From Halocatena salina (GTDB lineage: Archaea > Halobacteriota > Halobacteria > Halobacteriales > Haloarculaceae): DNA of 64,000 bases. A model generated the notes under the pieces. The model was not told the origin of the DNA, searched no databases, and saw nothing but the letters and a program-made list of their open reading frames with translations. Positions 1 through 64,000 of this stretch are shown here, one piece after another. The position numbers were made by a program, and so were the translations under genes. Where the stretch lies: assembly GCF_023115355.1 (NCBI RefSeq), contig NZ_CP096022.1, positions 186,001-250,000 on the forward strand, written 5' to 3'. Within the stretch, counting starts at the first letter, position 1; each line of letters opens with the position of its first letter.

Positions 1-2
1 TG

Positions 3-329
3 GTCCCACTTCGGATGAACGACGAGGAGTTTCAGGGACAGAGGGTACTCATCGAGTTGCGATCACAGGCGACCAGAAACGATGCTTTCCGCGAGAAATT
101 CACCGAAATCAATGAGCTGTTAGTGAGAACCATCTGTGAAATCATCGAGCGTGGTATCGAAAATGGGACGTTCCGCGATGTTGAGGCTGCTCGTGTTGCC
201 GAACACATCGTTGCCACGGTCAACGGCTCGACGATCGACCGCGTTACGACCGACCGCGAGACTGCCCCTGCTGCGGTTCGCATCTCACTCGTCTCGTATA
301 TCGATTCCGAGCTGAGGTCACATCGGTGA
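3..329 (+). CDS. TetR-family transcriptional regulator, C-terminal part (cut by window edge)
   Basis: The reading frame is open to the first bases of the window, so the N-terminal DNA-binding helix-turn-helix lies outside and only the ligand-binding, dimerising all-helical half is visible. The stretch LIELRSQATRNDAFREKFTEI followed by IIERGIENGTFR resembles the C-terminal domain of haloarchaeal TetR/AcrR repressors. The ATG at 15 is probably an internal Met. A clearly homologous but frameshifted copy of the same segment lies at about 50336-50541. TetR proteins repress adjacent operons and are released by a small ligand. The target here cannot be judged because the upstream neighbour is not visible. 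No gene follows for about 1.7 kb, so it is not the first gene of a downstream operon. Confidence 0.7.
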   Translation, partial: VPLRMNDEEFQGQRVLIELRSQATRNDAFREKFTEINELLVRTICEIIERGIENGTFRDVEAARVAEHIVATVNGSTIDRVTTDRETAPAAVRISLVSYIDSELRSHR

Positions 330-668
330 GTAGGTCGATCGCTCTCACCAGCGTGGATGGTGAAGTACGTCGTATCGGTGGGCATGTAACAGGCCAGCAG
401 TAGAGATCCGACTTCTCCAAACCGAGCTGTCGAACGTACCTGTTCGATCTCCGTCGTGAACCTCGAATGAATGGTTTCGACCACAACCAAGGCCTTCGAG
501 CAGTCTGTTCGGGATCAGGTGTACGTGCCAGTGAAGTGCGGACTGAGGAGCATCCAACGGTTCCAGACGTACCAAGCAGGTATTGAAGCGTCGGTCCCAC
601 GATACAAACATCGAATTCTTTGTACACTAATTCGTGGACAGTTCCGTTTTCCATCACTATTCTAACAC
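330..668. other. Gene-free stretch, possibly degraded coding DNA
   Basis: Three minus-strand frames here are open for 80-160 codons and antisense to the TetR tail, but none shows a recognisable domain, a consistent third-position GC preference or a promoter. Base composition is gene-like (not AT-rich), which suggests decayed coding sequence rather than a regulatory spacer. Confidence 0.4.
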
Positions 669-821
669 TCAATGAGCATCCGAACGTGTTTCCAGTGGAT
701 CCCCCGTCGTGCGCTCGTAGTGGAGCCACTGTTTCTCCTCATCATCCGTTCCGTGATAGACGACGGTGTCGAACGTGCCGTCGTCCCAGAGGCGGATCTT
801 GCCGTTCGAGGTGCCGGCAAC
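669..821 (-). pseudogene. Fragment of a beta-propeller repeat protein
   Basis: About 50 codons on the minus strand read as one or two blades of a propeller: VAGTSNGKIRLWDDGTF, then VVYHGTDDEEKQWLHYER and GDPLE. The pattern of small-residue strand, SNGKI(R/Y) turn and DDG turn is typical of haloarchaeal BNR/YVTN-like propeller proteins. There is no start codon in frame. An upstream stretch (DLVTEEL) continues in a different frame, so at least one frameshift separates it from its former N-terminus. It is a remnant, not a functional gene. An intact propeller gene lies at 38595-39680 and another broken one at 24163-24693. Confidence 0.5.
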
Positions 822-849
822 TCTTCGGTCACAAGATCAGACATTCAGT

Positions 850-2050
850 CGATGAGCGGTTCTATCAGTAAAATCCCTTCCGATCGTATGGTGGTACTGT
901 CTCGTTCTCCCACAGCCACGCGAGGAGGCTGGTCATGGTCGTACCGGTGGTTAGCAATCGGCAGCTGTACCCAAGACCGCGAGAAAACGTGACGGAAGTT
1001 ATTCCGGCAGGCACTACCTCTTGGGCAGTCGCCTCGTCCGGATCAGTTCACCGCACAGGAGTGTATTGATACGGTCAACGAGGGCGAAAGATACCGTTCT
1101 CTTTAGTTAACCAACAATCAGGATCTGAGAATGGGAATCGACTGACGGGTGAACGGGCCATGAGAAACTCTCGACAGTAACACTATCAACTGTCACTAGG
1201 AATCATACTGTTCGTATCGATATCAATCGGAAGTAATAGAGCCATGTAGTTGTTCTTCGACGAACTGCCTCTGCTGTGCAGCAACAGCCATACGATCTAG
1301 TTCGCCTGCACACCACATGTAGCGGGCTGATTACTAATGATATATAAAATTCATATAATTTATTAATAATTATTCATCCCTTAGTTTCGTATAATCACTT
1401 GTGTTTCCACGTACAGCACTCTCCACCAGTCGCGATACTAGTCAGCATAGCTGTGGGCCGATCAGTTTCAAGGTGCGTGGTCTGGCTATGACACCTAATC
1501 CGTCGAACTAAAACACCCATTGTCTAGTGAATAGAACGAAGAAAAAGATGTGGGTAGGAAAAGAATTTTATCGACGGGTAGATACGGTTCTATAACGCCC
1601 GATGAAGCGGCTAGCCGAGGGCATCAGTGAACACGGGCTATCCCCGTACTCGCGTCCCGAACGTGTCGTGAATGGACGCACCTAACTAGTGAGCGTATCC
1701 ATTCCAGGTCACGAGACAACCTGTTGTTTCGCCATATTTTTTAGTGTTCGATGGGGAACGTCGTTTCTATATGATTCAGATGAGCTTGACAGACGTACCC
1801 TTGTAACACCGAAGATAGTGACACCTCTCGTCGGATAGTATATTCTATATCCGCCAGACGTATTAACCCTTTCCACAATCTGAGAAGTGAATATGAACAA
1901 AGCGATACAGTACGAAGATTTGCATCTGTTCTTAAAATTCTCTACCTTATGAATAGAAATGGCGATATCAGACGTTGATCGGCCGGTTTCTGATATCAGA
2001 ATAACTCACATAAGTAGACAGTTATTTTATGGAAAATATATTATTTATTC
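850..2050. other. Long gene-free region
   Basis: No frame here is convincing as a gene. Several AT-rich patches (1340-1380, 1710-1760, 1900-2045) alternate with more GC-rich sequence. No tRNA-like cloverleaf, direct-repeat array or terminal inverted repeat was found by eye. Confidence 0.5.
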
Positions 2051-2053
2051 GTT

Positions 2054-2239
2054 TTAATCGTCGTTCGCAGTCGATTTGATCGTTTTGAGTTGATCGACGA
2101 GATCGTCGGTCGATGCCTGGGATTCGAATGTGAGTTCACCCTCGTGATCGTTCTCGTGAACGTTGACGCCCTCGGTGTCGTCGTCAGTGTTCAGTTCTTG
2201 GTTTTGCTGCTCGGATTCATCGTAGCTTCCAAATCCCAT
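2054..2239 (-). CDS. DUF5786-like small acidic haloarchaeal protein
   Basis: This is a 61-residue, very acidic protein beginning MGFGSYDESEQQNQE. That opening, the central acidic stretch and the C-terminal DDLVDQLKTIK helix match my recollection of the short haloarchaea-restricted DUF5786 family. The start is well supported: a TATA-like element (minus strand, CTTTTAGTTC) is centred about 27 bases upstream of the ATG, so the transcript would be leaderless. The family has no established function. The acidic, mostly polar sequence has no membrane segment or metal-binding cysteine, so it is probably a soluble cytoplasmic protein. It stands alone between gene-free regions, so context gives no clue. 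Confidence 0.75.
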   Translation of the reverse strand: MGFGSYDESEQQNQELNTDDDTEGVNVHENDHEGELTFESQASTDDLVDQLKTIKSTANDD

Positions 2240-2260
2240 GTCTAACGCTGTGAGTGAGAC

Positions 2261-2270
2261 GAACTAAAAG
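2261..2270 (-). promoter_or_regulatory. TATA element of the DUF5786-like gene
   Basis: CTTTTAGTTC on the minus strand is centred about 27 bases before the ATG at 2239, the spacing expected for a leaderless haloarchaeal transcript. Confidence 0.45.
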
Positions 2271-2439
2271 CACCCGATTCGTAGTAAGCCGAATCAGACC
2301 ATCCATGTTCAATATTGTTTGTGTTAGAGGGTGTTTGTTCTGATTCCGTCGAACGCAGCTGCTCGCGTCACTTTCCCTGACGAGATAATCATAGCGAACC
2401 GTGGCTAACTACGGTATGATCAGCGACAGAGTCTGTAGT

Positions 2440-2594
2440 TACCGGTATTCGGAGAACACCGAAGCAGAGCCACGATAAACATCGTGTCTTCTGCCTCAAC
2501 CACTGATGTTCGATCTCAACATGCTCAGGATGATCCCCTACGTTTCGATCACTCAGGCGGAAAATGGAGTCGAGATCGAACTCAACCGTTTCCA
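2440..2594 (-). pseudogene. Remnant of a winged-helix (DUF7344-like) regulator
   Basis: An ATG at 2594 overlaps the stop region of the upstream DUF7504-like gene and begins METVEFDLDSIFRLSDRN. This resembles the opening of haloarchaeal DUF7344-type winged-helix proteins, which read roughly ...LDxIFRLLSDRxRRxIL. The continuation is found only in another frame, where GIILSMLRSNISG follows before a stop. The gene is therefore frameshifted within its first 20 codons and is broken. In haloarchaea such small HTH proteins often sit beside DUF7504 genes, which supports the reading. It may instead be chance similarity over a short stretch. Confidence 0.3.
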
Positions 2595-3268
2595 TCAAGC
2601 TCTGTCAGAGCCTGTCGACAGTGGCTGTTTGCTGGCCAGTATTCACAGTCGAACTGTCCGTCTACCGGTCCCAGTATCCAGAGCACACCATCGACTCGCT
2701 CGATCAGTGTCGTTATCGTGGTCTCATCGTGGGCCGTGTAATCGACGCCGAGGAAACACCGACCAGTGCCGGTTGGGAGTTCAGTAATTCGATCAAGGAT
2801 CGTACACACACGTGCTGTCGAGGTCGCCATAAGCAACGGGGTGAGTGACCGGATGAGGAGGTGACGACCCTCTAACGAGGGAAGATGCTCCGTTAGTTCC
2901 GAAAGAGCCATGACAACCCGTTCGATATCGGTCGGCGACGGGACGAAGACGACCGGTGTATCCCGGTACGGAGCACTCACATACTGGTGTTCGGAAGCCG
3001 TATCGACGAACGCAAGCGATGGCCGATCAGAGTCGGGATGGACTGTCGTATACGTATCGAGGGTAGTAGCAGCACTCCTCGTCGTGGTAACAACGAGTCC
3101 TCTATCCTCAGCGTGGCCATACTGGGCAAGAGCCTGGAGCCCGATCGTACACACTGCTGGCTCATCAGACCCAACGATCAAGACCGTCGATTTCGGTGGA
3201 AGTTCCTTCGGAAACGCTTCGATCTGCACTGTCTCGGGATCCAGAGATGATTCTGAGTGTCCGGTCAT
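2582..3268 (-). CDS. DUF7504-like (HTR-like, RecA-fold) haloarchaeal protein
   Basis: The product has 228 residues. Its layout resembles haloarchaeal DUF7504 proteins, annotated as HTR-like or RecA-superfamily. A hydrophobic strand STVLIVGSDEPAVCTIGLQAL replaces a Walker A loop. A mid-protein segment (SPTDIERVVMALSEL, then a strand ending LLIRSLTPLLMATS) and a C-terminal strand-turn (GVDYTAHDETTITTLIERVDGVLWI) match the usual pattern. No GKT/GKS is present where a P-loop would be, so ATP hydrolysis is doubtful. The family is thought to work in signal output with HalX/HTH regulators, but its function is unproven. The gene starts 7 bases after the zinc-ribbon gene and overlaps a broken HTH remnant, suggesting an operon that has lost its last member. 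Confidence 0.6.
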   Translation of the reverse strand: MTGHSESSLDPETVQIEAFPKELPPKSTVLIVGSDEPAVCTIGLQALAQYGHAEDRGLVVTTTRSAATTLDTYTTVHPDSDRPSLAFVDTASEHQYVSAPYRDTPVVFVPSPTDIERVVMALSELTEHLPSLEGRHLLIRSLTPLLMATSTARVCTILDRITELPTGTGRCFLGVDYTAHDETTITTLIERVDGVLWILGPVDGQFDCEYWPANSHCRQALTELDGNG

Positions 3269-3274
3269 TCGTGC

Positions 3275-3487
3275 TTATTTTCCTTGTTGTCGGCGTGTGG
3301 TATCCGACCGATCTGAGCTCCGTGAGAGTGCCGTTTCTGTACAGTACCGAGCTCCACACGTGGGATACTCGGCGAGAGTCACTCGACCGGTCCATTCGGC
3401 CGTCACTGCCAACGTTCGTGTATGAATGGAGCGTTCGATAAGGTCCGTTCCACAGTCGGAGTAGGGGATTGTCGTTTCATACGTCAT
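3275..3487 (-). CDS. Small zinc-ribbon-like protein with half of each Cys pair missing
   Basis: The product has 70 residues: MTYETTIPYSDCGTDLIERS, then RTLAVTAEWTGRVTLAEYPT and CGARYCTETALSR. Two knuckles are recognisable, but each would normally read CxxCG. Here the first Cys is Tyr in both (YSDCG and YPTCG). Without these two residues a four-Cys zinc site cannot form, so the protein is either decaying or folds without metal. It lies immediately upstream of the DUF7504-like gene (7-base gap) and probably shares its transcript. Small zinc-ribbon proteins of this kind are common in haloarchaea and mostly uncharacterised. Confidence 0.45.
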   Translation of the reverse strand: MTYETTIPYSDCGTDLIERSIHTRTLAVTAEWTGRVTLAEYPTCGARYCTETALSRSSDRSDTTRRQQGK

Positions 3488-3973
3488 TGGTATCGTGTAT
3501 GGAGTCCCATCAGGAATACCTAGTCGGTATCGCCGACAGCCACCGTTCGATGTAGTGACTGTTATCGCGAATCAGTTCTGCTGTCGTGGCGATCCGGGAA
3601 CGAAAAACGGACGGGACAGTATCCAAATACATTACAGAATTATTGTGTGGATGGTAAATATCTTTCGCTCACAGTAGTTGACAGGCCGGTGCGACCAGCG
3701 TATCCAGAAAAGCACTCATCGATCTCACCGAAAGCCGAAGTGTTAACTGCTTGGCGTCGCTTCGGCGGCCTGTGAACGCAAACTCCTCCGACGCGGATCG
3801 TCAATGGAGAAATCGACGAACGTGGGCGTCTTCTGAGTGAGAATCGTGAGAACGGGTGAACGACTCGTGATGTCCATCTATAAAAACCATATTAAATATT
3901 ACTATATTTTTATATAATGTGTTGGTATGAAAGCTGAATCTTTACCCCTATCCGCCGGGTATCATGGTATGTC
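3488..3973. other. Gene-free spacer with AT-rich promoter zone
   Basis: No supported gene. The last 100 bases (3885-3925) are strongly AT-rich and precede the CBS gene. A TTTACC element at 3941-3946 is about 30 bases from its ATG. A minus-strand stretch near 3740-3830 reads as a short coding-like peptide ending PRRRSLRSQAAEATPSS, but it is too short to assign. Confidence 0.4.
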
Positions 3974-4399
3974 ATGCCCGTTGGTCATCTCGGACCAGAG
4001 GCCGTTGTAACGATCAATCCGGATGCACAGATAAGTGATGTCGTCAATAAACTCGACTCAGAGAACGTGGGAGCGATCGTCGTCACGGAAAACGACGAAC
4101 CAGTTGGCATCGTTACGGACCGGGACATAGCGTTGGCCGTCAATGAAGACGACAATATCGGAACCGAAGCAGTGCGATCGGTCATGACGGAAGACCCAGT
4201 GACACTTCACGAAGGCGAAGAAGCGATGGAGGTCTCTCGGGCGATCGATGAGTATAACGTTAGACGGATTCTCATCGTCGACGATAATGGAAAATTATCA
4301 GGAATCGTGACGCTGGACGATCTCATTGCGACGGTCGGCGAACAGCTTGATAACGTTGCAGAGACGATCGAAGTCCAGTCCCCCGAGTATAGTCCTTAA
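3974..4399 (+). CDS. Two-CBS-domain protein
   Basis: The product has 141 residues made of a tandem CBS pair: the first domain covers roughly residues 1-65 (VGAIVVTENDEPVGIVTDRD) and the second 70-130 (RRILIVDDNGKLSGIVTLDD). CBS pairs (Bateman modules) bind adenosine nucleotides and act as energy or ligand sensors. Stand-alone CBS proteins are abundant in haloarchaea, usually with unknown partners. Both domains retain the GIVTxxD motif that contributes to ribose/phosphate binding, so ligand binding is plausible. The start at ATG 3974 lies about 30 bases after a weak TATA-like TTTACC. The gene is monocistronic, with fragments of other genes downstream. Confidence 0.85.
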   Translation: MPVGHLGPEAVVTINPDAQISDVVNKLDSENVGAIVVTENDEPVGIVTDRDIALAVNEDDNIGTEAVRSVMTEDPVTLHEGEEAMEVSRAIDEYNVRRILIVDDNGKLSGIVTLDDLIATVGEQLDNVAETIEVQSPEYSP

Positions 4400-4620
4400 T
4401 TTCGAGAGTAAGAATACATCGGGTGAGTCGCTCTTCTGCTGATGACGTTCGACTTTAGCTCGCTGGTAGTTCTGATTGCTCTAACGAAACTACGACAGTC
4501 CTCGGGCTCGCCCGGATACTCCCGCATCGCCTCAGGGTGGAACGTCACACCGAGGTTGGGTTCGTCGGAGACTTCGAGAACTTCGACGGTTTCCAGTCCT
4601 GCCCAGGATGGACCGGCCGT
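4396..4620 (-). pseudogene. Possible remnant with a glutamine-amidotransferase-like motif
   Basis: The minus strand reads AGLETVEVLEVSDEPNLGVT, then FHPEAMREYPGEPEDCRSFV and RAIRTTSE. The GVTFHPE segment is reminiscent of the GVQFHPE His-Glu motif of class I glutamine amidotransferases, followed by an F-(V/I)-RAI helix as at the C-terminus of such domains. The N-terminal part with the catalytic Cys is not present in any frame upstream. The plus strand just beyond is a decayed transporter. This is a tentative reading of a fragment. Confidence 0.3.
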
Positions 4621-4635
4621 ACTAACGCCGGCATT

Positions 4636-5023
4636 GGGATATGACAAACGTCTCGCTATTAGTGGATATTTCGTCATCAGGATCGTCGGAATGGTGCTCG
4701 GATCCCCGACACCATTCCCTATGCCGGATACGTCGCAACCGCGTTTGTCCCGCTTCTCTGCCGCCGTCCGTGAACCGGCGAGTATGGTACTGTACACCGA
4801 CGAGGACAGTAGCGATGAGTTAAGTAGTGTTGCTGCCAGTGCCGCCACCCGTGATTTGATCTGGCGGTCGGGGTGTCGCCTCGCACCTATCGTCGGTGGT
4901 TGGCTCATGAGTTCCCTTGGAATATGGGGGTTCTACCGCAGTGGACTGGCCGCCATCAGTGGCGGCCTCACGTTTTTGTGCGCTGTCGTTCACGCCTACG
5001 GCCGAGGTGTGCTTACTGGATAG
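4636..5023 (+). pseudogene. Decayed MFS transporter, C-terminal half
   Basis: Pieces of one MFS protein appear in sequence but in different frames: YDKRLAISGYFVIRIVGMVL, then IPYAGYVATAFVPLLC in another frame near 4708-4755, then REPASMVLYTDEDSSDELSS, and finally APIVGGWLMSSLGIWGFYRS with GLAAISGGLTFLCAVVHAYG before the stop at 5023. The order and spacing match cytoplasmic loops and late transmembrane helices of a major facilitator. At least two frameshifts and loss of the N-terminal half make it non-functional. Confidence 0.6.
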
Positions 5024-5746
5024 TAGCCAAAATACTGTTGTCTGTACGAATACAGTGACCGAGAGCTGATCAGTGGAAACTGAGGCCGTGGTTGCATCTC
5101 AGGTAGACTTGATCAGTTTAGATCTCCCGAAGTAAGTGATGTGAGTGATATCTAAGCCGATTAATACACTAAATTATATAATAAAATAGTGAAATATAAT
5201 ATATATTATAATATATTTTTGAGTGTGTTTTTCTTTCTAGACAGATTTTAGTAATATGCTAGTAGACATCGTTGAGCGCAGCAGCATCTTCAGGCAGAAC
5301 GCAATCACAAGATAGGAAGCGTACTCTTGGAACGTCTGTTTCTCTGGTCTTGCTTCCCCTAGTACCGTCGCCTTCCGGTCGTACCATAGCCCTGGAGGAA
5401 GCCATCGTATTTCCATACCATCTAATGTGAAACAAAATCATTTAGTGGGAAACTCCCAGATTACCATACAGAATAAAAATATGATTGATATTGGGATAAT
5501 ACTGTTATAAGATATTATCTTGATCCGGTTACAACCTCTAATTGCTCTGAGGGAGAAGAATTCCATCAGCGTTAATTTCCAAACATATCCATGGGAAACC
5601 TCGGTAGCACTGTATAAACTGTACATACGTGATCTTTCTTGGCTAATACACTACTCCCCCCAGATCTCCTGTCGTCGGTGTCCGGATCGTGAGAACCCAC
5701 GATTGGGCTTACAGAAGTACAACTGTAATCCCACCGGAAGCCAGCA
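5024..5746. other. Gene-free AT-rich spacer
   Basis: No supported gene. Positions 5155-5260 are almost pure A/T, and 5430-5520 is also AT-rich. No repeats or RNA gene were recognised. Confidence 0.5.
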
Positions 5747-6514
5747 TCAGTTTCCAGTGAGCGCAGCCTGAATAGACTTTGTCGTACTCAACACCTGTCC
5801 AGTAATGTCTTCCTCAAGATATCGTCCATTGAGCTGGTCAGTCGGACCAGAGACACTGAGCGCAGCGGTTCGAGAGCCGTCTGTCGATGGGATCGGGGCT
5901 GCAACACTGACAATCCGTTCATAATATTCTTCTCTGCAGAACCCAATACCCTCGTCACGCACCCGGCGGAGTTCCGCTGAGAGTTTCGTGAGGCCGGTGA
6001 TGGTTGTATCTGTAAACGTTTCACGGTCGGCATTTTCCAATATTGTCTCGAGTTCATCGTTCGATAAGGACGCCATAAGGCACTTCCCTGAAGCAGTGGC
6101 GTGGAGTGGGAGTCGATCACCAGCTTGGAACGGCGGCATCCAGTCTGTGTTACCTTCGGTGACGTACACCGGTACAGCGTAATTCTCCTCTCTGATGAAC
6201 AGTGCTGTAGTCTCATCGGTCGCCGCCGCTAGGTTATCGATCGCTTTTTTCCCGTTCTGGTAGATGGATAGCGACCGTCGCACTTGTTTTCCACGCGATA
6301 AAAGTCGTAGCGACGCTTCGTACTGTCTTCCACGCTTAACCACGTACCCGTGCGCACGGAGCGTCGAAAGGTGATTGTGAACAACGCTTTTGGCAACGCC
6401 GGCGTGCTTGGATAGGGCTGTGACACCCATCGGATCGGACGCCTCGGTGAGCGCCTCCAGTATCGCGAGCGACGTTCCCGTTGCCTCGACCACGTACTGT
6501 GGCATATCACTCAT
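5747..6514 (-). CDS. IclR-family transcriptional regulator
   Basis: The product has 255 residues in the standard IclR layout. The N-terminal winged helix spans about residues 8-70 (TSLAILEALTEASDPMGVTA, then LSKHAGVAKSVVHNHLSTL as the recognition helix). The effector domain spans about 85-250 and contains the ATASGKCLMA segment and ISVSVAAPI-type core (RIVSVAAPIPSTDGSRTAAL). I chose ATG 6514 over an in-frame start 30 bases upstream because family homology begins at MSDMPQYVV. IclR proteins bind small carbon acids or sugars and control catabolic operons. This gene sits about 0.4 kb from a sugar-catabolism island, with the Zn dehydrogenase and ABC genes next, so it is the probable local regulator. 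The target operator was not identified. Confidence 0.88.
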   Translation of the reverse strand: MSDMPQYVVEATGTSLAILEALTEASDPMGVTALSKHAGVAKSVVHNHLSTLRAHGYVVKRGRQYEASLRLLSRGKQVRRSLSIYQNGKKAIDNLAAATDETTALFIREENYAVPVYVTEGNTDWMPPFQAGDRLPLHATASGKCLMASLSNDELETILENADRETFTDTTITGLTKLSAELRRVRDEGIGFCREEYYERIVSVAAPIPSTDGSRTAALSVSGPTDQLNGRYLEEDITGQVLSTTKSIQAALTGN

Positions 6515-6931
6515 TCTGAACTCGACTATGATATTAGTAGGCATAAATTTTGTTCATCACAGCAGAACAGATTCCTCGTGCCAACCGCTTCGTAACGTTT
6601 GGATCAATAAAATGAGCTTTCATACAAGAATAAATGCCATATATCTCCCGTTCGTAATAATATTGTTCTTCTCTGAAGAACGTATTGGGATCCATCAAGA
6701 CTGTATTCGGGCAAGAAAAGCACTGGTACACATCGTGATAGCGTTAGGAATCCGTTGTCAATGTCCTAGTCCTCGAATGCCACTTCGAAGAAGACGACGA
6801 TACTGACCGATCTATGCATACCGGGCATTCCGATCCCGAATGCGTTCGCCAGTACGGACGGGCACATTCTCACCGTCGAACGCCAGCGATAAATACACAG
6901 TCGGAGGGGGGTACCCGATAAGTGACCTAAC
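6515..6931. other. Gene-free spacer
   Basis: No supported gene. The minus strand near 6815-6890 reads AFDGENVPVRTGERIRDRNA before a stop, a short coding-like relic that I cannot assign. Confidence 0.35.
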
Positions 6932-7966
6932 TCACTCCGAATCGGGGACGACGACGTGTTTCAATCCATCAGCGTTCTCCATGCGCTCGAACGCCGTCGG
7001 TAAGTCCTCAAGACCGATCCGGTCGGTTACAAGCGACTCTGCCCCAATCCGTCTATGTTCCAGCAGCGTGACGGCTCGTTCAAAGTCCTCGGTCGTCAGC
7101 GAGTACGAACCACGATACCCAACTTCACCGAAGAAGATGTCATGAGGACGAACATCTATCGTCGCCTCTTGATCTGGGACGCCGAAGATGAGCGTCGAGC
7201 CGCCTTTTCCGGTTACCGCGTTGGCCTGTTCGATAGTCGGAGCGAGCCCGATCGCCTCAACGCCAACGTCGACCGGTCCGCCCGCAGCCACTTGGATGGC
7301 TGCGCTCGGATCGTCGCTGGCTTGGGGATTGACGACGGCGTCTGCACCGAAGTCTGCTGCGAGGTTCCGACGTTCCTCGTCGAGTTCCGAGACGACGACC
7401 GGAGCGGCACCGACGTTGCGGAACACTCGGAGTAGGAGCAGTCCGATCGGGCCAGCACCGATGATGGCGACACTGTCCCCCGGCTTATAATCGACTTGCT
7501 CAACACCGTGAAGACAGCAAGCCAGTGGTTCGGCTATCGCAGCCCGCTCAAACGACATCTCACCGATCGTTTCGACATTCGTCTGAGGAACCCGGACGTA
7601 CTCAGCGAACGCACCGTGGATGATGTTGTCGGCGGCCCCGCCGATGCTCGTGTTGTGCTCACAGAGATGCGTCTCGCCGCGTTTGCAGTACGTACAAGCG
7701 TTACAGGGGATGGTGGGGTTGATCGCGACCCGATCTCCCGATTCGTAACTCGTAACGTCCGTACCGACCTCGGCAACGGTTCCGGCACTCTCATGACCCA
7801 ACACTAGCGGCGTCTCCGCGGCGAACGAACCATGATACATGTGGTAGTCGGTCATACAGACGCCGCAAGCGCCAACTTGGACTAGCAACTCGTCATCGTT
7901 TGGGGTCGGTCGGTCACGTTCTTGTACTTCGACTGATCCGACATCCGTCAGTGTCGTTGCGCGCAT
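6932..7966 (-). CDS. Zinc-dependent alcohol/polyol dehydrogenase (MDR superfamily)
   Basis: The product has 344 residues from ATG 7966. Catalytic zinc ligands lie in CGVCMTDYH and LGHESAG. The four-Cys structural zinc loop is CNACTYCKRGETHLC. The NAD(P) Rossmann motif is GAGPIGLLLL, followed by VVSELDEERR where an acidic residue suggests NAD. The family oxidises secondary alcohols or polyols such as sorbitol, threonine or sugar lactols. The frame stays open another 46 codons upstream to 8104, and a TATA-like sequence near 8175 would fit a start at 8089, but homology starts at MRATTLTD, so the extension is doubtful. The gene is divergent from the ABC importer and probably co-regulated, acting on the imported sugar or a lactaldehyde-type product. 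Confidence 0.85.
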   Translation of the reverse strand: MRATTLTDVGSVEVQERDRPTPNDDELLVQVGACGVCMTDYHMYHGSFAAETPLVLGHESAGTVAEVGTDVTSYESGDRVAINPTIPCNACTYCKRGETHLCEHNTSIGGAADNIIHGAFAEYVRVPQTNVETIGEMSFERAAIAEPLACCLHGVEQVDYKPGDSVAIIGAGPIGLLLLRVFRNVGAAPVVVSELDEERRNLAADFGADAVVNPQASDDPSAAIQVAAGGPVDVGVEAIGLAPTIEQANAVTGKGGSTLIFGVPDQEATIDVRPHDIFFGEVGYRGSYSLTTEDFERAVTLLEHRRIGAESLVTDRIGLEDLPTAFERMENADGLKHVVVPDSE

Positions 7967-8292
7967 CGTTAGCGGCCCTCTATACGAGAGTTGGCTCTGG
8001 ACGTGATCCGACTCGGGTACTGTGTGCAGTGTCTCGTTCTCATAGTTTGTGGACTTCGTCACGGTCGACACCGTTGGTCGGTCATCCATGGCCGGTGTCG
8101 ACACGAGGACGTATGTGGAGGACGACCGTCGCCCCTGTGTTACTTCCTCTGAGTTACTGTTCTCGAACTCTCTATTAAAGGTTTGCCACCCTCATCGTCG
8201 ATTCATGAGCGAACTACCTCGAAGAGACGATAAAACGTGCTTTTTCGAGCGCTTCAATTCCCACATCATATACTATAAATGACCAATGACTA

Positions 8293-8330
8293 GATTTATT
8301 ATTGATGGTTTGTTTGATAGGGGACGAGGT
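8293..8330 (+). promoter_or_regulatory. Promoter and ribosome-binding region of the sugar ABC operon
   Basis: TTTATTA at 8295-8301 is centred about 41 bases before the ATG at 8339, which would give a leader of roughly 14 bases containing GACGAGGT (8323-8330), a plausible Shine-Dalgarno. Upstream, 8260-8280 is also AT-rich. This 0.37-kb divergent region between the dehydrogenase and the binding protein is the likeliest place for the IclR operator. Confidence 0.45.
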
Positions 8331-8338
8331 CAACAAAT

Positions 8339-9733
8339 ATGACCATCCAACGGAACAGGCGTGACTTTATCAAAACAACGAGCGTTGGACTGCTCGGCGG
8401 GCTTGCTGGCTGTACGCGAGGGGGCAGCTCGGACGACAGTGGGGGGGCCGAATCGGGCAACCCGTCCCTCTCGCTCAACGAATACGAGAACGCCGATATC
8501 GACTGGCAGCAGTTCGAAGGTTCGAGTATCAACATCGGAGCAGTCCAGCATCCCTGGGTGAGCGCTATCGAGCCTGTGGTTCCCGTCTTCGAGGAGCTGA
8601 CCGGCGTCGAAGTCAACTGGAACGTCCTGCCTGAACAGGAGTACCGGACCAAACGACTCACCGACGTCGGAACCGGTGCCGGTGAGTGGGACGTGTTCTT
8701 CGTCGATCAGGTCGTCAACCAGTTTCGCGAGGCCGGGTGGATCCAGCCGCTCGATCCGTACTTCGCCGACGACAGCATGTACGACGAGGACTGGTACGCG
8801 ATGGACGACCTCTTCGAGGCCACGCGATGGCAGGCCCACGGAGGCGGCTATAGCGACACGTGGACCGGTAGTCCAATCACCGTCGAGGTTCAGACGCAGT
8901 TCTATCGGACGGATCTCTACGAGGAACACGGACTGGAGGTCGCCGAAACGTTCGAGGAATTCCGCTCCAACGCCCGGACACTTCACGAGAAAGCCCCCGA
9001 CGTGATCGGTACCACCGGCCGCGGTCAGCAGGGCTATGGGATGAACATCTACGTCCTCAACACGTTCATTCGCGAGCACGGCGCCCAGTTGTGGGATGAC
9101 TACCCCGATAACTCGGGACTGGACTCCGAGGGTGCTCTCTCCGCAGCCGAGTGGTACGTCAACCTCCTGCAGGATTACGGTCCGGGAGGAGTGGCCAGCC
9201 AGACGTGGTCGGACGTGCTTTCGACGATGCAGTCGGGTCGTGCTGGTCACATCGTCTCCGACGCGAACCTGTTTTGGCCCAACTTGGTCGATCAGGAGAC
9301 ATCAGATGTGGCCGAGGACATCGGCGTTGCGAAGGTCCCGGCACCGGTTGATGGCGAGTTCGCACCTAACGCTTACGCGTGGCAGATCTCTATCTCGGAG
9401 AACGCCAGCAACCCCGAAGGAGCGTTCCTGTTCATGCTGTGGGCATCCTCGGAACCGACCAACACCTGGATCCACCTCAACAGCAGTGCTGCGTTCTCGG
9501 TGCGCCAGTCAGTCTGGGAAAACGAGGAGTTTCGGTCCCGGGTCGGCGAGAACTTTGCGCAGGTTACGCTCGAATCTCTCCAGGCGGCTGCGCCGGATCC
9601 GTTCGACAGCTACTATCCCCAGTGGGGACAGACGTACTCCGAGGAGCTCCAGACGGCCATCGGCGGCAATCAGGATGTAAAAGAGGCGATGACCAGCGCC
9701 GCGACAGTGGCCGAGGGGATCACTAGTGAGTAA
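8339..9733 (+). CDS. ABC sugar transporter, substrate-binding lipoprotein
   Basis: The product has 464 residues. The N-terminus carries a twin-arginine signal (NRRDFIKTT) and a lipobox-like LAGC at about residues 22-25, so it is exported folded through Tat and anchored outside the membrane. The mature part is a family 1 extracellular solute-binding protein: VFEELTGVEVNW near the N-terminus, DVFFVDQVVNQFREAGWIQP forming the hinge-side strand, and a C-terminal helix around SEELQTAIGGNQDVKEAMTS. It captures a sugar or oligosaccharide and delivers it to the permease pair 28 bases downstream. It is the first gene of a six-gene plus-strand operon ending with a kinase, which points to a deoxyhexose or related sugar as substrate. 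The exact ligand is unknown. Confidence 0.9.
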   Translation: MTIQRNRRDFIKTTSVGLLGGLAGCTRGGSSDDSGGAESGNPSLSLNEYENADIDWQQFEGSSINIGAVQHPWVSAIEPVVPVFEELTGVEVNWNVLPEQEYRTKRLTDVGTGAGEWDVFFVDQVVNQFREAGWIQPLDPYFADDSMYDEDWYAMDDLFEATRWQAHGGGYSDTWTGSPITVEVQTQFYRTDLYEEHGLEVAETFEEFRSNARTLHEKAPDVIGTTGRGQQGYGMNIYVLNTFIREHGAQLWDDYPDNSGLDSEGALSAAEWYVNLLQDYGPGGVASQTWSDVLSTMQSGRAGHIVSDANLFWPNLVDQETSDVAEDIGVAKVPAPVDGEFAPNAYAWQISISENASNPEGAFLFMLWASSEPTNTWIHLNSSAAFSVRQSVWENEEFRSRVGENFAQVTLESLQAAAPDPFDSYYPQWGQTYSEELQTAIGGNQDVKEAMTSAATVAEGITSE

Positions 9734-9760
9734 CGCGCATCGCGGTCAGAACACAACATC

Positions 9761-10696
9761 ATGAGCACACCGACACAGACGACGCCCCCGAACGGATCGG
9801 GACTGTCCAGATTTCGGGAGCTGTGGAATGACTACCTCCCGTACTGGTTCATGACGCCGATGGTGATAGTGATGTTGCTGATCACCATCTTCCCGGGGGC
9901 GTATGACCTGTATCTCAGTTTGGTCAAATACAATCTCGCCAATCCAGCGACGATCGGGCAGTTCAACGGACTAACCAACTTCGAGACGGCTTTCACCAGC
10001 GGCGGTGCGGTCAACTCGTTCACCCTCACGATACTATTCGTCGCTGGCGCGCTGGCCCTGGAAACCAGTATCGGGTTCGTGCTTGCGGCACTCGTAACCG
10101 GTGTCAGATCCAGTTGGATGAGGACATTCTACCGGATTGCCTTCATCCTTCCTATGGCGGTCGCACCCGTGTCGCTCGCGACGATAACTCGGATCATGCT
10201 GAACACCGAGATCGGCGTCATTCCCTACTTGATCGGGGATTTCACGCCGTTTACGGCGCCAAGTTTTCTCAGTGACGTTCCGCTATTGACGATTATCCTC
10301 GTCGATACGTGGAACTGGACGCCGTTCATGTTCATTATCTTCTACGCCGGCATGTCATCGGTGCCCGAGACGCTACTGGAAGCGTCTCGTGTCGACGGTG
10401 CACCGTTGTGGCGACGCTACCTTCACGTCATCATTCCATACATGAAGCCGGTGTTGTTCGTTGCCATCCTCATCCGATTGATCGACCTGTTCCGTACGTT
10501 CGGTCTGGTTTTCACCCTCACGCACGGCGGTCCCGGTACGGCAACGGAACTGGTAAGCATCAATATCTTCCAGACAGGGTTCACGTTCGTTGACTTGGGT
10601 GGGGCAGCCGCAGTCGCCGTCGTGTACCTCGTCGGTATCGTTGCACTGTGTAACGTCCTCATCATCAAGATCGGGTTCGAGGGGGTGTGGGACTGA
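9761..10696 (+). CDS. ABC sugar transporter permease (MalF/UgpA type)
   Basis: The product has 311 residues with about six transmembrane segments; the first is PYWFMTPMVIVMLLITIFPG. The cytoplasmic EAA loop that docks on the ATPase is visible as EASRVDGAPLWRRYLHVIIP at about residues 205-225, with the conserved Gly. It belongs to the carbohydrate uptake (CUT1) group. Its stop overlaps the start of the next permease by one base (TGATG), so the two are translationally coupled and would form the heterodimeric membrane channel. Confidence 0.9.
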   Translation: MSTPTQTTPPNGSGLSRFRELWNDYLPYWFMTPMVIVMLLITIFPGAYDLYLSLVKYNLANPATIGQFNGLTNFETAFTSGGAVNSFTLTILFVAGALALETSIGFVLAALVTGVRSSWMRTFYRIAFILPMAVAPVSLATITRIMLNTEIGVIPYLIGDFTPFTAPSFLSDVPLLTIILVDTWNWTPFMFIIFYAGMSSVPETLLEASRVDGAPLWRRYLHVIIPYMKPVLFVAILIRLIDLFRTFGLVFTLTHGGPGTATELVSINIFQTGFTFVDLGGAAAVAVVYLVGIVALCNVLIIKIGFEGVWD

Positions 10697-11571
10697 TGGC
10701 CAGCGTCGATGCGCCACGGAAGCCCGAACGCAGGCTCTCGAAAACCGGCCGCGAGCGTCTTGTCTCGGTCGGACGTCACGCCGTGTTGCTGATTTGGTCA
10801 TTCGTGGTCCTCTTTCCCCTGTACTGGATCGTCTCAATGTCACTCAAACCGCCGAGCGAGGCGATCACGCTGCCGCCCGACTGGATCTTTCTGCCGACGG
10901 TGTACAACTACATCCAGCTGTTCCAGCAGTCGAGTTTCATCATGGCGTTTGCCAACAGCGTCTTCATGGTGAGCGCCTCGGTGATACTCGTCTTGATCAT
11001 CGGCGTGCCCGCTGCGTACGTCCTCTCGCGATGGAAGGTGCCGAAACAGCGGGATGTACTCGTGTGGATCCTCTCTTCACGGATGCTCCCCCCGGTCGCC
11101 GTCGTTTTCCCGTTTTTCGTCATTTTCCGGAGGCTCAACCTCTTCGACACCCGAATCGGGATGATCTTCATGTACGTCACGATAAACCTCTCGCTGGTCG
11201 TATGGGTGATGAAGGCCTTTTTCGACGGCATCCCTGAGACCCTAGAAGAAGCAGCACACGTCGACGGTGCGACGCAGTTTCAGGCGTTCTGGAAGATCAT
11301 CCTGCCGGCAGCCAAGCCCGGAATCTTCTCAGTGGCCATCATCAGCTTCATTTTCGCCTGGATCGAGCTGCTGTTCTCGCTCGTACTGACGAACGACACT
11401 GCCGTGACGGTGACGATGCAGGTTTACCAGTTCATCGGCGTGCGCCAGATCGAATGGGGTATGCTCGCGGCGGCCACGACCGCGACCATTCTTCCCGTTC
11501 TGTTGTTAATCATTGCAGTCAACAAGTATCTCGCCGCCGGACTCAGCTTCGGCGTGGTGATCAAAGAATGA
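10696..11571 (+). CDS. ABC sugar transporter permease (MalG/UgpE type)
   Basis: The product has 291 residues and six predicted membrane segments, starting at VLLIWSFVVLFPLYWIVSMS. The EAA loop is EEAAHVDGATQFQAFWKIIL at about residues 185-205. I chose ATG 10696, which overlaps the TGA of the first permease, rather than an in-frame start 9 bases upstream. It is the second CUT1 permease and pairs with the preceding gene; the ATPase gene follows after 85 bases. Confidence 0.9.
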   Translation: MASVDAPRKPERRLSKTGRERLVSVGRHAVLLIWSFVVLFPLYWIVSMSLKPPSEAITLPPDWIFLPTVYNYIQLFQQSSFIMAFANSVFMVSASVILVLIIGVPAAYVLSRWKVPKQRDVLVWILSSRMLPPVAVVFPFFVIFRRLNLFDTRIGMIFMYVTINLSLVVWVMKAFFDGIPETLEEAAHVDGATQFQAFWKIILPAAKPGIFSVAIISFIFAWIELLFSLVLTNDTAVTVTMQVYQFIGVRQIEWGMLAAATTATILPVLLLIIAVNKYLAAGLSFGVVIKE

Positions 11572-11656
11572 GAAATCGACACCCACGATCGATCGTATCG
11601 CTACCGAATCACGCCCGTGTAGCGGGGCCAATCAGCTGCACCACGAAGACCGTATA

Positions 11657-12829
11657 ATGGCACGAATCGACATCGACGACGTGACCAAACGGTTCGGCGA
11701 CGGTGAAGACGGTATCGTTGCTGTCGACGACATTTCGCTGTACATCGACGACGGCGAATTCGTCGTCTTCGTCGGTCCTTCAGGGAGCGGAAAGTCAACG
11801 CTCCTGCGGACAGTCGCTGGACTGGAAGATCAGACCGAAGGCGACGTCGTAATCGGCGATACGATCGTCAACGAACTCGGTCCGCGTGCGCGGAATATCG
11901 CGATGGTGTTCCAGAACTACGCGCTGTACCCCAATATGACTGTTGAGGAGAATATGGCCTTTGGCCTCAAGATGTCGACGGACATGTTAGAAACAGAGAT
12001 AGAAAAGCGCGTCCACGAAACGGCAGAGACGATGGGCATCGAGAAGTTACTACACAGCACGCCCGGGGAGATGTCCGGCGGCCAGCAACAGCGAGTCGCC
12101 CTAGGCCGGGCGATCGTCCGTGATCCCAATGTCTTCCTCATGGACGAGCCACTCAGCAACCTCGACGCAAAACTCCGGACGGAGATGCGCACCGAAATCA
12201 ATCGGCTCCAGAACGACCTTAGCGTAACGACGCTGTATGTCACACATGACCAGACCGAGGCGATGACGATGGGCGACCGGTTGGTCGTTCTCAACCACGG
12301 CGAACTTCAACAGGTCGGGACGCCATTGGAGTGTTTCTACCGGCCATCGAACCGGTTCGTCGCCGGTTTCCTCGGCTCACCGTCGATGAATTTCTTCGAA
12401 GGACACGTCGAGGGTGGAACGCTCCGTGTGGACGGTTTCGACTACGATCTCACTGAGGAGATGCAGATTTCGGTCGGTGACCGGAACGACCTCCTCCTCG
12501 GGGCTCGACCCGAGGATATCGTTCTCCACGACGACGCGTCGTCGGCCCACGAATTTGAGGCGATCGTCGACGTGGTCGAACCCATGGGGAGTATCTCTTA
12601 TGTCTACCTACAAGCCAAGTCACAGGACCGCGATACGATGTTCATCGCTGAGACGGACGGACAGCGGCCCATAAACGAGGGAACGTCTCTCTACGTAGAG
12701 ATACCGGACGATGACGTGCACTTGTTCGATGCTGCTACTGGCGAGACGATCCACCACCGATCGCTCGATTCGGAAACGGAGGAGACGATGGAACAGCGGT
12801 TCCAGACTGCCAGTACGACCACGGAGTGA
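11657..12829 (+). CDS. ABC sugar transporter ATPase (MalK/UgpC type)
   Basis: The product has 390 residues. Walker A is GPSGSGKST (about residue 40), the Q-loop is VFQNYALYPNMTV, the signature is MSGGQQQRVALGRAI, and Walker B is VFLMDEPLSNLDAKLR followed by the switch His in YVTHDQTEAM. The C-terminal 150 residues are the TOBE/MalK regulatory domain (RPEDIVL). It powers import by the two upstream permeases. An acidic serine/threonine-rich tail of about 20 residues follows the TOBE domain. Such ATPases are often shared between CUT1 importers, but gene order here shows it belongs with this one. Confidence 0.92.
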   Translation: MARIDIDDVTKRFGDGEDGIVAVDDISLYIDDGEFVVFVGPSGSGKSTLLRTVAGLEDQTEGDVVIGDTIVNELGPRARNIAMVFQNYALYPNMTVEENMAFGLKMSTDMLETEIEKRVHETAETMGIEKLLHSTPGEMSGGQQQRVALGRAIVRDPNVFLMDEPLSNLDAKLRTEMRTEINRLQNDLSVTTLYVTHDQTEAMTMGDRLVVLNHGELQQVGTPLECFYRPSNRFVAGFLGSPSMNFFEGHVEGGTLRVDGFDYDLTEEMQISVGDRNDLLLGARPEDIVLHDDASSAHEFEAIVDVVEPMGSISYVYLQAKSQDRDTMFIAETDGQRPINEGTSLYVEIPDDDVHLFDAATGETIHHRSLDSETEETMEQRFQTASTTTE

Positions 12830-12895
12830 GTACCTGACTCTGTAGATCAGTTCACAACTTATACGACGAATCCACATCAACACCGAAATCCACCA

Positions 12896-13549
12896 ATGGC
12901 AGAAAACGACATTGAACACTACGAGACGAGACGAGCCATCGCAGAGTATGGTCGTAATCTCTTGGAAGACGATCTCACGACCGGTACGGGAGGCAACTTG
13001 AGTGTCCGTCTTGACGAAGATCACGTTGCAATCAGCCCGTCGGGAATCCCATACGCAGAGGTCGCTCCAGAGGATGTACTGGTCGTGCGAACGGACGGGA
13101 CTGTCATCAACGGGGATCACGACCCGTCGACGGAGCTTCCGATGCATTTGGCTATCTACCAGAAGCGAGACGACGTCGGCAGCGTGGTCCACACTCACTC
13201 GCCGTACGCGACGACGTTCGCGTCGCTCGGCGAGGCGATACCGGCCTCACATTACCTCATTTCGTTCACTGGATCCGAAGTACCCGTGGCGGAGTACCGC
13301 ACCCACGCGACTGAAGAGCTAGGTGAGGCGGCCGTCGACGCCCTTGGGGAGTCGTTCAACGCGACGCTGCTTCGCAACCATGGAGTCTTGACTGCCGACG
13401 ACTCACTCAAGGATGCCTACACCGTCGCGCTGATGGTAGAGTACTGTGCCCGCATCCACTACCAAGCGCGTGCGATCGGCGAGCCGGAGATCCTTCCAGA
13501 CGAAGAGGTCGACCGGCTGAGCAGCAAACTCGACAGCTATGGGCAGTAA
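12896..13549 (+). CDS. Class II aldolase (L-fuculose/L-rhamnulose-phosphate aldolase type)
   Basis: The product has 217 residues, the usual length for the AraD/FucA family. Seen motifs are TGTGGNLSVR and SPSGIPY (phosphate-binding loops), STELPMHLAIY (catalytic Glu), VVHTHSPYATT (two zinc-ligand His) and LLRNHGVLT (third zinc His). The enzyme uses zinc to split a ketose 1-phosphate into dihydroxyacetone phosphate and an aldehyde such as L-lactaldehyde. It follows the importer ATPase by 66 bases and precedes the rhamnulokinase-like gene by 16 bases, so kinase and aldolase very likely act in sequence. Which 6-deoxyketose it prefers, or whether it takes a pentulose phosphate, cannot be told from sequence alone. 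Confidence 0.85.
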   Translation: MAENDIEHYETRRAIAEYGRNLLEDDLTTGTGGNLSVRLDEDHVAISPSGIPYAEVAPEDVLVVRTDGTVINGDHDPSTELPMHLAIYQKRDDVGSVVHTHSPYATTFASLGEAIPASHYLISFTGSEVPVAEYRTHATEELGEAAVDALGESFNATLLRNHGVLTADDSLKDAYTVALMVEYCARIHYQARAIGEPEILPDEEVDRLSSKLDSYGQ

Positions 13550-13565
13550 GTCCCGTGACTGATCA

Positions 13566-15026
13566 ATGAACCATGTCGCCATCGATCTTGGAGCCAGCAG
13601 CGGAACCGTGTTTCTCGGGAAGATCACCGCCTCGTCGTTCACTGTCAAGGAGGTCTACCGATTCGATAACCGCCCTGTCGAGCGCGACGGACGGTACGTC
13701 TGGGACCTCGACGAAATCGTCGACCACATTGGGGTCGGTATCGAAGCCGCCACAGACCATACTGACGGCATCGATACAGTAGGGATCGACACGTGGGGAT
13801 TGGATTTTGGACTCCTGGCTGATGGGGAGCCCTTGCGCGATCCGATCTCGTATCGAGATCCCCAGTCGACGGCAACCCGTAAGGAACTGCTTGAGACCGT
13901 CGGGAAGCGACGACTGTTCGAGGCCAGCGGCATCACCCACTGGAACACACCCAACACGTTGTGGCAGCTCCATACCATCGCCCAGCGAACACCCGATCTC
14001 CTGGAACGCGCTGATAGGCTGCTCATGATGCCACAGCTACTCTCCGTGCTGTTAGGCGGTCGGCCGGTCGGCGAAGTGACGATCGCCTCGACGACACAGA
14101 TGGTCGATCCGGACGATCGTGATTGGGCGACGGATCTACTGGCAGAGCTCTCACTGCCAACCGACCTGCTCTCGTCGCTGGCTGAACCCGGCGAGTCGTT
14201 GGGAGCAGTCGACGAGCGATTCGCGCCGGATCCAGAGGCACCACCAGAGCTTCTCACACCGGCGAGCCACGACACCGCAGCGGCCGTCGCCGGACTCCCG
14301 CTGTCCGACGACGCGGCGTTTCTTAATACGGGCTCGTGGTTCATCATCGGTCTCGAACGCAACGAGCCGGTTCGGACGGACGTCGCGTTCGAGCATTCGT
14401 TATCGAACGAACTCGGGCCGAACGGTACCGTTCGGCTGCTGAAGAACGTCAACGGGTTCTTTCTGCTGGAGGAGTGCCGAACGGCGTGGCGCGAGGCCGA
14501 CGAACCGACGGCGTACGACCAGCTTCTGTCGGCAGCCCAGCAAGCACCACCGCGGAAGGCGCTCATCGATCCGGACGCCACGGCCTTCTCGATCGAAGGA
14601 TCGATGCCGGATCAGATCAGAGCGTACTGTCGACGGACGGATCAACGGGTCCCGACCGTTCAAGGAGGCGTCGTCCGCTGTCTACTGGATAGTCTCGTGA
14701 CCAAAACAGCACTGGTACTGGATCGACTGGCCACAGCCGTCGGCGAGACGCCGAACCGAGTCGTCCTCGGGGGTGGTGGCGCCCGCAACGATCTGTTCTG
14801 CCAGCTCCTAGCCGACGCCATCGACCGACCAGTGATGACCGGTCCAGTGGAGGCGAGCGCCATCGGCAACCTCCTGACCCAGGCCGTCGCGGTCGACACC
14901 TTCCCCAATCTCGAAGCCGGTCGTCGATCACTCGAAGCGTCGTTTCAGATGACGACCTACGAACCCACCGGTACTGGCGATTGGGACTGTATGAAAGAAC
15001 GGATGCGAGAGCTCTCAGTGAACTGA
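13566..15026 (+). CDS. rhaB: FGGY-family kinase, rhamnulokinase type
   Basis: The product has 486 residues, matching rhamnulokinase. The N-terminal ATPase-fold phosphate loop is AIDLGASSGTVFLG. GIDTWGLDFGLLADGEPL and PISYRDPQST are hallmarks of the RhaB branch rather than of xylulokinase or glycerol kinase. The second ATP-binding half carries GSWFIIGLE and VVLGGGGARNDLFCQLLAD. It would phosphorylate L-rhamnulose or a related 6-deoxyketose at O1 with ATP, feeding the aldolase gene 16 bases upstream. It is the last gene of the plus-strand importer operon; an SDR gene lies 4 bases beyond on the opposite strand. Gene symbol is given on family resemblance and the substrate needs testing. Confidence 0.8.
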   Translation: MNHVAIDLGASSGTVFLGKITASSFTVKEVYRFDNRPVERDGRYVWDLDEIVDHIGVGIEAATDHTDGIDTVGIDTWGLDFGLLADGEPLRDPISYRDPQSTATRKELLETVGKRRLFEASGITHWNTPNTLWQLHTIAQRTPDLLERADRLLMMPQLLSVLLGGRPVGEVTIASTTQMVDPDDRDWATDLLAELSLPTDLLSSLAEPGESLGAVDERFAPDPEAPPELLTPASHDTAAAVAGLPLSDDAAFLNTGSWFIIGLERNEPVRTDVAFEHSLSNELGPNGTVRLLKNVNGFFLLEECRTAWREADEPTAYDQLLSAAQQAPPRKALIDPDATAFSIEGSMPDQIRAYCRRTDQRVPTVQGGVVRCLLDSLVTKTALVLDRLATAVGETPNRVVLGGGGARNDLFCQLLADAIDRPVMTGPVEASAIGNLLTQAVAVDTFPNLEAGRRSLEASFQMTTYEPTGTGDWDCMKERMRELSVN

Positions 15027-15030
15027 CCGG

Positions 15031-15804
15031 CTACCGGGACGTGTATCCGCCGTCCATCACGACCGTTGAGCCAGTCATATAGGAGGACGCCTCCGAGGCG
15101 AGATAGACGACTAGTTCCCGCAGTTCGTCCGGTCTACCAAGCCGGCCGATCGGCGTGTTCTGGAGCCAACTCTTTTCCATTTCGGGATTCTCCTCAAGCA
15201 CTTCATCGACGAGTTCCGTCCGCATGTAGCCCGGCGCGATAGCATTGACCCGGACGCCGCGGTCGGCCCACTCGACGGCTAGCGAACTCGTGAGCATCGA
15301 GACGCCGGCTTTCGTCGTGTTGTAACTAGCCTGTTTCTGTGGGACGTTGACGTCGAAACCGGACATCGACGAGACGTTGATGATACGTCCCCCTCTTCGT
15401 TCTAACATCTGTTTACCCACATGTTTAGCACAGAGAAAGACACCGTCGAGATTAACTGCAAGGACTCGCTGCCAAGAGTCGAGTGACGTCTCCTCGGCCG
15501 GCGAGTTCTCGACGATACCAGCGTTATTAACGAGCACGTCGACCGGTCCCAATCGGTCGGTCACGTGTTCGACCATCGCCTCGACCGATGGTTCGTCAGT
15601 CACGTCGACTTCGACGGCGATCGCTTCGGCTTCGCCATCGAGGGCGTCCGCCGTTTCCGACGCTTTCGACGCGTTCATATCGGCGATGGCTACGTCGGCC
15701 CCCATCTCGGCGAGGCCTGTCGCCATTTCCTTTCCAAGACCTTGTGCCCCACCGGTTACGATGGCTGTCTCTCCTTCGAGGGAAAAACGCTCCAGTACGC
15801 TCAT
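15031..15804 (-). CDS. Short-chain dehydrogenase/reductase (sugar dehydrogenase candidate)
   Basis: The product is a 257-residue classical SDR. The cofactor loop is TGGAQGLGKEMA, with IADMN downstream, where Asp suggests NAD preference. NNAG, the catalytic Ser region (INVSSMSGF), and YNTTK (Tyr-x3-Lys) are all intact. The C-terminus ends GSTVVMDGGYTSR, as in the gluconate/3-oxoacyl reductase-like group. It is transcribed against the kinase operon and divergently from the dehydratase gene 105 bases away. In non-phosphorylating sugar pathways such an enzyme oxidises the sugar (or a 2-keto-3-deoxy acid) ahead of or after the dehydratase, which would suit this position. The substrate is inferred only from context. 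Confidence 0.82.
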   Translation of the reverse strand: MSVLERFSLEGETAIVTGGAQGLGKEMATGLAEMGADVAIADMNASKASETADALDGEAEAIAVEVDVTDEPSVEAMVEHVTDRLGPVDVLVNNAGIVENSPAEETSLDSWQRVLAVNLDGVFLCAKHVGKQMLERRGGRIINVSSMSGFDVNVPQKQASYNTTKAGVSMLTSSLAVEWADRGVRVNAIAPGYMRTELVDEVLEENPEMEKSWLQNTPIGRLGRPDELRELVVYLASEASSYMTGSTVVMDGGYTSR

Positions 15805-15908
15805 AGTACGGTTCCATGGGCGAGTCCTTCGAAGTTAAATGTATGTGACTTCATCTCCCTCCTCTCGGATCCTGTCTATTCAAGTGTGTGCTGTCCATTG
15901 TCACGGGC

Positions 15909-17060
15909 ATGCAAATCACAAACTACGAACTGTTCGCTGTGCCTCCGCGGTGGTTGCTACTCAAGCTAGAGACCGATGAGGGAATCGGTGGGTGGGGAGA
16001 GCCGATCGTTCAGGGACGACTCGAAACGGTTCGAACGGCAGTCTCCGAACTGATTGAGGGGTATCTTCTGGGAACGGACCCACTTCGAACGGAGTACCAC
16101 TGGCGAAAGCTCTACCAGAGCGGCTACTTCCGGGGGGGACCGATACTGATGAGCGCACTGGCGGGAATCGATCACGCTCTCTGGGATATCAAAGGACGAT
16201 GGTACGACGCACCGGTCTACGAACTGCTGGGCGGTCACGTCCGCGACCGAATGCTCGTCTATCAGTGGCTTGCAAGCGGGGTACCGGACGCTATCGCCGA
16301 ATCCGCTCGAAAGGACTATGAGCGAGGGTACCGCGCCTTCAAACTCAACTGCGTTCAAGAGTTCCGGCCAATAGAGACGGCCGCTGCTGTCGATCGTGCT
16401 GTCGAACGGGTAGCTGCAGTTCGGGACGCTATCGGCAACGAGGCGTTTCTCGGCATCGACTTTCATGGCCGCGTTTCGAAACCGATGGCCAGTGAGCTCG
16501 TGCGACGGTTCGAACCGTATGATCTGATGTTCATCGACCAGCCCCTTCTCCCCGAACACGCTGATGGGTTCGACACCATCAACGACTGGACGACTACCCC
16601 CATCGCCACTGGTGAGCGGTTCTCCTCCCGATACGAGTACAAGCAGCTGTTCGTCGACGACGCTGTCTCCGTTATCCAGCCCGATGTTACTCACGTCGGC
16701 GGCATCAGCGAACTTCGAAAGATCGCTTCAATGGCCGAATCATTCGACGTGGCCGTTATCCCACACTGTCCCCTCGGACCGATCGCCTTTGCCGCTAGCG
16801 TACAGGTCGGATTCTGTTCGCAGAACGTCGTCATGCAAGAGCAAGACCTCGGCCTACATAACCCTGATTCGAGCCAGCAGTTGGCACTGCTTGAGGATCC
16901 CGAGACGTTCACGTTCGACGACGGCTACGTCGAACGGCCGACCGGCCCCGGGCTCGGTATCCAGATCGATGAGAGCCACGTCCGCGAACTGGCCCAAACA
17001 GAGGTCAATTGGCACAACCCAGTCTGGCACCACGAGGACGGCAGCGTTGCCGAGTGGTGA
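15909..17060 (+). CDS. Enolase-superfamily sugar-acid dehydratase (D-galactonate dehydratase-like)
   Basis: The product has 383 residues and aligns from end to end with DgoD-type dehydratases: DFHGRVSKPMA (metal Asp and catalytic His, about D184/H186), TGERFSSRYEYK (metal Glu, about E236), QPDVTHVGGISE, PHCPLGPIAFAAS (second catalytic His, about H286) and the terminal WRHEDxSVAEW-like ending (VWHHEDGSVAEW). The family removes water from an aldonate to give a 2-keto-3-deoxy acid using Mg. One core residue differs: the second metal ligand, Glu in FIEEP of the Escherichia coli enzyme, is Asp here (FIDQP). Start ATG 15909 was chosen because homology begins at MQITNYEL. The gene is divergent from the SDR and followed by a Zn dehydrogenase. 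Confidence 0.85.
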   Translation: MQITNYELFAVPPRWLLLKLETDEGIGGWGEPIVQGRLETVRTAVSELIEGYLLGTDPLRTEYHWRKLYQSGYFRGGPILMSALAGIDHALWDIKGRWYDAPVYELLGGHVRDRMLVYQWLASGVPDAIAESARKDYERGYRAFKLNCVQEFRPIETAAAVDRAVERVAAVRDAIGNEAFLGIDFHGRVSKPMASELVRRFEPYDLMFIDQPLLPEHADGFDTINDWTTTPIATGERFSSRYEYKQLFVDDAVSVIQPDVTHVGGISELRKIASMAESFDVAVIPHCPLGPIAFAASVQVGFCSQNVVMQEQDLGLHNPDSSQQLALLEDPETFTFDDGYVERPTGPGLGIQIDESHVRELAQTEVNWHNPVWHHEDGSVAEW

Positions 17061-17108
17061 TTTACCGCTCCGACGCTGTCAGATCGGTGTTCGGCAGCGA
17101 CGACCCGC

Positions 17109-17117
17109 ATATTTTAG
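17109..17117 (+). promoter_or_regulatory. TATA element of the second Zn dehydrogenase
   Basis: ATATTTTAG is centred about 29 bases before ATG 17142, consistent with a leaderless transcript separate from the dehydratase gene. Confidence 0.5.
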
Positions 17118-17141
17118 TAGCCGATCACCGTGGCTGTACGT

Positions 17142-18173
17142 ATGCGAACCGCCGTGCTAGTCGAACCCACTGAATTCCAACTGCAGGACCGTGAACGTCC
17201 CGAGCCCGGGCCAGACGATGTACTCGTAGCAATTCGTGACGTTGGAATCTGTGGCTCGGATATCCATTACTATGAACACGGTCGTATCGGGGATTACGTC
17301 GTTGACGAACCCCTCGTCCTCGGTCACGAGAGTGCCGGCGAGGTCGTCGAAACCGGCGAGAACGTTACTGGGATCACACCCGGTAACCGAGTCACACTGG
17401 AACCGGGCGTTCCATGTCGACGCTGTCCACACTGCAAGCGGGGTGACTATCACCTCTGTGAAGACGTGGTGTTCATGGCGACGCCGCCACATGACGGTTC
17501 CTTCGTCGAATACGTTACTTGGCCCGCCGACTTCGCCTACGAACTTCCCGAGACCGTCTCCAGTATCGAAGGTGCACTGTGTGAACCGCTTTCAGTCGGC
17601 ATTCACGCCTGTCGGCGTGGTGACGTCGGAGCCGGCGATACCGTCCTGGTCACCGGCGGAGGTCCGATCGGGCTGATGATCGTTGAGGCCGCTCGTGCAG
17701 CGGGGGCGACGAACGTGATCGTCACCGATGTCGTTCCAGGGAAACTCGGGTTCGCTCGTGAACGTGGCGTTGATCTGGCGGTGAACGTTACTGAAACCGA
17801 TCTAGAAGCAGCTATCAACGAGTATACGGACGGCTTGGGAGCCGACGTAGTGATCGAGGCCTCTGGGGCCCCACCGTCTATTCGGTCGACCCTAGACGTG
17901 GTTCGGCGTGGTGGAACGGTGGTTCTCGTCGGACTTGCCAGCGAAGCGACCGTACCTATCGACGTGCTAGAGCTCATCGACAACGAGATTGACGTGCACG
18001 GCTCATTCCGCTACAAGAACACCTACGACGTTGCGATCGATCTCCTGACCGACGGTGCCGTCGATGTCGAAGGAATTGTCGACTTTCAGTTACCTCTCGA
18101 TGCGATCGACGATGCCTTCCAACGGGCAATCGATCCCGACGTCGTCAAAGGGATGATCACTATCGGTAAGTGA
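17142..18173 (+). CDS. Zinc-dependent sorbitol/xylitol dehydrogenase-like enzyme
   Basis: The product has 343 residues. VGICGSDIHYYEHGRIGDYV and LGHESAGEVV carry catalytic-zinc residues, as in sorbitol and xylitol dehydrogenases. CRRCPHCKRGDYHLC is the structural zinc lobe. The cofactor loop is VTGGGPIGLMIVE, followed by VIVTDVVPGKLG. It would oxidise a polyol or sugar C2 hydroxyl with NAD. It is closer to the sorbitol-dehydrogenase subgroup than the Zn dehydrogenase at 6932-7966, so the island has two different MDR enzymes. I chose ATG 17142 (MRTAVLVEP) because a TATA element lies 29 bases upstream; a start 12 bases earlier is in frame. Confidence 0.87.
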   Translation: MRTAVLVEPTEFQLQDRERPEPGPDDVLVAIRDVGICGSDIHYYEHGRIGDYVVDEPLVLGHESAGEVVETGENVTGITPGNRVTLEPGVPCRRCPHCKRGDYHLCEDVVFMATPPHDGSFVEYVTWPADFAYELPETVSSIEGALCEPLSVGIHACRRGDVGAGDTVLVTGGGPIGLMIVEAARAAGATNVIVTDVVPGKLGFARERGVDLAVNVTETDLEAAINEYTDGLGADVVIEASGAPPSIRSTLDVVRRGGTVVLVGLASEATVPIDVLELIDNEIDVHGSFRYKNTYDVAIDLLTDGAVDVEGIVDFQLPLDAIDDAFQRAIDPDVVKGMITIGK

Positions 18174-18274
18174 CCCAGTGATCGATGCCGATTCCGCGTT
18201 CCGGATCGTACGATGTTCGGATGAATTTTGCCACCATCAGGCACGTTTTACTCAGGAAATCGCACCTTACAAGT

Positions 18275-19486
18275 ATGGAGAACGATCGCATTAGTCAGTA
18301 CCGTGGGAGGCTACTGGCTATGCTCCGAGTACAATACCCAGACGTTCTTGCCAAACGTGGCTTCCAGCTCATCCATCCAATGACCGGGGAGCAATATTCT
18401 AACGACCGTCGACACCTCATTGCCGCCTGTCGAGCAGTCTCGAACTTCGCACTCGGTACCGCTATCGATGGACCCGATTGGTGTCGTGACGCGGTTAAAC
18501 ACGGTATCCACTTCCTTCGAGAGGCCCATCGCTCTCCTGACGGCGGCTACCATCTCCTTGTTGATAGCGACGGGAAGCCGATCGATCGGACACGTTCGGC
18601 GTACGGACACGCCTTCGTCCTACTTGCGTACTCCCGAGCAGCAACCATCGGAATCGATGGGGCCACGTCGGATCTTCGGCGGACACACCAGGTGATCGAG
18701 GAACGATTACGGGATAACGAAGGATTGCTTCGAAGTGACTGTGATCCCGACTGGTCCGAATTAGAGGCCTACCGTGGACAAAACGCTAACATGCATGCTT
18801 GTGAGGCGTACATCGCTGCATACGAGGCGACCGGTGAGGATCGGTTCCTTGACCGCGCACGCCACATTGCCAAGACGATTACTGTCGATCTTGCAGAAGA
18901 GACCGATGGGCTCCTGTGGGAACACTACTCCGCAGAATGGGATCACGACTTCGAGTACAACGCAGATGAGCCGCGCCACCAGTTTCAACCTCCCGGTTAT
19001 CAACCCGGACATCACGCGGAATGGGCGAAGCTTCTCGGCCTGCTCGACCGCTACAGCGACGACACAGTAGACGGAGACTGGCAGTACGCTCGAGCAGTGG
19101 AACTGTTCGACGCTGCTGTCGAAATGGGCTGGGCCGAAGACGGGTTCGTATACACTATCAACAGGGATGGTAAGACGATCGTTCCGGACCGTTATGGGTG
19201 GGCACTTGCAGAGGCACTGGGTGCTGCGGCGACGCTCAAGGAACGCGCTGATGCCTGTGGGGTCGCGGACGAACGCGACAGGTTTCGCAACTGGGAACAG
19301 CGATTCCTCGAAGAAGTTCCTACATACCGGGGTCCTGCTGGTGTCTGGTACGAGAAGCGGCTCTCACCCGAGAATGGCGGCATACCAGTCGCACCGGACG
19401 CGCCGGGCGTTGAACCGGACTACCATCCCGTGAGCGCGTACTATGAAGAGCATCGGTCGACAAGGGAGGTACATCGGCGTGCGTGA
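18275..19486 (+). CDS. AGE-family aldose-ketose isomerase/epimerase
   Basis: The product has 403 residues with the (alpha/alpha)6-barrel signature of N-acylglucosamine 2-epimerase, mannose isomerase and YihS relatives. Visible motifs are RSAYGHAFVLLAYSRA at about residue 107, QNANMHACEAYIAAYEATGE (catalytic-region His), PGYQPGHHAEWAKLLGLLDR (two adjacent His plus Glu) and DRYGWALAEALGAA. The length matches mannose/YihS isomerases. The enzymes interconvert C1/C2 of free or modified sugars. I chose ATG 18275; an in-frame start 90 bases upstream lacks homology. In this island, which has a ketose kinase and aldolase but no classical rhamnose or fucose isomerase, this gene is the best candidate for the aldose-to-ketose step. 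That role is an inference. Confidence 0.8.
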   Translation: MENDRISQYRGRLLAMLRVQYPDVLAKRGFQLIHPMTGEQYSNDRRHLIAACRAVSNFALGTAIDGPDWCRDAVKHGIHFLREAHRSPDGGYHLLVDSDGKPIDRTRSAYGHAFVLLAYSRAATIGIDGATSDLRRTHQVIEERLRDNEGLLRSDCDPDWSELEAYRGQNANMHACEAYIAAYEATGEDRFLDRARHIAKTITVDLAEETDGLLWEHYSAEWDHDFEYNADEPRHQFQPPGYQPGHHAEWAKLLGLLDRYSDDTVDGDWQYARAVELFDAAVEMGWAEDGFVYTINRDGKTIVPDRYGWALAEALGAAATLKERADACGVADERDRFRNWEQRFLEEVPTYRGPAGVWYEKRLSPENGGIPVAPDAPGVEPDYHPVSAYYEEHRSTREVHRRA

Positions 19487-19726
19487 CGAATCAGGATTCA
19501 GATGGGACGTAGAAACGACTCAGAAATCAGAACAGCCTCCCAAGAGCGGACGCACTGTTACAAACGAAATGAACCCGGCCAGACAACGCCCCGCGCATGG
19601 TCGGCGAATCGGACTGCGAGGATGCCCTAGCCAGCACCACCGATATGAATCGACTCTTCGCGATTGGATACAACAAGGGATGACTGGTACACTGTCCTCG
19701 CTATCATCCACACGACATAGACACCC

Positions 19727-20611
19727 ATGACACTCGAAACGATAGCTGTGACAGGCGGAAACGGTAAGATCGGCTCTGCGATCCTCGAACACGTTGACGA
19801 GCACGGTTACGAAACGGTAAACATCTCGCGGGGGAAACAACACGAGGAGATTTCGGATACGTACGTGACGACGGACCTGCTGGACGCTGGCGAGACGTAC
19901 GGCGCCCTCGCGAAGACAGAGGCCGACGCGGTTATCCACATGGGGACGATCCCTGACCCGTACAGCAATCCCGATTTCCGGGTCTACGAGAGTAACGTGA
20001 TGTCTGGTGCGCACGTCCTCGAAGCGGCAGACGCACTTGGGTTGGAGTCAGTCTGTCTGGCCTCCAGTATCAACGCGATTGGCAGTGAGCACCAAGAGCG
20101 CCCGGCAGACGTACGCTCCATTCCGCTCGACGAGACCCACCCACGAACACCTGACGATCCGTACGGTATGGCCAAACACGCTGTAGAGGTGACTGCGGAC
20201 GGGTTTGGCCGTCGTCCCTCGACCGACCTGACGATAGCTTCCCTACGGTACCCATGGGTGATGACCGATGCGGAGATGCGCGAATACGTTTTCGAGCCGG
20301 ACCGTTCGCTTGAGGCGCTCCACGACGTCCATCCGGCCACCGGACGGGAAGTACTATTCTCGTACCTTGCGATAGAGGATGCGGCGTCCATCGCTCGAAA
20401 AGCTGTCGAGGCCGATTTCAATGGTCACGAGCCGTTCTGGGCGGTCGCGGGCGACACCACGGCCGACGCGTCGACTCCCGACCTCATATCGGAGTTCTAC
20501 CCGGAAGCTGACGTACAGGAAATGCCGTCGGGCTATGAGACGATCGTCGACCTCTCGAAGGCCGAGAAGCTGCTTGGATGGAAGCCACAGTGGTCGTGGC
20601 GGGACCTGTAG
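19727..20611 (+). CDS. Extended SDR, NAD-dependent sugar epimerase/dehydrogenase
   Basis: The product has 294 residues. The N-terminal TGGNGKIGSAI is the extended-SDR GxxGxxG loop, followed by strand end NISRG. ASSINAIGS carries the catalytic Ser and YGMAK the Tyr-x3-Lys pair. The C-terminal KAEKLLGWKPQWSWRDL is typical of nucleotide-sugar epimerases and of uronate/hexuronic acid dehydrogenase-like proteins. The short C-terminal domain fits free-sugar dehydrogenases (uronate dehydrogenase group) at least as well as UDP-sugar epimerases. It closes the sugar island, 240 bases after the AGE gene, and may oxidise the aldose to a lactone for the dehydratase branch. Confidence 0.78.
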   Translation: MTLETIAVTGGNGKIGSAILEHVDEHGYETVNISRGKQHEEISDTYVTTDLLDAGETYGALAKTEADAVIHMGTIPDPYSNPDFRVYESNVMSGAHVLEAADALGLESVCLASSINAIGSEHQERPADVRSIPLDETHPRTPDDPYGMAKHAVEVTADGFGRRPSTDLTIASLRYPWVMTDAEMREYVFEPDRSLEALHDVHPATGREVLFSYLAIEDAASIARKAVEADFNGHEPFWAVAGDTTADASTPDLISEFYPEADVQEMPSGYETIVDLSKAEKLLGWKPQWSWRDL

Positions 20612-20786
20612 TCTCTGTGACGGTCGTGATGCAGGCCCGGGCGTCGATTCGGGTCCTGATGTAGCGCTATGCGCTCAAGAACCTCACTGCGAAAGAGGTG
20701 GAATCAGGTACGATGCGATCTCCACAACGGCCTATGTATGGCTAGTATGTTTAGACGAGTTCAGGTAATAAGAATCGGTAGGGAGG

Positions 20787-21236
20787 CTATCGTAACACGC
20801 TGCGTGTTGCCATTCGCCGGCAATATAGATAGAGTCCAAATGTCATCACTATAATTGACATATCAAAGATAGACATCTGTGGTCCAAACATGTCCCAGCG
20901 GTTCATAAATCCAAACGTGATAAAGGTCAAACAAGCTTGGGAAGCAGCAGAAATAAGTGCGAGCCAAACTGCCCAACGGGTCCGCAATAGAAGCAAGATT
21001 GGTGCAACCAAGCCGCTTGCAATACCTATCGTCCAGAATATCCGTGGCAGCAACGGGTAATCGGTGAAATAGGCGATTTGGGTAGCCCCATAGTTTTCAG
21101 CGCTGAAGTACGCTTCGTTGAGCTCGAGTATCATGAGATAATCATATGCCCCAGCCGCATACAGCAGAATAAAAAATACAGCCACAAACCACAAGTGCCA
21201 CGGTGGTTTTTTACTATGTCTAGACACGCTTTTCAT
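20787..21236 (-). CDS. Four-helix membrane protein of unknown function
   Basis: The product has about 149 residues with four hydrophobic segments: HLWFVAVFFILLYAAGAYDY, then LPRIFWTIGIASGLVAPILL, WAVWLALISAASQACLTFIT, and IFDMSIIVMTFGLYLY. A polar loop with NEAYFSAEN and QIAYFTDYPL lies between helices 1 and 2. Small proteins with this plan occur in bacteria and are sometimes loosely labelled sugar transporter, but no function is established. The positively charged N-terminus (KSVSRHSKKPP) is probably cytoplasmic. Start ATG 21236 is preferred to an in-frame ATG 21 bases upstream. It lies just after the sugar island on the other strand; no link is shown. Confidence 0.6.
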   Translation of the reverse strand: MKSVSRHSKKPPWHLWFVAVFFILLYAAGAYDYLMILELNEAYFSAENYGATQIAYFTDYPLLPRIFWTIGIASGLVAPILLLLRTRWAVWLALISAASQACLTFITFGFMNRWDMFGPQMSIFDMSIIVMTFGLYLYCRRMATRSVLR

Positions 21237-21498
21237 CTTAGTCAAGTCTATCGTCATGGGAACTTCAGTTCCTTGCTGAAAAGAGTGTGTGCAAGTAGCG
21301 TACGAACGAGGAGACTGCCGATCAGGCCAGTCATATCGGTAACAGTAACCGTCTGAGAACTGGCTTCAGTGGTGGGTCGTTGGTTCATATTGGCCTCTGT
21401 AACCATACTGTGATGGGAAATACAGTTTCATTAAATCACGTCTAAACATGTTCAGGCTATACCGAATGATTGATACAATCTGCTGCCTAGTCAGTGGC

Positions 21499-22179
21499 AT
21501 GCCCGCCATCCGAATGGCAGTTACACCGCCTGTAGAATACCTCACCGAACTCCCTGTCGATAGCTCCACGGCTTCAGTACACATCTTAGCCTTGTGTGAT
21601 CTCGACGACCGGGCACGGGGTATCTTAGAAATCCGACCACCGGACGATGAATTACAGTCAGTGGTTCGGTTTCTTACATCGCGTGAAGCGATCGTCTCGG
21701 CGGAGGTGTTATACGCCGACGCGGACATCGGTCTGATTCAATACACGACGCGGGAGGAGCCAACGGTTTACTTTGCGGCTCTTGAGGCCGGAGCGACGCC
21801 AGTCTTCCCGGTAGAGATTCGCAACGGACAGTTGTTGATTGAAGGGTTTATGGCGTATGACCGTCTCTCACGGTTTGAAGAAGCGTTAGAGCAAACTGAC
21901 GCTCTATGTGATATCCGTTTGATTAAACAACCACCAAACATGGATGCGCTCAAACATTCACCCAACGTGGATGACCTACTCACGGCGCGTCAACAACAGT
22001 TCATCCTCGAAGCAGTCAAGTGGGGGTACTACGACACACCCCGGCACTGTACCCTCACCGAGCTAGCGGAGTCACTAAATGTCACCAAAGGAGCTGCGAG
22101 TGGTCTTCTCCATCGCGCCGAGGAACAAATCGTCAAAGAGTTCGTTGAGAATCTCTCCGGAACGTCTGTGGAGATATGA
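21499..22179 (+). CDS. Bat-type (bacterio-opsin activator) HTH regulator
   Basis: The product has about 226 residues. The C-terminal 55 residues (LTARQQQFILEAVKWGYYDT and LTELAESLNVTKGAASGLLH) are the HTH_10/Bat DNA-binding domain typical of haloarchaea. The N-terminal 150 residues form a sensor-like domain with beta strands (SVHILALCDLDDRARGILEI and FAALEAGATPVFPVEI) that resembles small-molecule-binding Bat-associated domains, without a recognisable PAS or GAF motif. It likely activates or represses a distant gene. I chose ATG 21499 (MPAIRMAVTPP); starts at 21448 and 21514 are also in frame. No divergent partner within 0.2 kb suggests an obvious target. Confidence 0.75.
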   Translation: MPAIRMAVTPPVEYLTELPVDSSTASVHILALCDLDDRARGILEIRPPDDELQSVVRFLTSREAIVSAEVLYADADIGLIQYTTREEPTVYFAALEAGATPVFPVEIRNGQLLIEGFMAYDRLSRFEEALEQTDALCDIRLIKQPPNMDALKHSPNVDDLLTARQQQFILEAVKWGYYDTPRHCTLTELAESLNVTKGAASGLLHRAEEQIVKEFVENLSGTSVEI

Positions 22180-22342
22180 TATATTCCACGCTCTAAAGTT
22201 GACATCTAACCTAACTTCGGAGTATAAACGCAAATAGTTCGCCCCCAGCTTTGATTCTGTTGTACTCTTCCGAAATTATTACTCGCAGCTGTACGCTTTA
22301 GGATCAGAGTTGGTATACAAGCCGTATATTATGCTGATAGTT

Positions 22343-24035
22343 GATATGGTATGGGATTACAGAGAGATGTCGCTCCTCGCAATGCTTCAACCGAGAGAAG
22401 CCAGGCTGTTTAGCCAGGCCCGAGTTGGAGATGAATCGCCACCCAATCAGCGAGCTCCCCCGCAGTAAGGACTGGTGGAGCGGTCGTCAGTTCCCGGGAG
22501 ACGGTGACTTTCAGGAGGACATCCGTGAGCCGCCAGACGTTGTACATCAGAATGGCGAATACGAAGTAGTACAAGCGCAGCGTGTGATCGTTGGAGGATG
22601 TTCTCGCGAGGAACTCCTGTTTGATTGAGCGATACTCGGCTTCGATCCACCAGCGGGCGGCGTAGCGCTTTACCCACCATTGTGCTTGGTCGGGGTCGTT
22701 AATCCGTTCGTTCGTGATGAACGGCTGTGTGTCGCCAGTTCGTCCTGGAACGAACAGCACTCGACAGTCATGGCTTCCATGTCTGGCTCTGACTGTTGCC
22801 TGTTCGACAGCCGTGTCTTGTCCCTCATGATCCATCTGTTCGATATACGTTGTTTCGGGCTCCCGTTCGACCTTGGGAAGGAGATAGGTGACACCTAGAT
22901 TATCGAGGGTTTGGTAGACCTCCAATGATTCAAAGCTCCGATCAGCAAGGACAAGATCGATCGACACGAACTCCTGTGCTCGTCTGACAAGCCGTCGGAC
23001 CGTGCGATGATACTGGTGGGGGGAATTGTCATCCCATTCCGAGCTCTCGATGACCGGTTCGACGGCGAGGACGATTGGCGTGCTTTTGCCGCCAGCGACG
23101 ATGTGGCGAACTTGTAGGCCAACTCCCCCAAGTTATCGGTCCCACTGACTTCACTAGGTAGCTCACCCTCAGCGTGGTAGGGCCAGGTCGTGATGTCGAT
23201 GGCAACGGTGACGGGCGGTTGGAGGATCTGGAGGTGGTTTACGGCATCGAGTAGGTTCTCGATCGACTGCTCGAACCCCGCTTGAATCTGCTCTTGGGAG
23301 TATTGCTTGACCGTCCGGAGGTGGGTATCACCGTGGGGGGTGTAGTCCTCGCCGAAAAACGTCTCCATTCGTGATTGGCCTTGGGGTGTGCCACAGCCAC
23401 CTAACGCCACCAGTGCCTGGAGTTCGTTGAATCGGCTGTCTGGATACGTCGCGTTCGCCGCGCGCCCGGAGTCGAACGTTCCGAAGACCGTCTCCCGAGC
23501 GTGTCGGACGTGCATTCGAATCTGCTCATCGGAGAACTCGCCAACGTGTCGGTCCCGTAGGTCTGACTTCGTCTCGTCGATGTGCTGTGGTGGGCGCAGA
23601 TCGAGAGCGTCGTCGTTCCCGTAGGCGACATCAAGGAGGCGCTCGCTAACTGAAAGGAGCGTTCGCTTGGCGTCATTTGAGAGATGGATATCCCATGCAG
23701 TTGTCAGCGTTTGGCGTGTCGGGGCAGTATTGTAGGGGCCGAACGTCGAAGGATCAAACCCAAGACGAGTCGCTCGTTCGTGGATGGAGAGCCACTCGTA
23801 GAGGCCGTTCCACGAAAGCCCAGCGAGTTCACGGCAGAACAAGGCGCGAACGGTCGGTGCAGCATCATACGTAAGTGCCTCAAACCGGTCCTCGTCTACA
23901 GCTCGGAGCACTGAGTTAACGTTCATGTGTTGCACAAGGTTGACAAGCGTTGGAGTCGTTTCAAGCCGTTCGTGTGTTTCATCAAGTATATTTTTTCGAG
24001 TGTCTACAGAATGAATTGTAATTCCCTACCTATCC
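22343..24035. mobile_element. ISH-type insertion sequence, about 1.7 kb (ends tentative)
   Basis: The element encloses one broken DDE transposase on the minus strand. Imperfect inverted ends can be drawn: left GATATGGTATGGGATTAC (22343-22360) against the reverse complement of right TTGTAATTCCCTACCTATCC (24016-24035), matching at most positions with two or three offsets. No convincing target-site duplication is seen, so the exact ends are unproven. The right end abuts AT-rich DNA and a truncated propeller gene, which may be what the insertion broke. Confidence 0.5.
22410..23935 (-). pseudogene. DDE transposase broken by a frameshift
   Basis: Two overlapping frames carry one IS4-like transposase. 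The upstream part (23935 to about 23110) has the first catalytic Asp in VAIDITTWPYH. After DNLGELAYKF the correct sequence continues in the next frame: VRHIVAGGKSTPIVLAVEPV, then SIDLVLADRSFESLEVYQTL (second Asp) and WIEAEYRSIKQEFLA (the Glu with Y-x2-R-x3-E-x6-K spacing). The switch falls at or near a run of five G on the minus strand (plus 23129-23133). Intact length would be about 500 residues. A single-base indel or sequencing error explains it. A programmed frameshift is possible but I see no supporting stem-loop. Confidence 0.7.
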
Positions 24036-24162
24036 TTAACACATATAGTCTTAGTAATATAATATTTCTTTAGATGTGTAAAGATCTGTACCGTACTGAC
24101 CATAGCTACTGCTAGTAGGATCTCGAGTAAAATTGTGTATTTATTCATCCAGCGACGCCACA

Positions 24163-24693
24163 GCGACTCGTCGCGGGGGTTGAACCGGGCGGCGTTCACG
24201 TGAGCGAGGATGGTGGTGAGACCTGGACAGAACGCACGGATAGCGTTCACGACGACATCCACGAACTCCGGTTGATCGATGCCAGCGAGTATCTCGCCTC
24301 AACAGGTGTCGGTCTGTATCGAACGACTGACTGCGGCCGGACGTGGACCCGTCTGGATATGGATGTGAAACAGCGGTACTTCCGTGCCGCTTGTCTCCAC
24401 GATGGGACTCTGTACGCCTCTGCCGCGTGTGTTCCCCCAAACCGATGGGAGGAGCCCGATGCCAATCCTGCGCTTTTCGAATGTCGAGATGGGGTCACGT
24501 TAGAATGCGTCAAATCTCCTGTCCAGAGGAGGTCGTCGTGGGCTGGACCGTCGATGAGAACGACCTAATCGGTGTGACCCACCGGGGAACGGTACTCAGA
24601 AAGCAAACAGGTGCTTGGGAGATCGTCGGTCACGTTCCGAATCCAGACACCCTTTACGGTCAGTTCGGAAATCTCATATGGTTCGGTAGATGA
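24163..24693 (+). pseudogene. Truncated, frameshifted BNR/Asp-box propeller protein
   Basis: The first frame reads LVAGVEPGGVHVSEDGGETW and TGVGLYRTTDCGRTWTRLD, two blades with Asp-box motifs (SxDxGxTW), up to about 24520. The sequence then jumps frame to PEEVVVGWTVDENDLIGVTH, RGTVLRKQTGAWEIVGHVPN and a stop at 24693. The N-terminal blades are missing; the IS right end lies about 130 bases upstream. An intact homologue of this family (361 residues) lies at 38595-39680. It is not expected to be functional. Confidence 0.65.
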
Positions 24694-24799
24694 TATATTC
24701 TAGTGTAGTTACCGCTATAGCATCACTGCTGTATAGCTACACACCGCAACTGAAAACGAGTTACCTCTACAGTAGCACCGCTGAGCACTTGATTGCCGC

Positions 24800-25147
24800 T
24801 TGAGACTGCATCATAGACACCCACTTGCAACAGATGTCCAAGATTGTGTGGTTTGCTTCTCTATTAAGCGACAAGCAGATGAAATCATCACTCCAGAAAT
24901 TACTTGGCCGATCCTCGCACGCAGCCTCACAGCTCACCACTACAAGACCGCGGACACCTACCCGGACTGGCACGACTCTATCCCATTCGAACCGCTCTTC
25001 CTTGCTACACTCTGGATCCGCGTCGAAGACCATTCTCCACGACTGTCCCAACTCGCCTTGAGAACGATCCGGAACTTGCAACGGCGTTCGACTTCGACCC
25101 GGATTCGATTCCCTCCGAAAGCACGGGAGCCTGCACCGAGATGGTTT
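24800..25147 (+). pseudogene. Remnant of an IS transposase N-terminus
   Basis: One frame gives ITWPILARSLTAHHYKTADT, then YPDWHDSIPFEPLFLATLW. The next frame continues with TRLENDPELATAFDFDPDSI and PSEST. The YPDWHxSIPFEP segment followed by a DxPELAxxFGFDxxxIPxxST region is the N-terminal domain of a group of haloarchaeal transposases. The catalytic core is absent, so only about 110 codons survive with at least one frameshift. It belongs to a different IS group from the element at 22343-24035. Confidence 0.55.
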
Positions 25148-25199
25148 GATATGGCGATATACGATTCATTCGTTCCGCGCCATATGTGGACACGGTAGC

Positions 25200-25894
25200 G
25201 GTCCGTGTGGTGGTCTCTGGACAGCCGTATATAAAATAATTATTATATTTACTGTTTTGGTCTGTATCTAGGAATATTATGTATCTATACCGCTATACCG
25301 GCAGCGTACTGGCTCCTTCGAGCAGTGTATGCAATCACCGCGTTCGATTTTCTGAGCTTATAAGCTATCAGTCAACGATAAAATGATATCGATGACTACG
25401 AACGCATTGGGTTCGGATCGAGTAGGACAATTTAGCGCTCGATCGGACGGTTTTTCTCACTGCATGACGGTAATCGTGGGGAACCTTACGACCAGAATCA
25501 TCAGCTCCAAGAGAGTTCGTATACATACGCAGACAGGATGCCGGCAACAAGTAGCACACAGCACAGCGGCAGGGGTACGATACACCCTAAACCAGACACC
25601 ACTCAGCCAACCCATCGGAGTAGCGTCGTTTGAGTCGTGGTGAGCTGATCATCAACGAACGTGACGCGCGTCGAGCGATCAATCTGCCCGTTGGTTCCGT
25701 GCTGTGCCACGGGACAGCGGTCATGGATTCCGTCGCTGACGCGTGGTTACCCGTAACCGTGTAGCCGCTCGGGCCCTGAAGACAGAGCATTGCCAACATT
25801 CCATGTTTCTGATGGGATAAAACGAGAAGCTACATCTACAGAGGTGGCGTCTGTAAGCGTCTCTAACTACGACGATACGTGATTTAGCGGAAGC
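25200..25894. other. Gene-free region with a possible coding relic
   Basis: AT-rich at 25228-25300. On the minus strand, 25600-25750 reads VSDGIHDRCPVAQHGTNGQI, then DRSTRVTFVDDQLTTTQTTL before a stop; this looks like real protein sequence but matches nothing I recognise. No intact gene. Confidence 0.3.
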
Positions 25895-26317
25895 TTAATC
25901 TACAGGTACAAGTCGTCGTTGTCGAGCCGCTCGTAATATCCACTCAAGAACTGTGAGAACCGCGATTCCAGCGAGTGCGAACAGTCCATACATGATACCG
26001 ACGTACAGTGCGGAGACACCGACACCCGTCGTCATCCCAAGAATCGCCCAATAGGCGATATAGCAGACGAGGCCGATGATCGGTGCAAGAAGTTCGTACC
26101 GTGCCAAGAGAAAGACAGGGCCGCCGACGAGTAGGAAGGTGCCGACGATAGCTATCACCCCGAACTCACTCAAGAAAGCAACACCAGCTAACCCCCACAG
26201 GTCAGAGAGACGCCAGACGCTGGTCGCCAGCCCGGCAACTACGAGCGCAGCCATGCTCCCGCCCCACGTGAGGACGGCAATACCGAGCGCACGACGAGTC
26301 CGGTCTTTGATCACCAT
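25895..26317 (-). CDS. Four-helix membrane protein, haloarchaeal hypothetical
   Basis: The product has 140 residues from ATG 26317, starting MVIKDRTRRALGIAVLTWGG with basic residues inside. Four transmembrane segments follow: AVLTWGGSMAALVVAGLA, VIAIVGTFLLVGGPVFLLAR, LAPIIGLVCYIAYWAILGM, and LYVGIMYGLFALAGIAVLTV. The C-terminus is basic (RAARQRRLVPVD). No motif identifies a function. The frame is open 126 codons further upstream, but that part has no hydrophobic or conserved pattern and is rejected. Neighbours are unrelated. Confidence 0.55.
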   Translation of the reverse strand: MVIKDRTRRALGIAVLTWGGSMAALVVAGLATSVWRLSDLWGLAGVAFLSEFGVIAIVGTFLLVGGPVFLLARYELLAPIIGLVCYIAYWAILGMTTGVGVSALYVGIMYGLFALAGIAVLTVLEWILRAARQRRLVPVD

Positions 26318-26639
26318 ATATAATGATACGTACCAACGTCTGATGGCTTTATCGCAAGCATCCCCCGGCCTCTGGGGCGGCACGGTATGTATGACACCGC
26401 TCGCAATCCACCCGACCGACATCCAGTCACACTTGACTACACCCACTCGTGAGCGGGGGCACTGTGTCACGCCATCCGACCCCATATCCTGATAATCCAA
26501 CACTAAGATAATGAACCGATTACGTCGTCGCGTTCGAGCACCTAACACATTCGCGACTAGACCGGAGCGTCGTGAGGGCACAAGTGGGCGTTCCGACCGC
26601 TCTACGAGTATGTCGAGTACACGGCTGAAGTCGTCGGCA

Positions 26640-26897
26640 TCAGGTGGTCTCGCTCCCGATGGGTGGGTGAGTGATGGTAACGACACGAGTGCCACGAACC
26701 AAGCGGTGATCGTCGTCCGTGTCGTGGTTGTCAGTGGCTGAGCTCACTGCAAGTGTCAGGTTCATGTGCTCATCGACCCCAGCGAGTGTCCCCTCGATCA
26801 GCTGGTCGGCTTTCGTCCGAACGGTGACCCGGCTCCCGACCGTATCTTTGAGGCTGTCCAACGGCGTGGTTGCAGCCGCTTCATCGTTGTCGCTCAT
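26640..26897 (-). CDS. Sm-like (Lsm) domain protein
   Basis: The product has 85 residues. LDSLKDTVGSRVTVRTKADQ opens the Sm1 motif, and GTLAGVDEHMNLTLAVSSAT gives its GxLxGxDxxMNLxL core. The Sm2 motif follows as RLVRGTRVVTITH (the usual (R/K)GxxV). Archaeal Lsm proteins form seven-membered rings that bind U-rich RNA. A typical haloarchaeal Lsm has about 76 residues; this one has an N-terminal extension and an acidic, His-rich insert (DNHDTDDDH) before Sm2. It may be a paralogue rather than the housekeeping copy, which usually lies next to rpl37e; no ribosomal gene is adjacent here. Start ATG 26897 marks the beginning of homology. Confidence 0.75.
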   Translation of the reverse strand: MSDNDEAAATTPLDSLKDTVGSRVTVRTKADQLIEGTLAGVDEHMNLTLAVSSATDNHDTDDDHRLVRGTRVVTITHPPIGSETT

Positions 26898-27325
26898 AGT
26901 TCCTCTCAGAAGAACCCCGCCGTAAGAGTATCGACTGCGAGGTGGGGATTTGTCCGAGAGATCGCTCTTTGGCTCTCCGATGGTCAGTAGTAGATGGCTG
27001 TTCATCGTAAGGCCCCAGTAGAAATGGGCCGGCGATCGTGGTCCACTTCCTCGGTGATCAGAAAGCAGGCTCCAATCACTCCGGCTACAGCATCGATACT
27101 GCGTCTTCCCGACGAGAGCGACAACGTCGTCCACGACTACCAAGACAAGAACTCCCAAGCGGGTCCAGCGTGGCAGTCGATCCACTACGCTTATCGGCTG
27201 CATTGCACTGGAGCTATCTCGAACAGTTTTCATGAGTACGCATTCACAGATATAAAGGCAGCCTCGTCGATAGCTGCGGTGACAAAGACCGACTCCGTTT
27301 TCAATGCACGTAACTGAGGGAGAGT
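26898..27325. other. Gene-free spacer
   Basis: No supported gene. A TATA-like TATAAA near 27250 could serve the threonine-synthase-like gene. Minus-strand frames open here extend the Lsm frame upstream without homology. Confidence 0.4.
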
Positions 27326-28405
27326 ATGGGTATCTTAGAGCTTGTCTGCTCTTCGTGTGGGCGGACGTTCACCGATCAGTGGCGGTGTGATTGTGGCGGC
27401 GTGCTTGACTTCATCGAACAACCGCATCCAGCCGCAGATCGGCCGGACCCAGGTCAGTTTGATACGCGAGATGGACTCTGGTCGTTCGATATGTTCCTGC
27501 CCGTCGAGCAAGGCCCATCCCTTGGTGAAGGGATGACTCCGCTCGTTGCAGCACCAACGTGGAATGCCCAGTACAAACTCGAATACGTCTCGCCGACGGG
27601 AAGTTTCAAAGACCGGGGTGCAACCACAACGATCAGTCACGCGATCATGTGTGGTGCAGACCGAGTCGTTGAGGACTCATCAGGGAACGCTGGGGCTGCA
27701 ATCGCAACGTACGCTGCTCAGGCTGGACTAGATGCTGAGATTTACGTCCCGGCATCGGTCAAGGCGGCAAAACTCAGAGCAATCGAACGAGCCGGTGCGA
27801 CACCAGTTCGAATCGAGGGGGGGCGCCAAGCCGTGACCGATGCCTGTATCGAAACTGTTGAATCAGGGGATGGGTGGTATGCGAGCCATTCGTGGAGTCC
27901 AGCGTTCTTCGCAGGGACAGCGACATTTGCGTACGAAGTTGCGCTACAGCGTGACTGGAGTGTTCCTGATGCTGTCGTGATGCCACTCGGTCACGGAACC
28001 CTGTTCCTCGGAGTGTATCGTGGTTTCGAGGCGTTGTTTGAAGCTGGGTGGATTGATTCGGTTCCTCGTCTTCTTGGTGCGCAAGCTGCGGGTTATGCAC
28101 CGATCGCGGCCGAACTCCACCCGGTCCCTGAGAGTGAGAACGACGTCGCAGACGGGATTCAGATACGAGAGCCGACGCGAAAACGACAACTGCTCGATGC
28201 GATCGCTGAGACGAACGGTGACGCAATCGCGATCACGGAGGAGGCAGTGCAAGCCGAGTTGGACCGGCTCCATGCTAACGGATTCTATGTTGAACCGACA
28301 TCAGCGATCGCTCCTGCGGCACTTACCGAGTATCGAGAACGGGGAACTCTTGGACAAGATACAGATGTCGTTATGCCGCTCACAGGACATGGATTGAAAA
28401 CCTAA
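27326..28405 (+). CDS. Threonine synthase-like PLP enzyme
   Basis: The product has 359 residues. A small N-terminal Cys motif CSSCGRTF...CDCGG occurs at residues 9-27, as in archaeal threonine synthases. The PLP Lys lies in YVSPTGSFKDRGATTT, phosphate binding in EDSSGNAGAAIATYAA, and the catalytic-face strand in GAQAAGYAPIA. It would convert O-phosphohomoserine to threonine with PLP. The length is at the short end for the family. Haloarchaea often carry several threonine-synthase paralogues, so this need not be the biosynthetic one. GAGGGAGA just before ATG 27326 is a good ribosome-binding site. No other threonine-pathway gene is adjacent. Confidence 0.8.
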   Translation: MGILELVCSSCGRTFTDQWRCDCGGVLDFIEQPHPAADRPDPGQFDTRDGLWSFDMFLPVEQGPSLGEGMTPLVAAPTWNAQYKLEYVSPTGSFKDRGATTTISHAIMCGADRVVEDSSGNAGAAIATYAAQAGLDAEIYVPASVKAAKLRAIERAGATPVRIEGGRQAVTDACIETVESGDGWYASHSWSPAFFAGTATFAYEVALQRDWSVPDAVVMPLGHGTLFLGVYRGFEALFEAGWIDSVPRLLGAQAAGYAPIAAELHPVPESENDVADGIQIREPTRKRQLLDAIAETNGDAIAITEEAVQAELDRLHANGFYVEPTSAIAPAALTEYRERGTLGQDTDVVMPLTGHGLKT

Positions 28406-28623
28406 CTCGGCGCAGGTGCTTTTTCCCCTGTTTCATCTGCCAATCACTGATAGAGTTCGTGGCGACACATATCACACCTACCGAACCGACCATTACCAGT
28501 ACTGTCCTCAAAGCGAGTACTGCGGGGACTACGATGTATCCTTCTCGTAGCGGTACCGCACAGCTACCACTCAGCTAGTCTCTAAGTAACCATTGTTGCG
28601 TCTAGTAACGGTTGGAGTGTAGT

Positions 28624-29820
28624 ATGAAAGATCGATCATATCGGAGAATACAGGCGCTCGGGACCGTACTCCTGTTGATCATGTCGATGATCGCAGGAGT
28701 CAGCGTTGCAGCGGCACCCACGGACACGAACACTGTGACACACATCGATTCGTGTACGACGATCACTCAGCCTGGGCGGTACGTTCTGACGAACGATATC
28801 GAGAACAGCCAAGAAACGACGTGTCTCGTGATCCACTCCGATGATGTGATCCTCAATGGTAACGGCCACCGGATCGACGGCGTGGACGCAGAGCCATCAA
28901 CGGGCATCCTTGTCGAGCCAACCGATGCTGCGCTGTCGAATGTCGTCATCCGGGATGTCGTGGTCACAGACTGGGTCACGGGCATCGAGTTCAGCATGGA
29001 GGTCGACAACAGCACTGTCAAGAACACCGTCGTTCGGTCGAATCTAGCTGACGGGATCGCACTGTTTTTCAATTCACGCGATAATAGAATCGTCGACAAC
29101 ACGGCGTCGAACAACGGTAATGCCGGCATTCGAGTCGACAATGCCGCCGAAAATAAGCTATTCGATAACACGGTCATCCAGAACAGGGTGGGGCTTCTCA
29201 TCATCGAAAGTGGTGGTCATGTGCTTCAGGGCAACATCGCAAAGCGAAACGACGGCGATGGCATCGCACTACTTGACTTCGTCAGTGACACACTCGTTAA
29301 GGACAACACCGCGGAGCGGAACAGCGGCGACGGTGTTTCTCTTCAGAGCTCCAGCGAGAACCGCATCAAGCACAACACGATTGCTCGGAACGATGGTAAC
29401 GGTATCGCGCTCAGCGAGCCGTTCGAACCATCCGAGAACAACATCATCGCGCGCAACGTTCTCACGCGGAACAGCGACAACGGCATCTCCCTCGATGGTG
29501 CGAACAACAACACGATCACGCGTAACACCGTGCAACGGAACCAAAACGACGGGATCAATCTCCAACTGTCCCGTACCAATCGCATAACACACAACACGGT
29601 GCGTCGTAACGGTGGCGATGGCGTCGTGCTGTGTCGGTCCGACAACAACACCCTCAAACGCAACACAGCGAGCAACAATAGCGACAATGGATTCGTATTG
29701 GCCGACGCGAACAACAACGTCCTTAAACGTAATACAGCAGTCGACAACGGCGGCGATCCACTAGTTGTTCGGGCCGACTCGATGGGGAACCAGTTCATCA
29801 ACAACACCTTCGAGAGCTAA
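28624..29820 (+). CDS. Secreted right-handed beta-helix (NosD-type) protein
   Basis: The product has 398 residues. The N-terminus (KDRSYRRIQALGTVLLLIMS) is a Sec-type signal followed by a cut site near SVAAAPTD. From about residue 65 onward a repeat of about 23 residues recurs: N-x-(I/V)-x-x-N-T-(A/V)-x-x-N-x-x-D-G-(I/V), for example RNDGNGIALSEP and RNSDNGISLDGA. This is the carbohydrate-binding/periplasmic-copper-binding (NosD) beta-helix coil pattern, with at least nine coils. Such proteins act on the cell surface as polysaccharide-binding or lyase-like domains; no lyase residues are identifiable. No C-terminal anchor (PGF-CTERM or membrane helix) is present, so it may be released. It stands alone on a transcript. 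Confidence 0.8.
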   Translation: MKDRSYRRIQALGTVLLLIMSMIAGVSVAAAPTDTNTVTHIDSCTTITQPGRYVLTNDIENSQETTCLVIHSDDVILNGNGHRIDGVDAEPSTGILVEPTDAALSNVVIRDVVVTDWVTGIEFSMEVDNSTVKNTVVRSNLADGIALFFNSRDNRIVDNTASNNGNAGIRVDNAAENKLFDNTVIQNRVGLLIIESGGHVLQGNIAKRNDGDGIALLDFVSDTLVKDNTAERNSGDGVSLQSSSENRIKHNTIARNDGNGIALSEPFEPSENNIIARNVLTRNSDNGISLDGANNNTITRNTVQRNQNDGINLQLSRTNRITHNTVRRNGGDGVVLCRSDNNTLKRNTASNNSDNGFVLADANNNVLKRNTAVDNGGDPLVVRADSMGNQFINNTFES

Positions 29821-29924
29821 CGATACCGGCGGGACGACCCCGTTCCACTCGGTCTAGTAACGATTTTTGAACGGAAGAAGACCGATAAGTTTCCGATCTA
29901 AGAGGAAAGCTAGTCACCGATATT

Positions 29925-30565
29925 TCATCCGTTCACAAGGGAAGGGGAGCCACGTTCGTGGACAGTCATCCAGACGACTGCGTTGGGCGTGCTGTGACCG
30001 CTGCTTCCACCTGAAGTGACGTCTCGGGCGTTCCAGATTCTAGATGATACTGTTGTAGAATCGCTGTGAGGACGGGGTCGCCTCTGGGCGGTAAACTGGT
30101 CACCAATGCACCGCCGTGGTCCAGTCCCAAACGGAAAATACGCGGGTCGGTCCAGCGTTCGGAATAAAATGCAAGCGGATCCCGATGGACGACCCATTGT
30201 GGGAGCACGACGATTGCGCCTGCCGAGATCTGATGGCCTCCTGTTACGATATCGTCTTCTGGTTCGCCGTGGAGACGATTCGTCGGGGGAAAGCCGCATC
30301 GTCTCCGGTATTCACGTGGTTAGCTCCTCGCCGAGGCGCTGTTCGACGCTGGGGTAGGTGACAACAGATACAACGCATACGTCAAGATGACGGTGGTCGT
30401 CTCGTGTTCAGCAATCAGAAACGTCATCACTTCGTGAACGTCGATACGCCTCTCATCCGACCACTCATCTAACGTTCGTTCGATCATCCAGTCATGATAT
30501 CCCCGTCCACCGCGATCTGATCGAGTTGGAACGACGGCTGGATGAGGTGTCATTGGGTTCGTCAC
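29925..30565 (-). pseudogene. Decayed cytochrome P450, C-terminal half
   Basis: Read in the minus direction through several frames, the P450 core appears in order. The I-helix is EVMTFLIAEHETTTVILTYA, with AEHETT for the usual AGHETT. The K-helix region gives ETMRLSP, then EDDIVTGGHQISAGAIVVLP and QWVVHRDPLAFYSERW (PERF loop). The heme-binding loop is FPFGTGPRRCIGDQF, retaining the Cys ligand, and TVHERGSPS gives the usual C-terminal strand. At least four frameshifts and the absence of the N-terminal half make it non-functional. The remaining length is about 210 codons. It lies directly upstream of and divergent from an intact flavoenzyme gene. Confidence 0.75.
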
Positions 30566-30624
30566 CGAACCGTGGTGTGCATGATCCAGATCCGACCAAC
30601 CTCTATATACTCACTGGGCGCAGT

Positions 30625-32007
30625 ATGAGTATGGCTACCTTCGACCTCATCGTCGTCGGTGGCGGCACAGGGAATACGGTCGCCTCAGCGGCCGCTGCCG
30701 AAGGGCTTGAAACTGCACTCATCGAGAGGGGACCGCTCGGGGGGCTGTGTCTAAACCGTGGCTGTAACCCCTCGAAGATGCTCATCCAACACGCGAACCT
30801 CATCAATCGAATTCGAGACGCCGATGAATTTGGCATCGATGCGACCGTCAACGGGACGCACTTCGGCGAGTTCGTCCGAGAAGTTAACGATGAACTCGGA
30901 GACGTCGCAAGCGCGAAGGAAGACAACAAACGAGATGAGGAGAATCTAACGCTCCTTCAGGAAGAAGCCCGGTTCGTTGACGATTACACCGTCGAACTCA
31001 CGGAAACCGGAAAGAGTCACACCGCCGAACGGGTGGTCATCGCGGCGGGGAGCACGCCTGTGATCCCCGATGCGATCGACGGACTCGATGAGGTTGATTT
31101 CATGACGAGTAACGACGCCATCCGACTAGAGGAACGTCCGGACCGGCTTGTGGTTCTCGGCGGCGGATACATTGCCGCCGAACTCGGCTACTACTTCGGA
31201 TCGTTCGGAACGGATGTCGCGCTCATCGAGGTGGAAGATTCGTTGGTGTCTCGCGAGGACAGCGAGATCGCAGAGGCCTTCACCGATATCGCCAGTGATC
31301 GCCACGCGGTTCACACCGGATATCGTGCCACAGGCGTCACTGAATCCGAAGGCGAAATCGCCGTGACCGCTGAATCGGAAGACGGTGACGAAATAAAGGT
31401 AGCCGGCGAGGAGTTGTTAGTAGCGCTCGGTCGCCAGCCTAACACTGACGGCATTGATCTTGACGCAACGAACATCGAGACGAATGATGCGGGCTTTATC
31501 GAGACTGATGACCAACTCAGGACGAACGTTGAGAACGTCTGGGCGATGGGAGACATCGCTGACAATTCGATGTTCAAACACTCTGGGGACTACGAAGGCG
31601 AAGTCGTCATCGACAACGTTGTACACGAAAAAGAACGGACGGCGAACTTCGTCGGACTGCCACACGCTATCTTCACCGAACCTCAGATTGGGGCGGTCGG
31701 CCGGACAGAGTCGGCGCTTGTCGATGCCGATCAAGAGTACGTCGTCGGCCGAGCCGTATTTACCGACACTGCGATGTCCCGAGCGTTGAAACTCGATCAC
31801 GGATTCGCCAAGGTTCTTGCCGATCCTGAGACGCGCGAGATACTCGGCTGTCACATTCTCGGTCACGAGGCATCGATACTCATCCACGAGGTGACTCCCG
31901 CCGTCCGCCACGGACTGACGGTTGATGATCTCGCCACGACACTCATCCACGCTCACCCAGCCCTGAGCAAGGTGATACTAAAGGCCTGTAAGGATGTCAA
32001 CAGATAA
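30625..32007 (+). CDS. Class I pyridine nucleotide-disulfide oxidoreductase (dihydrolipoamide/mercuric reductase-like)
   Basis: The product has 460 residues. The FAD-binding start is FDLIVVGGGTGNTVASAAAA. The redox pair lies in GGLCLNRGCNPSKML (Cys-x4-Cys). The NAD(P) loop is VVLGGGYIAAELGY, the second FAD motif is TNVENVWAMGDIAD, and the C-terminal dimer domain carries the HPALS His typical of the active-site base. It could reduce a low-molecular disulfide, lipoamide or a quinone with NAD(P)H. It lacks the extra C-terminal Cys pair of mercuric reductase. No 2-oxoacid dehydrogenase genes are nearby, so it is not part of such a complex here. ATG 30625 was chosen over an upstream in-frame start; TATATAC at 30604-30610 lies close upstream. 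Confidence 0.8.
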   Translation: MSMATFDLIVVGGGTGNTVASAAAAEGLETALIERGPLGGLCLNRGCNPSKMLIQHANLINRIRDADEFGIDATVNGTHFGEFVREVNDELGDVASAKEDNKRDEENLTLLQEEARFVDDYTVELTETGKSHTAERVVIAAGSTPVIPDAIDGLDEVDFMTSNDAIRLEERPDRLVVLGGGYIAAELGYYFGSFGTDVALIEVEDSLVSREDSEIAEAFTDIASDRHAVHTGYRATGVTESEGEIAVTAESEDGDEIKVAGEELLVALGRQPNTDGIDLDATNIETNDAGFIETDDQLRTNVENVWAMGDIADNSMFKHSGDYEGEVVIDNVVHEKERTANFVGLPHAIFTEPQIGAVGRTESALVDADQEYVVGRAVFTDTAMSRALKLDHGFAKVLADPETREILGCHILGHEASILIHEVTPAVRHGLTVDDLATTLIHAHPALSKVILKACKDVNR

Positions 32008-32325
32008 CGCGTAGACACTGATCACCGGCGGGGTGGTCGATCGCACCTTACCGATGCAGCGGCCGAGCAACTCCGAGCTGGCACAGCTGGTAAACCAGTC
32101 GAATCCACCGTCCCGGAGATCGAGCACCGCGTGTCTGCTTCACAGCTCCTAGTGTGGTTGGGTCCCCAATCTAAATCCCAGCTTCGCCCGAAACGGTCTC
32201 GACGGCGTCAGTTATGTAGTGAAACACTCGGTGTCTGATGTGATCGTGGTGCAATCGTCACACCAGCCACCGACAGCCGACGCCGTAGAGCAGGAAAGAC
32301 TTCGTTAAAGTGATCCTGATCGCCG
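32008..32325. other. Gene-free spacer between convergent genes
   Basis: One plus frame reads LTDAAAEQLRAGTAGKPVES, then TVPEIEHRVSASQLLVWLGP before degenerating; it looks like a coding relic of unknown family. No terminator hairpin with a T-run was found by eye. Confidence 0.3.
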
Positions 32326-33654
32326 TCACCGGTAGGCTTTGAACTCCTCACCGAAGATCAGAAAGTAACCGGTCCCGAGAACGCCAAGAGCGGTAGCGAT
32401 CGTAAAGGCCACGCCGGGGCTGACGAACTCCCAGAGATATCCACCCACAGCGGCGCTCGGGATGACGAGCGCGTTTCGAAGCAAGTAGTAGGTGCCGGTC
32501 ACGCGTCCGCCGGCACCCTGTTCGGCAGGCCCGACGATCAACGCCTTGTGTGACGGCAGTCCGGCAAACCGCAGTCCGGAAAACGCGAAGACGAGAATCA
32601 GCGCCGTCGCGCTCGCGGGCGTGTTGATGAGAACGATCGGAAAGATCGCGTACACCGCAAAGCCCAGCCCCACGATCGGTTTGAGCCCGACGTGCTCGGC
32701 GAGTTTGGCTGCCGGTGCCATGATGAGCAACGCGATCAGCATCTCGACGCCGAGCAGATAGCCGAAGAAGGCAGCTGGCGAAAGATCGATCGCATACGAA
32801 TACCCTGCGATCGATACGGTCGTCTCCACACCGACTTGGAGGATCTGCGTGACCACGAGTACGAAAAAGACGTACACCATGCCGTTTGCGAAGCGAACGA
32901 TCGTATCACCGACCAACAGCGGCCGGAGCGGATCGGGCATCCCCCGGAGATCCCGCCTGATCTGATCGATTCCCGCGAAGGAGCCGCCGATGTCGTCCGC
33001 ACTCGCATCGTACAGATAATGCTGGACGATCGTGCCGACGATCCCGAAGCCGACCGCCACCGCAAGCACGTACTGGAAGCTCACCGTGAACGCCGGGTGA
33101 AGACCGATGAGGACGGCAGCAGCCACCGGGCCGATGAGGAAAGCGGTCCGACGGAACGTCTCAGTGCTGGCAAAGCCGGCCGCCAGCCGCGAGGGATCGG
33201 TCGCCTGCTTGACGACCGCAAACGTCGCGCCGAGCCCGAACGACTTCCACGCTTGGGCGAGCACCAACCCGACGAATATCCACAACCACGGCTCGATGGG
33301 TACCCCCGCGATCGTGAACGCACCGATACGCGGTGCGACCAGCCAGACAGCGAACCCGACCGTCGAAATCAGCCCGAACAGCGTCAAGGCGTACCGCGAA
33401 CCGATCCGATCGGAGACCGCCCCACCCGGATACGGATAGAGGGCCGAGATGACGTTGCCGAACGTCCCGAACAACCCGACCACGAATCCCGACGCACCGA
33501 GTGCGACCATGTACTCCGGGAGGAACCGATTGGTCATCTGGAACCCAAGGCTGAACGCGAACATTGCCGCGGAGAGAACGAGTACGTCGCGTTCAAGCGC
33601 GAAAAATCGGCGAAACGAGGCGAACACGCTAATGGACTCATCCTCTGTAGCCAT
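32326..33654 (-). CDS. Major facilitator superfamily transporter
   Basis: The product has 442 residues and about 12 hydrophobic segments in two bundles. The loop after helix 2 carries GGAVSDRIGSRYALT, close to the MFS motif A (G-x3-D-R-x-G-x-R-x). The first helix is VLVLSAAMFAFSLGFQMTNR and the last GVAFTIATALGVLGTGYFLI. The substrate is not identifiable from sequence; the helix pattern is that of generic drug/metabolite exporters. It is monocistronic with AT-rich DNA upstream. A long open frame on the opposite strand (32692-33726) is an antisense shadow. Confidence 0.85.
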   Translation of the reverse strand: MATEDESISVFASFRRFFALERDVLVLSAAMFAFSLGFQMTNRFLPEYMVALGASGFVVGLFGTFGNVISALYPYPGGAVSDRIGSRYALTLFGLISTVGFAVWLVAPRIGAFTIAGVPIEPWLWIFVGLVLAQAWKSFGLGATFAVVKQATDPSRLAAGFASTETFRRTAFLIGPVAAAVLIGLHPAFTVSFQYVLAVAVGFGIVGTIVQHYLYDASADDIGGSFAGIDQIRRDLRGMPDPLRPLLVGDTIVRFANGMVYVFFVLVVTQILQVGVETTVSIAGYSYAIDLSPAAFFGYLLGVEMLIALLIMAPAAKLAEHVGLKPIVGLGFAVYAIFPIVLINTPASATALILVFAFSGLRFAGLPSHKALIVGPAEQGAGGRVTGTYYLLRNALVIPSAAVGGYLWEFVSPGVAFTIATALGVLGTGYFLIFGEEFKAYR

Positions 33655-33903
33655 CTATCGAGTAATAATTACCGAACAAGAAAATATATTTCACTTTACT
33701 GTGGAGGGTTCAGTATCAACGGATAGAATCACATCGATAACAGACACTGTGACCCACTACTACAAATTGACCAAGACGACGATACGACAACACCGGAGCG
33801 GTCGTACTTCGAGGACTGTCTCTACGTAGTGCTATGTGTTCTCATTCCCGAACCGATTACGCAATATTTTCCCGATCGTAGCCGGTAGCGGTAGTAGTTG
33901 TCA

Positions 33904-35829
33904 ATGGTTCAGAAGAAAAGTGCGTCTTCAGATACCGACGATGCCGGTCCGTACGTTCCGGCCGACCGCAGTGTCACGGAACTCACAGTAAAGGCCGTGG
34001 TACTCGGTCTCGTTCTCAATGTCGTTCTGATGGCAGCGAACACGTATCTCGGATTACGCGCCGGACTAACGATTAGTGCTTCCATTCCGGCGGCAGTCAT
34101 CAGCATGGGAGCGTTCTATGGTCTTGGACAGTTTGGCATCGGTGGCACCATTCTCGAAAACAATATCGTTCAGACGATGACATCGGCGGGCTCATCGCTC
34201 GCCGCAGGAGTGATCTTCTCGTTGGCTGGTGTGGTCTTTCTCGGCGAGTCGATCGATCTCGTGACGACGGCGATGGTTGCGTTGCTCGGCGGTTCCTTGG
34301 GTGTGTTGTTCATGATACCGATGCGGCGGTATCTCATCGTCGAACAGCATCAAGAACTTCCCTACCCGGAGGGGACCGCCTGTGCGGATGTCCTTCGTAC
34401 TGGGGAACAAGGCGGGCGTGGCGTTCGATTCGTCTCGGCTGGATTTATCGTAGGTGCAATTTACATGGCACTCGCAGATATCTGGGGCGTGATCCAGACG
34501 ACGATTCAGGGTGCGTTTTCAGTCGCTGACACCCGCGGATTCACCCTCGGTGGTGATTTCACGCCTGCGCTCGTCGGTGTTGGATACATCATCGGTCCGC
34601 GCATCGCTGCTTACATTCTCGGTGGAGGCCTCGTCTCGTGGATGATGTTCATTCCCCTGCTCGTGACTGGGGGAATGGTTCCAGCAGACGCCGCTCAGGC
34701 GTCACTGTTCGAGCAAGCAAACGCCGTCTGGAGCAGCTACGTCCGCTATATCGGTGCGGGTGCGATGATCGTCGGCGGGCTCTATGCGATCGGAGCAATG
34801 CGCACGACGATCGTCGATGCTGTCCATCTCGCCGGTTCTGAGTTCACTCAGGGATTGAGTGGTTCCGACCGCAAGCGGACCGCTCGCGATCTCCCGATGG
34901 GTATCGTTGTCGTCGGTGCGGCCGTTATCGCGGCCTTGTTGGTTATCGTTCCGCAGGTCCGTGTCGGACTGCTCGGTGGTATCATCGCGGTGCTGGCAGC
35001 GTTCTTGTTCGTAGCCGTCTCCTCGTATCTCGTCGGCGTCGTCGGGAGTTCGTCGAATCCCGTATCGGGAATGACGGTTGCGACGATTTTGATTGCCGCG
35101 GTCGTGCTCCGCTCGACCGGCGTATCGGATCCGGTCGTGGTGTTGGTGACCGGTTCGGTCGTCGCCATCGCTGCTGCTGTCGCCGGTGACACCTCACAAG
35201 ACCTCAAAACTGGCTATCTACTCGGTGCGACGCCCCGGAGCCAACAACTCGGTCAACTTATCGGTATCGCTTTCTCGGCATTGCTGGCTGGTGGCATCCT
35301 TGCGTTCTTTAATCAGGCCTACGGCCTCGGTGGTCAGACACTTCCAGCGCCACAAGCCGGACTCATGGCGCTGATCGCAGAGAGCGTCCTCGGCGGAACT
35401 GCCAACTGGGGAATGGTCCTCATCGGCGGCATCTTTGCGATCGTTCTCATCCTGATGGATGTACCAGTGTTGCCTTTCGCAGTCGGCATCTATCTTCCAG
35501 TTACTTTGTCGACGCCGATCTTCCTTGGTGGGGTGTTGAAGGCCCTCGTCAACCGCTACGCCGAATGGTCGGAATCCGAAACCTCCAGTGAACAGGTCAC
35601 TCGTCAGGGCCGAATCGTCGCTGCTGGACTCATCGCTGGCGAAGCGATCATGGGGATCATCGTCGGTGCGATCCGTATCCTCGGTGTTGGCAACGACAGC
35701 GGCGTTCCGTTTCCGATAGGCGTTGGCGATCAGCTCTCGCTGTGGCTAGGAATCATCGCCATCGCTATCTTGCTGGCGTTCCTTGGAACGAGTACGCTGT
35801 GGGGAACCAGCACTACATCGAACACCTAG
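33904..35829 (+). CDS. OPT-family oligopeptide transporter
   Basis: The product has 641 residues with roughly 14-16 membrane segments. The hallmark sequence after the first helices is NTYLGLRAGLTISASIPAAV, followed by NNIVQTMTSAGSSLAAGVIF and QHQELPYPEGTACADVLRTG, which are characteristic of the OPT superfamily (oligopeptide / metal-chelate transporters). Near the C-terminus VPVLPFAVGIYLPVTLSTPI is also conserved. It would import short peptides, or peptide- or siderophore-bound metals, using the proton or sodium gradient. Start ATG 33904 (a TTG two codons earlier is also in frame). A PqqD-like gene follows after 12 bases and is likely co-transcribed, suggesting the cargo is a modified peptide. 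Confidence 0.88.
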   Translation: MVQKKSASSDTDDAGPYVPADRSVTELTVKAVVLGLVLNVVLMAANTYLGLRAGLTISASIPAAVISMGAFYGLGQFGIGGTILENNIVQTMTSAGSSLAAGVIFSLAGVVFLGESIDLVTTAMVALLGGSLGVLFMIPMRRYLIVEQHQELPYPEGTACADVLRTGEQGGRGVRFVSAGFIVGAIYMALADIWGVIQTTIQGAFSVADTRGFTLGGDFTPALVGVGYIIGPRIAAYILGGGLVSWMMFIPLLVTGGMVPADAAQASLFEQANAVWSSYVRYIGAGAMIVGGLYAIGAMRTTIVDAVHLAGSEFTQGLSGSDRKRTARDLPMGIVVVGAAVIAALLVIVPQVRVGLLGGIIAVLAAFLFVAVSSYLVGVVGSSSNPVSGMTVATILIAAVVLRSTGVSDPVVVLVTGSVVAIAAAVAGDTSQDLKTGYLLGATPRSQQLGQLIGIAFSALLAGGILAFFNQAYGLGGQTLPAPQAGLMALIAESVLGGTANWGMVLIGGIFAIVLILMDVPVLPFAVGIYLPVTLSTPIFLGGVLKALVNRYAEWSESETSSEQVTRQGRIVAAGLIAGEAIMGIIVGAIRILGVGNDSGVPFPIGVGDQLSLWLGIIAIAILLAFLGTSTLWGTSTTSNT

Positions 35830-35841
35830 GAACTGCCAGAC

Positions 35842-36198
35842 ATGACTGAACTTGCTCGTGATCCAACTGCGGTTCCGGTTCGGACGACCGACAACTGGCA
35901 CTGCGAGCAAATAGAAGGAACACCACAAGTGACGATTCAACGCCCTCGTCGCGTTCGAAACCGACTCGACCAGCTTCTCTTCAAACTGTTCGATACCCCC
36001 ACAGACCGGGAGCTCGAACTCGATGCAGTCGGAAGCGTCGTCTGGTTGCAGTGTGATGGCGCAACGACGGCCGAAGAGATCGCAAACGAACTCGATGCAA
36101 CCTTCGCCCCAGAACGCATCGATCCCGTTTCTGAGACACTGCCGTACTTCCTCAGACAGTTGTCTGAGCTCGGATTGATCCGCTATGCTGATAGCTGA
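35842..36198 (+). CDS. PqqD-family peptide-chaperone-like protein
   Basis: The product has 118 residues. The C-terminal 85 residues show the PqqD winged-helix pattern: LELDAVGSVVWLQCDGATTA followed by EEIANELDATFAPERIDPVS and a helix ending FLRQLSELGLIR. PqqD domains bind ribosomal peptide precursors (RiPP recognition element) and present them to radical SAM enzymes. No radical SAM gene is in this window. Instead it is 12 bases behind an OPT peptide transporter, so it may recognise an imported or exported peptide. That connection is an inference from spacing. The first 35 residues, including several basic ones before the domain, are unassigned. Confidence 0.7.
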   Translation: MTELARDPTAVPVRTTDNWHCEQIEGTPQVTIQRPRRVRNRLDQLLFKLFDTPTDRELELDAVGSVVWLQCDGATTAEEIANELDATFAPERIDPVSETLPYFLRQLSELGLIRYADS

Positions 36199-36412
36199 GG
36201 CGACGACGGCGTTCGAAAGGGGCTGACCGGTCGGTGTCACACCGTCCCGACCGCGGTCGGCGAACAGGCCAGTCGGCTCTGGGCACACGAGCGGGTCGTG
36301 TGCTTCCGGACGGCAAAAACGCGATTGCCACGGACCGAGAGCGTCGACACGCACCGGCAAACCGCTGTGGATGTCACCGAACCGTTATTCAGCTAGCCCG
36401 AAAAGGTCACTC

Positions 36413-36604
36413 ATGACCTGTCCGTATCTGGAGTACCGGCAAGAGGCGAACGGTGAACGGTTCGATCACTCGCGGGCGTACTGCACCGCAACTGAGCGGT
36501 TCGTGCAGGCGATGCGAGCCGACATCTGTAACGACCGATACGATCTCGATCACGCAGAGCAGTGTGAGATCTACCGCAAGCACACTGAAGAGGCGCAGCT
36601 GTGA
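36413..36604 (+). CDS. Cys-rich small protein overlapping the BKACE gene
   Basis: The product has 63 residues from ATG 36413, beginning MTCPYLEYRQEANGERFDHS. Cys occur at about 3, 24, 39 and 51, with His at 19 and 47, a pattern that could bind zinc or an iron-sulfur cluster. The stop TGA (36602-36604) overlaps the GTG start of the next gene, so the two are translationally coupled. Small conserved Cys proteins of this type occur in haloarchaea, without known function. ATG 36371 upstream is in frame but adds 14 residues with no match to the rest. Confidence 0.6.
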   Translation: MTCPYLEYRQEANGERFDHSRAYCTATERFVQAMRADICNDRYDLDHAEQCEIYRKHTEEAQL

Positions 36605-37452
36605 GCTACGAGGACTATCTCGCCAGCGAGCCACTGATCATCACCGCGGCGCTGACTGGTGGCGTTCACGGGAAGGAAGCGAACCCGAATCTCCCGGAAA
36701 CGCCGGGCGAAATCGGTCGAGCCGCCGCGGCCGCGGAGGAAGCGGGAGCGGCTGTAGTTCACTTGCACGCCCGGCGACCGAACGGCGAGCGGTCGTTCGC
36801 CACTGGACGCTTCCAAGCCATCGACGACGCGGTCCGAACGCACGCTGATGACGTCGTCATTCAACACTCCACCGGCGGGACGGGTGTGCCAGCCGAGGAT
36901 CGACAGCTCCCGCTTCGAACGGATCCGCCCCCGGAGATGGCGTCGCTAGATATGGGTCCGCTCAACCGATATGACCACCTGACCAGCGAGAATACGCGCG
37001 GAACCGTCGATGCACTCTACGAGGAGATGTGCGACCATGGGATCAAACCCGAGCTAGAAGTGTTCAACGACGGCCACCTCAACGAGGTTCACGGCCTACT
37101 GGAGCGCCACGATCTCGTCGATCCGGCGTACGCCACGCTGATCTTCGGTGGCGGGACACTCACGCGCCCACGGCCACGAAACCTGTTCAACGCCGTCACC
37201 AACCTTCCAGAGGGCACACTCTTCAACACACTCGCGTTCGGCCGCCATCAGCTACCGCTTACGACGATGGCGATTGTACTCGGCGGCCACGTCCGCGTCG
37301 GCTTGGAGGACAACGTCTACTATCGTACCGGAGAGCTCGCAACGAGCAATGCACAATTAGTTGAGCGAGTCGTGCGTATAGCGAACGAGCTCGGACGGCC
37401 GGTGGCAACTCCGAACCAGACACGCGACATTCTCGATCTCGAGTGCGAATAA
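36601..37452 (+). CDS. BKACE family beta-keto acid cleavage enzyme (DUF849)
   Basis: The product has 283 residues from GTG 36601, which overlaps the upstream stop. The N-terminal PLIITAALTGGVHGKEANPN and VVHLHARRPNGE carry the conserved strand and metal-binding HxHxR motif. HSTGGTGVP and FGRHQLPLTTMAIVLGGHVR give the later core, with a Gly-rich strand before VGLEDN(V/I)YY. BKACE enzymes use zinc to split a beta-keto acid with acetyl-CoA, giving acetoacetate and an acyl-CoA. The specific keto acid cannot be told. It is the second gene of a two-gene operon with a Cys-rich miniprotein. Confidence 0.85.
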   Translation: MSYEDYLASEPLIITAALTGGVHGKEANPNLPETPGEIGRAAAAAEEAGAAVVHLHARRPNGERSFATGRFQAIDDAVRTHADDVVIQHSTGGTGVPAEDRQLPLRTDPPPEMASLDMGPLNRYDHLTSENTRGTVDALYEEMCDHGIKPELEVFNDGHLNEVHGLLERHDLVDPAYATLIFGGGTLTRPRPRNLFNAVTNLPEGTLFNTLAFGRHQLPLTTMAIVLGGHVRVGLEDNVYYRTGELATSNAQLVERVVRIANELGRPVATPNQTRDILDLECE

Positions 37453-37473
37453 GAGCAGTATAAGAACCGAGTA

Positions 37474-37779
37474 ATGGCAAAACGCGCTGTTTCGAGCGGT
37501 CAAAAAGAAGATGGCGACTACGCTGACTGGGTCATCGTCGTCATCCACAGTCTCCGTCTCTCCGCTGATCTACACGATATCGGCGAGATACAGGCTATCG
37601 ACGCGACTGGCGTCGACCGGCTACAGACGATTCTTACGGACAAGGGCCATGACTGGGACGCTCTCCGCGAAGAACTTCAATTCCGTGAACTCGTTCTGGA
37701 AGCGGCTGTGAGAAATCTACGATCCGAACGAGAATCCCACCTCAATACGAGAAGACGCCGTTCCATTACTCATCAGTAG
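37474..37779 (+). pseudogene. Internally deleted IS5/ISH-type transposase, still open
   Basis: An open frame of 101 codons is a splice of three non-adjacent parts of one transposase. DGDYADWVIVVIHSLR is the N-terminal segment, ADLHDIGEIQAIDATGVDR is the segment with the first catalytic Asp (normally 70-90 residues later), and ILTDKGHDWDALREELQ is the segment around the second Asp (normally another 60-80 residues later). The rest is unassigned. Two deletions that kept the frame have removed most of the protein, so it cannot transpose DNA. It starts 21 bases after the BKACE gene. I infer the order of missing parts from my memory of haloarchaeal IS5-group transposases. Confidence 0.6.
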
Positions 37780-37780
37780 C

Positions 37781-38437
37781 TCAGCTATTTATCAGTCCTA
37801 ATCCCTGTATCGTTGGGAGATTCCAGCCGTACGTAACTGCTGCTAACCGTGTCCCAACGGTCACTACCGCACACGCTACGGCAGCAGTGCTTCCAGCAGC
37901 TCCCACAGTTATCACTGCCCAGTATGCACTCCCGCCCAACACGGCACAACTCGCATAGAAATCGTCAAAGAGAATAAACGGGGAGCGATCGAGAAGTATA
38001 TCTGCAACTGCACCGCCGCCCACTGCGTTGATTGTTGCGATAGCGACGACACCAAACGCCGAAACATTCGTCTCGGTTGCGACGATAGCGCCAGTCGTCG
38101 CAAAGGCAGCAAGCCCGATAGCATCCGAGACGAGAGTAATCGGATGACTATCCGGAGACGTTAGGACGGCGCTTAACGCGATCGCTAAGCCGACTCCAAG
38201 CAGACCCAAACTGATTTCGATCGATGACTGAAGTGCTAGTGGGACTCGACTCACGAGGAGATCACGTGTCGTCCCACCAGCAAACGCCATTATCAGACCA
38301 ACGACAGTAATTCCGAACAGATCGAACTCCTCACGAATCGCTTTCGCCGATCCAACGAGTGCGAACGCGATCAATCCGATCGTATTCATAACAGCAAATT
38401 GATCGCCGAACAGAACGGTGATGAAATTCTGAATCAC
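37781..38437 (-). CDS. TRIC-type cation channel family membrane protein (UPF0126)
   Basis: The product has 218 residues from a GTG at 38437 and about seven transmembrane segments. Two tandem half-domains each carry the TRIC/YadS pattern: AFALVGSAKAIREEFDLFGI, then AFAGGTTRDLLVSRVP, and in the second half IGLAAFATTGAIVATETNVS and NAVGGGAVADILLDRSP. Both halves keep the glycine-rich GG(T/A)xxD kink. Prokaryotic TRIC channels are trimeric cation (mainly K+) channels. A longer frame to 38500 has no hydrophobic N-terminus and is rejected. It faces the collapsed transposase end-to-end. Confidence 0.8.
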   Translation of the reverse strand: MIQNFITVLFGDQFAVMNTIGLIAFALVGSAKAIREEFDLFGITVVGLIMAFAGGTTRDLLVSRVPLALQSSIEISLGLLGVGLAIALSAVLTSPDSHPITLVSDAIGLAAFATTGAIVATETNVSAFGVVAIATINAVGGGAVADILLDRSPFILFDDFYASCAVLGGSAYWAVITVGAAGSTAAVACAVVTVGTRLAAVTYGWNLPTIQGLGLINS

Positions 38438-38594
38438 TGTTTTTCGCCTATCCGACCGAGTATCTTGAGCGCTGCGTATGCAGCGGCGATGTATACACAC
38501 CAGTAGTATACGAGGTCCGGATACGCTATCAGAGGGTAAGACGACGCCAAGAGGAAGTATTCCAAGCAGTGTGTCTCAAGACGTTCTCTACCCT

Positions 38595-39680
38595 TCAAGC
38601 AATAACGAGAGACTGGGGATGTTGTGTGCGATAGTTCTCCTGCCACGGAATCTCTAATTGTGTCCACGTGACTCCAGCGTCGGTGGAGCGGTAGAGCCCG
38701 TGGTTCGTAAGAGCGTAAAACGTTCCCACTTCTGATTCATCAGCTGCTAGTACGGGGATGAGAGTTCCCTCGGGAGCTGGAAGTCCCTCGGTGCATCGCT
38801 GCCAGGGATCCTGTCCGCTCCGGCGATAGATCACGGCTAGTGGCCCATCCGAGCGATGGGCTGGTGACGGTCCGTGTAGCCCCTTCCCTTCGACACGGTG
38901 TGCTTGGGCAGGACTGTACGAGGCTGACAGGAGTTGCGTATCCGGATCGCCAGGGTCGACAGCTAGTCCCCATCCGTACTGGTGTTCGATTCCATCGCTG
39001 TGGTACGTCCACGTGACAGACCCGTCGCGGCTTTCGGCATACTCCCGTCCAGCAGTGATGTATCCGTCTCCTGTGGCTGCATAAAGTCGTCCTGGTGCAT
39101 CGGGATGGGTGGCAAGAGTGTGTACATCGCGCGGTGAGCCAGGTACACGATCCGTCCATGTTTTTCCGCCGTCTTTGGTAGTGACGAGAGCTCCCATCTC
39201 AATGCTTACATAGAGATGCCCGGCTTCAATCGGGTCGGATTCGATCCATCGAACGTGATGGGTATCCGGACGACCGGGAAACGCCCAATCCGGTTTGGAG
39301 GCGAGATCGGTAAATCCCGAACACTCCGTCCACGTCTCGCCACCATCCACCGAGCGGAACAGCGCACTCGGCTCCGTCCCCGCATACACCGTACCGTATC
39401 CCTGCGGACGCTCTTGGGTATCGATAGCGAGCGCCATCACTCGATCTGATGAGAGCTGATCACCGATCGAAGTCCAAGTGTCGCCTCCGTCCGTGCTGCG
39501 CCAAAGCCCGTTATTGAATGTCCCAGTAAAGACGAGATCACGATCTTCGGGAGCAACCGCCACGCACTGGGGCTGGTAATCCGTCAACCGAGTGTCGACG
39601 TCCCAGTCGCCATCTCGCGTGGTGAGTACGACCAACACGTCCTCTAATGCTGCGTATATTCGCTCAGCCATCGTACTCAT
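38595..39680 (-). CDS. BNR/Asp-box beta-propeller protein
   Basis: The product has 361 residues with Asp-box loops repeated around the ring: RSTDGGDTWTS, RSVDGGETWTE, TTKDGGKTWTD, SRDGSVTWTY and RSTDAGVTWTQ (SxDxGxTW). Between them are strand pairs such as VVAPEDRDLVFTGTFNNGLW-like and GTVYAGTEPSALF. These give a seven- or eight-bladed propeller, the exo-sialidase/YCF48/VPS10-like fold. No signal peptide is seen, so it is cytoplasmic. Function is unknown; such proteins usually bind carbohydrate or protein. It is the intact relative of the broken gene at 24163-24693 and perhaps of the fragment at 669-821. Confidence 0.78.
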   Translation of the reverse strand: MSTMAERIYAALEDVLVVLTTRDGDWDVDTRLTDYQPQCVAVAPEDRDLVFTGTFNNGLWRSTDGGDTWTSIGDQLSSDRVMALAIDTQERPQGYGTVYAGTEPSALFRSVDGGETWTECSGFTDLASKPDWAFPGRPDTHHVRWIESDPIEAGHLYVSIEMGALVTTKDGGKTWTDRVPGSPRDVHTLATHPDAPGRLYAATGDGYITAGREYAESRDGSVTWTYHSDGIEHQYGWGLAVDPGDPDTQLLSASYSPAQAHRVEGKGLHGPSPAHRSDGPLAVIYRRSGQDPWQRCTEGLPAPEGTLIPVLAADESEVGTFYALTNHGLYRSTDAGVTWTQLEIPWQENYRTQHPQSLVIA

Positions 39681-39822
39681 TCCCCCGGCTATGTCCAGTC
39701 ACTCGTTTGTCGTTTGGCATCAGTGTTTCACACACACGAGAGCGTATTGAATATTTCCCATATGGAATTTTTGTAATATAATATAAATGGCGGGCGTTCA
39801 CAGCATCACAGCCGCATATTTT

Positions 39823-42267
39823 TCAGTCACATAGATGATCCCACACGACGATAGCGGACGGTGTGATGAGAATCGATGTCAAATACGCAAAAAAGACGGA
39901 AAGCGCCACGACGAGTCCGAACTGACCGAGGATCGGCGTAATCGCCAGTATGAGCACCCCAATTCCGGTCGTGGTCGTAAGCATGCTTCCAGTGAGGGCA
40001 CCGCCAGTCCCGCGGACAGTGTTTTCCAGTGCTGTGTAGAGTGGTGTGTGCTCGGTGTACTCGTCGGTAAACCGATGGACGAAGTGCGCCGAGTAATCGA
40101 CCCCGAGACCGACAGTAATCGAGAGAATCGTCGCAGTCAGTGCATTGAACGGGATACCGAACAGCCGCATCGATCCTGCAAGCAGCGCGACCGAGACGAC
40201 GATCGGTGCGAGATTCACGATCCCGAGCGATGGCTGTCCCTCGATAACGTAGTAGGCCAGCACGAGGAAGAGTACTGTGACGACAAGCGCTGTAAGGAGA
40301 CTCTGAATCGCCGACTCTAAGATGGTGTCCGAGACAGCTTGCAACACGATCGTTTGACCCGTAGCAATCGCGGGGAGGCGATAGCGGTCGACGAATGTGC
40401 GGGCGTCGCGCGTGATTTCGTCCTGCGAGGCATCGCTTGCGGTCGAGTAGACCACTTGGGTACACCGATAGTCCTCAGTGATGTACCTCAGTGCCTGCCC
40501 ACGATACGGCGAATCGAGCAGCGCATCGTAAATATCACGGAGGTTGTCGTCGGGAACACCATCGCCGTCGGCATCGTTTCGCTCAATCAACCGCGCGAAC
40601 TCCGCCGACTGATCCGCATAGTCACGAATCACTGTGAGAATACTTTCGGCGTCGACCTCCCGGTCGACCGGTGTGAGTGAGGGAGGTGGATCCTGATTCG
40701 CCCGCTGGATCGATTCGAGCGCAGAATCCTTGTGAAGTCGTCCGTCGACGTATATCGTCACTGAACCGTCCTGGGTGGTCGCGAATCGCTCATCGAGGAA
40801 ATTTGTCGTATCCGTCACGCTGTAACTGTCAGGCGCAAACGGTTCGGGAAGTCCTCCAATGTAGTCGGGGGGGTCCTCGGGTGGGAGAAAATCATCCTGT
40901 GAGAACGAAGTATCGACGCCGGTCGCATAGAAGCCAGCCCCCACCGAAACGAGCAGCGTCACCGCGAGCAGTGCGGAGGGCGCACGTCGGGCGACGACGA
41001 CGCCGATAGTCAACATTCGTCCCAACAGCGATCCCTCCGAGCCGAGCGGACGACGCCCGAACTCCGGAATCCCGAATCGAATCCGGAGTCGGTCGGCCCC
41101 TACCTTGGCAGCCGGAAGGAAAATGCCGAAGATCAAGAACGTAAAGACGATGCCGACGGCAGCGACGAGTCCGAACTGACGAATCGGCCCGAGATCGCTG
41201 ATACCGTTCGCGGCAAATCCGACGACAGTGGTGCCCGTGACGATGAAAAACGCCACGAGCAACTGATCGGTCGTCCGCCGCATCGATTCGGCAATGGCAG
41301 TTCCCTCGATTCGCTCTTCCCTGTAGCGATTGATGGTATGAATCCCGAAGTCGATTCCCACTGCCAGCAACAGCGGCGGCACGGCGATCAGCATCTGTGT
41401 GAATCGCAGACCCGCCAGTCCAGTGAAGCCGAACGTCCAGATGACTGCCATTACGAGCGAGAGCAGTCCCAACAGGAGATCGATCGGATCACGGTAGGCG
41501 AACACCAGAAAAGCGAGAATCAATAGTGCAACCGCTGGTACGACGATGATGAGCGAGTCGAAGATGATGTTGGTGAACTCCGCGGAGACGATACCACTGC
41601 CGAACACTCGAATGTCGCTGTCGACGCTCGTGACGACAGACTGTGCGTTAGTTTGGATATCCATCAGCGGATCGCTCCCGCTCGTTCCGGCCGACTGTGA
41701 GACACCCCTCGGAACGTCGTGCTCGACGGTTCCGATCGTTGCGGAGGCTGATGCCGACTGTCGGTTGAAGTCCTCGCTGAGCAGATCAGTGAATCCGGAG
41801 CCTGCAATGGCCGTCCGAATCGCACGCTCGATTGCTGTGGACGTTGCGCCTTCGAGCGTGCGAATCTGTGCGTCGAGCGTCGTTGCGCTCGGATCGAGCG
41901 TTTGGGCAACGATACGCGCGACACTCGACGTAGAGACCACACGGAAACGCTCGCGCTCTTTGAGACGCTGTTGGGCTTCGAGCATCGCTAACAGCTCGTC
42001 TTTTGTGAGTACGTTCGACCCCGACTGAACGAGTCGAGTGCTCCCGTTGGTCTCCTCGAACGGTGGCGTGAATCGCTGGTTCACCTCGTCGAATGCGTCC
42101 TGTGCAGGGGTGTCTTCGGTGAATTGGCTGGTTCCCGACTCGGCTGAGATGTTCGTGAATCCGACAGCGAAGATCGCCGTCAACAGGAGAAATGCGATGA
42201 CCACTGCATGCGGCCGCTCGGTGATCCATACATCGACCGCATCGATGTATCGTTGATACTCGATCAT
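39823..42267 (-). CDS. RND/MMPL-family membrane transporter
   Basis: The product has 814 residues. It has a tandem plan: one N-terminal helix (AVVIAFLLLTAIFAVGFTNI), a large outside domain of about 200 residues, five or six helices with the motif LLAVGIDFGIHTINRYREER, then the same again with a second outside domain and VGLGVDYSAHFVHRFTDEY. These GxDY/GxDF helix-4 motifs carry the proton-relay Asp of RND/SSD exporters of the MMPL/HpnN type. The substrate could be lipids, hopanoid-like or other hydrophobic compounds. The gene lies 12 bases after the COG1361-like gene and is surely co-transcribed with it. Confidence 0.85.
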   Translation of the reverse strand: MIEYQRYIDAVDVWITERPHAVVIAFLLLTAIFAVGFTNISAESGTSQFTEDTPAQDAFDEVNQRFTPPFEETNGSTRLVQSGSNVLTKDELLAMLEAQQRLKERERFRVVSTSSVARIVAQTLDPSATTLDAQIRTLEGATSTAIERAIRTAIAGSGFTDLLSEDFNRQSASASATIGTVEHDVPRGVSQSAGTSGSDPLMDIQTNAQSVVTSVDSDIRVFGSGIVSAEFTNIIFDSLIIVVPAVALLILAFLVFAYRDPIDLLLGLLSLVMAVIWTFGFTGLAGLRFTQMLIAVPPLLLAVGIDFGIHTINRYREERIEGTAIAESMRRTTDQLLVAFFIVTGTTVVGFAANGISDLGPIRQFGLVAAVGIVFTFLIFGIFLPAAKVGADRLRIRFGIPEFGRRPLGSEGSLLGRMLTIGVVVARRAPSALLAVTLLVSVGAGFYATGVDTSFSQDDFLPPEDPPDYIGGLPEPFAPDSYSVTDTTNFLDERFATTQDGSVTIYVDGRLHKDSALESIQRANQDPPPSLTPVDREVDAESILTVIRDYADQSAEFARLIERNDADGDGVPDDNLRDIYDALLDSPYRGQALRYITEDYRCTQVVYSTASDASQDEITRDARTFVDRYRLPAIATGQTIVLQAVSDTILESAIQSLLTALVVTVLFLVLAYYVIEGQPSLGIVNLAPIVVSVALLAGSMRLFGIPFNALTATILSITVGLGVDYSAHFVHRFTDEYTEHTPLYTALENTVRGTGGALTGSMLTTTTGIGVLILAITPILGQFGLVVALSVFFAYLTSILITPSAIVVWDHLCD

Positions 42268-42279
42268 TTCCGTCCGAAA

Positions 42280-44337
42280 TCACCGTCTCGACCGAACCCA
42301 GCCGACACCGAGCAGGACGAGCACCGTACTCAGACCGACCGTCACGCCAAGCAAGGGAAAAATGCTTCTCTCTGCCGGAGTGACCACTGAAACCGGCACC
42401 TCATACGTCTGAGAGAGCTTCGAGTCACCTGATGCCGTCTCGTATTCGAAATCAACCGATAATGGGTACTGTCCTGTACTCGCGCTGTCGCTCGCCCTCA
42501 CGTGGAAGGTGATTTGCGCTGACTCACGGGGATTCAACTGTACGATGTACGCATCGCTAGTACTGGTCGATAGGGGATCATCGACGAACGCTTTGGCGTT
42601 GATGTTTCGTACCAACGTTTCTCGGTTGTTGATCACAGTCAACGTTACCGTCTCTGAGGACCCGATATCGATGCTGGTGTTCACCCGTTCGACAGAGAAT
42701 TCGTCGCGCTGTGGGGCAACAGCGACTCGTGTATCGAGGGTCTCGCTACGATGGGCATCGCCGTCCTGGTCGTCGTATTCCACGACAAAGGAGAACTGGC
42801 GTTGACCGGCCTCTGCGCTGGTGCTTGTCTCTACAGGAACGGAGACAGTCGCCGATTCTCCCACCGAAAGACTGCCGATAGCGGCTTGGGTTTCCTGTGG
42901 ATTGCTGTTCTGGCTATGCGCCACGAGGGTAACGACGGCATTAGAGACGTTCTGTGGACCCCGATTCGTCACCACCGTGGTAACGGTGCCTTCCTCACCC
43001 ACCCGGAGTGTGCTGTTCGTGTTTGCGATGTCGAAGCTCTGTTCAGGTCGGAGCGTAGCGCCAACGGTGAACGGTCCGGCCCGGGATCGATCGCCGTCCG
43101 CGTCGTCGTACGAGACGGAGGCCTGAAACGGGTAGCTCCGGCTAGTGGTTTGGTTGCTCGCGGTGGCATTGAGCGGGATCGTCCGCTGTTCACCGACGGG
43201 CCACTCCCCGACAAACTGCGTGGCGTTTGCGGTGTGTCCGAACGTAATACCTTCCGAAAGCGAGCGGAGGTTGACAGTAGCCTCTGAGGCGTTCGCACCG
43301 GTGTTTTCGAGCGTTACCGAGATGGTCCCTGTATCGCCGGCCTGTACATCGGTGGACGATGAAACCACTTCGAAGTCGTCACGTTCGTCGTCAATATCGA
43401 TCCGAGCAGTGAGCGTCCGACTCTGTACAGGATTCGCATTCGAATCGTAATACTCCACTACAAGGGGTACCTGTCGCTGACCGGGTTCGGCAGTGCTATT
43501 GACCGCCACCGGTAGTTCGAACGCTTCCGATTCATCAGGACCGAGACTACCGAGCACGTAGTTGGACTGGCGAGCGATCACATCGTGGTGACCCTCATGA
43601 TCGAGCCTAAGTACCGCATCAGTGGCGATGTTGGGTCCCTCGTTCGTGATCGTACCCGAGATGGTTCCCGATTCACCGGCACGCAAGTCGCCTCCGACAT
43701 CGGAGAGCGAGAACCGCTGTTCGCCATCCGCCGCGACACCGAACGCGACCGGCGCCGATCGAGACGAATTACCACTGTCGTCCTCGTAGGAGACGACCGC
43801 CTGCACCGGATGTTCCGTCGTATCGGCCGTCCGCGTCAACTGTGCTTGCACCTCGATCGTCCTGTCTTCCCCCTCGTTCCATTCGCCGACGAACCGGCTG
43901 GTGTTGGATGAGTGGCCGAACGAGAGAACACCTGAAAGCGATTGGAGGCTCACGACCGCATTCGTAGCATCCTCGCCGGTGTTCTCGATGGTCACGGAAA
44001 CGTTTCCGGTTCCACCGACGGGCACATCAGAGGATACCGAGACGACTTCGAACTCCGCCTCAGGCGAGGCGACGATCGCGTCGATCCGGTCGTTCGTACC
44101 AGTGCTGGCCCTTGCCTCGAAGAATGAAGATTCGATAACCGACGATGCAGTACCGGTCGAAGATGCCGCGTCCGTGGTCGCGCTGTACTCGTTCGACTGC
44201 GTGAAGAAACGTTCTACTCCCTCCGTGGCATCCGATGAGACGGTTCCAACGGCTAAATCTCCCCCGACGAAACTGGACACAGTTCCGTGAAAAACGAAAA
44301 TACAAATCAACAAAACGACAATCATCGAGCGATTCAT
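42280..44337 (-). CDS. COG1361-like surface protein with NEW3/CARDB-type repeats
   Basis: The product has 685 residues from ATG 44337. The signal peptide is RSMIVVLLICIFVFHGTVSS, and one C-terminal membrane anchor is LLGVTVGLSTVLVLLGVGWV followed by RSRR. The outside part is made of immunoglobulin-like repeats of about 120 residues: FEVVSVSSDVPVGGTGNVSV, then FEVVSSSTDVQAGDTGTISV in a second copy, alternating with a different repeat (DLRAGESGTISGTITNEGPN and TLRVGEEGTVTTVVTNRGPQ). The whole A-B pair is duplicated, plus one further repeat. Such proteins are usually linked to RND or ABC exporters; here an RND gene follows after 12 bases and ABC-2 permeases lie upstream. It probably forms a periplasm-side or surface partner. 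Confidence 0.8.
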   Translation of the reverse strand: MNRSMIVVLLICIFVFHGTVSSFVGGDLAVGTVSSDATEGVERFFTQSNEYSATTDAASSTGTASSVIESSFFEARASTGTNDRIDAIVASPEAEFEVVSVSSDVPVGGTGNVSVTIENTGEDATNAVVSLQSLSGVLSFGHSSNTSRFVGEWNEGEDRTIEVQAQLTRTADTTEHPVQAVVSYEDDSGNSSRSAPVAFGVAADGEQRFSLSDVGGDLRAGESGTISGTITNEGPNIATDAVLRLDHEGHHDVIARQSNYVLGSLGPDESEAFELPVAVNSTAEPGQRQVPLVVEYYDSNANPVQSRTLTARIDIDDERDDFEVVSSSTDVQAGDTGTISVTLENTGANASEATVNLRSLSEGITFGHTANATQFVGEWPVGEQRTIPLNATASNQTTSRSYPFQASVSYDDADGDRSRAGPFTVGATLRPEQSFDIANTNSTLRVGEEGTVTTVVTNRGPQNVSNAVVTLVAHSQNSNPQETQAAIGSLSVGESATVSVPVETSTSAEAGQRQFSFVVEYDDQDGDAHRSETLDTRVAVAPQRDEFSVERVNTSIDIGSSETVTLTVINNRETLVRNINAKAFVDDPLSTSTSDAYIVQLNPRESAQITFHVRASDSASTGQYPLSVDFEYETASGDSKLSQTYEVPVSVVTPAERSIFPLLGVTVGLSTVLVLLGVGWVRSRR

Positions 44338-44623
44338 CGACCGTTCCAGACGACGAGTGTCTCCATCACGACCGCTGTACCTCGTGACCTGTACCGTTCG
44401 ACTGTCGCTTCCCACTACTGTCGTTCACACTATTTTATTGCATGCCTTCTATAGAAATAATTTATTCGGTCTTCGCTCCGACACGTTTCACAGGTGAGCG
44501 TCTTGGAGAGCGGTCGTAGTTGCTGATCGGCGAACACTCCGGGTCGGTGGCGGTGACTGCGCTGTGATTGCAACGGGGACATCCAACCTTCGAGTTTCGG
44601 ACGTTCTCAGGGACAGGCAGAGA

Positions 44624-45442
44624 TTAGGTGAGATCGCTGTTCCGAAAGCGCAGATACGCGAGTCCGAGCGGGACGACGAGCCAAGCGACGACGATTACCC
44701 AGCCAAACCACGGATCGAGATAGAAGGGAATCGGCTCACTGATTTCATACGGCGAGGGCTCGTAGAACGCCTGCCGTGGATTGAGTCGTTTGAGCAGAAA
44801 GAGCCAGTTTGGTCCGGGATCGGGACTACCCCATCCCGTTTCGGGATCGATCTGAATGGGATCGACGAACTGTGCAAAAAGCCCGTATAGGAAGTCCCAC
44901 AGGAACGAAAACAGGATCGTCAGCCCGAGCGCGCCGATCGACGCTGTCATCGACGATCGCATCGCTGTGGAGAACGCCATGGCGATCGCCACGAACATGA
45001 TCCCGAACAGCGTGATCTCGCCAGCAGCGAAGAGAAACTTCGTTAGCGAGAAGAGATCGGTGAACAGTATTGTCTGAATGCCGATGAGGACGAATCCAAC
45101 GGCCATCGTCACGACAACGATCGCCGATCGGCCGAGGAACTTGCCGAGCATGACGTCCCGACGGGAGTGGGGCAACGCAAGCAACAGCTTGAGGCTCCCC
45201 GATTCTCGCTCCCCGACGATCGCCTTGTAACCGACCATCATGCCGAGCACCGGCACGACGACCCCGAGCATTCCGATGATGCCGTCAAACAGCGTGGTGA
45301 ACGTCGGTTCCTCGCCCAGCCGCGAACGATGATAATGAAACACCAGCGTCGTGAACCCGACGAAAAACGCCACCAGCAACTGGAGTGTACGCGCACGGAT
45401 CGCATCTTTGAAATCTTTTTTCGCTATGACGAGCGTGCTCAT
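44624..45442 (-). CDS. ABC-2 type membrane permease (NosY-like), copy B
   Basis: The product has 272 residues and six transmembrane segments. The cytoplasmic region ahead of helix 3 carries VGYKAIVGERESGSLKLLLA and SRRDVMLGKFLGRSAIVVV, the ABC-2/NosY motif with ERE(S/R)G(S/T). The C-terminus ends WLVVPLGLAYLRFRNSDLT. It has the same plan and several identical blocks as the copy at 45983-46807, showing a gene duplication. ABC-2 permeases need an ABC ATPase; none of that kind lies nearby. It begins 37 bases after the end of the anchored protein at 45480 and has AAATTTTAT about 30 bases upstream of its ATG. Confidence 0.85.
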   Translation of the reverse strand: MSTLVIAKKDFKDAIRARTLQLLVAFFVGFTTLVFHYHRSRLGEEPTFTTLFDGIIGMLGVVVPVLGMMVGYKAIVGERESGSLKLLLALPHSRRDVMLGKFLGRSAIVVVTMAVGFVLIGIQTILFTDLFSLTKFLFAAGEITLFGIMFVAIAMAFSTAMRSSMTASIGALGLTILFSFLWDFLYGLFAQFVDPIQIDPETGWGSPDPGPNWLFLLKRLNPRQAFYEPSPYEISEPIPFYLDPWFGWVIVVAWLVVPLGLAYLRFRNSDLT

Positions 45443-45479
45443 CTCCGATTAACCCCGATAAAATTTGTTATTTCTGTGT

Positions 45480-45986
45480 TCATCGTTTTCCCTCGAGCCA
45501 CTGCTGTCCTGCCAGTCCGAACAGCCCGATCGAGCCGATGAGCGACCCTAGACGCAACGCCACTGCCTGCTGTGGGGGACGTGGTTCGATGCGCCAGAGG
45601 ATCACGCGATGATAGCGGCCGTCTTTTTCGACCTGTGTGTATGTCAGGACCGACCAGAGTCGTCGTGTCTCGTTGAATTGCTCGTTCGCCTCGCTCCCGT
45701 TCGGAACGAACGACGCCCATGGTTCCGGCGGACCGTCGACCGGAAAGACCTCAGCTGCATACGATTGTTCGCTTTGCGGAAGCTCCTCGAACCACTGCTG
45801 TGCATCGGATGAAAGGTTCTGATACTGTATCGTCTCGTTTATGGCTGGCTGGGGCTCAGCAGTGCTGTTCGGATCCCGAAGCACTTCCACCGCAGGGTCC
45901 TGTGTGGGCACCGGCGAGACGAGTGGGAAAGCAAACAGCACCAGCGCGAGGATGACCAGGCCACCGAGGCGTCTGCGACGGTTCAT
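45480..45986 (-). CDS. Haloarchaeal anchored protein with signal peptide and C-terminal membrane helix
   Basis: The product has 168 residues. The N-terminus is NRRRRLGGLVILALVLFAFP (basic residues then a hydrophobic helix), a typical export/anchor signal. The middle part is soluble and acidic with IQYQNLSSDAQQWFEELPQS. Near the C-terminus, ALRLGSLIGSIGLFGLAGQQ is a second membrane helix. Its start overlaps the stop of the upstream permease by four bases (ATGA), so they are translationally coupled. The sandwich between two paralogous ABC-2 permeases suggests it is an accessory part of that transporter. I know no function for the family. Confidence 0.7.
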   Translation of the reverse strand: MNRRRRLGGLVILALVLFAFPLVSPVPTQDPAVEVLRDPNSTAEPQPAINETIQYQNLSSDAQQWFEELPQSEQSYAAEVFPVDGPPEPWASFVPNGSEANEQFNETRRLWSVLTYTQVEKDGRYHRVILWRIEPRPPQQAVALRLGSLIGSIGLFGLAGQQWLEGKR

Positions 45987-46807
45987 GAGAGATCACTCCG
46001 TTCGAACCGTAGATACGCCAGTCCGAGGGGAACGATCAGCCACACGCCCAGAATCACCCCTGCGAACCACGGTTCGAGATAGAACGCACCTGAATCGACG
46101 CTGAACGGGGTGACATCCTCGAACGCGTGGCGCGGGTTGAGTCGCTCGATGAGATAGTACCAGTCGGGTAACGCGGAGATCGGTCCGACAGGACTGTTCT
46201 CTGGTGTCCGTTCCACGAACGATTCGAACAGAACGAGCACTGAGTCCCAAAGGAATACGAATAACAGTACGAGTCCGATCGCTCCCCACATCGCCATCAT
46301 CGACGACCGCATCGCCGTGGAGAACGCCATGGCGATCGCCACGAACACTACCCCAATGATCGCCGTCTTCACGGCAGCGATCGCATACACCGACACGGAG
46401 AACAGATCCGAACTGGCGGCGAACTGGATCCCAACGACGGCGAAGCCGGCGAGAACCGAGAGGACCACCACAGCTGATCGACCAAGGAACTTGCCGAGCA
46501 CGACGTCCCGTCGCGTGTGTGGCAACGTGAGCAACAGTTTGAGACTGCCCGATTCGCGCTCTCCGACGATCGCCTTGTAGCCCAACATCGTTCCCAGGAC
46601 CGGGACGAGGATAGTCAGCTGTGTGGTGATCCACGAGACGACATCCTCGGCGGTCCTAAGTTCCGTCGTCTGGGCCTCCTGAGCAACGTACAGTTGAAAG
46701 TACACCAGCACCGCCAACGCCACTGCAAACAGCGTTGTCATCACTATCAGCGCCCGCGATTTGACCGCGTCCTCAAACTCCTTTCTGGCGACCGTGAGCG
46801 TACCCAC
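45983..46807 (-). CDS. ABC-2 type membrane permease (NosY-like), copy A
   Basis: The product has 274 residues from GTG 46807, with six membrane segments. LGYKAIVGERESGSLKLLLT and TRRDVVLGKFLGRSAVVVL are nearly identical to copy B at 44624-45442, and MAFSTAMRSSMMA and LAYLRFERSDLS also match. The N-terminus TLTVARKEFEDAVKSRALIV is the usual amphipathic lead-in. It is the first gene of the minus-strand operon (permease A, anchored protein, permease B). The dimeric pump may be a heterodimer of the two copies with an ATPase encoded elsewhere. Confidence 0.85.
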   Translation of the reverse strand: MGTLTVARKEFEDAVKSRALIVMTTLFAVALAVLVYFQLYVAQEAQTTELRTAEDVVSWITTQLTILVPVLGTMLGYKAIVGERESGSLKLLLTLPHTRRDVVLGKFLGRSAVVVLSVLAGFAVVGIQFAASSDLFSVSVYAIAAVKTAIIGVVFVAIAMAFSTAMRSSMMAMWGAIGLVLLFVFLWDSVLVLFESFVERTPENSPVGPISALPDWYYLIERLNPRHAFEDVTPFSVDSGAFYLEPWFAGVILGVWLIVPLGLAYLRFERSDLS

Positions 46808-47085
46808 CGTCGATCACCCCTCGCTCCATCGACTATACAGAATTGATATTATCATTGTTGGGTTGTGATAGGAGAAATACTATGAATGTTCCGATCTAAA
46901 TGCCCTCGTCAAGGACTTAGCACACTGTTCCGAACAGATTACATTGTACATTTATTATTACGGGAGTAATTCACGATCGGCCCATTCGCGATGTTGAACC
47001 CACACATTACTTGTCGATCGAATACCATTGACGGCCATGCAACAGTTCCTATTCGATCATTTACTGCTTTCGAGGTGGTGTTGAG

Positions 47086-47673
47086 ATGTGGCCGTGGTCA
47101 CACGCAGCAGTGGGCTATCTCTGTTACTCGCTTGGCACGCGTCTCGTCGGTCGGTACCCGACAGTGGGACCGACAGCTGCCGTGTTGTTCGGCGCGCTCC
47201 TTCCGGATCTGGTCGACAAGCCGCTTGCGTGGGTGTTCGGACTGGTTCCACAGGGATACGCGGTCGCCCATTCGGTACTGGTCGCCGTACCAGTGGGAAT
47301 CGGTGCAGTCGTCTTGGCTCACCAGCGCGCCCGTCGCCCGCTGGGCATCACGTTCGCCGCCGGCTACTGGTCGCATCTACTGGGTGACGTGGTGTTCGGG
47401 TGGTTACAGGCGAATCCGCACGCGCTGGGGCGCGTGCTCTGGCCGACCGTCACGCTGCCACCGTACGACCGGCCGGTGGTCGCCCGCCTCGGCGAGTACG
47501 TTTCGGTGTTCACTGGCTCCCAGACGACGGCCGACGCGATGACCGTGATCCTCGGGGCGAGCGTGGTTTACATCACGGTCGGCGTTTGGTTCGTCGACGG
47601 TCGGCCCGGGCTGGCCCCGATCAGGCGAACGCTAGAACGGTCTTACGACGAGTCACCCGAGTACGACGAGTGA
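47086..47673 (+). CDS. YdjM/LexA-binding-like membrane-bound metal-dependent hydrolase
   Basis: The product has 195 residues. It has the pattern of the inner-membrane metal-dependent hydrolase family (YdjM/DUF457): WSHAAVGYLCYSLGTRL at the N-terminus, GALLPDLVDKPLAW as the metal motif (LPDxxDK), then AHSVLVAVPVGIGAVVLAHQ and ITFAAGYWSHLLGDVVFGW with more His/Asp ligands (YWSHLLGD). Four or five membrane helices are visible. The family is related to lipid phosphatase-like hydrolases, but the substrates are unknown. GAGGTGGTGTTGAG just before ATG 47086 is a possible ribosome-binding site. It is divergent from the ABC-2 operon. Confidence 0.75.
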   Translation: MWPWSHAAVGYLCYSLGTRLVGRYPTVGPTAAVLFGALLPDLVDKPLAWVFGLVPQGYAVAHSVLVAVPVGIGAVVLAHQRARRPLGITFAAGYWSHLLGDVVFGWLQANPHALGRVLWPTVTLPPYDRPVVARLGEYVSVFTGSQTTADAMTVILGASVVYITVGVWFVDGRPGLAPIRRTLERSYDESPEYDE

Positions 47674-47804
47674 CTTCATGGCTTCGCCTACAGAGACTTG
47701 CTGATGACAGCACTGATCCCGTGGTCAAGTATTTCTTCGCGGCAGTGACCTGACCATGCCGTCAAACGGACGGACCCCCTCGACGGCACATCAGAGAGCA
47801 GAAC

Positions 47805-48890
47805 TTACTGGTCGTCATCAGGCACGTTAGTGTCCTCGTACTGGGTAACGTATTCATCGGAGAGGTCCCAACTCACTCCGACCTCCTGACGGATGTCCGC
47901 AACAGTCTCGGGATTGAACTGAGATGAAATCGTGGCCCTCTGAAGGATTTCTAGCATCGTCCATTGATCAACGTTAGCGAGTTCGGCTGCCTTATCGATC
48001 GAGACCTCGCCAAGGGCGTACTGCCCGACTGCATAGGCGAGGGCATCCTCGGCAGTCCCATTCGGTGAAGCATCCGATCGAGCCATTACTCCCTTGATCT
48101 CCTTTAGGAGATATCGTGCCTGGACACGAAGTGTGACGTCGGAAAGATAATAGAGTGTGCCGAGATCTTCGTCCGGAACTGACACTGGCTCAAAAGACGA
48201 GTCCTGTAGATGTTGTATCCCTCTGGCTAAGACAATGGGGGAAACACAAAAGAGCCGCTGACGAACCGCGGCCCACGTGTGTGCATCGGTCAGATCGACC
48301 GATTCGAACGCGACGATCGAACCCGCGTCGAGTTTCGGTGTCAACTGTTGTAGTGTTACACCACCTTGAGGTGCATCGTGAAGAAATTCCCACAATCCTG
48401 CTGGCGTCCCGCGATACCGCCGAATGTCACCGTGATGGAAACTCAACACCCCATACTGTGGTCGGCTCAGAATATCACCCTGAAGAATACCCACCCGGTA
48501 ATGGACCACGACATCGCACGTCTTCGCGATCGTCTTGACGACGTCAGACGGAATGGTAACACCGATCTGCTCCGCCGGTTGTGCTTGACACTGGATACAC
48601 GGTACCGAGGCCGACCAGTCGGTCGCAGAGAGCGCTGTAAACGTTTGTGGATCTCTTCGGATGATATTTTTCATCGTTTTTATACCGCTATTGTAATATC
48701 CCTTTAACTGATGTGTAATGCTGGTCTGCCCGGATAAACCCTTGTCCGGGCCGGTCGCGTGGACAACGAGTGAGAGCTCTGCATTCGTGGCTCGCATCAT
48801 CGCTCGTACTGATGCGACCATCCAGTCCGCGATCTTTCGCCGACCTGTGAGGAAGCATACCTGAAGGGGTGTGCTAGACGACATGGCCAT
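47805..48890 (-). CDS. Formyltransferase-domain protein with C-terminal UPF0175-type domain
   Basis: The product has 361 residues. The N-terminal two thirds resemble the formyl-THF-dependent formyltransferase fold: CDVVVHYRVGILQGDILSRP, then SFHHGDIRRYRGTPAGLWEF with the catalytic His but Ser for the usual Asn of NxHPS, and LTPKLDAGSIVAFESV with the conserved Asp. The last 90 residues (AYAVGQYALGEVSIDKAAEL, then ANVDQWTMLEILQRATI) match the UPF0175 helix-turn-helix pattern, often found in antitoxin-like small proteins. The enzyme part could formylate an amino-sugar. The combination with UPF0175 is odd and may give DNA or protein binding. AT-rich DNA surrounds the gene. Confidence 0.65.
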   Translation of the reverse strand: MAMSSSTPLQVCFLTGRRKIADWMVASVRAMMRATNAELSLVVHATGPDKGLSGQTSITHQLKGYYNSGIKTMKNIIRRDPQTFTALSATDWSASVPCIQCQAQPAEQIGVTIPSDVVKTIAKTCDVVVHYRVGILQGDILSRPQYGVLSFHHGDIRRYRGTPAGLWEFLHDAPQGGVTLQQLTPKLDAGSIVAFESVDLTDAHTWAAVRQRLFCVSPIVLARGIQHLQDSSFEPVSVPDEDLGTLYYLSDVTLRVQARYLLKEIKGVMARSDASPNGTAEDALAYAVGQYALGEVSIDKAAELANVDQWTMLEILQRATISSQFNPETVADIRQEVGVSWDLSDEYVTQYEDTNVPDDDQ

Positions 48891-49521
48891 TCAGCGATCT
48901 TAATGGCGTAGATACCGATAGTTAATCACCGCCAAGATGCATTATATATAAATTTATTTTTATAAGAATATAAGAAAAATATTATTTTTATATATTATGA
49001 TCATGTTGTATTTTTAATGGTTTATGTCGCGTGGTACGGTCGTGATCGCGCTGTTCACAATATCTAAAATCGCGTGTACTATCGCCTGTTATCCCGCACT
49101 TCCCGATCATGTAAGGAGATAATCTCAGTTTCTATCATTGCACGACTGAAATCGGCGCTCTCAGACCAGCAGATATCCGATCGTTATGATCCGTTACGAT
49201 ACCGTTTTCTCAGACCGGTGGTAACGGAGTAGACTTAGTTAGCTAGGAACTGTGACCCAACTTCCGGAGTACCGATCTCATAACGACCCCATTCGAAATC
49301 CTTACCCCTATATTTATAAAATAAAATATATTTGTTCCAGAACTAACGACTCATCGAGACGGTAGCTATCGGATCTGACTGGTACGTATTCCTAATAGGA
49401 TCAGTTCTCTCCGTTCCGGTCAGTCGTATTCATGTTTCTGTCCGATACCACTCTTAGAAGCATTCGAATCGTTCGAACGAGGGCTGCTATCAGAGACGGT
49501 TCCCAACCAGCGCAAGTGAGT
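48891..49521. other. Gene-free AT-rich spacer
   Basis: Positions 48935-49020 and 49305-49340 are almost entirely A/T (TATAAATTTATTTTTATAAG and similar). No gene, RNA gene or repeat array was identified. A small minus-strand frame at 49401-49592 overlaps the end of the SDR gene and has no homology. Confidence 0.5.
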
Positions 49522-50268
49522 TCAGTGCATTGCGTCACCGCCGTCGGGACTGAGCGTCTGTCCCGTGTAGTAGTCACCGCCGTCTCCAGCAAGCAGTACC
49601 GCCGTGGGCACGACTTCGTCTATGGTTCCAATCCGCCCGAGTGGTACCTCGGCTTTCTTATTCTCACGCCACTCGTCGCTTGTGTCATCGAGGAGATCTG
49701 TTTCGATGGGACCGGGCGCGATGGCATTGACCTGAACGTCTGGCGCAACTTCACGAGCGAGCGCACGGGTGAAGGCAATAACCCCACCCTTCGCAGCCGA
49801 GTAGTGGGTGAGTTCTGTGGCACCCTTGAACCCCAACTGTGATGCAATATTAATGATCCTGCCTTCGCCTTGGTCAAGCATGTCCCCGATGACGAAGCGC
49901 GTAACCAAGAATGTGCCCCGGAGGTCGACCGAAATAGTCTGGTCCCATGTCTCGACATCCATCTCTGCAAGCGTCGACGGTTTGAGGATGCCAGCATTGT
50001 TCACTAGTACATCGATGCCGCCGAACTCCTCCGTAACCGTCTCGACGAGTTCCTTAGCCTCCATTTCTTCACTCACATCAGCCTGTACAGCGGTAGCAGT
50101 ACTGCCTTCGTTCTCGATGGTTTCGACGGTCTCTTCGGCGGCCTCGTCGTTCGAATGGTAGTTCACCGCCACTGTAGCGCCCTCACGACCGAATGCTTCC
50201 GCTATACCGCGTCCAATGCTTCTCGATGCTCCGGTAATTAAGGCCGATTTGTCGTCGAGAGATCCCAT
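49522..50268 (-). CDS. Short-chain dehydrogenase/reductase, FabG/3-oxoacyl reductase-like
   Basis: The product is a 248-residue classical SDR. TGASRSIGRGIAEAFGREGA is the cofactor loop. VAVNYHSNDE follows, a basic/small pattern compatible with NADP. DVSEE, VNNAG, IINIASQLGFKGATELTHYS and the YSAAK Tyr-x3-Lys complete the active site. PGPIETDLLDDTSDEWRENK is the mobile substrate lid and the C-terminus is GQTLSPDGGDAMH. It may be a ketoreductase or sugar dehydrogenase; no partner genes define a pathway. TTTAAC lies about 27 bases before ATG 50268. A decayed TetR gene lies upstream on the other strand, which may once have controlled it. Confidence 0.82.
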   Translation of the reverse strand: MGSLDDKSALITGASRSIGRGIAEAFGREGATVAVNYHSNDEAAEETVETIENEGSTATAVQADVSEEMEAKELVETVTEEFGGIDVLVNNAGILKPSTLAEMDVETWDQTISVDLRGTFLVTRFVIGDMLDQGEGRIINIASQLGFKGATELTHYSAAKGGVIAFTRALAREVAPDVQVNAIAPGPIETDLLDDTSDEWRENKKAEVPLGRIGTIDEVVPTAVLLAGDGGDYYTGQTLSPDGGDAMH

Positions 50269-50335
50269 GGTGTCCCTACGCGATTAAACACTGTTAAAGT
50301 CCACCCAGCGAATTAGTGTCCCAAGAGTACACAGC

Positions 50336-50541
50336 TAGTACGAACGTCGTTCGATGGACAGCACGGAGATCGACGAAGATTTCGGTAGTGCTCTCAACTC
50401 CGTATCGAGAAACTGGTTCCACTCCAGATGAACGACAAAACGTTTCAAGGCCACAAAGTACTGAGCGGGTTGCACTCGCAAGCCACGAGAAACGATGGCC
50501 GTTCGTGAAACGTTGACCGAGATCAACAACCATTTGATAAT
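50336..50541 (+). pseudogene. Decayed TetR regulator, homologous to the one at the left edge
   Basis: The frame from 50417 gives VPLQMNDKTFQGHKVLSGLH and SQATRND, closely matching VPLRMNDEEFQGQRVLIELR and SQATRND at the left edge of the window. After RND the frame is lost, but a one-base shift restores AVRETLTEINNHL, matching AFREKFTEINELL. Upstream, STEIDEDFGS is in another frame. At least two frameshifts and missing N- and C-terminal parts make it non-functional. The surviving part covers the middle of the ligand-binding domain. Confidence 0.65.
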
Positions 50542-50596
50542 AACATATTTCCCCTCAAATCTTTGAAGCCGAGTCCGTCGTATTTTCGAAATCAGT

Positions 50597-52375
50597 ATGA
50601 CCCAGAATACGACTTCGATCGGTCAATGGCGGTCTCTCGACGGGCGTGTCGCTAGCCACGAGAAAGGAGACCTCGATCTGATGTTCACGCACGTCAGTGA
50701 CTTACACGGGCAATTGACATCTCGACATCAAATTTACTATGATAACCCGACATCGGCTCCCAGCTTCGAATTCGGGGACGATGACCGCACCATCGAGCAG
50801 ACTGGCGGCGTCCCGGTACTGGCGGCGAAACTCGCTGAGCTTCGGGCCGACAACGACGTGTATACACTAATGAGCGGTGACACGTTTCACGGCTCAGCCG
50901 TGACGACGTACACTAACGGGCGGGCAATGCTCGAACCGATCAACGAACACATCAATCCCGACATCTACGTTCCCGGTAACTGGGACTACTCGAACGAGGC
51001 GGCCGAGGATGGTAACTTCACGGACCTGATGGACGCTCTTAACGCACCCATCCTTGCGAACAATCTGTACGATTGGAAGACCGACGAGCGCCTGTATGAC
51101 GCGTACAGAATCCTCGACAGCGGTGGACTCTCAGTCGGCGTCGTCGGCATGACGAACGTCTACGTCGACCGTATGGCACCTGCGTTCTACGAGGGAAAAT
51201 ACCGGTTTGGGAAACATCCTGCACTCCTCGAAGAATCGGCGCAAGCTGCCCGCGAGGACGGTGCGGACATCGTCGTCGCAGTCACCGAAATCGGTCTTCC
51301 GTGGATGGTCCAAGCCGCGAAAGACTGCGAGAACATCGACGTGATGTTCAGCGCACACACCCACGAGTACACCTACAATCCTATCGTCGTCTCGGAGACT
51401 GAGACGATCGTTGTCGAGTCGGGGATGGGCGAGGCGCTCGGCCGGGTCGACATCCGCGTGCAGGACGGAGAAGTACAGTTCCGCCATCACCTCTACTGTC
51501 TGACCGAAGGTAGTGATGAGACTCCGGATCCGGATCCCAATGCCGAGGCGACGATCGAAGAGATTCTCGCCCCGTTCTACGAGGATGATCCGGAGTTCGA
51601 GCGGGGAGCCGGGACGCTCGACCGACCACTCGATACGGTCGTTGGAGAGACAGAAACACCGCTTTACCGACAGACATTCCTCGAGAGCGCGTGGAATACG
51701 CTGTTCAACGACGCCCTTCAAACACACTTCGACACCGATCTCGCGGTCTCCCATGGGTTCCGATACGGGACTGCCATCCCATCCGGAGAGATCACGTCCG
51801 GTCAGCTGTACACGTTCTTTCCGATGACGGCGCCCGTCGTCCGCGGCATCGCCTACGGTCAGCAGCTCACATCCCATATGGAGGCATTTCTCGACGACAA
51901 CTTCACGCCGTATCCATACAACCAAGAGGACGGTCGCGTCCGAAATTTCTCTTCGAACGTCGAGGTGACCATCGATCCGACTGCCAAACAGGGCCGCCGG
52001 CTAGTCGAGATGTGTATCGACAGCGAACCAGTCGATCCCGAGGAAACGTACTCGGTGGCGACGTTCCGTCGTCCTGGCGATCCCGAGCGCGACCTTGGCA
52101 ACTGTGGGTTTCCCTTTCAAGACGTCGAGGTCGACGAGACCATCCCGGTCGATGTCATTATCGACTACCTTACGGACAACTCGCCGATCGACTACGAGGT
52201 AATGGGACTCGTCCAGACTGCAGACGATGGCGGTCGGGCACAGAACACACCCGCCGACGGACCGTACCCGTTCATCCAACCGGGAGTCGACTACGACGAT
52301 GACAAGACGTACTGCGAAACGTCGATGATTCCCCGCGGAAACGTCTTTCCCGATACGGGACGGAACATCCGATAG
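50597..52375 (+). CDS. SoxB/5'-nucleotidase-like metallophosphoesterase
   Basis: The product has 592 residues. The N-terminal metallophosphoesterase domain shows VSDLHGQL (first metal pair), MSGDTFHGSAVT, YVPGNWDYS (for GNHD/E) and MFSAHTHEYT (second-site His pair). The C-terminal 5'-nucleotidase domain (about residues 340-560) includes AVSHGFRYG, YTFFPMTAPVVRGIAYGQQL and ATFRRPGDPERDLG. The order and the Trp in GNWD resemble SoxB-type thiosulfohydrolases as well as UshA-like nucleotidases. No signal peptide or Tat motif is present, unlike SoxB and UshA, so it works in the cytoplasm. It is not next to other sox genes. Function could be nucleotide hydrolysis or sulfur-related. Confidence 0.78.
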   Translation: MTQNTTSIGQWRSLDGRVASHEKGDLDLMFTHVSDLHGQLTSRHQIYYDNPTSAPSFEFGDDDRTIEQTGGVPVLAAKLAELRADNDVYTLMSGDTFHGSAVTTYTNGRAMLEPINEHINPDIYVPGNWDYSNEAAEDGNFTDLMDALNAPILANNLYDWKTDERLYDAYRILDSGGLSVGVVGMTNVYVDRMAPAFYEGKYRFGKHPALLEESAQAAREDGADIVVAVTEIGLPWMVQAAKDCENIDVMFSAHTHEYTYNPIVVSETETIVVESGMGEALGRVDIRVQDGEVQFRHHLYCLTEGSDETPDPDPNAEATIEEILAPFYEDDPEFERGAGTLDRPLDTVVGETETPLYRQTFLESAWNTLFNDALQTHFDTDLAVSHGFRYGTAIPSGEITSGQLYTFFPMTAPVVRGIAYGQQLTSHMEAFLDDNFTPYPYNQEDGRVRNFSSNVEVTIDPTAKQGRRLVEMCIDSEPVDPEETYSVATFRRPGDPERDLGNCGFPFQDVEVDETIPVDVIIDYLTDNSPIDYEVMGLVQTADDGGRAQNTPADGPYPFIQPGVDYDDDKTYCETSMIPRGNVFPDTGRNIR

Positions 52376-52540
52376 CGACGTCAGTAACCGATGGCGGTAG
52401 TGACACATACCTCCTTCAAAGAGACCGAGTCAGACACGGGTGGAGATGCTCGCGCTATCCGTATTGAACCGTTCTCTGAAAGATACAGTGAATGCGGTGG
52501 TGTACATTCCAAAGGAACAGTGACTGTTCCAGACATCAGG

Positions 52541-52548
52541 TATTATAC
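52541..52548 (+). promoter_or_regulatory. TATA element of the exonuclease-helicase operon
   Basis: TATTATAC is centred 27 bases before ATG 52572, fixing the start at that ATG and implying a leaderless transcript. Confidence 0.55.
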
Positions 52549-52571
52549 AGGGAGAGTACAGACAGTAATCC

Positions 52572-54011
52572 ATGTCGTCGGTTGCTACTGCTCGGCTCGC
52601 GTGTGTATCGCCCCTGTTCGTCGAGCAGGCAACAAGGATGGAACGGGACGATTGGCTCTCCTATTTCGATCCTGCTGTCGTCCTCTTGACGGGGGGTGCT
52701 GCCGCTCCACAGGCAACGAACATTCTTCAGGAATGTCTCGAAGGATCAATTCTTTTTTCTCCGCAGAGCACCGCTGTGTGTGGTCCACATACCATTAATG
52801 GAGTTCAGTTCGTGTTCGCCCCCACAACGCAGGTACTTGTGGAGTTCCCAGCGTACGAGCACACTGATCTCGATCCGGACACTCCGACTTACGTCGTTAG
52901 CGGACTGCTCGAATTGGATGTAGACACGACGACGCTATCAGCTACACTCGTCGGTCGGGAGGAGTACGTGGCTCGGCTTGCATCAGATCGTCTCGACGGC
53001 AATTACGTTCACATCTCGACGCGGCTCCCTGCGAACTATCACCGTGAATGGAACGGCTTGACCGTCGTTGGGTGTGGTGCTGACGCTGGGATCGACGGGA
53101 CACCGTTGGCTGCCCTCGACTGCCGAGCAGACGGACGAGTACTTACGCATGAACTGGACCGAACCCATCTCGGCATCCGTGCACTAGACGGCGTCGGTCG
53201 CCACCGCTCCCAGCAGCTGCGCGAGGCAGGACACGTTTCGCGGGAATCGATCGCCGACGCGAATCGAGATACCCTCACCGATATCCGAGGCATCAGTCAC
53301 GCGACTGCCGAGCGAATTCAGAACAGTGCTCGGGCGATCACTCACGGGACGATCGTCCGCGAATCCGATACGCCACTCCCGAACGGCAAACCGATCTACA
53401 TCGACATCGAAACGGATGGACTCTCTCCCACGATCACGTGGCTCATTGGCGTCCTCGATGGTGCAGCCGACGACGGAACTTACCGCTCGTTCGTTCAGCG
53501 CGATCCCGACGAGCCGGGAGGAGCGATCGAGGCGTTCATGACTTGGTACACAGACCACGCTCATCCCCGCCCGGTCGTGGCGTACAACGGCTGGACATTC
53601 GATTTCACGGTGATTCACGAGCACATCACCGAACACTGTCCCCACTACGAAACCGACTGGACCAGCACCTACCGGTTCGATCCGTATCGGTGGGCCATCG
53701 AGGAGGGCAACGCGGTCCTGCCGGGTCGAACGAATGCCCTTGAGGACGTCGCTGCTGCGCTGGGCTACGAACGAGCCGAGACCGGACTAACTGGAGCTGC
53801 CGTCGCGCGGGCTTACCAGCAGTGGATGGCCGACCGCTCGCCGGCGACCGAACCCGACTGGGATCGTTTCACCGCCTACTGTGAAGACGACGTGCGGGCG
53901 TTGGCCGTCATCTACGAAGCACTCGACGCCAGCGGCCGGATCGTCTCCGACGGCGAACCACCGCGTCCCATGAGCGAAACGACCACTCAAGCAACGCTCT
54001 CGGACTGGTAA
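52572..54011 (+). CDS. RNase H-like 3'-5' exonuclease with helix-hairpin-helix (YprB/MrfB-like)
   Basis: The product has 479 residues. The middle part has two helix-hairpin-helix-like repeats (RALDGVGRHRSQQLREAGHV, then LTDIRGISHATAERIQNSAR) that would bind DNA. The C-terminal 200 residues are a DEDDy exonuclease: IYIDIETDGLSPTITWLIGV (Asp, Glu), VAYNGWTFDFTVIHEHI (Asp), and AYCEDDVRALAVIYEAL (Tyr-x3-Asp). The N-terminal 230 residues are unassigned. Together with the helicase 7 bases downstream it resembles YprB-YprA of Bacillus (MrfB-MrfA), which act in repair of mitomycin C cross-links. The leaderless TATA element at 52541-52548 fixes the start. Closest role: DNA-damage nuclease. Confidence 0.75.
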   Translation: MSSVATARLACVSPLFVEQATRMERDDWLSYFDPAVVLLTGGAAAPQATNILQECLEGSILFSPQSTAVCGPHTINGVQFVFAPTTQVLVEFPAYEHTDLDPDTPTYVVSGLLELDVDTTTLSATLVGREEYVARLASDRLDGNYVHISTRLPANYHREWNGLTVVGCGADAGIDGTPLAALDCRADGRVLTHELDRTHLGIRALDGVGRHRSQQLREAGHVSRESIADANRDTLTDIRGISHATAERIQNSARAITHGTIVRESDTPLPNGKPIYIDIETDGLSPTITWLIGVLDGAADDGTYRSFVQRDPDEPGGAIEAFMTWYTDHAHPRPVVAYNGWTFDFTVIHEHITEHCPHYETDWTSTYRFDPYRWAIEEGNAVLPGRTNALEDVAAALGYERAETGLTGAAVARAYQQWMADRSPATEPDWDRFTAYCEDDVRALAVIYEALDASGRIVSDGEPPRPMSETTTQATLSDW

Positions 54012-54018
54012 ACGAGTT

Positions 54019-56451
54019 ATGGACACCGATTCGAACCCCTCAATGGACGCCCCGATCACTGCCGACGGACTCCAGCAGACGTTTCCGGAGTACGATGACC
54101 AGCTACAACACACAGAAACGATTCCTGCCGACGCAGGAGCGTACGTCGCTCCCAATGACGCACTCAGCGAGGAGCTCGCTGCGTCCGTCCGCGAAACCGT
54201 TGGCGAGTTGTACACTCATCAAGCGACGGCGCTTGACCGCCTCGCCGCAGGAGCAAACGTCTGTGTTGCTACCTCTACATCCTCGGGGAAGACGTACGTG
54301 TACGCCCTCCAAATCGCGCGGAACCATCTCGCTGATCCCGCATCGACGGCGTTGCTCGTCTATCCAACCAAGGCTCTCTCACGGGATCAAGAACAGGAAC
54401 TCAACACGTTCTTCAATGATCTTGGTATAGACATTTCTGTCCGCGTGTACGACGGCGATACACCTCAGAACCGTCGGAAACACATCCGGGAGACCGCGGA
54501 CGTCATCATCACGAACTTCGCTGGTGTGAACACGTATCTGGCTCATCATACCCGGTGGCGCTCGTTTTTAACTGGCTGTGCGCTACTCGTCATTGACGAG
54601 TCCCACACGTACACCGGCGTCCACGGGATGCACGTCGCATGGACGATCCGTCGGCTACGACGCCTCCTCAAGCACTACGGGAGTGATCCCCAACTCGTCT
54701 GTACCTCCGCGACGATCGGCAACCCCGAAGAACACTCCCGACGACTGACTGGTGAATCGTTCACCGTCGTCAACGAGGATGGCTCCCCACGGGGCCCCCG
54801 TGAAATCGCGTTCTGGGAGCCACCCGTTGATGAGGTCGGCCTCGATTCCGATGCCGGCTTCGAGGAGTATATGGCGGCCCAGACGAATCCAGTTCGGGAA
54901 GCAGGTGCACTCCTCGCGCATTTGGGCGCGAGCGGCTACCAGACGCTAGCGTTCACGCGGAGCCGGAAGAACACGGAGCTGGGGGCGAAATACGCGACTG
55001 CCGCCGCGCGCGACCAACCACGAACCGAATACGTGGACGTCGAACCGTACCATGCGGGTCTCGGTAAGGAAACCCGCCGGGGCACTGAACACCAGTTCAA
55101 AACGGCCCAACTCGATGGGCTTACCTCGACTAACGCGCTCGAGTTGGGCATCGATATCGGCTCGGTGGACGCGACGGTCCTCACGGGCTATCCCGGGACG
55201 CGCCAGTCATTCTGGCAGCAGATCGGACGGTCTGGTCGAGGTACAGCTGCTGCGCTGTCAGTGTTCATCGCGCGGGCGGACGCGATCGATCAGTACATCC
55301 TCGAGCACCCCGAGTACGTCCTTGGCGATGCGATCGAAGACGCCGTTATCGGTCTCGAAAATAATCCAGTGTACGCCCAACACATCCTCTGTGCCGCGCA
55401 CGAACAGCCACTAACCGAGACCGATCGTGAGTGGTTCGACGACGATCGACTCGACCGAGCTGTCGAAATGTGGACCGATGCTGGGAAATTGGCTGGGGAT
55501 CTCTCCCGAAGCGTTCGCTACACGGGATCGCCACGCCCCCAATCCGACGTTTCGATGTACGCGACGTCGACCACCCAGTTCGCCGTCCGTTGTTCGAACG
55601 GAGAGATCGACATGGAGCCGATCGAGCGTGAACGCGCCTACCGCGACCACCACGCTGGAGCACTTTTCTTACACGACGGTGCCCAGTATGAAGTGGTCGA
55701 ATTCAACGAGGACGTTCCGTATCCGTATATCACGGTTCAAGAGGTTCGGACTAACGAATACACGGATACGATCTCAGAGAAAACCGTTCGAGACCTCGTT
55801 CCGGAAGCGACGCGCGAGCTGGGTGCTGGCTATCGGCTGGCATGGGGGACGGGGACCGTCAGAATCCACTACACCCAGTACCAACGCAAAAGCATCAAAT
55901 GGAGTAACGCAACCGCACCGCTGCAGCCGACCGGTCTCGATCCGATCGAGCTTCGAACCCATCTCGTGTGGATCGAGCTGCCGTCATCGCTTCGTAACGA
56001 TGTTCTCCAGAATATCGCGAGCAGCGATCCGCCGGCAGTCTCTGAGGGGGCGGTCATGGAGATCTTTGGCGGCGGACTACACGGAGCTGAGCACGGAATG
56101 ATCAAACTCACACCGTTAGTGTTCCGAATGGATAGCTCCGATCTCGGCGGGTTGAGTACACCGCTGCACGAAGAGACAGGCGTTCCGACGGTGTTCATCC
56201 ACGACGCGATCGAGGGAGGACTCGGATTCAGTAAACGCCTTTACCACCACATCAAGACGATCGCTGAACGAACCCGAGAGCGCGTCGCCAACTGTAGCTG
56301 TACAGGCACGAACGGCTGTCCGGCCTGTATCATGGATGCTCAGTGTGGTAATCGTAATCAATATCTTCATACGGAGGCGACCGTGATGGTGCTCGATCGG
56401 CTACTCGAACAGGTAGCAGCCGATAGCGGAGCGGACTCTTCTACACAGTAA
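54019..56451 (+). CDS. DEAH-box helicase with C-terminal four-Cys domain (YprA/MrfA-like)
   Basis: The product has 810 residues. Motif I is ATSTSSGKTYVY, motif II is LLVIDESHTY, TSATIG is motif III, and the second lobe has ASGYQTLAFTRSRKNTEL and LELGIDIGSVDATV with QQIGRSGRG (motif VI). Near the C-terminus, NCSCTGTNGCPACIMDAQCG carries the four-Cys cluster of MrfA/YprA (DUF1998 type), followed by NRNQYLHTEATVMVLDRLLE. MrfA is a 3'-5' helicase acting in nucleotide excision of cross-links in Bacillus. The gene starts 7 bases after the exonuclease gene. Function in archaea is untested; a role with the MrfB-like nuclease is the likely one. Confidence 0.85.
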   Translation: MDTDSNPSMDAPITADGLQQTFPEYDDQLQHTETIPADAGAYVAPNDALSEELAASVRETVGELYTHQATALDRLAAGANVCVATSTSSGKTYVYALQIARNHLADPASTALLVYPTKALSRDQEQELNTFFNDLGIDISVRVYDGDTPQNRRKHIRETADVIITNFAGVNTYLAHHTRWRSFLTGCALLVIDESHTYTGVHGMHVAWTIRRLRRLLKHYGSDPQLVCTSATIGNPEEHSRRLTGESFTVVNEDGSPRGPREIAFWEPPVDEVGLDSDAGFEEYMAAQTNPVREAGALLAHLGASGYQTLAFTRSRKNTELGAKYATAAARDQPRTEYVDVEPYHAGLGKETRRGTEHQFKTAQLDGLTSTNALELGIDIGSVDATVLTGYPGTRQSFWQQIGRSGRGTAAALSVFIARADAIDQYILEHPEYVLGDAIEDAVIGLENNPVYAQHILCAAHEQPLTETDREWFDDDRLDRAVEMWTDAGKLAGDLSRSVRYTGSPRPQSDVSMYATSTTQFAVRCSNGEIDMEPIERERAYRDHHAGALFLHDGAQYEVVEFNEDVPYPYITVQEVRTNEYTDTISEKTVRDLVPEATRELGAGYRLAWGTGTVRIHYTQYQRKSIKWSNATAPLQPTGLDPIELRTHLVWIELPSSLRNDVLQNIASSDPPAVSEGAVMEIFGGGLHGAEHGMIKLTPLVFRMDSSDLGGLSTPLHEETGVPTVFIHDAIEGGLGFSKRLYHHIKTIAERTRERVANCSCTGTNGCPACIMDAQCGNRNQYLHTEATVMVLDRLLEQVAADSGADSSTQ

Positions 56452-56526
56452 TGTGACGTGATCACGCCCTCCATGAAATATCTCTATCATACTATCTATT
56501 AAATTATGAATTGTATATTAAACCAT

Positions 56527-57756
56527 TCAGGTATCGGTTACGTCCGTATCGGCCGGGACCGTGGCCCCAAACTCCCGGACGAATCCGTCGAGCACAGACG
56601 GATCGTCGCTCCCGGGCAACGGTTCCGTAGCTGTGCGACAATCAGCAGTGACGCCGAGCCGATCACAAACATGGTCGGCAACGACCTCAGCCATCCGCCG
56701 GTGAGTCGTGAGCTTTCCGCCAACGATGCTGGTGAACCCGGCGGTATCGTCCCGTTCTGCGTGATCGAGCAGTGTGAACCCCCGTGAAATGGCGCGCTCG
56801 TCGCCCGGTTCCGCCGCTAGGCCATAGAGCGGTCTGACGCCCCAGTAGGTTCGTAGTATCTGGTCCACACCGATCTCCGGAAGCATGGCTGTACACTCCT
56901 CGAACACACGACTGACCTCCCAGTCCGCCTTCGGATAGTCGTCCGGGTCAGTGACTCCTTCGCTGGTTGTGCCGAGGATCACTCGCTCGTCGTGTGGAAC
57001 GATGATGTCACCGTCTGCCGGAGGGCGACAGCGGTTCAACACCGTATCGAGTCCGTCGTACTCTACCACGACCATCACTCCCCTGCTCGGTCGCATATCG
57101 ACGTCGAGACCGGCCAACTCGGCGACCTTCCCAGCCCACGCACCGGTCGCATTGACGACGTGTGCAGCGTCAATCGTCTCCGTTGTGCCATTTTCGAGAC
57201 TGATGGTTCCGCCCGTGACTCGGCCATCCGTGGTGTGGAGATCGGTGATCGGTGTTCGAGTAACGATTTCCGCCCCGTTTTCACGGGCACTCACAGCGGT
57301 AGCCGCCGTGAGCCGCGAGGGATAGACCACACCGTCAGGAACCCTGACAGCACGCTCCGTATCCGGCGGGAGTACTGGAACCGTTTCCTGGGCAGTCTCA
57401 CCCGACAGTACCTCGGTCTCGATGCCGTGTTCGCGGCATGCTTCGACTTTCTCCTCGAAGTACACTCCGCTGTCGGCCGGGAGCTGAACGAACAACCCAC
57501 CGGTGTCGGCAACACAGCTTCCGGCTATCTCCTTTAGGATCCGGTTTTCCTGGGCACACGCTTTGGCACCAGCGGAATCATCGGGCATGTAGCGTGCTCC
57601 ACTGTGAAGCAAGGAATGTGAGCGACCCGTAGTACCACTCGAAATCGTCCCCGCTTCGACAAGAGTCGTGTCGAGTCCGCGCATTGCGAGATCGCGGACG
57701 ATGCCGGTCCCGGTTGCTCCACCACCGATGACCAGTACGTCGGTCTCTAGTCCCAT
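56527..57756 (-). CDS. GlpA-like FAD-dependent oxidoreductase, short form
   Basis: The product has 409 residues. The N-terminal VLVIGGGATGTGIVRDLAMR binds FAD, HSLLHSGARYMPDDSAGAKA is the conserved segment after it in anaerobic glycerol-3-phosphate dehydrogenases, VVNATGAWAGKVAELAG and TYWGVRPLYGLAAE follow, and SIVGGKLTTHRRMAE closes the FAD site. GlpA of haloarchaea has about 570-580 residues with a C-terminal Cys-rich domain; this one ends soon after the FAD part, so it lacks that domain. No glpB or glpC lies next to it. It may oxidise glycerol 3-phosphate or another hydroxy acid. It lies beside the glycerate kinase and purine genes, transcribed in the same direction. Confidence 0.78.
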   Translation of the reverse strand: MGLETDVLVIGGGATGTGIVRDLAMRGLDTTLVEAGTISSGTTGRSHSLLHSGARYMPDDSAGAKACAQENRILKEIAGSCVADTGGLFVQLPADSGVYFEEKVEACREHGIETEVLSGETAQETVPVLPPDTERAVRVPDGVVYPSRLTAATAVSARENGAEIVTRTPITDLHTTDGRVTGGTISLENGTTETIDAAHVVNATGAWAGKVAELAGLDVDMRPSRGVMVVVEYDGLDTVLNRCRPPADGDIIVPHDERVILGTTSEGVTDPDDYPKADWEVSRVFEECTAMLPEIGVDQILRTYWGVRPLYGLAAEPGDERAISRGFTLLDHAERDDTAGFTSIVGGKLTTHRRMAEVVADHVCDRLGVTADCRTATEPLPGSDDPSVLDGFVREFGATVPADTDVTDT

Positions 57757-58259
57757 ACGTGATCTTTGGTTGGGAGCCGTATCACTTCGTTGCCGATACT
57801 ACGTCAGCTGCGAAGCGATCAGCACCCTGTGCTCGATATGCTTATTGTTGACGTTATTATTATCGTAGTTAGGATGGAATAAAACAAGTTACATGAGCTT
57901 CGAACGATAGTCTGTCTCAAAAATGATAAGTAGTTGGTGTCATAGCCTCGTCTATAAATCTGAAAGGTAATGATGATAATTTAGATGAGATACAATACTA
58001 TTCATTCTCCGAACAGAACCAATCGAGCTTTGAAGCAGTCACTACGTCGTAAATCAGGTTAGAGATCCAAAAGACAACTGATCTCCAACAATAGTTTTTA
58101 TCATGTAATTCTTATTTACCGATAAGATAAACTGTACATAGATGTACGCTCGGATCGGTACGCCCGTGTTCCTTCCGAATAATTCACATTTGGACTATCG
58201 GTACGTTCTTCAGCAGGCACTCCATCCCGACATATCTCAGCAACCACGCGAGCGGTCAG
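57757..58259. other. Gene-free spacer
   Basis: AT-rich at 57840-58140 (for example TTATTGTTGACGTTATTATT). No supported gene or RNA was recognised. Confidence 0.45.
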
Positions 58260-59636
58260 TTACTTCGAGCGGCCCGTATGCGCTCGGTCATTACCTTGCA
58301 GTCGTTCGTCGTCCTTTTCGATAACGACGACGTGGATGTCGTTGACGTTCGTTCCTGTTGGACCAGTGTACACTAGTGCTTCTGAATCGTCAAGAAATGG
58401 ATACACGTCGTTGTTTGCGAGTGCTGAGCGAGCCTCATCGGACGGCACCGCTGTTTCACAGTCGACAACAGCTCCGGCGGCATCCGACGCGCCGTCTAAA
58501 CCGTCCGTATCGACGCTGGCAACGACCACGTTCCCATCAGATAGTTCTAGCCCGCCACTCAGTGCGAGTTCTTGGTTCGGTCCTCCGTGTCCATTTCCTT
58601 GTAATGTAACGGTCGTCTCGCCACCGGCAAGCACAACTGCCGGGGGACCGATCGGCGTTTCCGTCGCCTGAATCTCCTCCGCAACAGCAGCGTATGTTTT
58701 CGCAACTTCACTGGCCTCACCTCTTATTCGTGAGGAGATCATGAACGTTTCATATCCCCGTTGCTGGGCTACGTCACGGGCTGCTTCTAAGGCAGTGCGT
58801 CCATTCGCGAGGACGTGGTTGTGTACGGCTTCGAAAAACGTTTCGCTGGGATCAGGGGTTTCAGGTATCTCTCCATCGATACCGGCCGTGAGATACTCAT
58901 CAATGCTTTCGGGAACAGATAGCCCGTACACATCGATGATATCGATCGCGTCCTGAAACGTGGATGTGTCCGGGACCAGCGGCCCACTGGCAATGACATC
59001 GAGATCATCACCAACGACATCGCTGACTGTTAGCCCCACAACGGTCGCTGGAGCTGCAACCCGAGCGAGTTGTCCACCTTTGAGCTTCGAAATATGCTTT
59101 CGAAGGACGTTGATCTCGTGGATGGTCGCCCCGCTAGCCAGAAGGTCGTTAGTGACCGTTTGCAAGTCAGCTAACGAAATCGTACCAGCAGGCGCTGGTA
59201 AGAGTGCACTCCCGCCACCAGTGATGACGGTCAAGATGAGAGTTCGTTCGCCAGCCTGTTCGGCCAGTTCGAGTAGTCGTTCTGCTCCCGCGACGCCATT
59301 CTCATCCGGAACCGGATGATTTCCTTCAAACATCGTTACGTGGGATGTCTCCGTCGGGTCGTTGGTCACGACGACGCCCCCAGTGAGGTGATCGCTAAGC
59401 AACGATTCCAACACTTCGGCCATCTGTCCGGCTGCCTTGCCGCCGCCCAGGATCAGCACTTCCGAATAATCACCCAGATCGTATGATTGCTGTTCAATAT
59501 GAAGGGTGTTACCCGTCACTGAAACAGTGTGTCCGATGACTCTTCGTGGCTGGGCAGCAGTGATTCCTGCCTCGATACACTCTATTGCGATATCGTGCGC
59601 GGGCGTTTTGATTACTTCCGACCGATTCTTGATCAT
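58260..59636 (-). CDS. gckA: Glycerate 2-kinase (GckA/MOFRL family)
   Basis: The product has 458 residues, fitting the GckA group. The N-terminal part carries VLILGGGKAAGQMAEVLESL, VVVTNDPTE and EGNHPVPDENGVAGAERLLE, followed by LTVITGGGSALLPAPAGTIS. The C-terminal MOFRL part has VVLAGGETTVTLQGNGHGGP and ASVDTDGLDGASDAAGAVV. It phosphorylates D-glycerate at O2 to 2-phosphoglycerate with ATP, linking C2/C3 acid metabolism to glycolysis. The gene starts 92 bases after the urate-operon genes, with its own TATA-like element (see 59659-59668). In this position it would take up glycerate made from glyoxylate, the end product of ureide breakdown. Confidence 0.85.
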   Translation of the reverse strand: MIKNRSEVIKTPAHDIAIECIEAGITAAQPRRVIGHTVSVTGNTLHIEQQSYDLGDYSEVLILGGGKAAGQMAEVLESLLSDHLTGGVVVTNDPTETSHVTMFEGNHPVPDENGVAGAERLLELAEQAGERTLILTVITGGGSALLPAPAGTISLADLQTVTNDLLASGATIHEINVLRKHISKLKGGQLARVAAPATVVGLTVSDVVGDDLDVIASGPLVPDTSTFQDAIDIIDVYGLSVPESIDEYLTAGIDGEIPETPDPSETFFEAVHNHVLANGRTALEAARDVAQQRGYETFMISSRIRGEASEVAKTYAAVAEEIQATETPIGPPAVVLAGGETTVTLQGNGHGGPNQELALSGGLELSDGNVVVASVDTDGLDGASDAAGAVVDCETAVPSDEARSALANNDVYPFLDDSEALVYTGPTGTNVNDIHVVVIEKDDERLQGNDRAHTGRSK

Positions 59637-59658
59637 TCCTCGGAAAATAGGACGTGGG

Positions 59659-59668
59659 GATAAAAAAC
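59659..59668 (-). promoter_or_regulatory. TATA element of the glycerate kinase gene
   Basis: GTTTTTTATC on the minus strand is centred about 28 bases before ATG 59636, suggesting the kinase can be transcribed apart from the urate genes. Confidence 0.5.
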
Positions 59669-59728
59669 GTATCCCTACTGGGTTGCATCGGAAACGCCAA
59701 CCAAAGGACCGTACTCGAAACCGTCCGA

Positions 59729-60079
59729 TCAGCTACCCCGGTACGTCGTGTAACCGCCAGGGGACAGTAAAAGGGGGACGTGATAGTGTTCGCCGGGATC
59801 GTCGATAATAAACCGCACAGGGACTGTCTCTAGGAACGTCGATTCCAACGGTCCCTCACGATAGTAGGAGCCAACGTCGAACAACAGTTGATACGTTCCA
59901 GTTTCCATCCGGTCCGGAGTCAAAAGCGGCTCATCGAGTCGCCCATCGTCATTGGTCGTTCCCTGAGCGATCGTCTCTGCCTCACCGAACGAATCTAATC
60001 GCTGAAGTGTCACTTCAACGCCAGCGGCAGGACCCTCACGGCTGGTGTCGAGAACGTGTGTTGTCAATCCTGCGCTCAT
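59729..60079 (-). CDS. uraH: 5-Hydroxyisourate hydrolase (transthyretin-like)
   Basis: The product has 116 residues, the usual length. The N-terminal LTTHVLDTSREGPAAGVEVT is the TTHVLDxxxGxPA signature with the catalytic His. The C-terminal HYHVPLLLSPGGYTTYRGS ends in the diagnostic YRGS tetrapeptide. The enzyme hydrolyses 5-hydroxyisourate, the product of urate oxidase, to OHCU. Its start overlaps the end of the urate oxidase gene by four bases (60076-60079), so the two are coupled. Confidence 0.95.
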   Translation of the reverse strand: MSAGLTTHVLDTSREGPAAGVEVTLQRLDSFGEAETIAQGTTNDDGRLDEPLLTPDRMETGTYQLLFDVGSYYREGPLESTFLETVPVRFIIDDPGEHYHVPLLLSPGGYTTYRGS

Positions 60080-61065
60080 TGGGATGCCTCCTCGTCGAGA
60101 TCACCGCGATTCATAGAAAATTGCTGATATCCAGTGGGTCGGGGCGGTTCTTTCAGAACCCGTGCTTTCTCCGCTCCCTCAATATCATCCCGCACTTCGA
60201 GCCAAGTGCGGTTGTTGGCTTCGAAGCTGACGGTTTCAAGCTGTGGGAACCGCCTAAGAACCCGTAAACCGATCTGGTAGATCAGGTCTTGGATCGAATT
60301 CGAATCGACTTCGTGGAATACAACCTGTGCGATGTCACGCACCTGCTCGGCTGGAACATAGCGCTGGGGATCCATTCCCAGCGCATCCTCCGAATCCTCG
60401 TAAGTCCAGAAGACATCTAGCGAGATGTAGAGCGTCCGGTCCTCTCGCTCCGGGAGGGTCGTGTACTCGTCTTGTACATAATCGGTGAAGGAACTTCCAT
60501 TCACCTTGACCAGTTCGAGCCCAGTCACACCACTTGTTTGGTCTTCGACGACAAGACCATCCTGTCCCCGATCGAGATACATCTCCCCGAACGCTGACTC
60601 GTTATCGGACACTCGGAAGACGAGATCGCTTGGTTCGAATCCCTCGTCCCCGGGAATAGGTCGCTCGTCGAAGGGGAGTTCGTTGGCTGACATTTTCACC
60701 GCATCGATTTGTGAGTAGGTTTCGAGGAACTGAGACCCTACAAAATCGAGAAAGCCCTCAACCGTAGCGCCATCGTACTCTCCAATCTGATGGTGAACGA
60801 AATTCTTCATCGTATCCGTTGCAACCACCATGCTGTTATCACCCTCGCTGAAGGACGGCAAAAACTCCTCGCCTTCGAGCTGCACCCGAACATCTAATCC
60901 AAATAAAGTGTTATCACGTCCGTCGAATGAGGACTCCGGAATAGTACGAACCCCTTCCAGTGGAGTCGCGTATGTGCGGTATACAGCGATTTTTTCCTTA
61001 CCGTAGTTCATCGTTCGTCGATCGGTGCTTCGAGTGTCGTCATCAGTCTCCTTGCTGTAACTCAT
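60076..61065 (-). CDS. uox: Urate oxidase (uricase)
   Basis: The product has 329 residues. Uricase features include YGKEKIAVYRTYATPLEGVR (catalytic Lys/Thr region), NSMVVATDTMKNFVHHQIGE with the NSxVxxTDTxKN motif, and LFWTYEDSEDAL-like segment (DVFWTYEDSEDALG). The C-terminal EANNRTWLEVRD is also conserved. It converts urate plus oxygen to 5-hydroxyisourate and hydrogen peroxide without cofactor. The first 18 residues (SYSKETDDDTRSTDRRT) are an extra, polar extension; ATG 61011 would remove them. GTATAAA-type DNA lies about 60 bases upstream. Peroxide made here may be removed by the nearby Bcp-type peroxiredoxin. Confidence 0.93.
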   Translation of the reverse strand: MSYSKETDDDTRSTDRRTMNYGKEKIAVYRTYATPLEGVRTIPESSFDGRDNTLFGLDVRVQLEGEEFLPSFSEGDNSMVVATDTMKNFVHHQIGEYDGATVEGFLDFVGSQFLETYSQIDAVKMSANELPFDERPIPGDEGFEPSDLVFRVSDNESAFGEMYLDRGQDGLVVEDQTSGVTGLELVKVNGSSFTDYVQDEYTTLPEREDRTLYISLDVFWTYEDSEDALGMDPQRYVPAEQVRDIAQVVFHEVDSNSIQDLIYQIGLRVLRRFPQLETVSFEANNRTWLEVRDDIEGAEKARVLKEPPRPTGYQQFSMNRGDLDEEASQ

Positions 61066-61224
61066 AGCTCATCGGTCGGTGCCTTGTGGGTTGACACCGT
61101 TCATCAGTTATCTCTTCCCCCTTGTATAAAAATATTTTGTATAGTTTTTGATTTATTGAGTATAGTGTTCGGAACAACGATGGTTCTCATCGCCTGAGAG
61201 ACGGCCAGCTAACACATCGTTCTC

Positions 61225-61728
61225 TCACGGCGTTATTAATTTCTCAATTCTAAGTTGAGCAATTTTATTGACTTCATCCAGAGCGGTTTGGAATTCCTCG
61301 GAGTTCGAGTGATCGAGCCGGTCTTCCATCGCTTCCCTGATTGCACCGGGAGACTCGTCTTTCACTGCCATGATGAACGGGAATTCGAATTTATCCTGAT
61401 AAGCCTCGTTCAACCGTTGAAAAGCTTCGTACTGGTCTTGCGTCAACTGATCAAGCCCAGCGGAGGCTTGCTCTCTCTGTGATGCTTCAGTCATGTCGGC
61501 CCGTTCACCGAGGTCGGGGTGTGCCCGAAGAAGTGCGAGCTTCTCTTCTCGTGAAGCGTTCCGGACAGTGCTTTCCATGGTTTCCTGTACGTCGTCGATG
61601 GAAGTGAACGGCTGTTGTGACCAAGTCCGCTCGGCTACCCACGGAGACAGTTCGTAGACACCGCCCAGGATCTCCACGAAAGTCCCTTTATCAGCCTGGT
61701 TTAATCTCTCGACCGTGAACTCTTTCAT
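61225..61728 (-). CDS. uraD: OHCU decarboxylase
   Basis: The product has 167 residues. The signature is RAHPDLGERADMTEASQREQ (HPDLG with the catalytic His), followed by AGLDQLTQDQYEAFQRLNEA and YQDKFEFPFIMAVKDES with the conserved FGFPF-like site (FEFPF). It decarboxylates 2-oxo-4-hydroxy-4-carboxy-5-ureidoimidazoline to S-allantoin, the third urate step. It has a TATA-like element about 30 bases upstream and is followed after 159 bases by the urate oxidase gene on the same strand. Confidence 0.93.
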   Translation of the reverse strand: MKEFTVERLNQADKGTFVEILGGVYELSPWVAERTWSQQPFTSIDDVQETMESTVRNASREEKLALLRAHPDLGERADMTEASQREQASAGLDQLTQDQYEAFQRLNEAYQDKFEFPFIMAVKDESPGAIREAMEDRLDHSNSEEFQTALDEVNKIAQLRIEKLITP

Positions 61729-61753
61729 CGCTTTTGGATTATGATTTCCCCAT

Positions 61754-61763
61754 TCATTTAAAA
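61754..61763 (-). promoter_or_regulatory. TATA element of the OHCU decarboxylase gene
   Basis: GTTTTAAATG on the minus strand is centred about 30 bases before ATG 61728; it lies in the 65-base gap after the MFS gene. Confidence 0.45.
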
Positions 61764-61793
61764 CTTCCTGTAATATTATAAATATTTTTCATG

Positions 61794-63047
61794 TTATACC
61801 TCAATCGTTCGATCTGGATGAAAGCCTATTGCACCGACAAGCATAATGATGTTGAGCACAGCAAGGCCTGAAAACGGTACTTGGTAGCCGCCAGTCAGAT
61901 CACGCATCCACCCGATCACGAACGGGCCAAACGCACCGATGAGATAACCGACGCCCAGCACGACCGAGCTCAACAGTCCCGCCGTGTCTGGAGTCGGAGC
62001 GTAATCTACCGGAAGGGTCAGCCCGAGCGTGAACGAGCCTGCAGTCCCAAAGCCCAGCAAGACCGCCCAGAACCACGGAGCGACGAGCGGAACGAACACA
62101 ATAGCGGCTAATCCAACGGCACTCGCAGTAAGCACGACAGCCAATACCGGCCGTCGGTCCGGAAAACGGTCGATCAACCCCGTCACACACAGCGAACCAA
62201 CCAGTTGTCCACCCATAGCGACAGTCAGCAAGAACCCAGCGTGTTCGGAATTCCAGCCGAGACCGACGTAGAGCGGAGCGAGCCACGTCAGCATCGAATA
62301 AAAGAGGATCGTCTGACCGACAAAGAAGAGCGCGAGTGCCCACACCCACGGATGTCGCCACGGTAAGCGGCTAGAGGGGATCGTCGTGCCGGTGTCTGTG
62401 GAAGACCGTGTCAGCCGCATCGCCGGGATCCAAACGAGCGCAGCAACCACTGCAAGGATGGACCAAGCGGCAAGGGCGATAGGCCACGTTCCAAGCGCGT
62501 TCATAAGAGGTGCAGTCAAACTGGTAGCGATCCCCCCTCCAATAATCAAACTCGTGGTGTAGAGACCAGTAACGTAACCAGCGCGGTCGACGAAGTGTTC
62601 GCTCACGAGTTCGGGAAGCAGTGTCTGCGCGATGGCGATACCGATACCAACCACAGTAGTCGTTGTGAATAGCACGGTGATGTGGGTACTCCATAGCCGT
62701 GCGACTGTCGATACACCGATAAGAACGACTGCCCAAAACACGGTACGCTCGCGCCCAAGATGTCGGGCGAGCAACGGTGTTACAAACGCGAAAAGCCCCA
62801 TGCAGAACGTGGGAATGGTCGTGAGAAGGCTGATGGAAGCGTAGTCTAGGTTGAGGTCGCTCCGCATCTGTTCGAGCACCGGCGAGATAGAGGCAATGGC
62901 CGGCCGGAGATTCAATGCGACCAGTAAGATTCCGACGAGCACGAGGGCTTGCGTACCAGAAAAGCCGAGGACAGTTTGGTTCGGTCTGAACCGCTCCAGT
63001 CCGGAGCGAGAAGCCGTATCCTCCGATTTATCGTACGAATCCATCAC
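61794..63047 (-). CDS. MFS transporter, CynX/NimT-like (candidate purine or ureide carrier)
   Basis: The product has 417 residues and 12 membrane segments. The first, ALVLVGILLVALNLRPAIAS followed by ISPVLEQMRSDL, is diagnostic of the CynX/NimT (cyanate/nitroimidazole) group. GERE- or DR-type motif A is LARHLGRERTVFWAV. GWNSEHAGFLLTVAMGGQLV lies after helix 7. It may import cyanate, a nitrogen compound or drug. Its position 65 bases upstream of the urate genes, same strand, suggests urate or allantoin uptake instead; this is inference from context. GTATATAC near 63067-63074 lies about 25 bases before the start. Confidence 0.82.
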   Translation of the reverse strand: MMDSYDKSEDTASRSGLERFRPNQTVLGFSGTQALVLVGILLVALNLRPAIASISPVLEQMRSDLNLDYASISLLTTIPTFCMGLFAFVTPLLARHLGRERTVFWAVVLIGVSTVARLWSTHITVLFTTTTVVGIGIAIAQTLLPELVSEHFVDRAGYVTGLYTTSLIIGGGIATSLTAPLMNALGTWPIALAAWSILAVVAALVWIPAMRLTRSSTDTGTTIPSSRLPWRHPWVWALALFFVGQTILFYSMLTWLAPLYVGLGWNSEHAGFLLTVAMGGQLVGSLCVTGLIDRFPDRRPVLAVVLTASAVGLAAIVFVPLVAPWFWAVLLGFGTAGSFTLGLTLPVDYAPTPDTAGLLSSVVLGVGYLIGAFGPFVIGWMRDLTGGYQVPFSGLAVLNIIMLVGAIGFHPDRTIEV

Positions 63048-63349
63048 TTTCAGTTCATTGCCACCATGTATATACGTTTGGCCGACAAGCGTACGATGAT
63101 TGATGACAAGGTGTGTCCGGGTTCGATACCTGTCCGACTCTATGCTTGCCCCACATAACTACCGGTGTCCTCCAGACACGGCCATCGCTGTTAGCTACCA
63201 CCGTCGACTTTGTCATTCGCTGGAATCTATCGACGATGCTCCCGTTCTACAGTCGTCACCGTCTGACCGTCGCAGTAAAACTACGACCGGATACGGATCT
63301 ACGTCTGGAATTATAAAGATATTAGTAGAGCCACAAACATGTTTTCATC
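63048..63349. other. Divergent promoter region with no gene
   Basis: The 0.3-kb gap between the transporter and the peroxiredoxin holds no supported gene. TATAAAG at 63314-63320 lies about 33 bases before the peroxiredoxin ATG. Confidence 0.4.
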
Positions 63350-63805
63350 ATGCTCGATGCCGGTCAGAAGGCACCAGCGTTTACACTGCCGAACCACGAG
63401 GGTGAAACCGTGCGATTGTCAGATTACGATGGACAGCATGTCGTGCTGTACTTCTATCCGCAAGCAGACACACCCGGTTGTACCAGAGAGGCGTGTTCTT
63501 TTCGTGACGCATGGCATCGATTCGAAGAACAGGAGGTTACCGTTATCGGCGTGAGTGACGACTCCCTTGAGGACATCAAGGCGTTCAAAGAGAAGTACGA
63601 TCTTCCTTTCGAACTCCTCAGTGACGAAGACGGAGAAGTAGCAACGGCATACGAGTCGTACGGGACAACGAGCGTCGAGAGTGAGACAAGAGACATCATC
63701 CGCCGCAATACCTACGTTATCGACGAAACAGGCGTCATCAAACGCGTTTACGAGGACGTTTCTCCCAACAGCCACGCTCAGAAGATCATCGATGATCTCT
63801 CATAA
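63350..63805 (+). CDS. bcp: Peroxiredoxin, Bcp/AhpC-TSA family
   Basis: The product has 151 residues, the usual Bcp length. GQHVVLYFYPQADTPGCTRE gives the peroxidatic Cys in the TPGCTxEAC motif, and the resolving Cys follows four residues later (CTREACSFRD), as in Bcp with an intramolecular disulfide. KYDLPFELLSDEDGEVATAY completes the fold. It reduces hydrogen peroxide and organic hydroperoxides using thioredoxin. It is divergent from the purine genes, and urate oxidase there makes peroxide, so the neighbourhood may be meaningful. The 195 bases after it hold no supported gene. Confidence 0.92.
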   Translation: MLDAGQKAPAFTLPNHEGETVRLSDYDGQHVVLYFYPQADTPGCTREACSFRDAWHRFEEQEVTVIGVSDDSLEDIKAFKEKYDLPFELLSDEDGEVATAYESYGTTSVESETRDIIRRNTYVIDETGVIKRVYEDVSPNSHAQKIIDDLS

Positions 63806-64000
63806 CAGTGCGTGAACAATGCGCTTCGGTCCCGTATGGTGTCGGAGCGTTTCCTGTGTATCTACTAGCTGTCGACTACGACTTCGACCAAAACTGATCC
63901 GGTGTGTCAGAACGTACCGACCCCGGTCAGTTAGGTGAACAGCAATGGGAAATTAGACAGTGATAACAGTCACCTTCCCATCAAATGTGAGAAGGATCGA

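Follow-up and report, generated by a model that had tools for sequence, protein, structure and literature searches.

A sugar island of Halocatena salina is probably orthologous to the mannitol/sorbitol cluster of Haloarcula hispanica and carries a core with a distinct dehydratase clade

The sugar island of Halocatena salina is very probably (about 0.93, judging from sequence comparison) orthologous to the mannitol/sorbitol (msc) cluster of Haloarcula hispanica and not a deoxysugar island. Gene for gene, it is colinear with the locus on H. hispanica pHH400. To this identity we add a conserved core module and a downstream cassette; the complete account has, in our judgement, an even chance of being correct, and all substrates and fluxes of the island are ones that we infer. 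The window analyzed is a 64,000-nucleotide stretch of contig NZ_CP096022.1, and the island begins with the IclR regulator gene at 5747-6544, further left than had been noted. All gene classes named in the original prediction (CUT1 importer, kinase, aldolase, 2 Zn dehydrogenases, SDR, extended SDR, and DgoD-like protein) were found intact and in place, while an AGE-family isomerase and a mannonate dehydratase remnant had not been named. The island thus comprises the following features:

5747..6544, minus strand: IclR-family regulator, MscR counterpart (Pfam IclR_C 3.9e-36; 58% identical to MscR of H. hispanica; equivalent position in the cluster)
6932..7966, minus strand: Zn-dependent (PDH/MDR family) mannitol dehydrogenase ZnDH1, MscM counterpart (78% to MscM versus 36% to MscS)
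8339..9733, plus strand: CUT1 substrate-binding protein, MscE counterpart (PF01547 1.8e-34; 70% to MscE)
9761..10696, plus strand: CUT1 permease 1, MscF (PF00528; 70% to H. hispanica)
10687..11571, plus strand: CUT1 permease 2, MscG (PF00528; 76% to H. hispanica)
11657..12829, plus strand: CUT1 ATPase, MscK (PF00005 1.2e-33; 78% to H. hispanica)
12896..13549, plus strand: class II aldolase, FucA type (PF00596 2.7e-55; structures DrdA 6BTD and Streptococcus pneumoniae FucA 4C24)
13566..15026, plus strand: FGGY ketose kinase, rhamnulokinase/fuculokinase type (PF02782 1e-30; TIGR02627 367 bits; structures FucK 4C23 and RhaB 2CGJ)
15031..15804, minus strand: classical SDR (PF13561 5.9e-70; near polyol dehydrogenase 3AWD and galactitol dehydrogenase 2WDZ; YxxxK and Gly motifs)
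about 15909..17060, plus strand: enolase-superfamily acid-sugar dehydratase, DQP clade (NF010624 572.8 bits; tree and alignment)
17130..18173, plus strand: Zn-dependent sorbitol dehydrogenase ZnDH2, MscS counterpart (81% to MscS; sorbitol residues as in human SorDH 1PL6)
about 18275..19486, plus strand: AGE-family isomerase (PF07221 2.5e-76; structures 3GT5 and 5X32; NF051846 196 bits)
19576..19686, plus strand: mannonate dehydratase gene remnant (UxuA family), last 37 codons (73% to the Natrinema salinisoli protein, E 1e-11)
19727..20611, plus strand: extended SDR (PF01370 5.2e-21; 76% to N. salinisoli)

The true start of ZnDH1 probably lies 46 codons inside the listed ORF, and the CUT1 ATPase motif reads GARPED, not GIRPED.

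In the msc cluster of H. hispanica (mscSKGFEMR), the roles of MscM and MscS have been demonstrated by deletion mutants and kinetics (PMC11519228). The importer, both dehydrogenases, and the IclR regulator of H. salina are orthologous to and colinear with this cluster: the 4 importer proteins share 70%, 70%, 76%, and 78% identity with MscE, MscF, MscG, and MscK in unchanged order, and the IclR gene, for which an activator role is predicted, adjoins the mscM counterpart as in H. hispanica. The original prediction had placed the 2 Zn dehydrogenases in an oxidative (aldonate) branch. Instead, ZnDH1 and ZnDH2 are orthologues of the characterized mannitol and sorbitol dehydrogenases, with 78% and 81% identity to their own counterparts against 35-36% crosswise; neither contains the strict PDH motif, both match the relaxed one, and ZnDH2 keeps the sorbitol-contact residues listed for the H. 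hispanica system (PMC11519228) when aligned with human SorDH 1PL6. By orthology to the genes tested in H. hispanica, mannitol and sorbitol would be taken up by the CUT1 importer and oxidized to fructose by ZnDH1 and ZnDH2, respectively, under the control of an IclR-type activator.

This orthology makes it very improbable that the island serves L-rhamnose or L-fucose through a kinase-aldolase route combined with an oxidative route, the deoxysugar framing with which the prediction had started. The kinase and aldolase are indeed closest to RhaB/FucK and FucA. However, neither L-rhamnose isomerase (RhaA, PF06134) nor fucose isomerase was matched in the host genome (the PF06134 control was positive in E. 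coli and B. subtilis), and profile scores place the dehydratase closer to galactonate than to rhamnonate dehydratases. We rejected the deoxysugar island as the main reading on the isomerase absence and the msc orthology.

Polyol operons of the Pseudomonas fluorescens/Rhodobacter sphaeroides type combine a CUT1 importer and polyol dehydrogenases with an FGGY kinase for other polyols, and in these bacterial operons xylulokinase feeds the pentose phosphate pathway. The same 3 elements occur in the island; unlike in those operons, its kinase stands with a class II aldolase, which suggests ketose-1-phosphate cleavage. The P. fluorescens polyol transporter has been compared in the msc study (PMC11519228).

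Across the block from the IclR gene to ZnDH2, gene order and strand are unchanged in 16 Haloarcula genomes, 2 Natrinema genomes, Halobellus limi, and further families, and the genes of the block are therefore grouped far above chance. This search, which the original prediction had proposed, agrees with its observation that phosphorylating and oxidative enzymes stand side by side: gene-order comparison puts them in one conserved unit. The H. salina island groups with the Natrinema/Halobellus copies and not with those of Haloarcula (AU p 3e-60). Compared with N. salinisoli, 9 island genes are under strong purifying selection (dN 0.08-0.25, dS 0.8-3).

Within this unit, the FucA-type aldolase, FGGY kinase, SDR, and enolase-superfamily dehydratase form a core found in several haloarchaeal families. 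The msc locus of H. hispanica carries the 4 genes as well, although the msc paper does not name them and accounts for growth on mannitol and sorbitol without them (PMC11519228). The latter speaks for a plain msc cluster that handles mannitol and sorbitol only, with the 4 genes belonging to a neighboring sugar operon on the same plasmid segment that responds to unrelated conditions, as does the separate divergent promoter region of the SDR and dehydratase genes (the SDR gene is convergent to the kinase gene and divergent from the dehydratase gene). We nevertheless consider this arrangement unlikely, because the 4 genes accompany SorDH in several families and remain linked at loci with a rearranged transporter (L170, L171, L168/L169, and L172), and because the aldolase gene lies 66 bases past the ATPase gene and the kinase gene 16 bases past the aldolase gene. 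Most likely, the island serves at least two substrates. To this extent the proposal of two sugars under one regulon holds, but its single regulon was not borne out: the footprints of the 2 divergent promoter regions (importer and SDR/dehydratase) had nothing in common except TATA-like boxes, and a shared MscR motif was dropped as a candidate because the footprint comparison gave none.

Alignment of the aldolase with 6BTD and 4C24 showed that STEL78, HTH99, and NHG161, which comprise the Zn ligands and the catalytic Glu, are kept. As its substrate we infer a ketose-1-phosphate. It scores under the equivalog cut-offs (PRK06833, 245.7 of 264; NF053831, 212.7 of 300), and the kinase, AGE protein, and SDR likewise fall beneath the NCBIfam equivalog cut-offs, the kinase with 367 bits against 528 for rhamnulokinase TIGR02627. 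The classical SDR is probably NAD-dependent. Since this is the only class II aldolase of the host genome, and since RhaA and fucose isomerase were not matched there, it is plausible that the kinase substrate derives from polyol oxidation. The core would then handle at least one further polyol, which would be oxidized to its ketose; the kinase would phosphorylate this ketose at C1, and the aldolase would split the product into DHAP plus an aldehyde. A FucA-like aldolase would fit 3R,4R ketoses, for example ribitol-derived D-ribulose or galactitol-derived L-tagatose; for haloarchaeal galactitol use, no report of such a route was found in the open-access literature. FucA-family class II aldolases that convert a ketose-1-phosphate to DHAP are also known from the ribulose-1-phosphate pathway of haloarchaea (PMC9700705) and, in bacteria, as DrdA and FucA, but the island aldolase, with its 212.7 against the NF053831 cut-off of 300, neighbors a kinase instead of nucleoside-route enzymes.

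We also considered the core kinase as a stand-in for ketohexokinase (KHK) and rejected it, because the kinase is equally present in KHK-plus and KHK-minus genomes and because H. hispanica has the kinase gene, yet deletion of khk nearly abolishes its growth on mannitol and sorbitol. The kinase-aldolase pair is thus no fructose disposal route in that organism. A scan of the named genomes with a single kinase sequence gave no matches; an alignment-based scan returned chiefly distant bacterial relatives but did name Haloarcula loci.

The dehydratase scores 572.8 bits against the DgoD family NF010624, well over the cut-off of 311, which would be expected of an ordinary D-galactonate dehydratase. 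With the SDR acting as galactose dehydrogenase, it would give the core a DeLey-Doudoroff branch acting on galactose or galactitol; the genes next to a DgoD homologue in both Haloarcula sinaiiensis and Haloferax alexandrinus do encode an SDR and a beta-galactosidase, and those of Haloferax include KDGal kinase and aldolase genes. Several observations make this branch rather doubtful. The island enzymes form a clade separate from other DgoD homologues (support 100/100), and their second metal ligand is Asp in 16/16 members as opposed to Glu in 10/10 other DgoD homologues. The DgoD ligands Asp, Glu, and Glu, which we take to be D183, E209, and E235 of E. coli, correspond to D191, D217, and E243 in the island enzyme (numbering from 15888, where the ORF starts), where Asp217 and Gln218 begin the DQP motif, so that the Asp-Glu-Glu set is broken. 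E17A, E42Q, and W249Y are likewise specific to the clade. Moreover, the island SDR is just 31-35% identical to SDRs adjoining other DgoD homologues, and no galactosidase is present nearby. The catalytic His pair is kept (DFHGR and PHCPLGP motifs), and the DgoD proteins of haloarchaeal galactose clusters share the fold family, these motifs, and 49-58% identity, but have EEP where every island member has DQP. Because Asp occupies the second metal ligand throughout the clade, the name galactonate dehydratase is unsafe; the DQP enzyme would turn a related aldonate into a 2-keto-3-deoxy acid.

Downstream of the core, 2 alternative cassettes occur: ketohexokinase with an aldolase (KHK+FBA), which follows SorDH in Halobellus limi and at L164-L166, or an AGE isomerase with a mannonate dehydratase and an extended SDR, which takes the equivalent position in Natrinema and lies 3' of the ATPase gene at L171/L202 and in N. 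versiforme. Wherever the latter cassette is whole, the extended SDR adjoins UxuA and AGE. H. salina has the AGE and extended SDR genes, which H. hispanica lacks at this place, and its mannonate dehydratase gene is deleted; the remnant aligns with positions 277-313 of the N. salinisoli enzyme (314 residues), whose intact gene occupies that spot in Natrinema. The loss of the UxuA gene beside AGE in H. salina itself counts against a fructose-to-KDG role of the cassette. The AGE and extended SDR genes have diverged from N. salinisoli more than the core (dS near saturation), which indicates a history of their own. From its sequence, the AGE protein is probably of the D-mannose/D-fructose isomerase type (it matches the AGE domain family PF07221 at 2.5e-76 and reaches 196 bits against 600 for D-mannose isomerase NF051846). 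The extended SDR is a probable aldose 1-dehydrogenase; a sequence search against solved structures returned only weak NDP-sugar epimerase matches, and its single-sequence fold had a pLDDT of 33.

Among the 30 island genomes, 4/4 with a close AGE had no KHK orthologue, whereas KHK was present in 24/26 without one (Fisher 5.5e-4, with thresholds picked post hoc and related genomes; p = 0.076 when collapsed to genus states). Two genomes, G305 and G383, lack a close version of either cassette. The fructose set of KHK, 1-PFK, and class I FBA, which lies outside the msc cluster itself, is incomplete in H. salina: KHK, which H. hispanica needs, gave no match at E 1e-10 or 1e-8, while 1-PFK is present in a PTS-like gene neighborhood and class I FBA at 59%. 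In place of the ketohexokinase route, AGE, mannonate dehydratase, and extended SDR would take fructose through mannose and mannonolactone/mannonate to KDG, which would enter the semi-phosphorylative Entner-Doudoroff route. The dehydratase step in H. salina would have to be supplied by a homologue at another place on this contig, and one with 73% identity to the Natrinema enzyme is found at C4:86265. No report of a fructose-mannose-mannonate route was found in the open-access literature. There is a real, if less than even, possibility that the cassette is instead a mannose module (mannose to mannonate to KDG, with AGE either filling or depleting the mannose pool) that has no link to polyol-derived fructose. 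Mannose has been proposed to be oxidized to mannonate in natronoarchaea, whose mannan clusters hold mannonate dehydratases and a putative UDP-glucose 4-epimerase gene (PMC10963439), and in both Halobacterium noricense and genome G263 the 3 genes stand beside a CUT1 importer of a different kind. Yet a polyol importer/dehydrogenase unit encloses the cassette in both Natrinema and N. versiforme, and the cassette substitutes for KHK-FBA in both position and genome content. We tentatively suggest that these are polyol islands with interchangeable fructose-disposal cassettes, the AGE/mannonate dehydratase/extended SDR one being an undescribed route, and with a core whose DQP dehydratase may have a new activity on a polyol-derived acid.

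Altogether, these results place a previously unexplained sugar island within a known system and remove a misleading deoxysugar label. They also expose 3 testable gaps: the four-gene core that is unnamed in the work on H. hispanica, a genetically tractable organism; a dehydratase clade that databases label galactonate dehydratase despite a metal ligand changed throughout; and a possible second fructose route in haloarchaea that have no ketohexokinase.

Every gene named in the original prediction (the importer, the kinase-aldolase pair, the dehydrogenases, SDRs and dehydratase) was found in Pfam and NCBIfam scans of the window, which lies inside a 365-kb contig of the 4.0-Mb host genome (G000:C4:186001-250000). 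Missing from that gene list were an AGE-family isomerase and a mannonate dehydratase remnant. The features located are:

5747, IclR regulator, start of the unit
11657-12829, CUT1 ATPase (MSGGQ replaces LSGGQ, and GARPED the CUT1 motif G[IV]RPE[DH])
about 18275-19486, AGE-family isomerase
19576-19686, mannonate dehydratase remnant of 37 codons, between AGE and the extended SDR (eSDR)
21448-22179, right of the island, HTH-10 (bacterio-opsin activator type) regulator; one Haloarcula genome (L038) has a 44% relative close to its island
22410-23935, minus strand, directly right of the island, two overlapping frames resembling parts of one broken transposase, one part matching DDE_Tnp_1

The block IclR-ZnDH1-SBP-permease-permease-ATPase-aldolase-kinase-SDR-dehydratase-ZnDH2 is colinear, with matching orientation, across 16 Haloarcula genomes, including Haloarcula hispanica ATCC 33960 (plasmid pHH400). 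Judged by sequence and gene order, the window locus is the counterpart of the H. hispanica msc cluster. According to the available text of Ortjohann and Schonheit (PMC11519228), mutants and kinetics identify MscEFGK as a mannitol/sorbitol importer and show that MscM and MscS oxidize mannitol and sorbitol to fructose, and MscR is an activator. ZnDH1 shares 78% identity with MscM and ZnDH2 81% with MscS (35-36% crosswise); the SBP matches MscE at 70% and the regulator matches MscR at 58%, and the sorbitol-contact residues are conserved in ZnDH2. The window genes would have mannitol/sorbitol roles by orthology. No common regulator motif was found in the island's two divergent promoter regions.

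The msc genes named in the available text are mscSKGFEMR only; its locus numbers, combined with the annotated record, place 4 genes between mscK and mscS, which are not discussed in that text, where the words rhamnulokinase and galactonate are also absent (PMC11519228). As in the window, they are the aldolase, kinase, SDR and dehydratase. This core appears to be no passive neighbor, because its genes persist through rearrangements: aldolase to SorDH (ZnDH2) is unbroken in loci L170 and L171, where the transporter genes lie elsewhere, the dehydratase is flipped in L168/L169, and in L172 the core and SorDH genes are all shuffled, yet present. The nearest solved structures are S. pneumoniae FucK and E. 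coli RhaB for the kinase, and S. pneumoniae FucA and 6BTD, named DrdA in PMC6079011, for the aldolase. Both proteins score under the equivalog cut-offs of the rhamnulokinase, fuculose-phosphate aldolase and ribulose-1-phosphate aldolase models, a search of the host genome for RhaA or fucose isomerase gave no match, and this aldolase is the host's only class II one. Because the stereochemistry of FucA-type aldolases suits a 3R,4R ketose-1-phosphate, we favor such a substrate, which may derive, for example, from ribitol or galactitol. Elsewhere, the island's kinase and aldolase have relatives beside frames that, by eye, resemble four-carbon acid-sugar kinase (OtnK-like) and PdxA/DenD-like proteins (L042, 6812-11414; L174, 1925-12887), a different acid-sugar setting from the island. 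In L173 (7391-13275), an SDR separates 2 closely spaced FGGY kinases of the island kinase's family, which match that kinase at 52% and 41%.

A tree of 26 dehydratase homologues resolved two fully supported clades. The 16-member clade comes almost entirely from polyol islands like the window's, the remainder adjoining polyol-dehydrogenase-type genes, and the 10-member clade includes homologues beside beta-galactosidase and KDGal kinase/aldolase genes; as an exception in the reverse direction, the dehydratase in the L172 island belongs to the second clade. Positions 217-218 (numbered from the ORF start at 15888) are Asp-Gln in 16/16 of the first clade (hence DQP clade), whereas the second has Glu at 217 in 10/10 and at 218 in 9/10. 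The spacing from D191 and E243 marks position 217 as the second metal ligand, which we take to be E209 of E. coli DgoD; E17A, E42Q and W249Y are also specific to the 16-member clade. Since the DQP clade is separate and its second metal ligand changed, the database name galactonate dehydratase is unsafe for it, although the window protein scores far above that family's cut-off.

The host shares its family with Haloarcula. In a ten-protein tree, however, the window island groups with Natrinema and Halobellus, apart from Haloarcula; in this quick tree analysis, the topology uniting window and Haloarcula was rejected (AU p 3e-60), and the kinase is absent from six congeners of the host. Horizontal spread of the island between families is the simplest reading. 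Divergence from Natrinema is greater for AGE and eSDR than for the core genes, an indication that these two have their own history.

Downstream of SorDH, or of a ZnDH1 paralogue after SorDH, Halobellus limi and three relatives (L129, L164-L166) carry ketohexokinase (KHK) and class I fructose-bisphosphate aldolase, and Natrinema carries AGE, mannonate dehydratase and eSDR; this trio follows the ATPase in L171/L202 and N. versiforme. The intact Natrinema mannonate dehydratase gene occupies the exact position of the window remnant, which aligns at 73% identity (E 1e-11) with residues 277-313 of the protein from Natrinema salinisoli. The host island has no local mannonate dehydratase; the host has homologues at C4:86265, which matches the Natrinema enzyme at 73%, and at C4:60668 (51%). 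On the same contig, a second mannonate dehydratase locus (L199 8239-14204, about 86-92 kb of C4) has TRAP-transporter-like, SDR and Zn dehydrogenase frames (the last 50% to ZnDH2). Another host locus (L177, 2681-6258) has a 1-phosphofructokinase in an apparent PTS fructose gene group with IIA- and IIC-like frames and a DeoR/GlpR-like regulator, without KHK. Among 30 island genomes, a close AGE (at least 63%) occurs in 4, with a KHK orthologue in 0/4 (the sole match in one, G263, is 29% within a 737-residue frame), and 24/26 of those without close AGE have a KHK orthologue at at least 43%; Fisher's test of this exclusion gave 5.5e-4 over genomes and 0.076 over genus states, with both thresholds set after the data were seen. 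The nearest structures to the window AGE are 3GT5 and 5X32. Oxidation of mannose via mannonate to KDG has been proposed in mannan-using natronoarchaea (PMC10963439). The AGE cassette may convert fructose to mannose, mannonate and KDG; if so, it would be an alternative to KHK.
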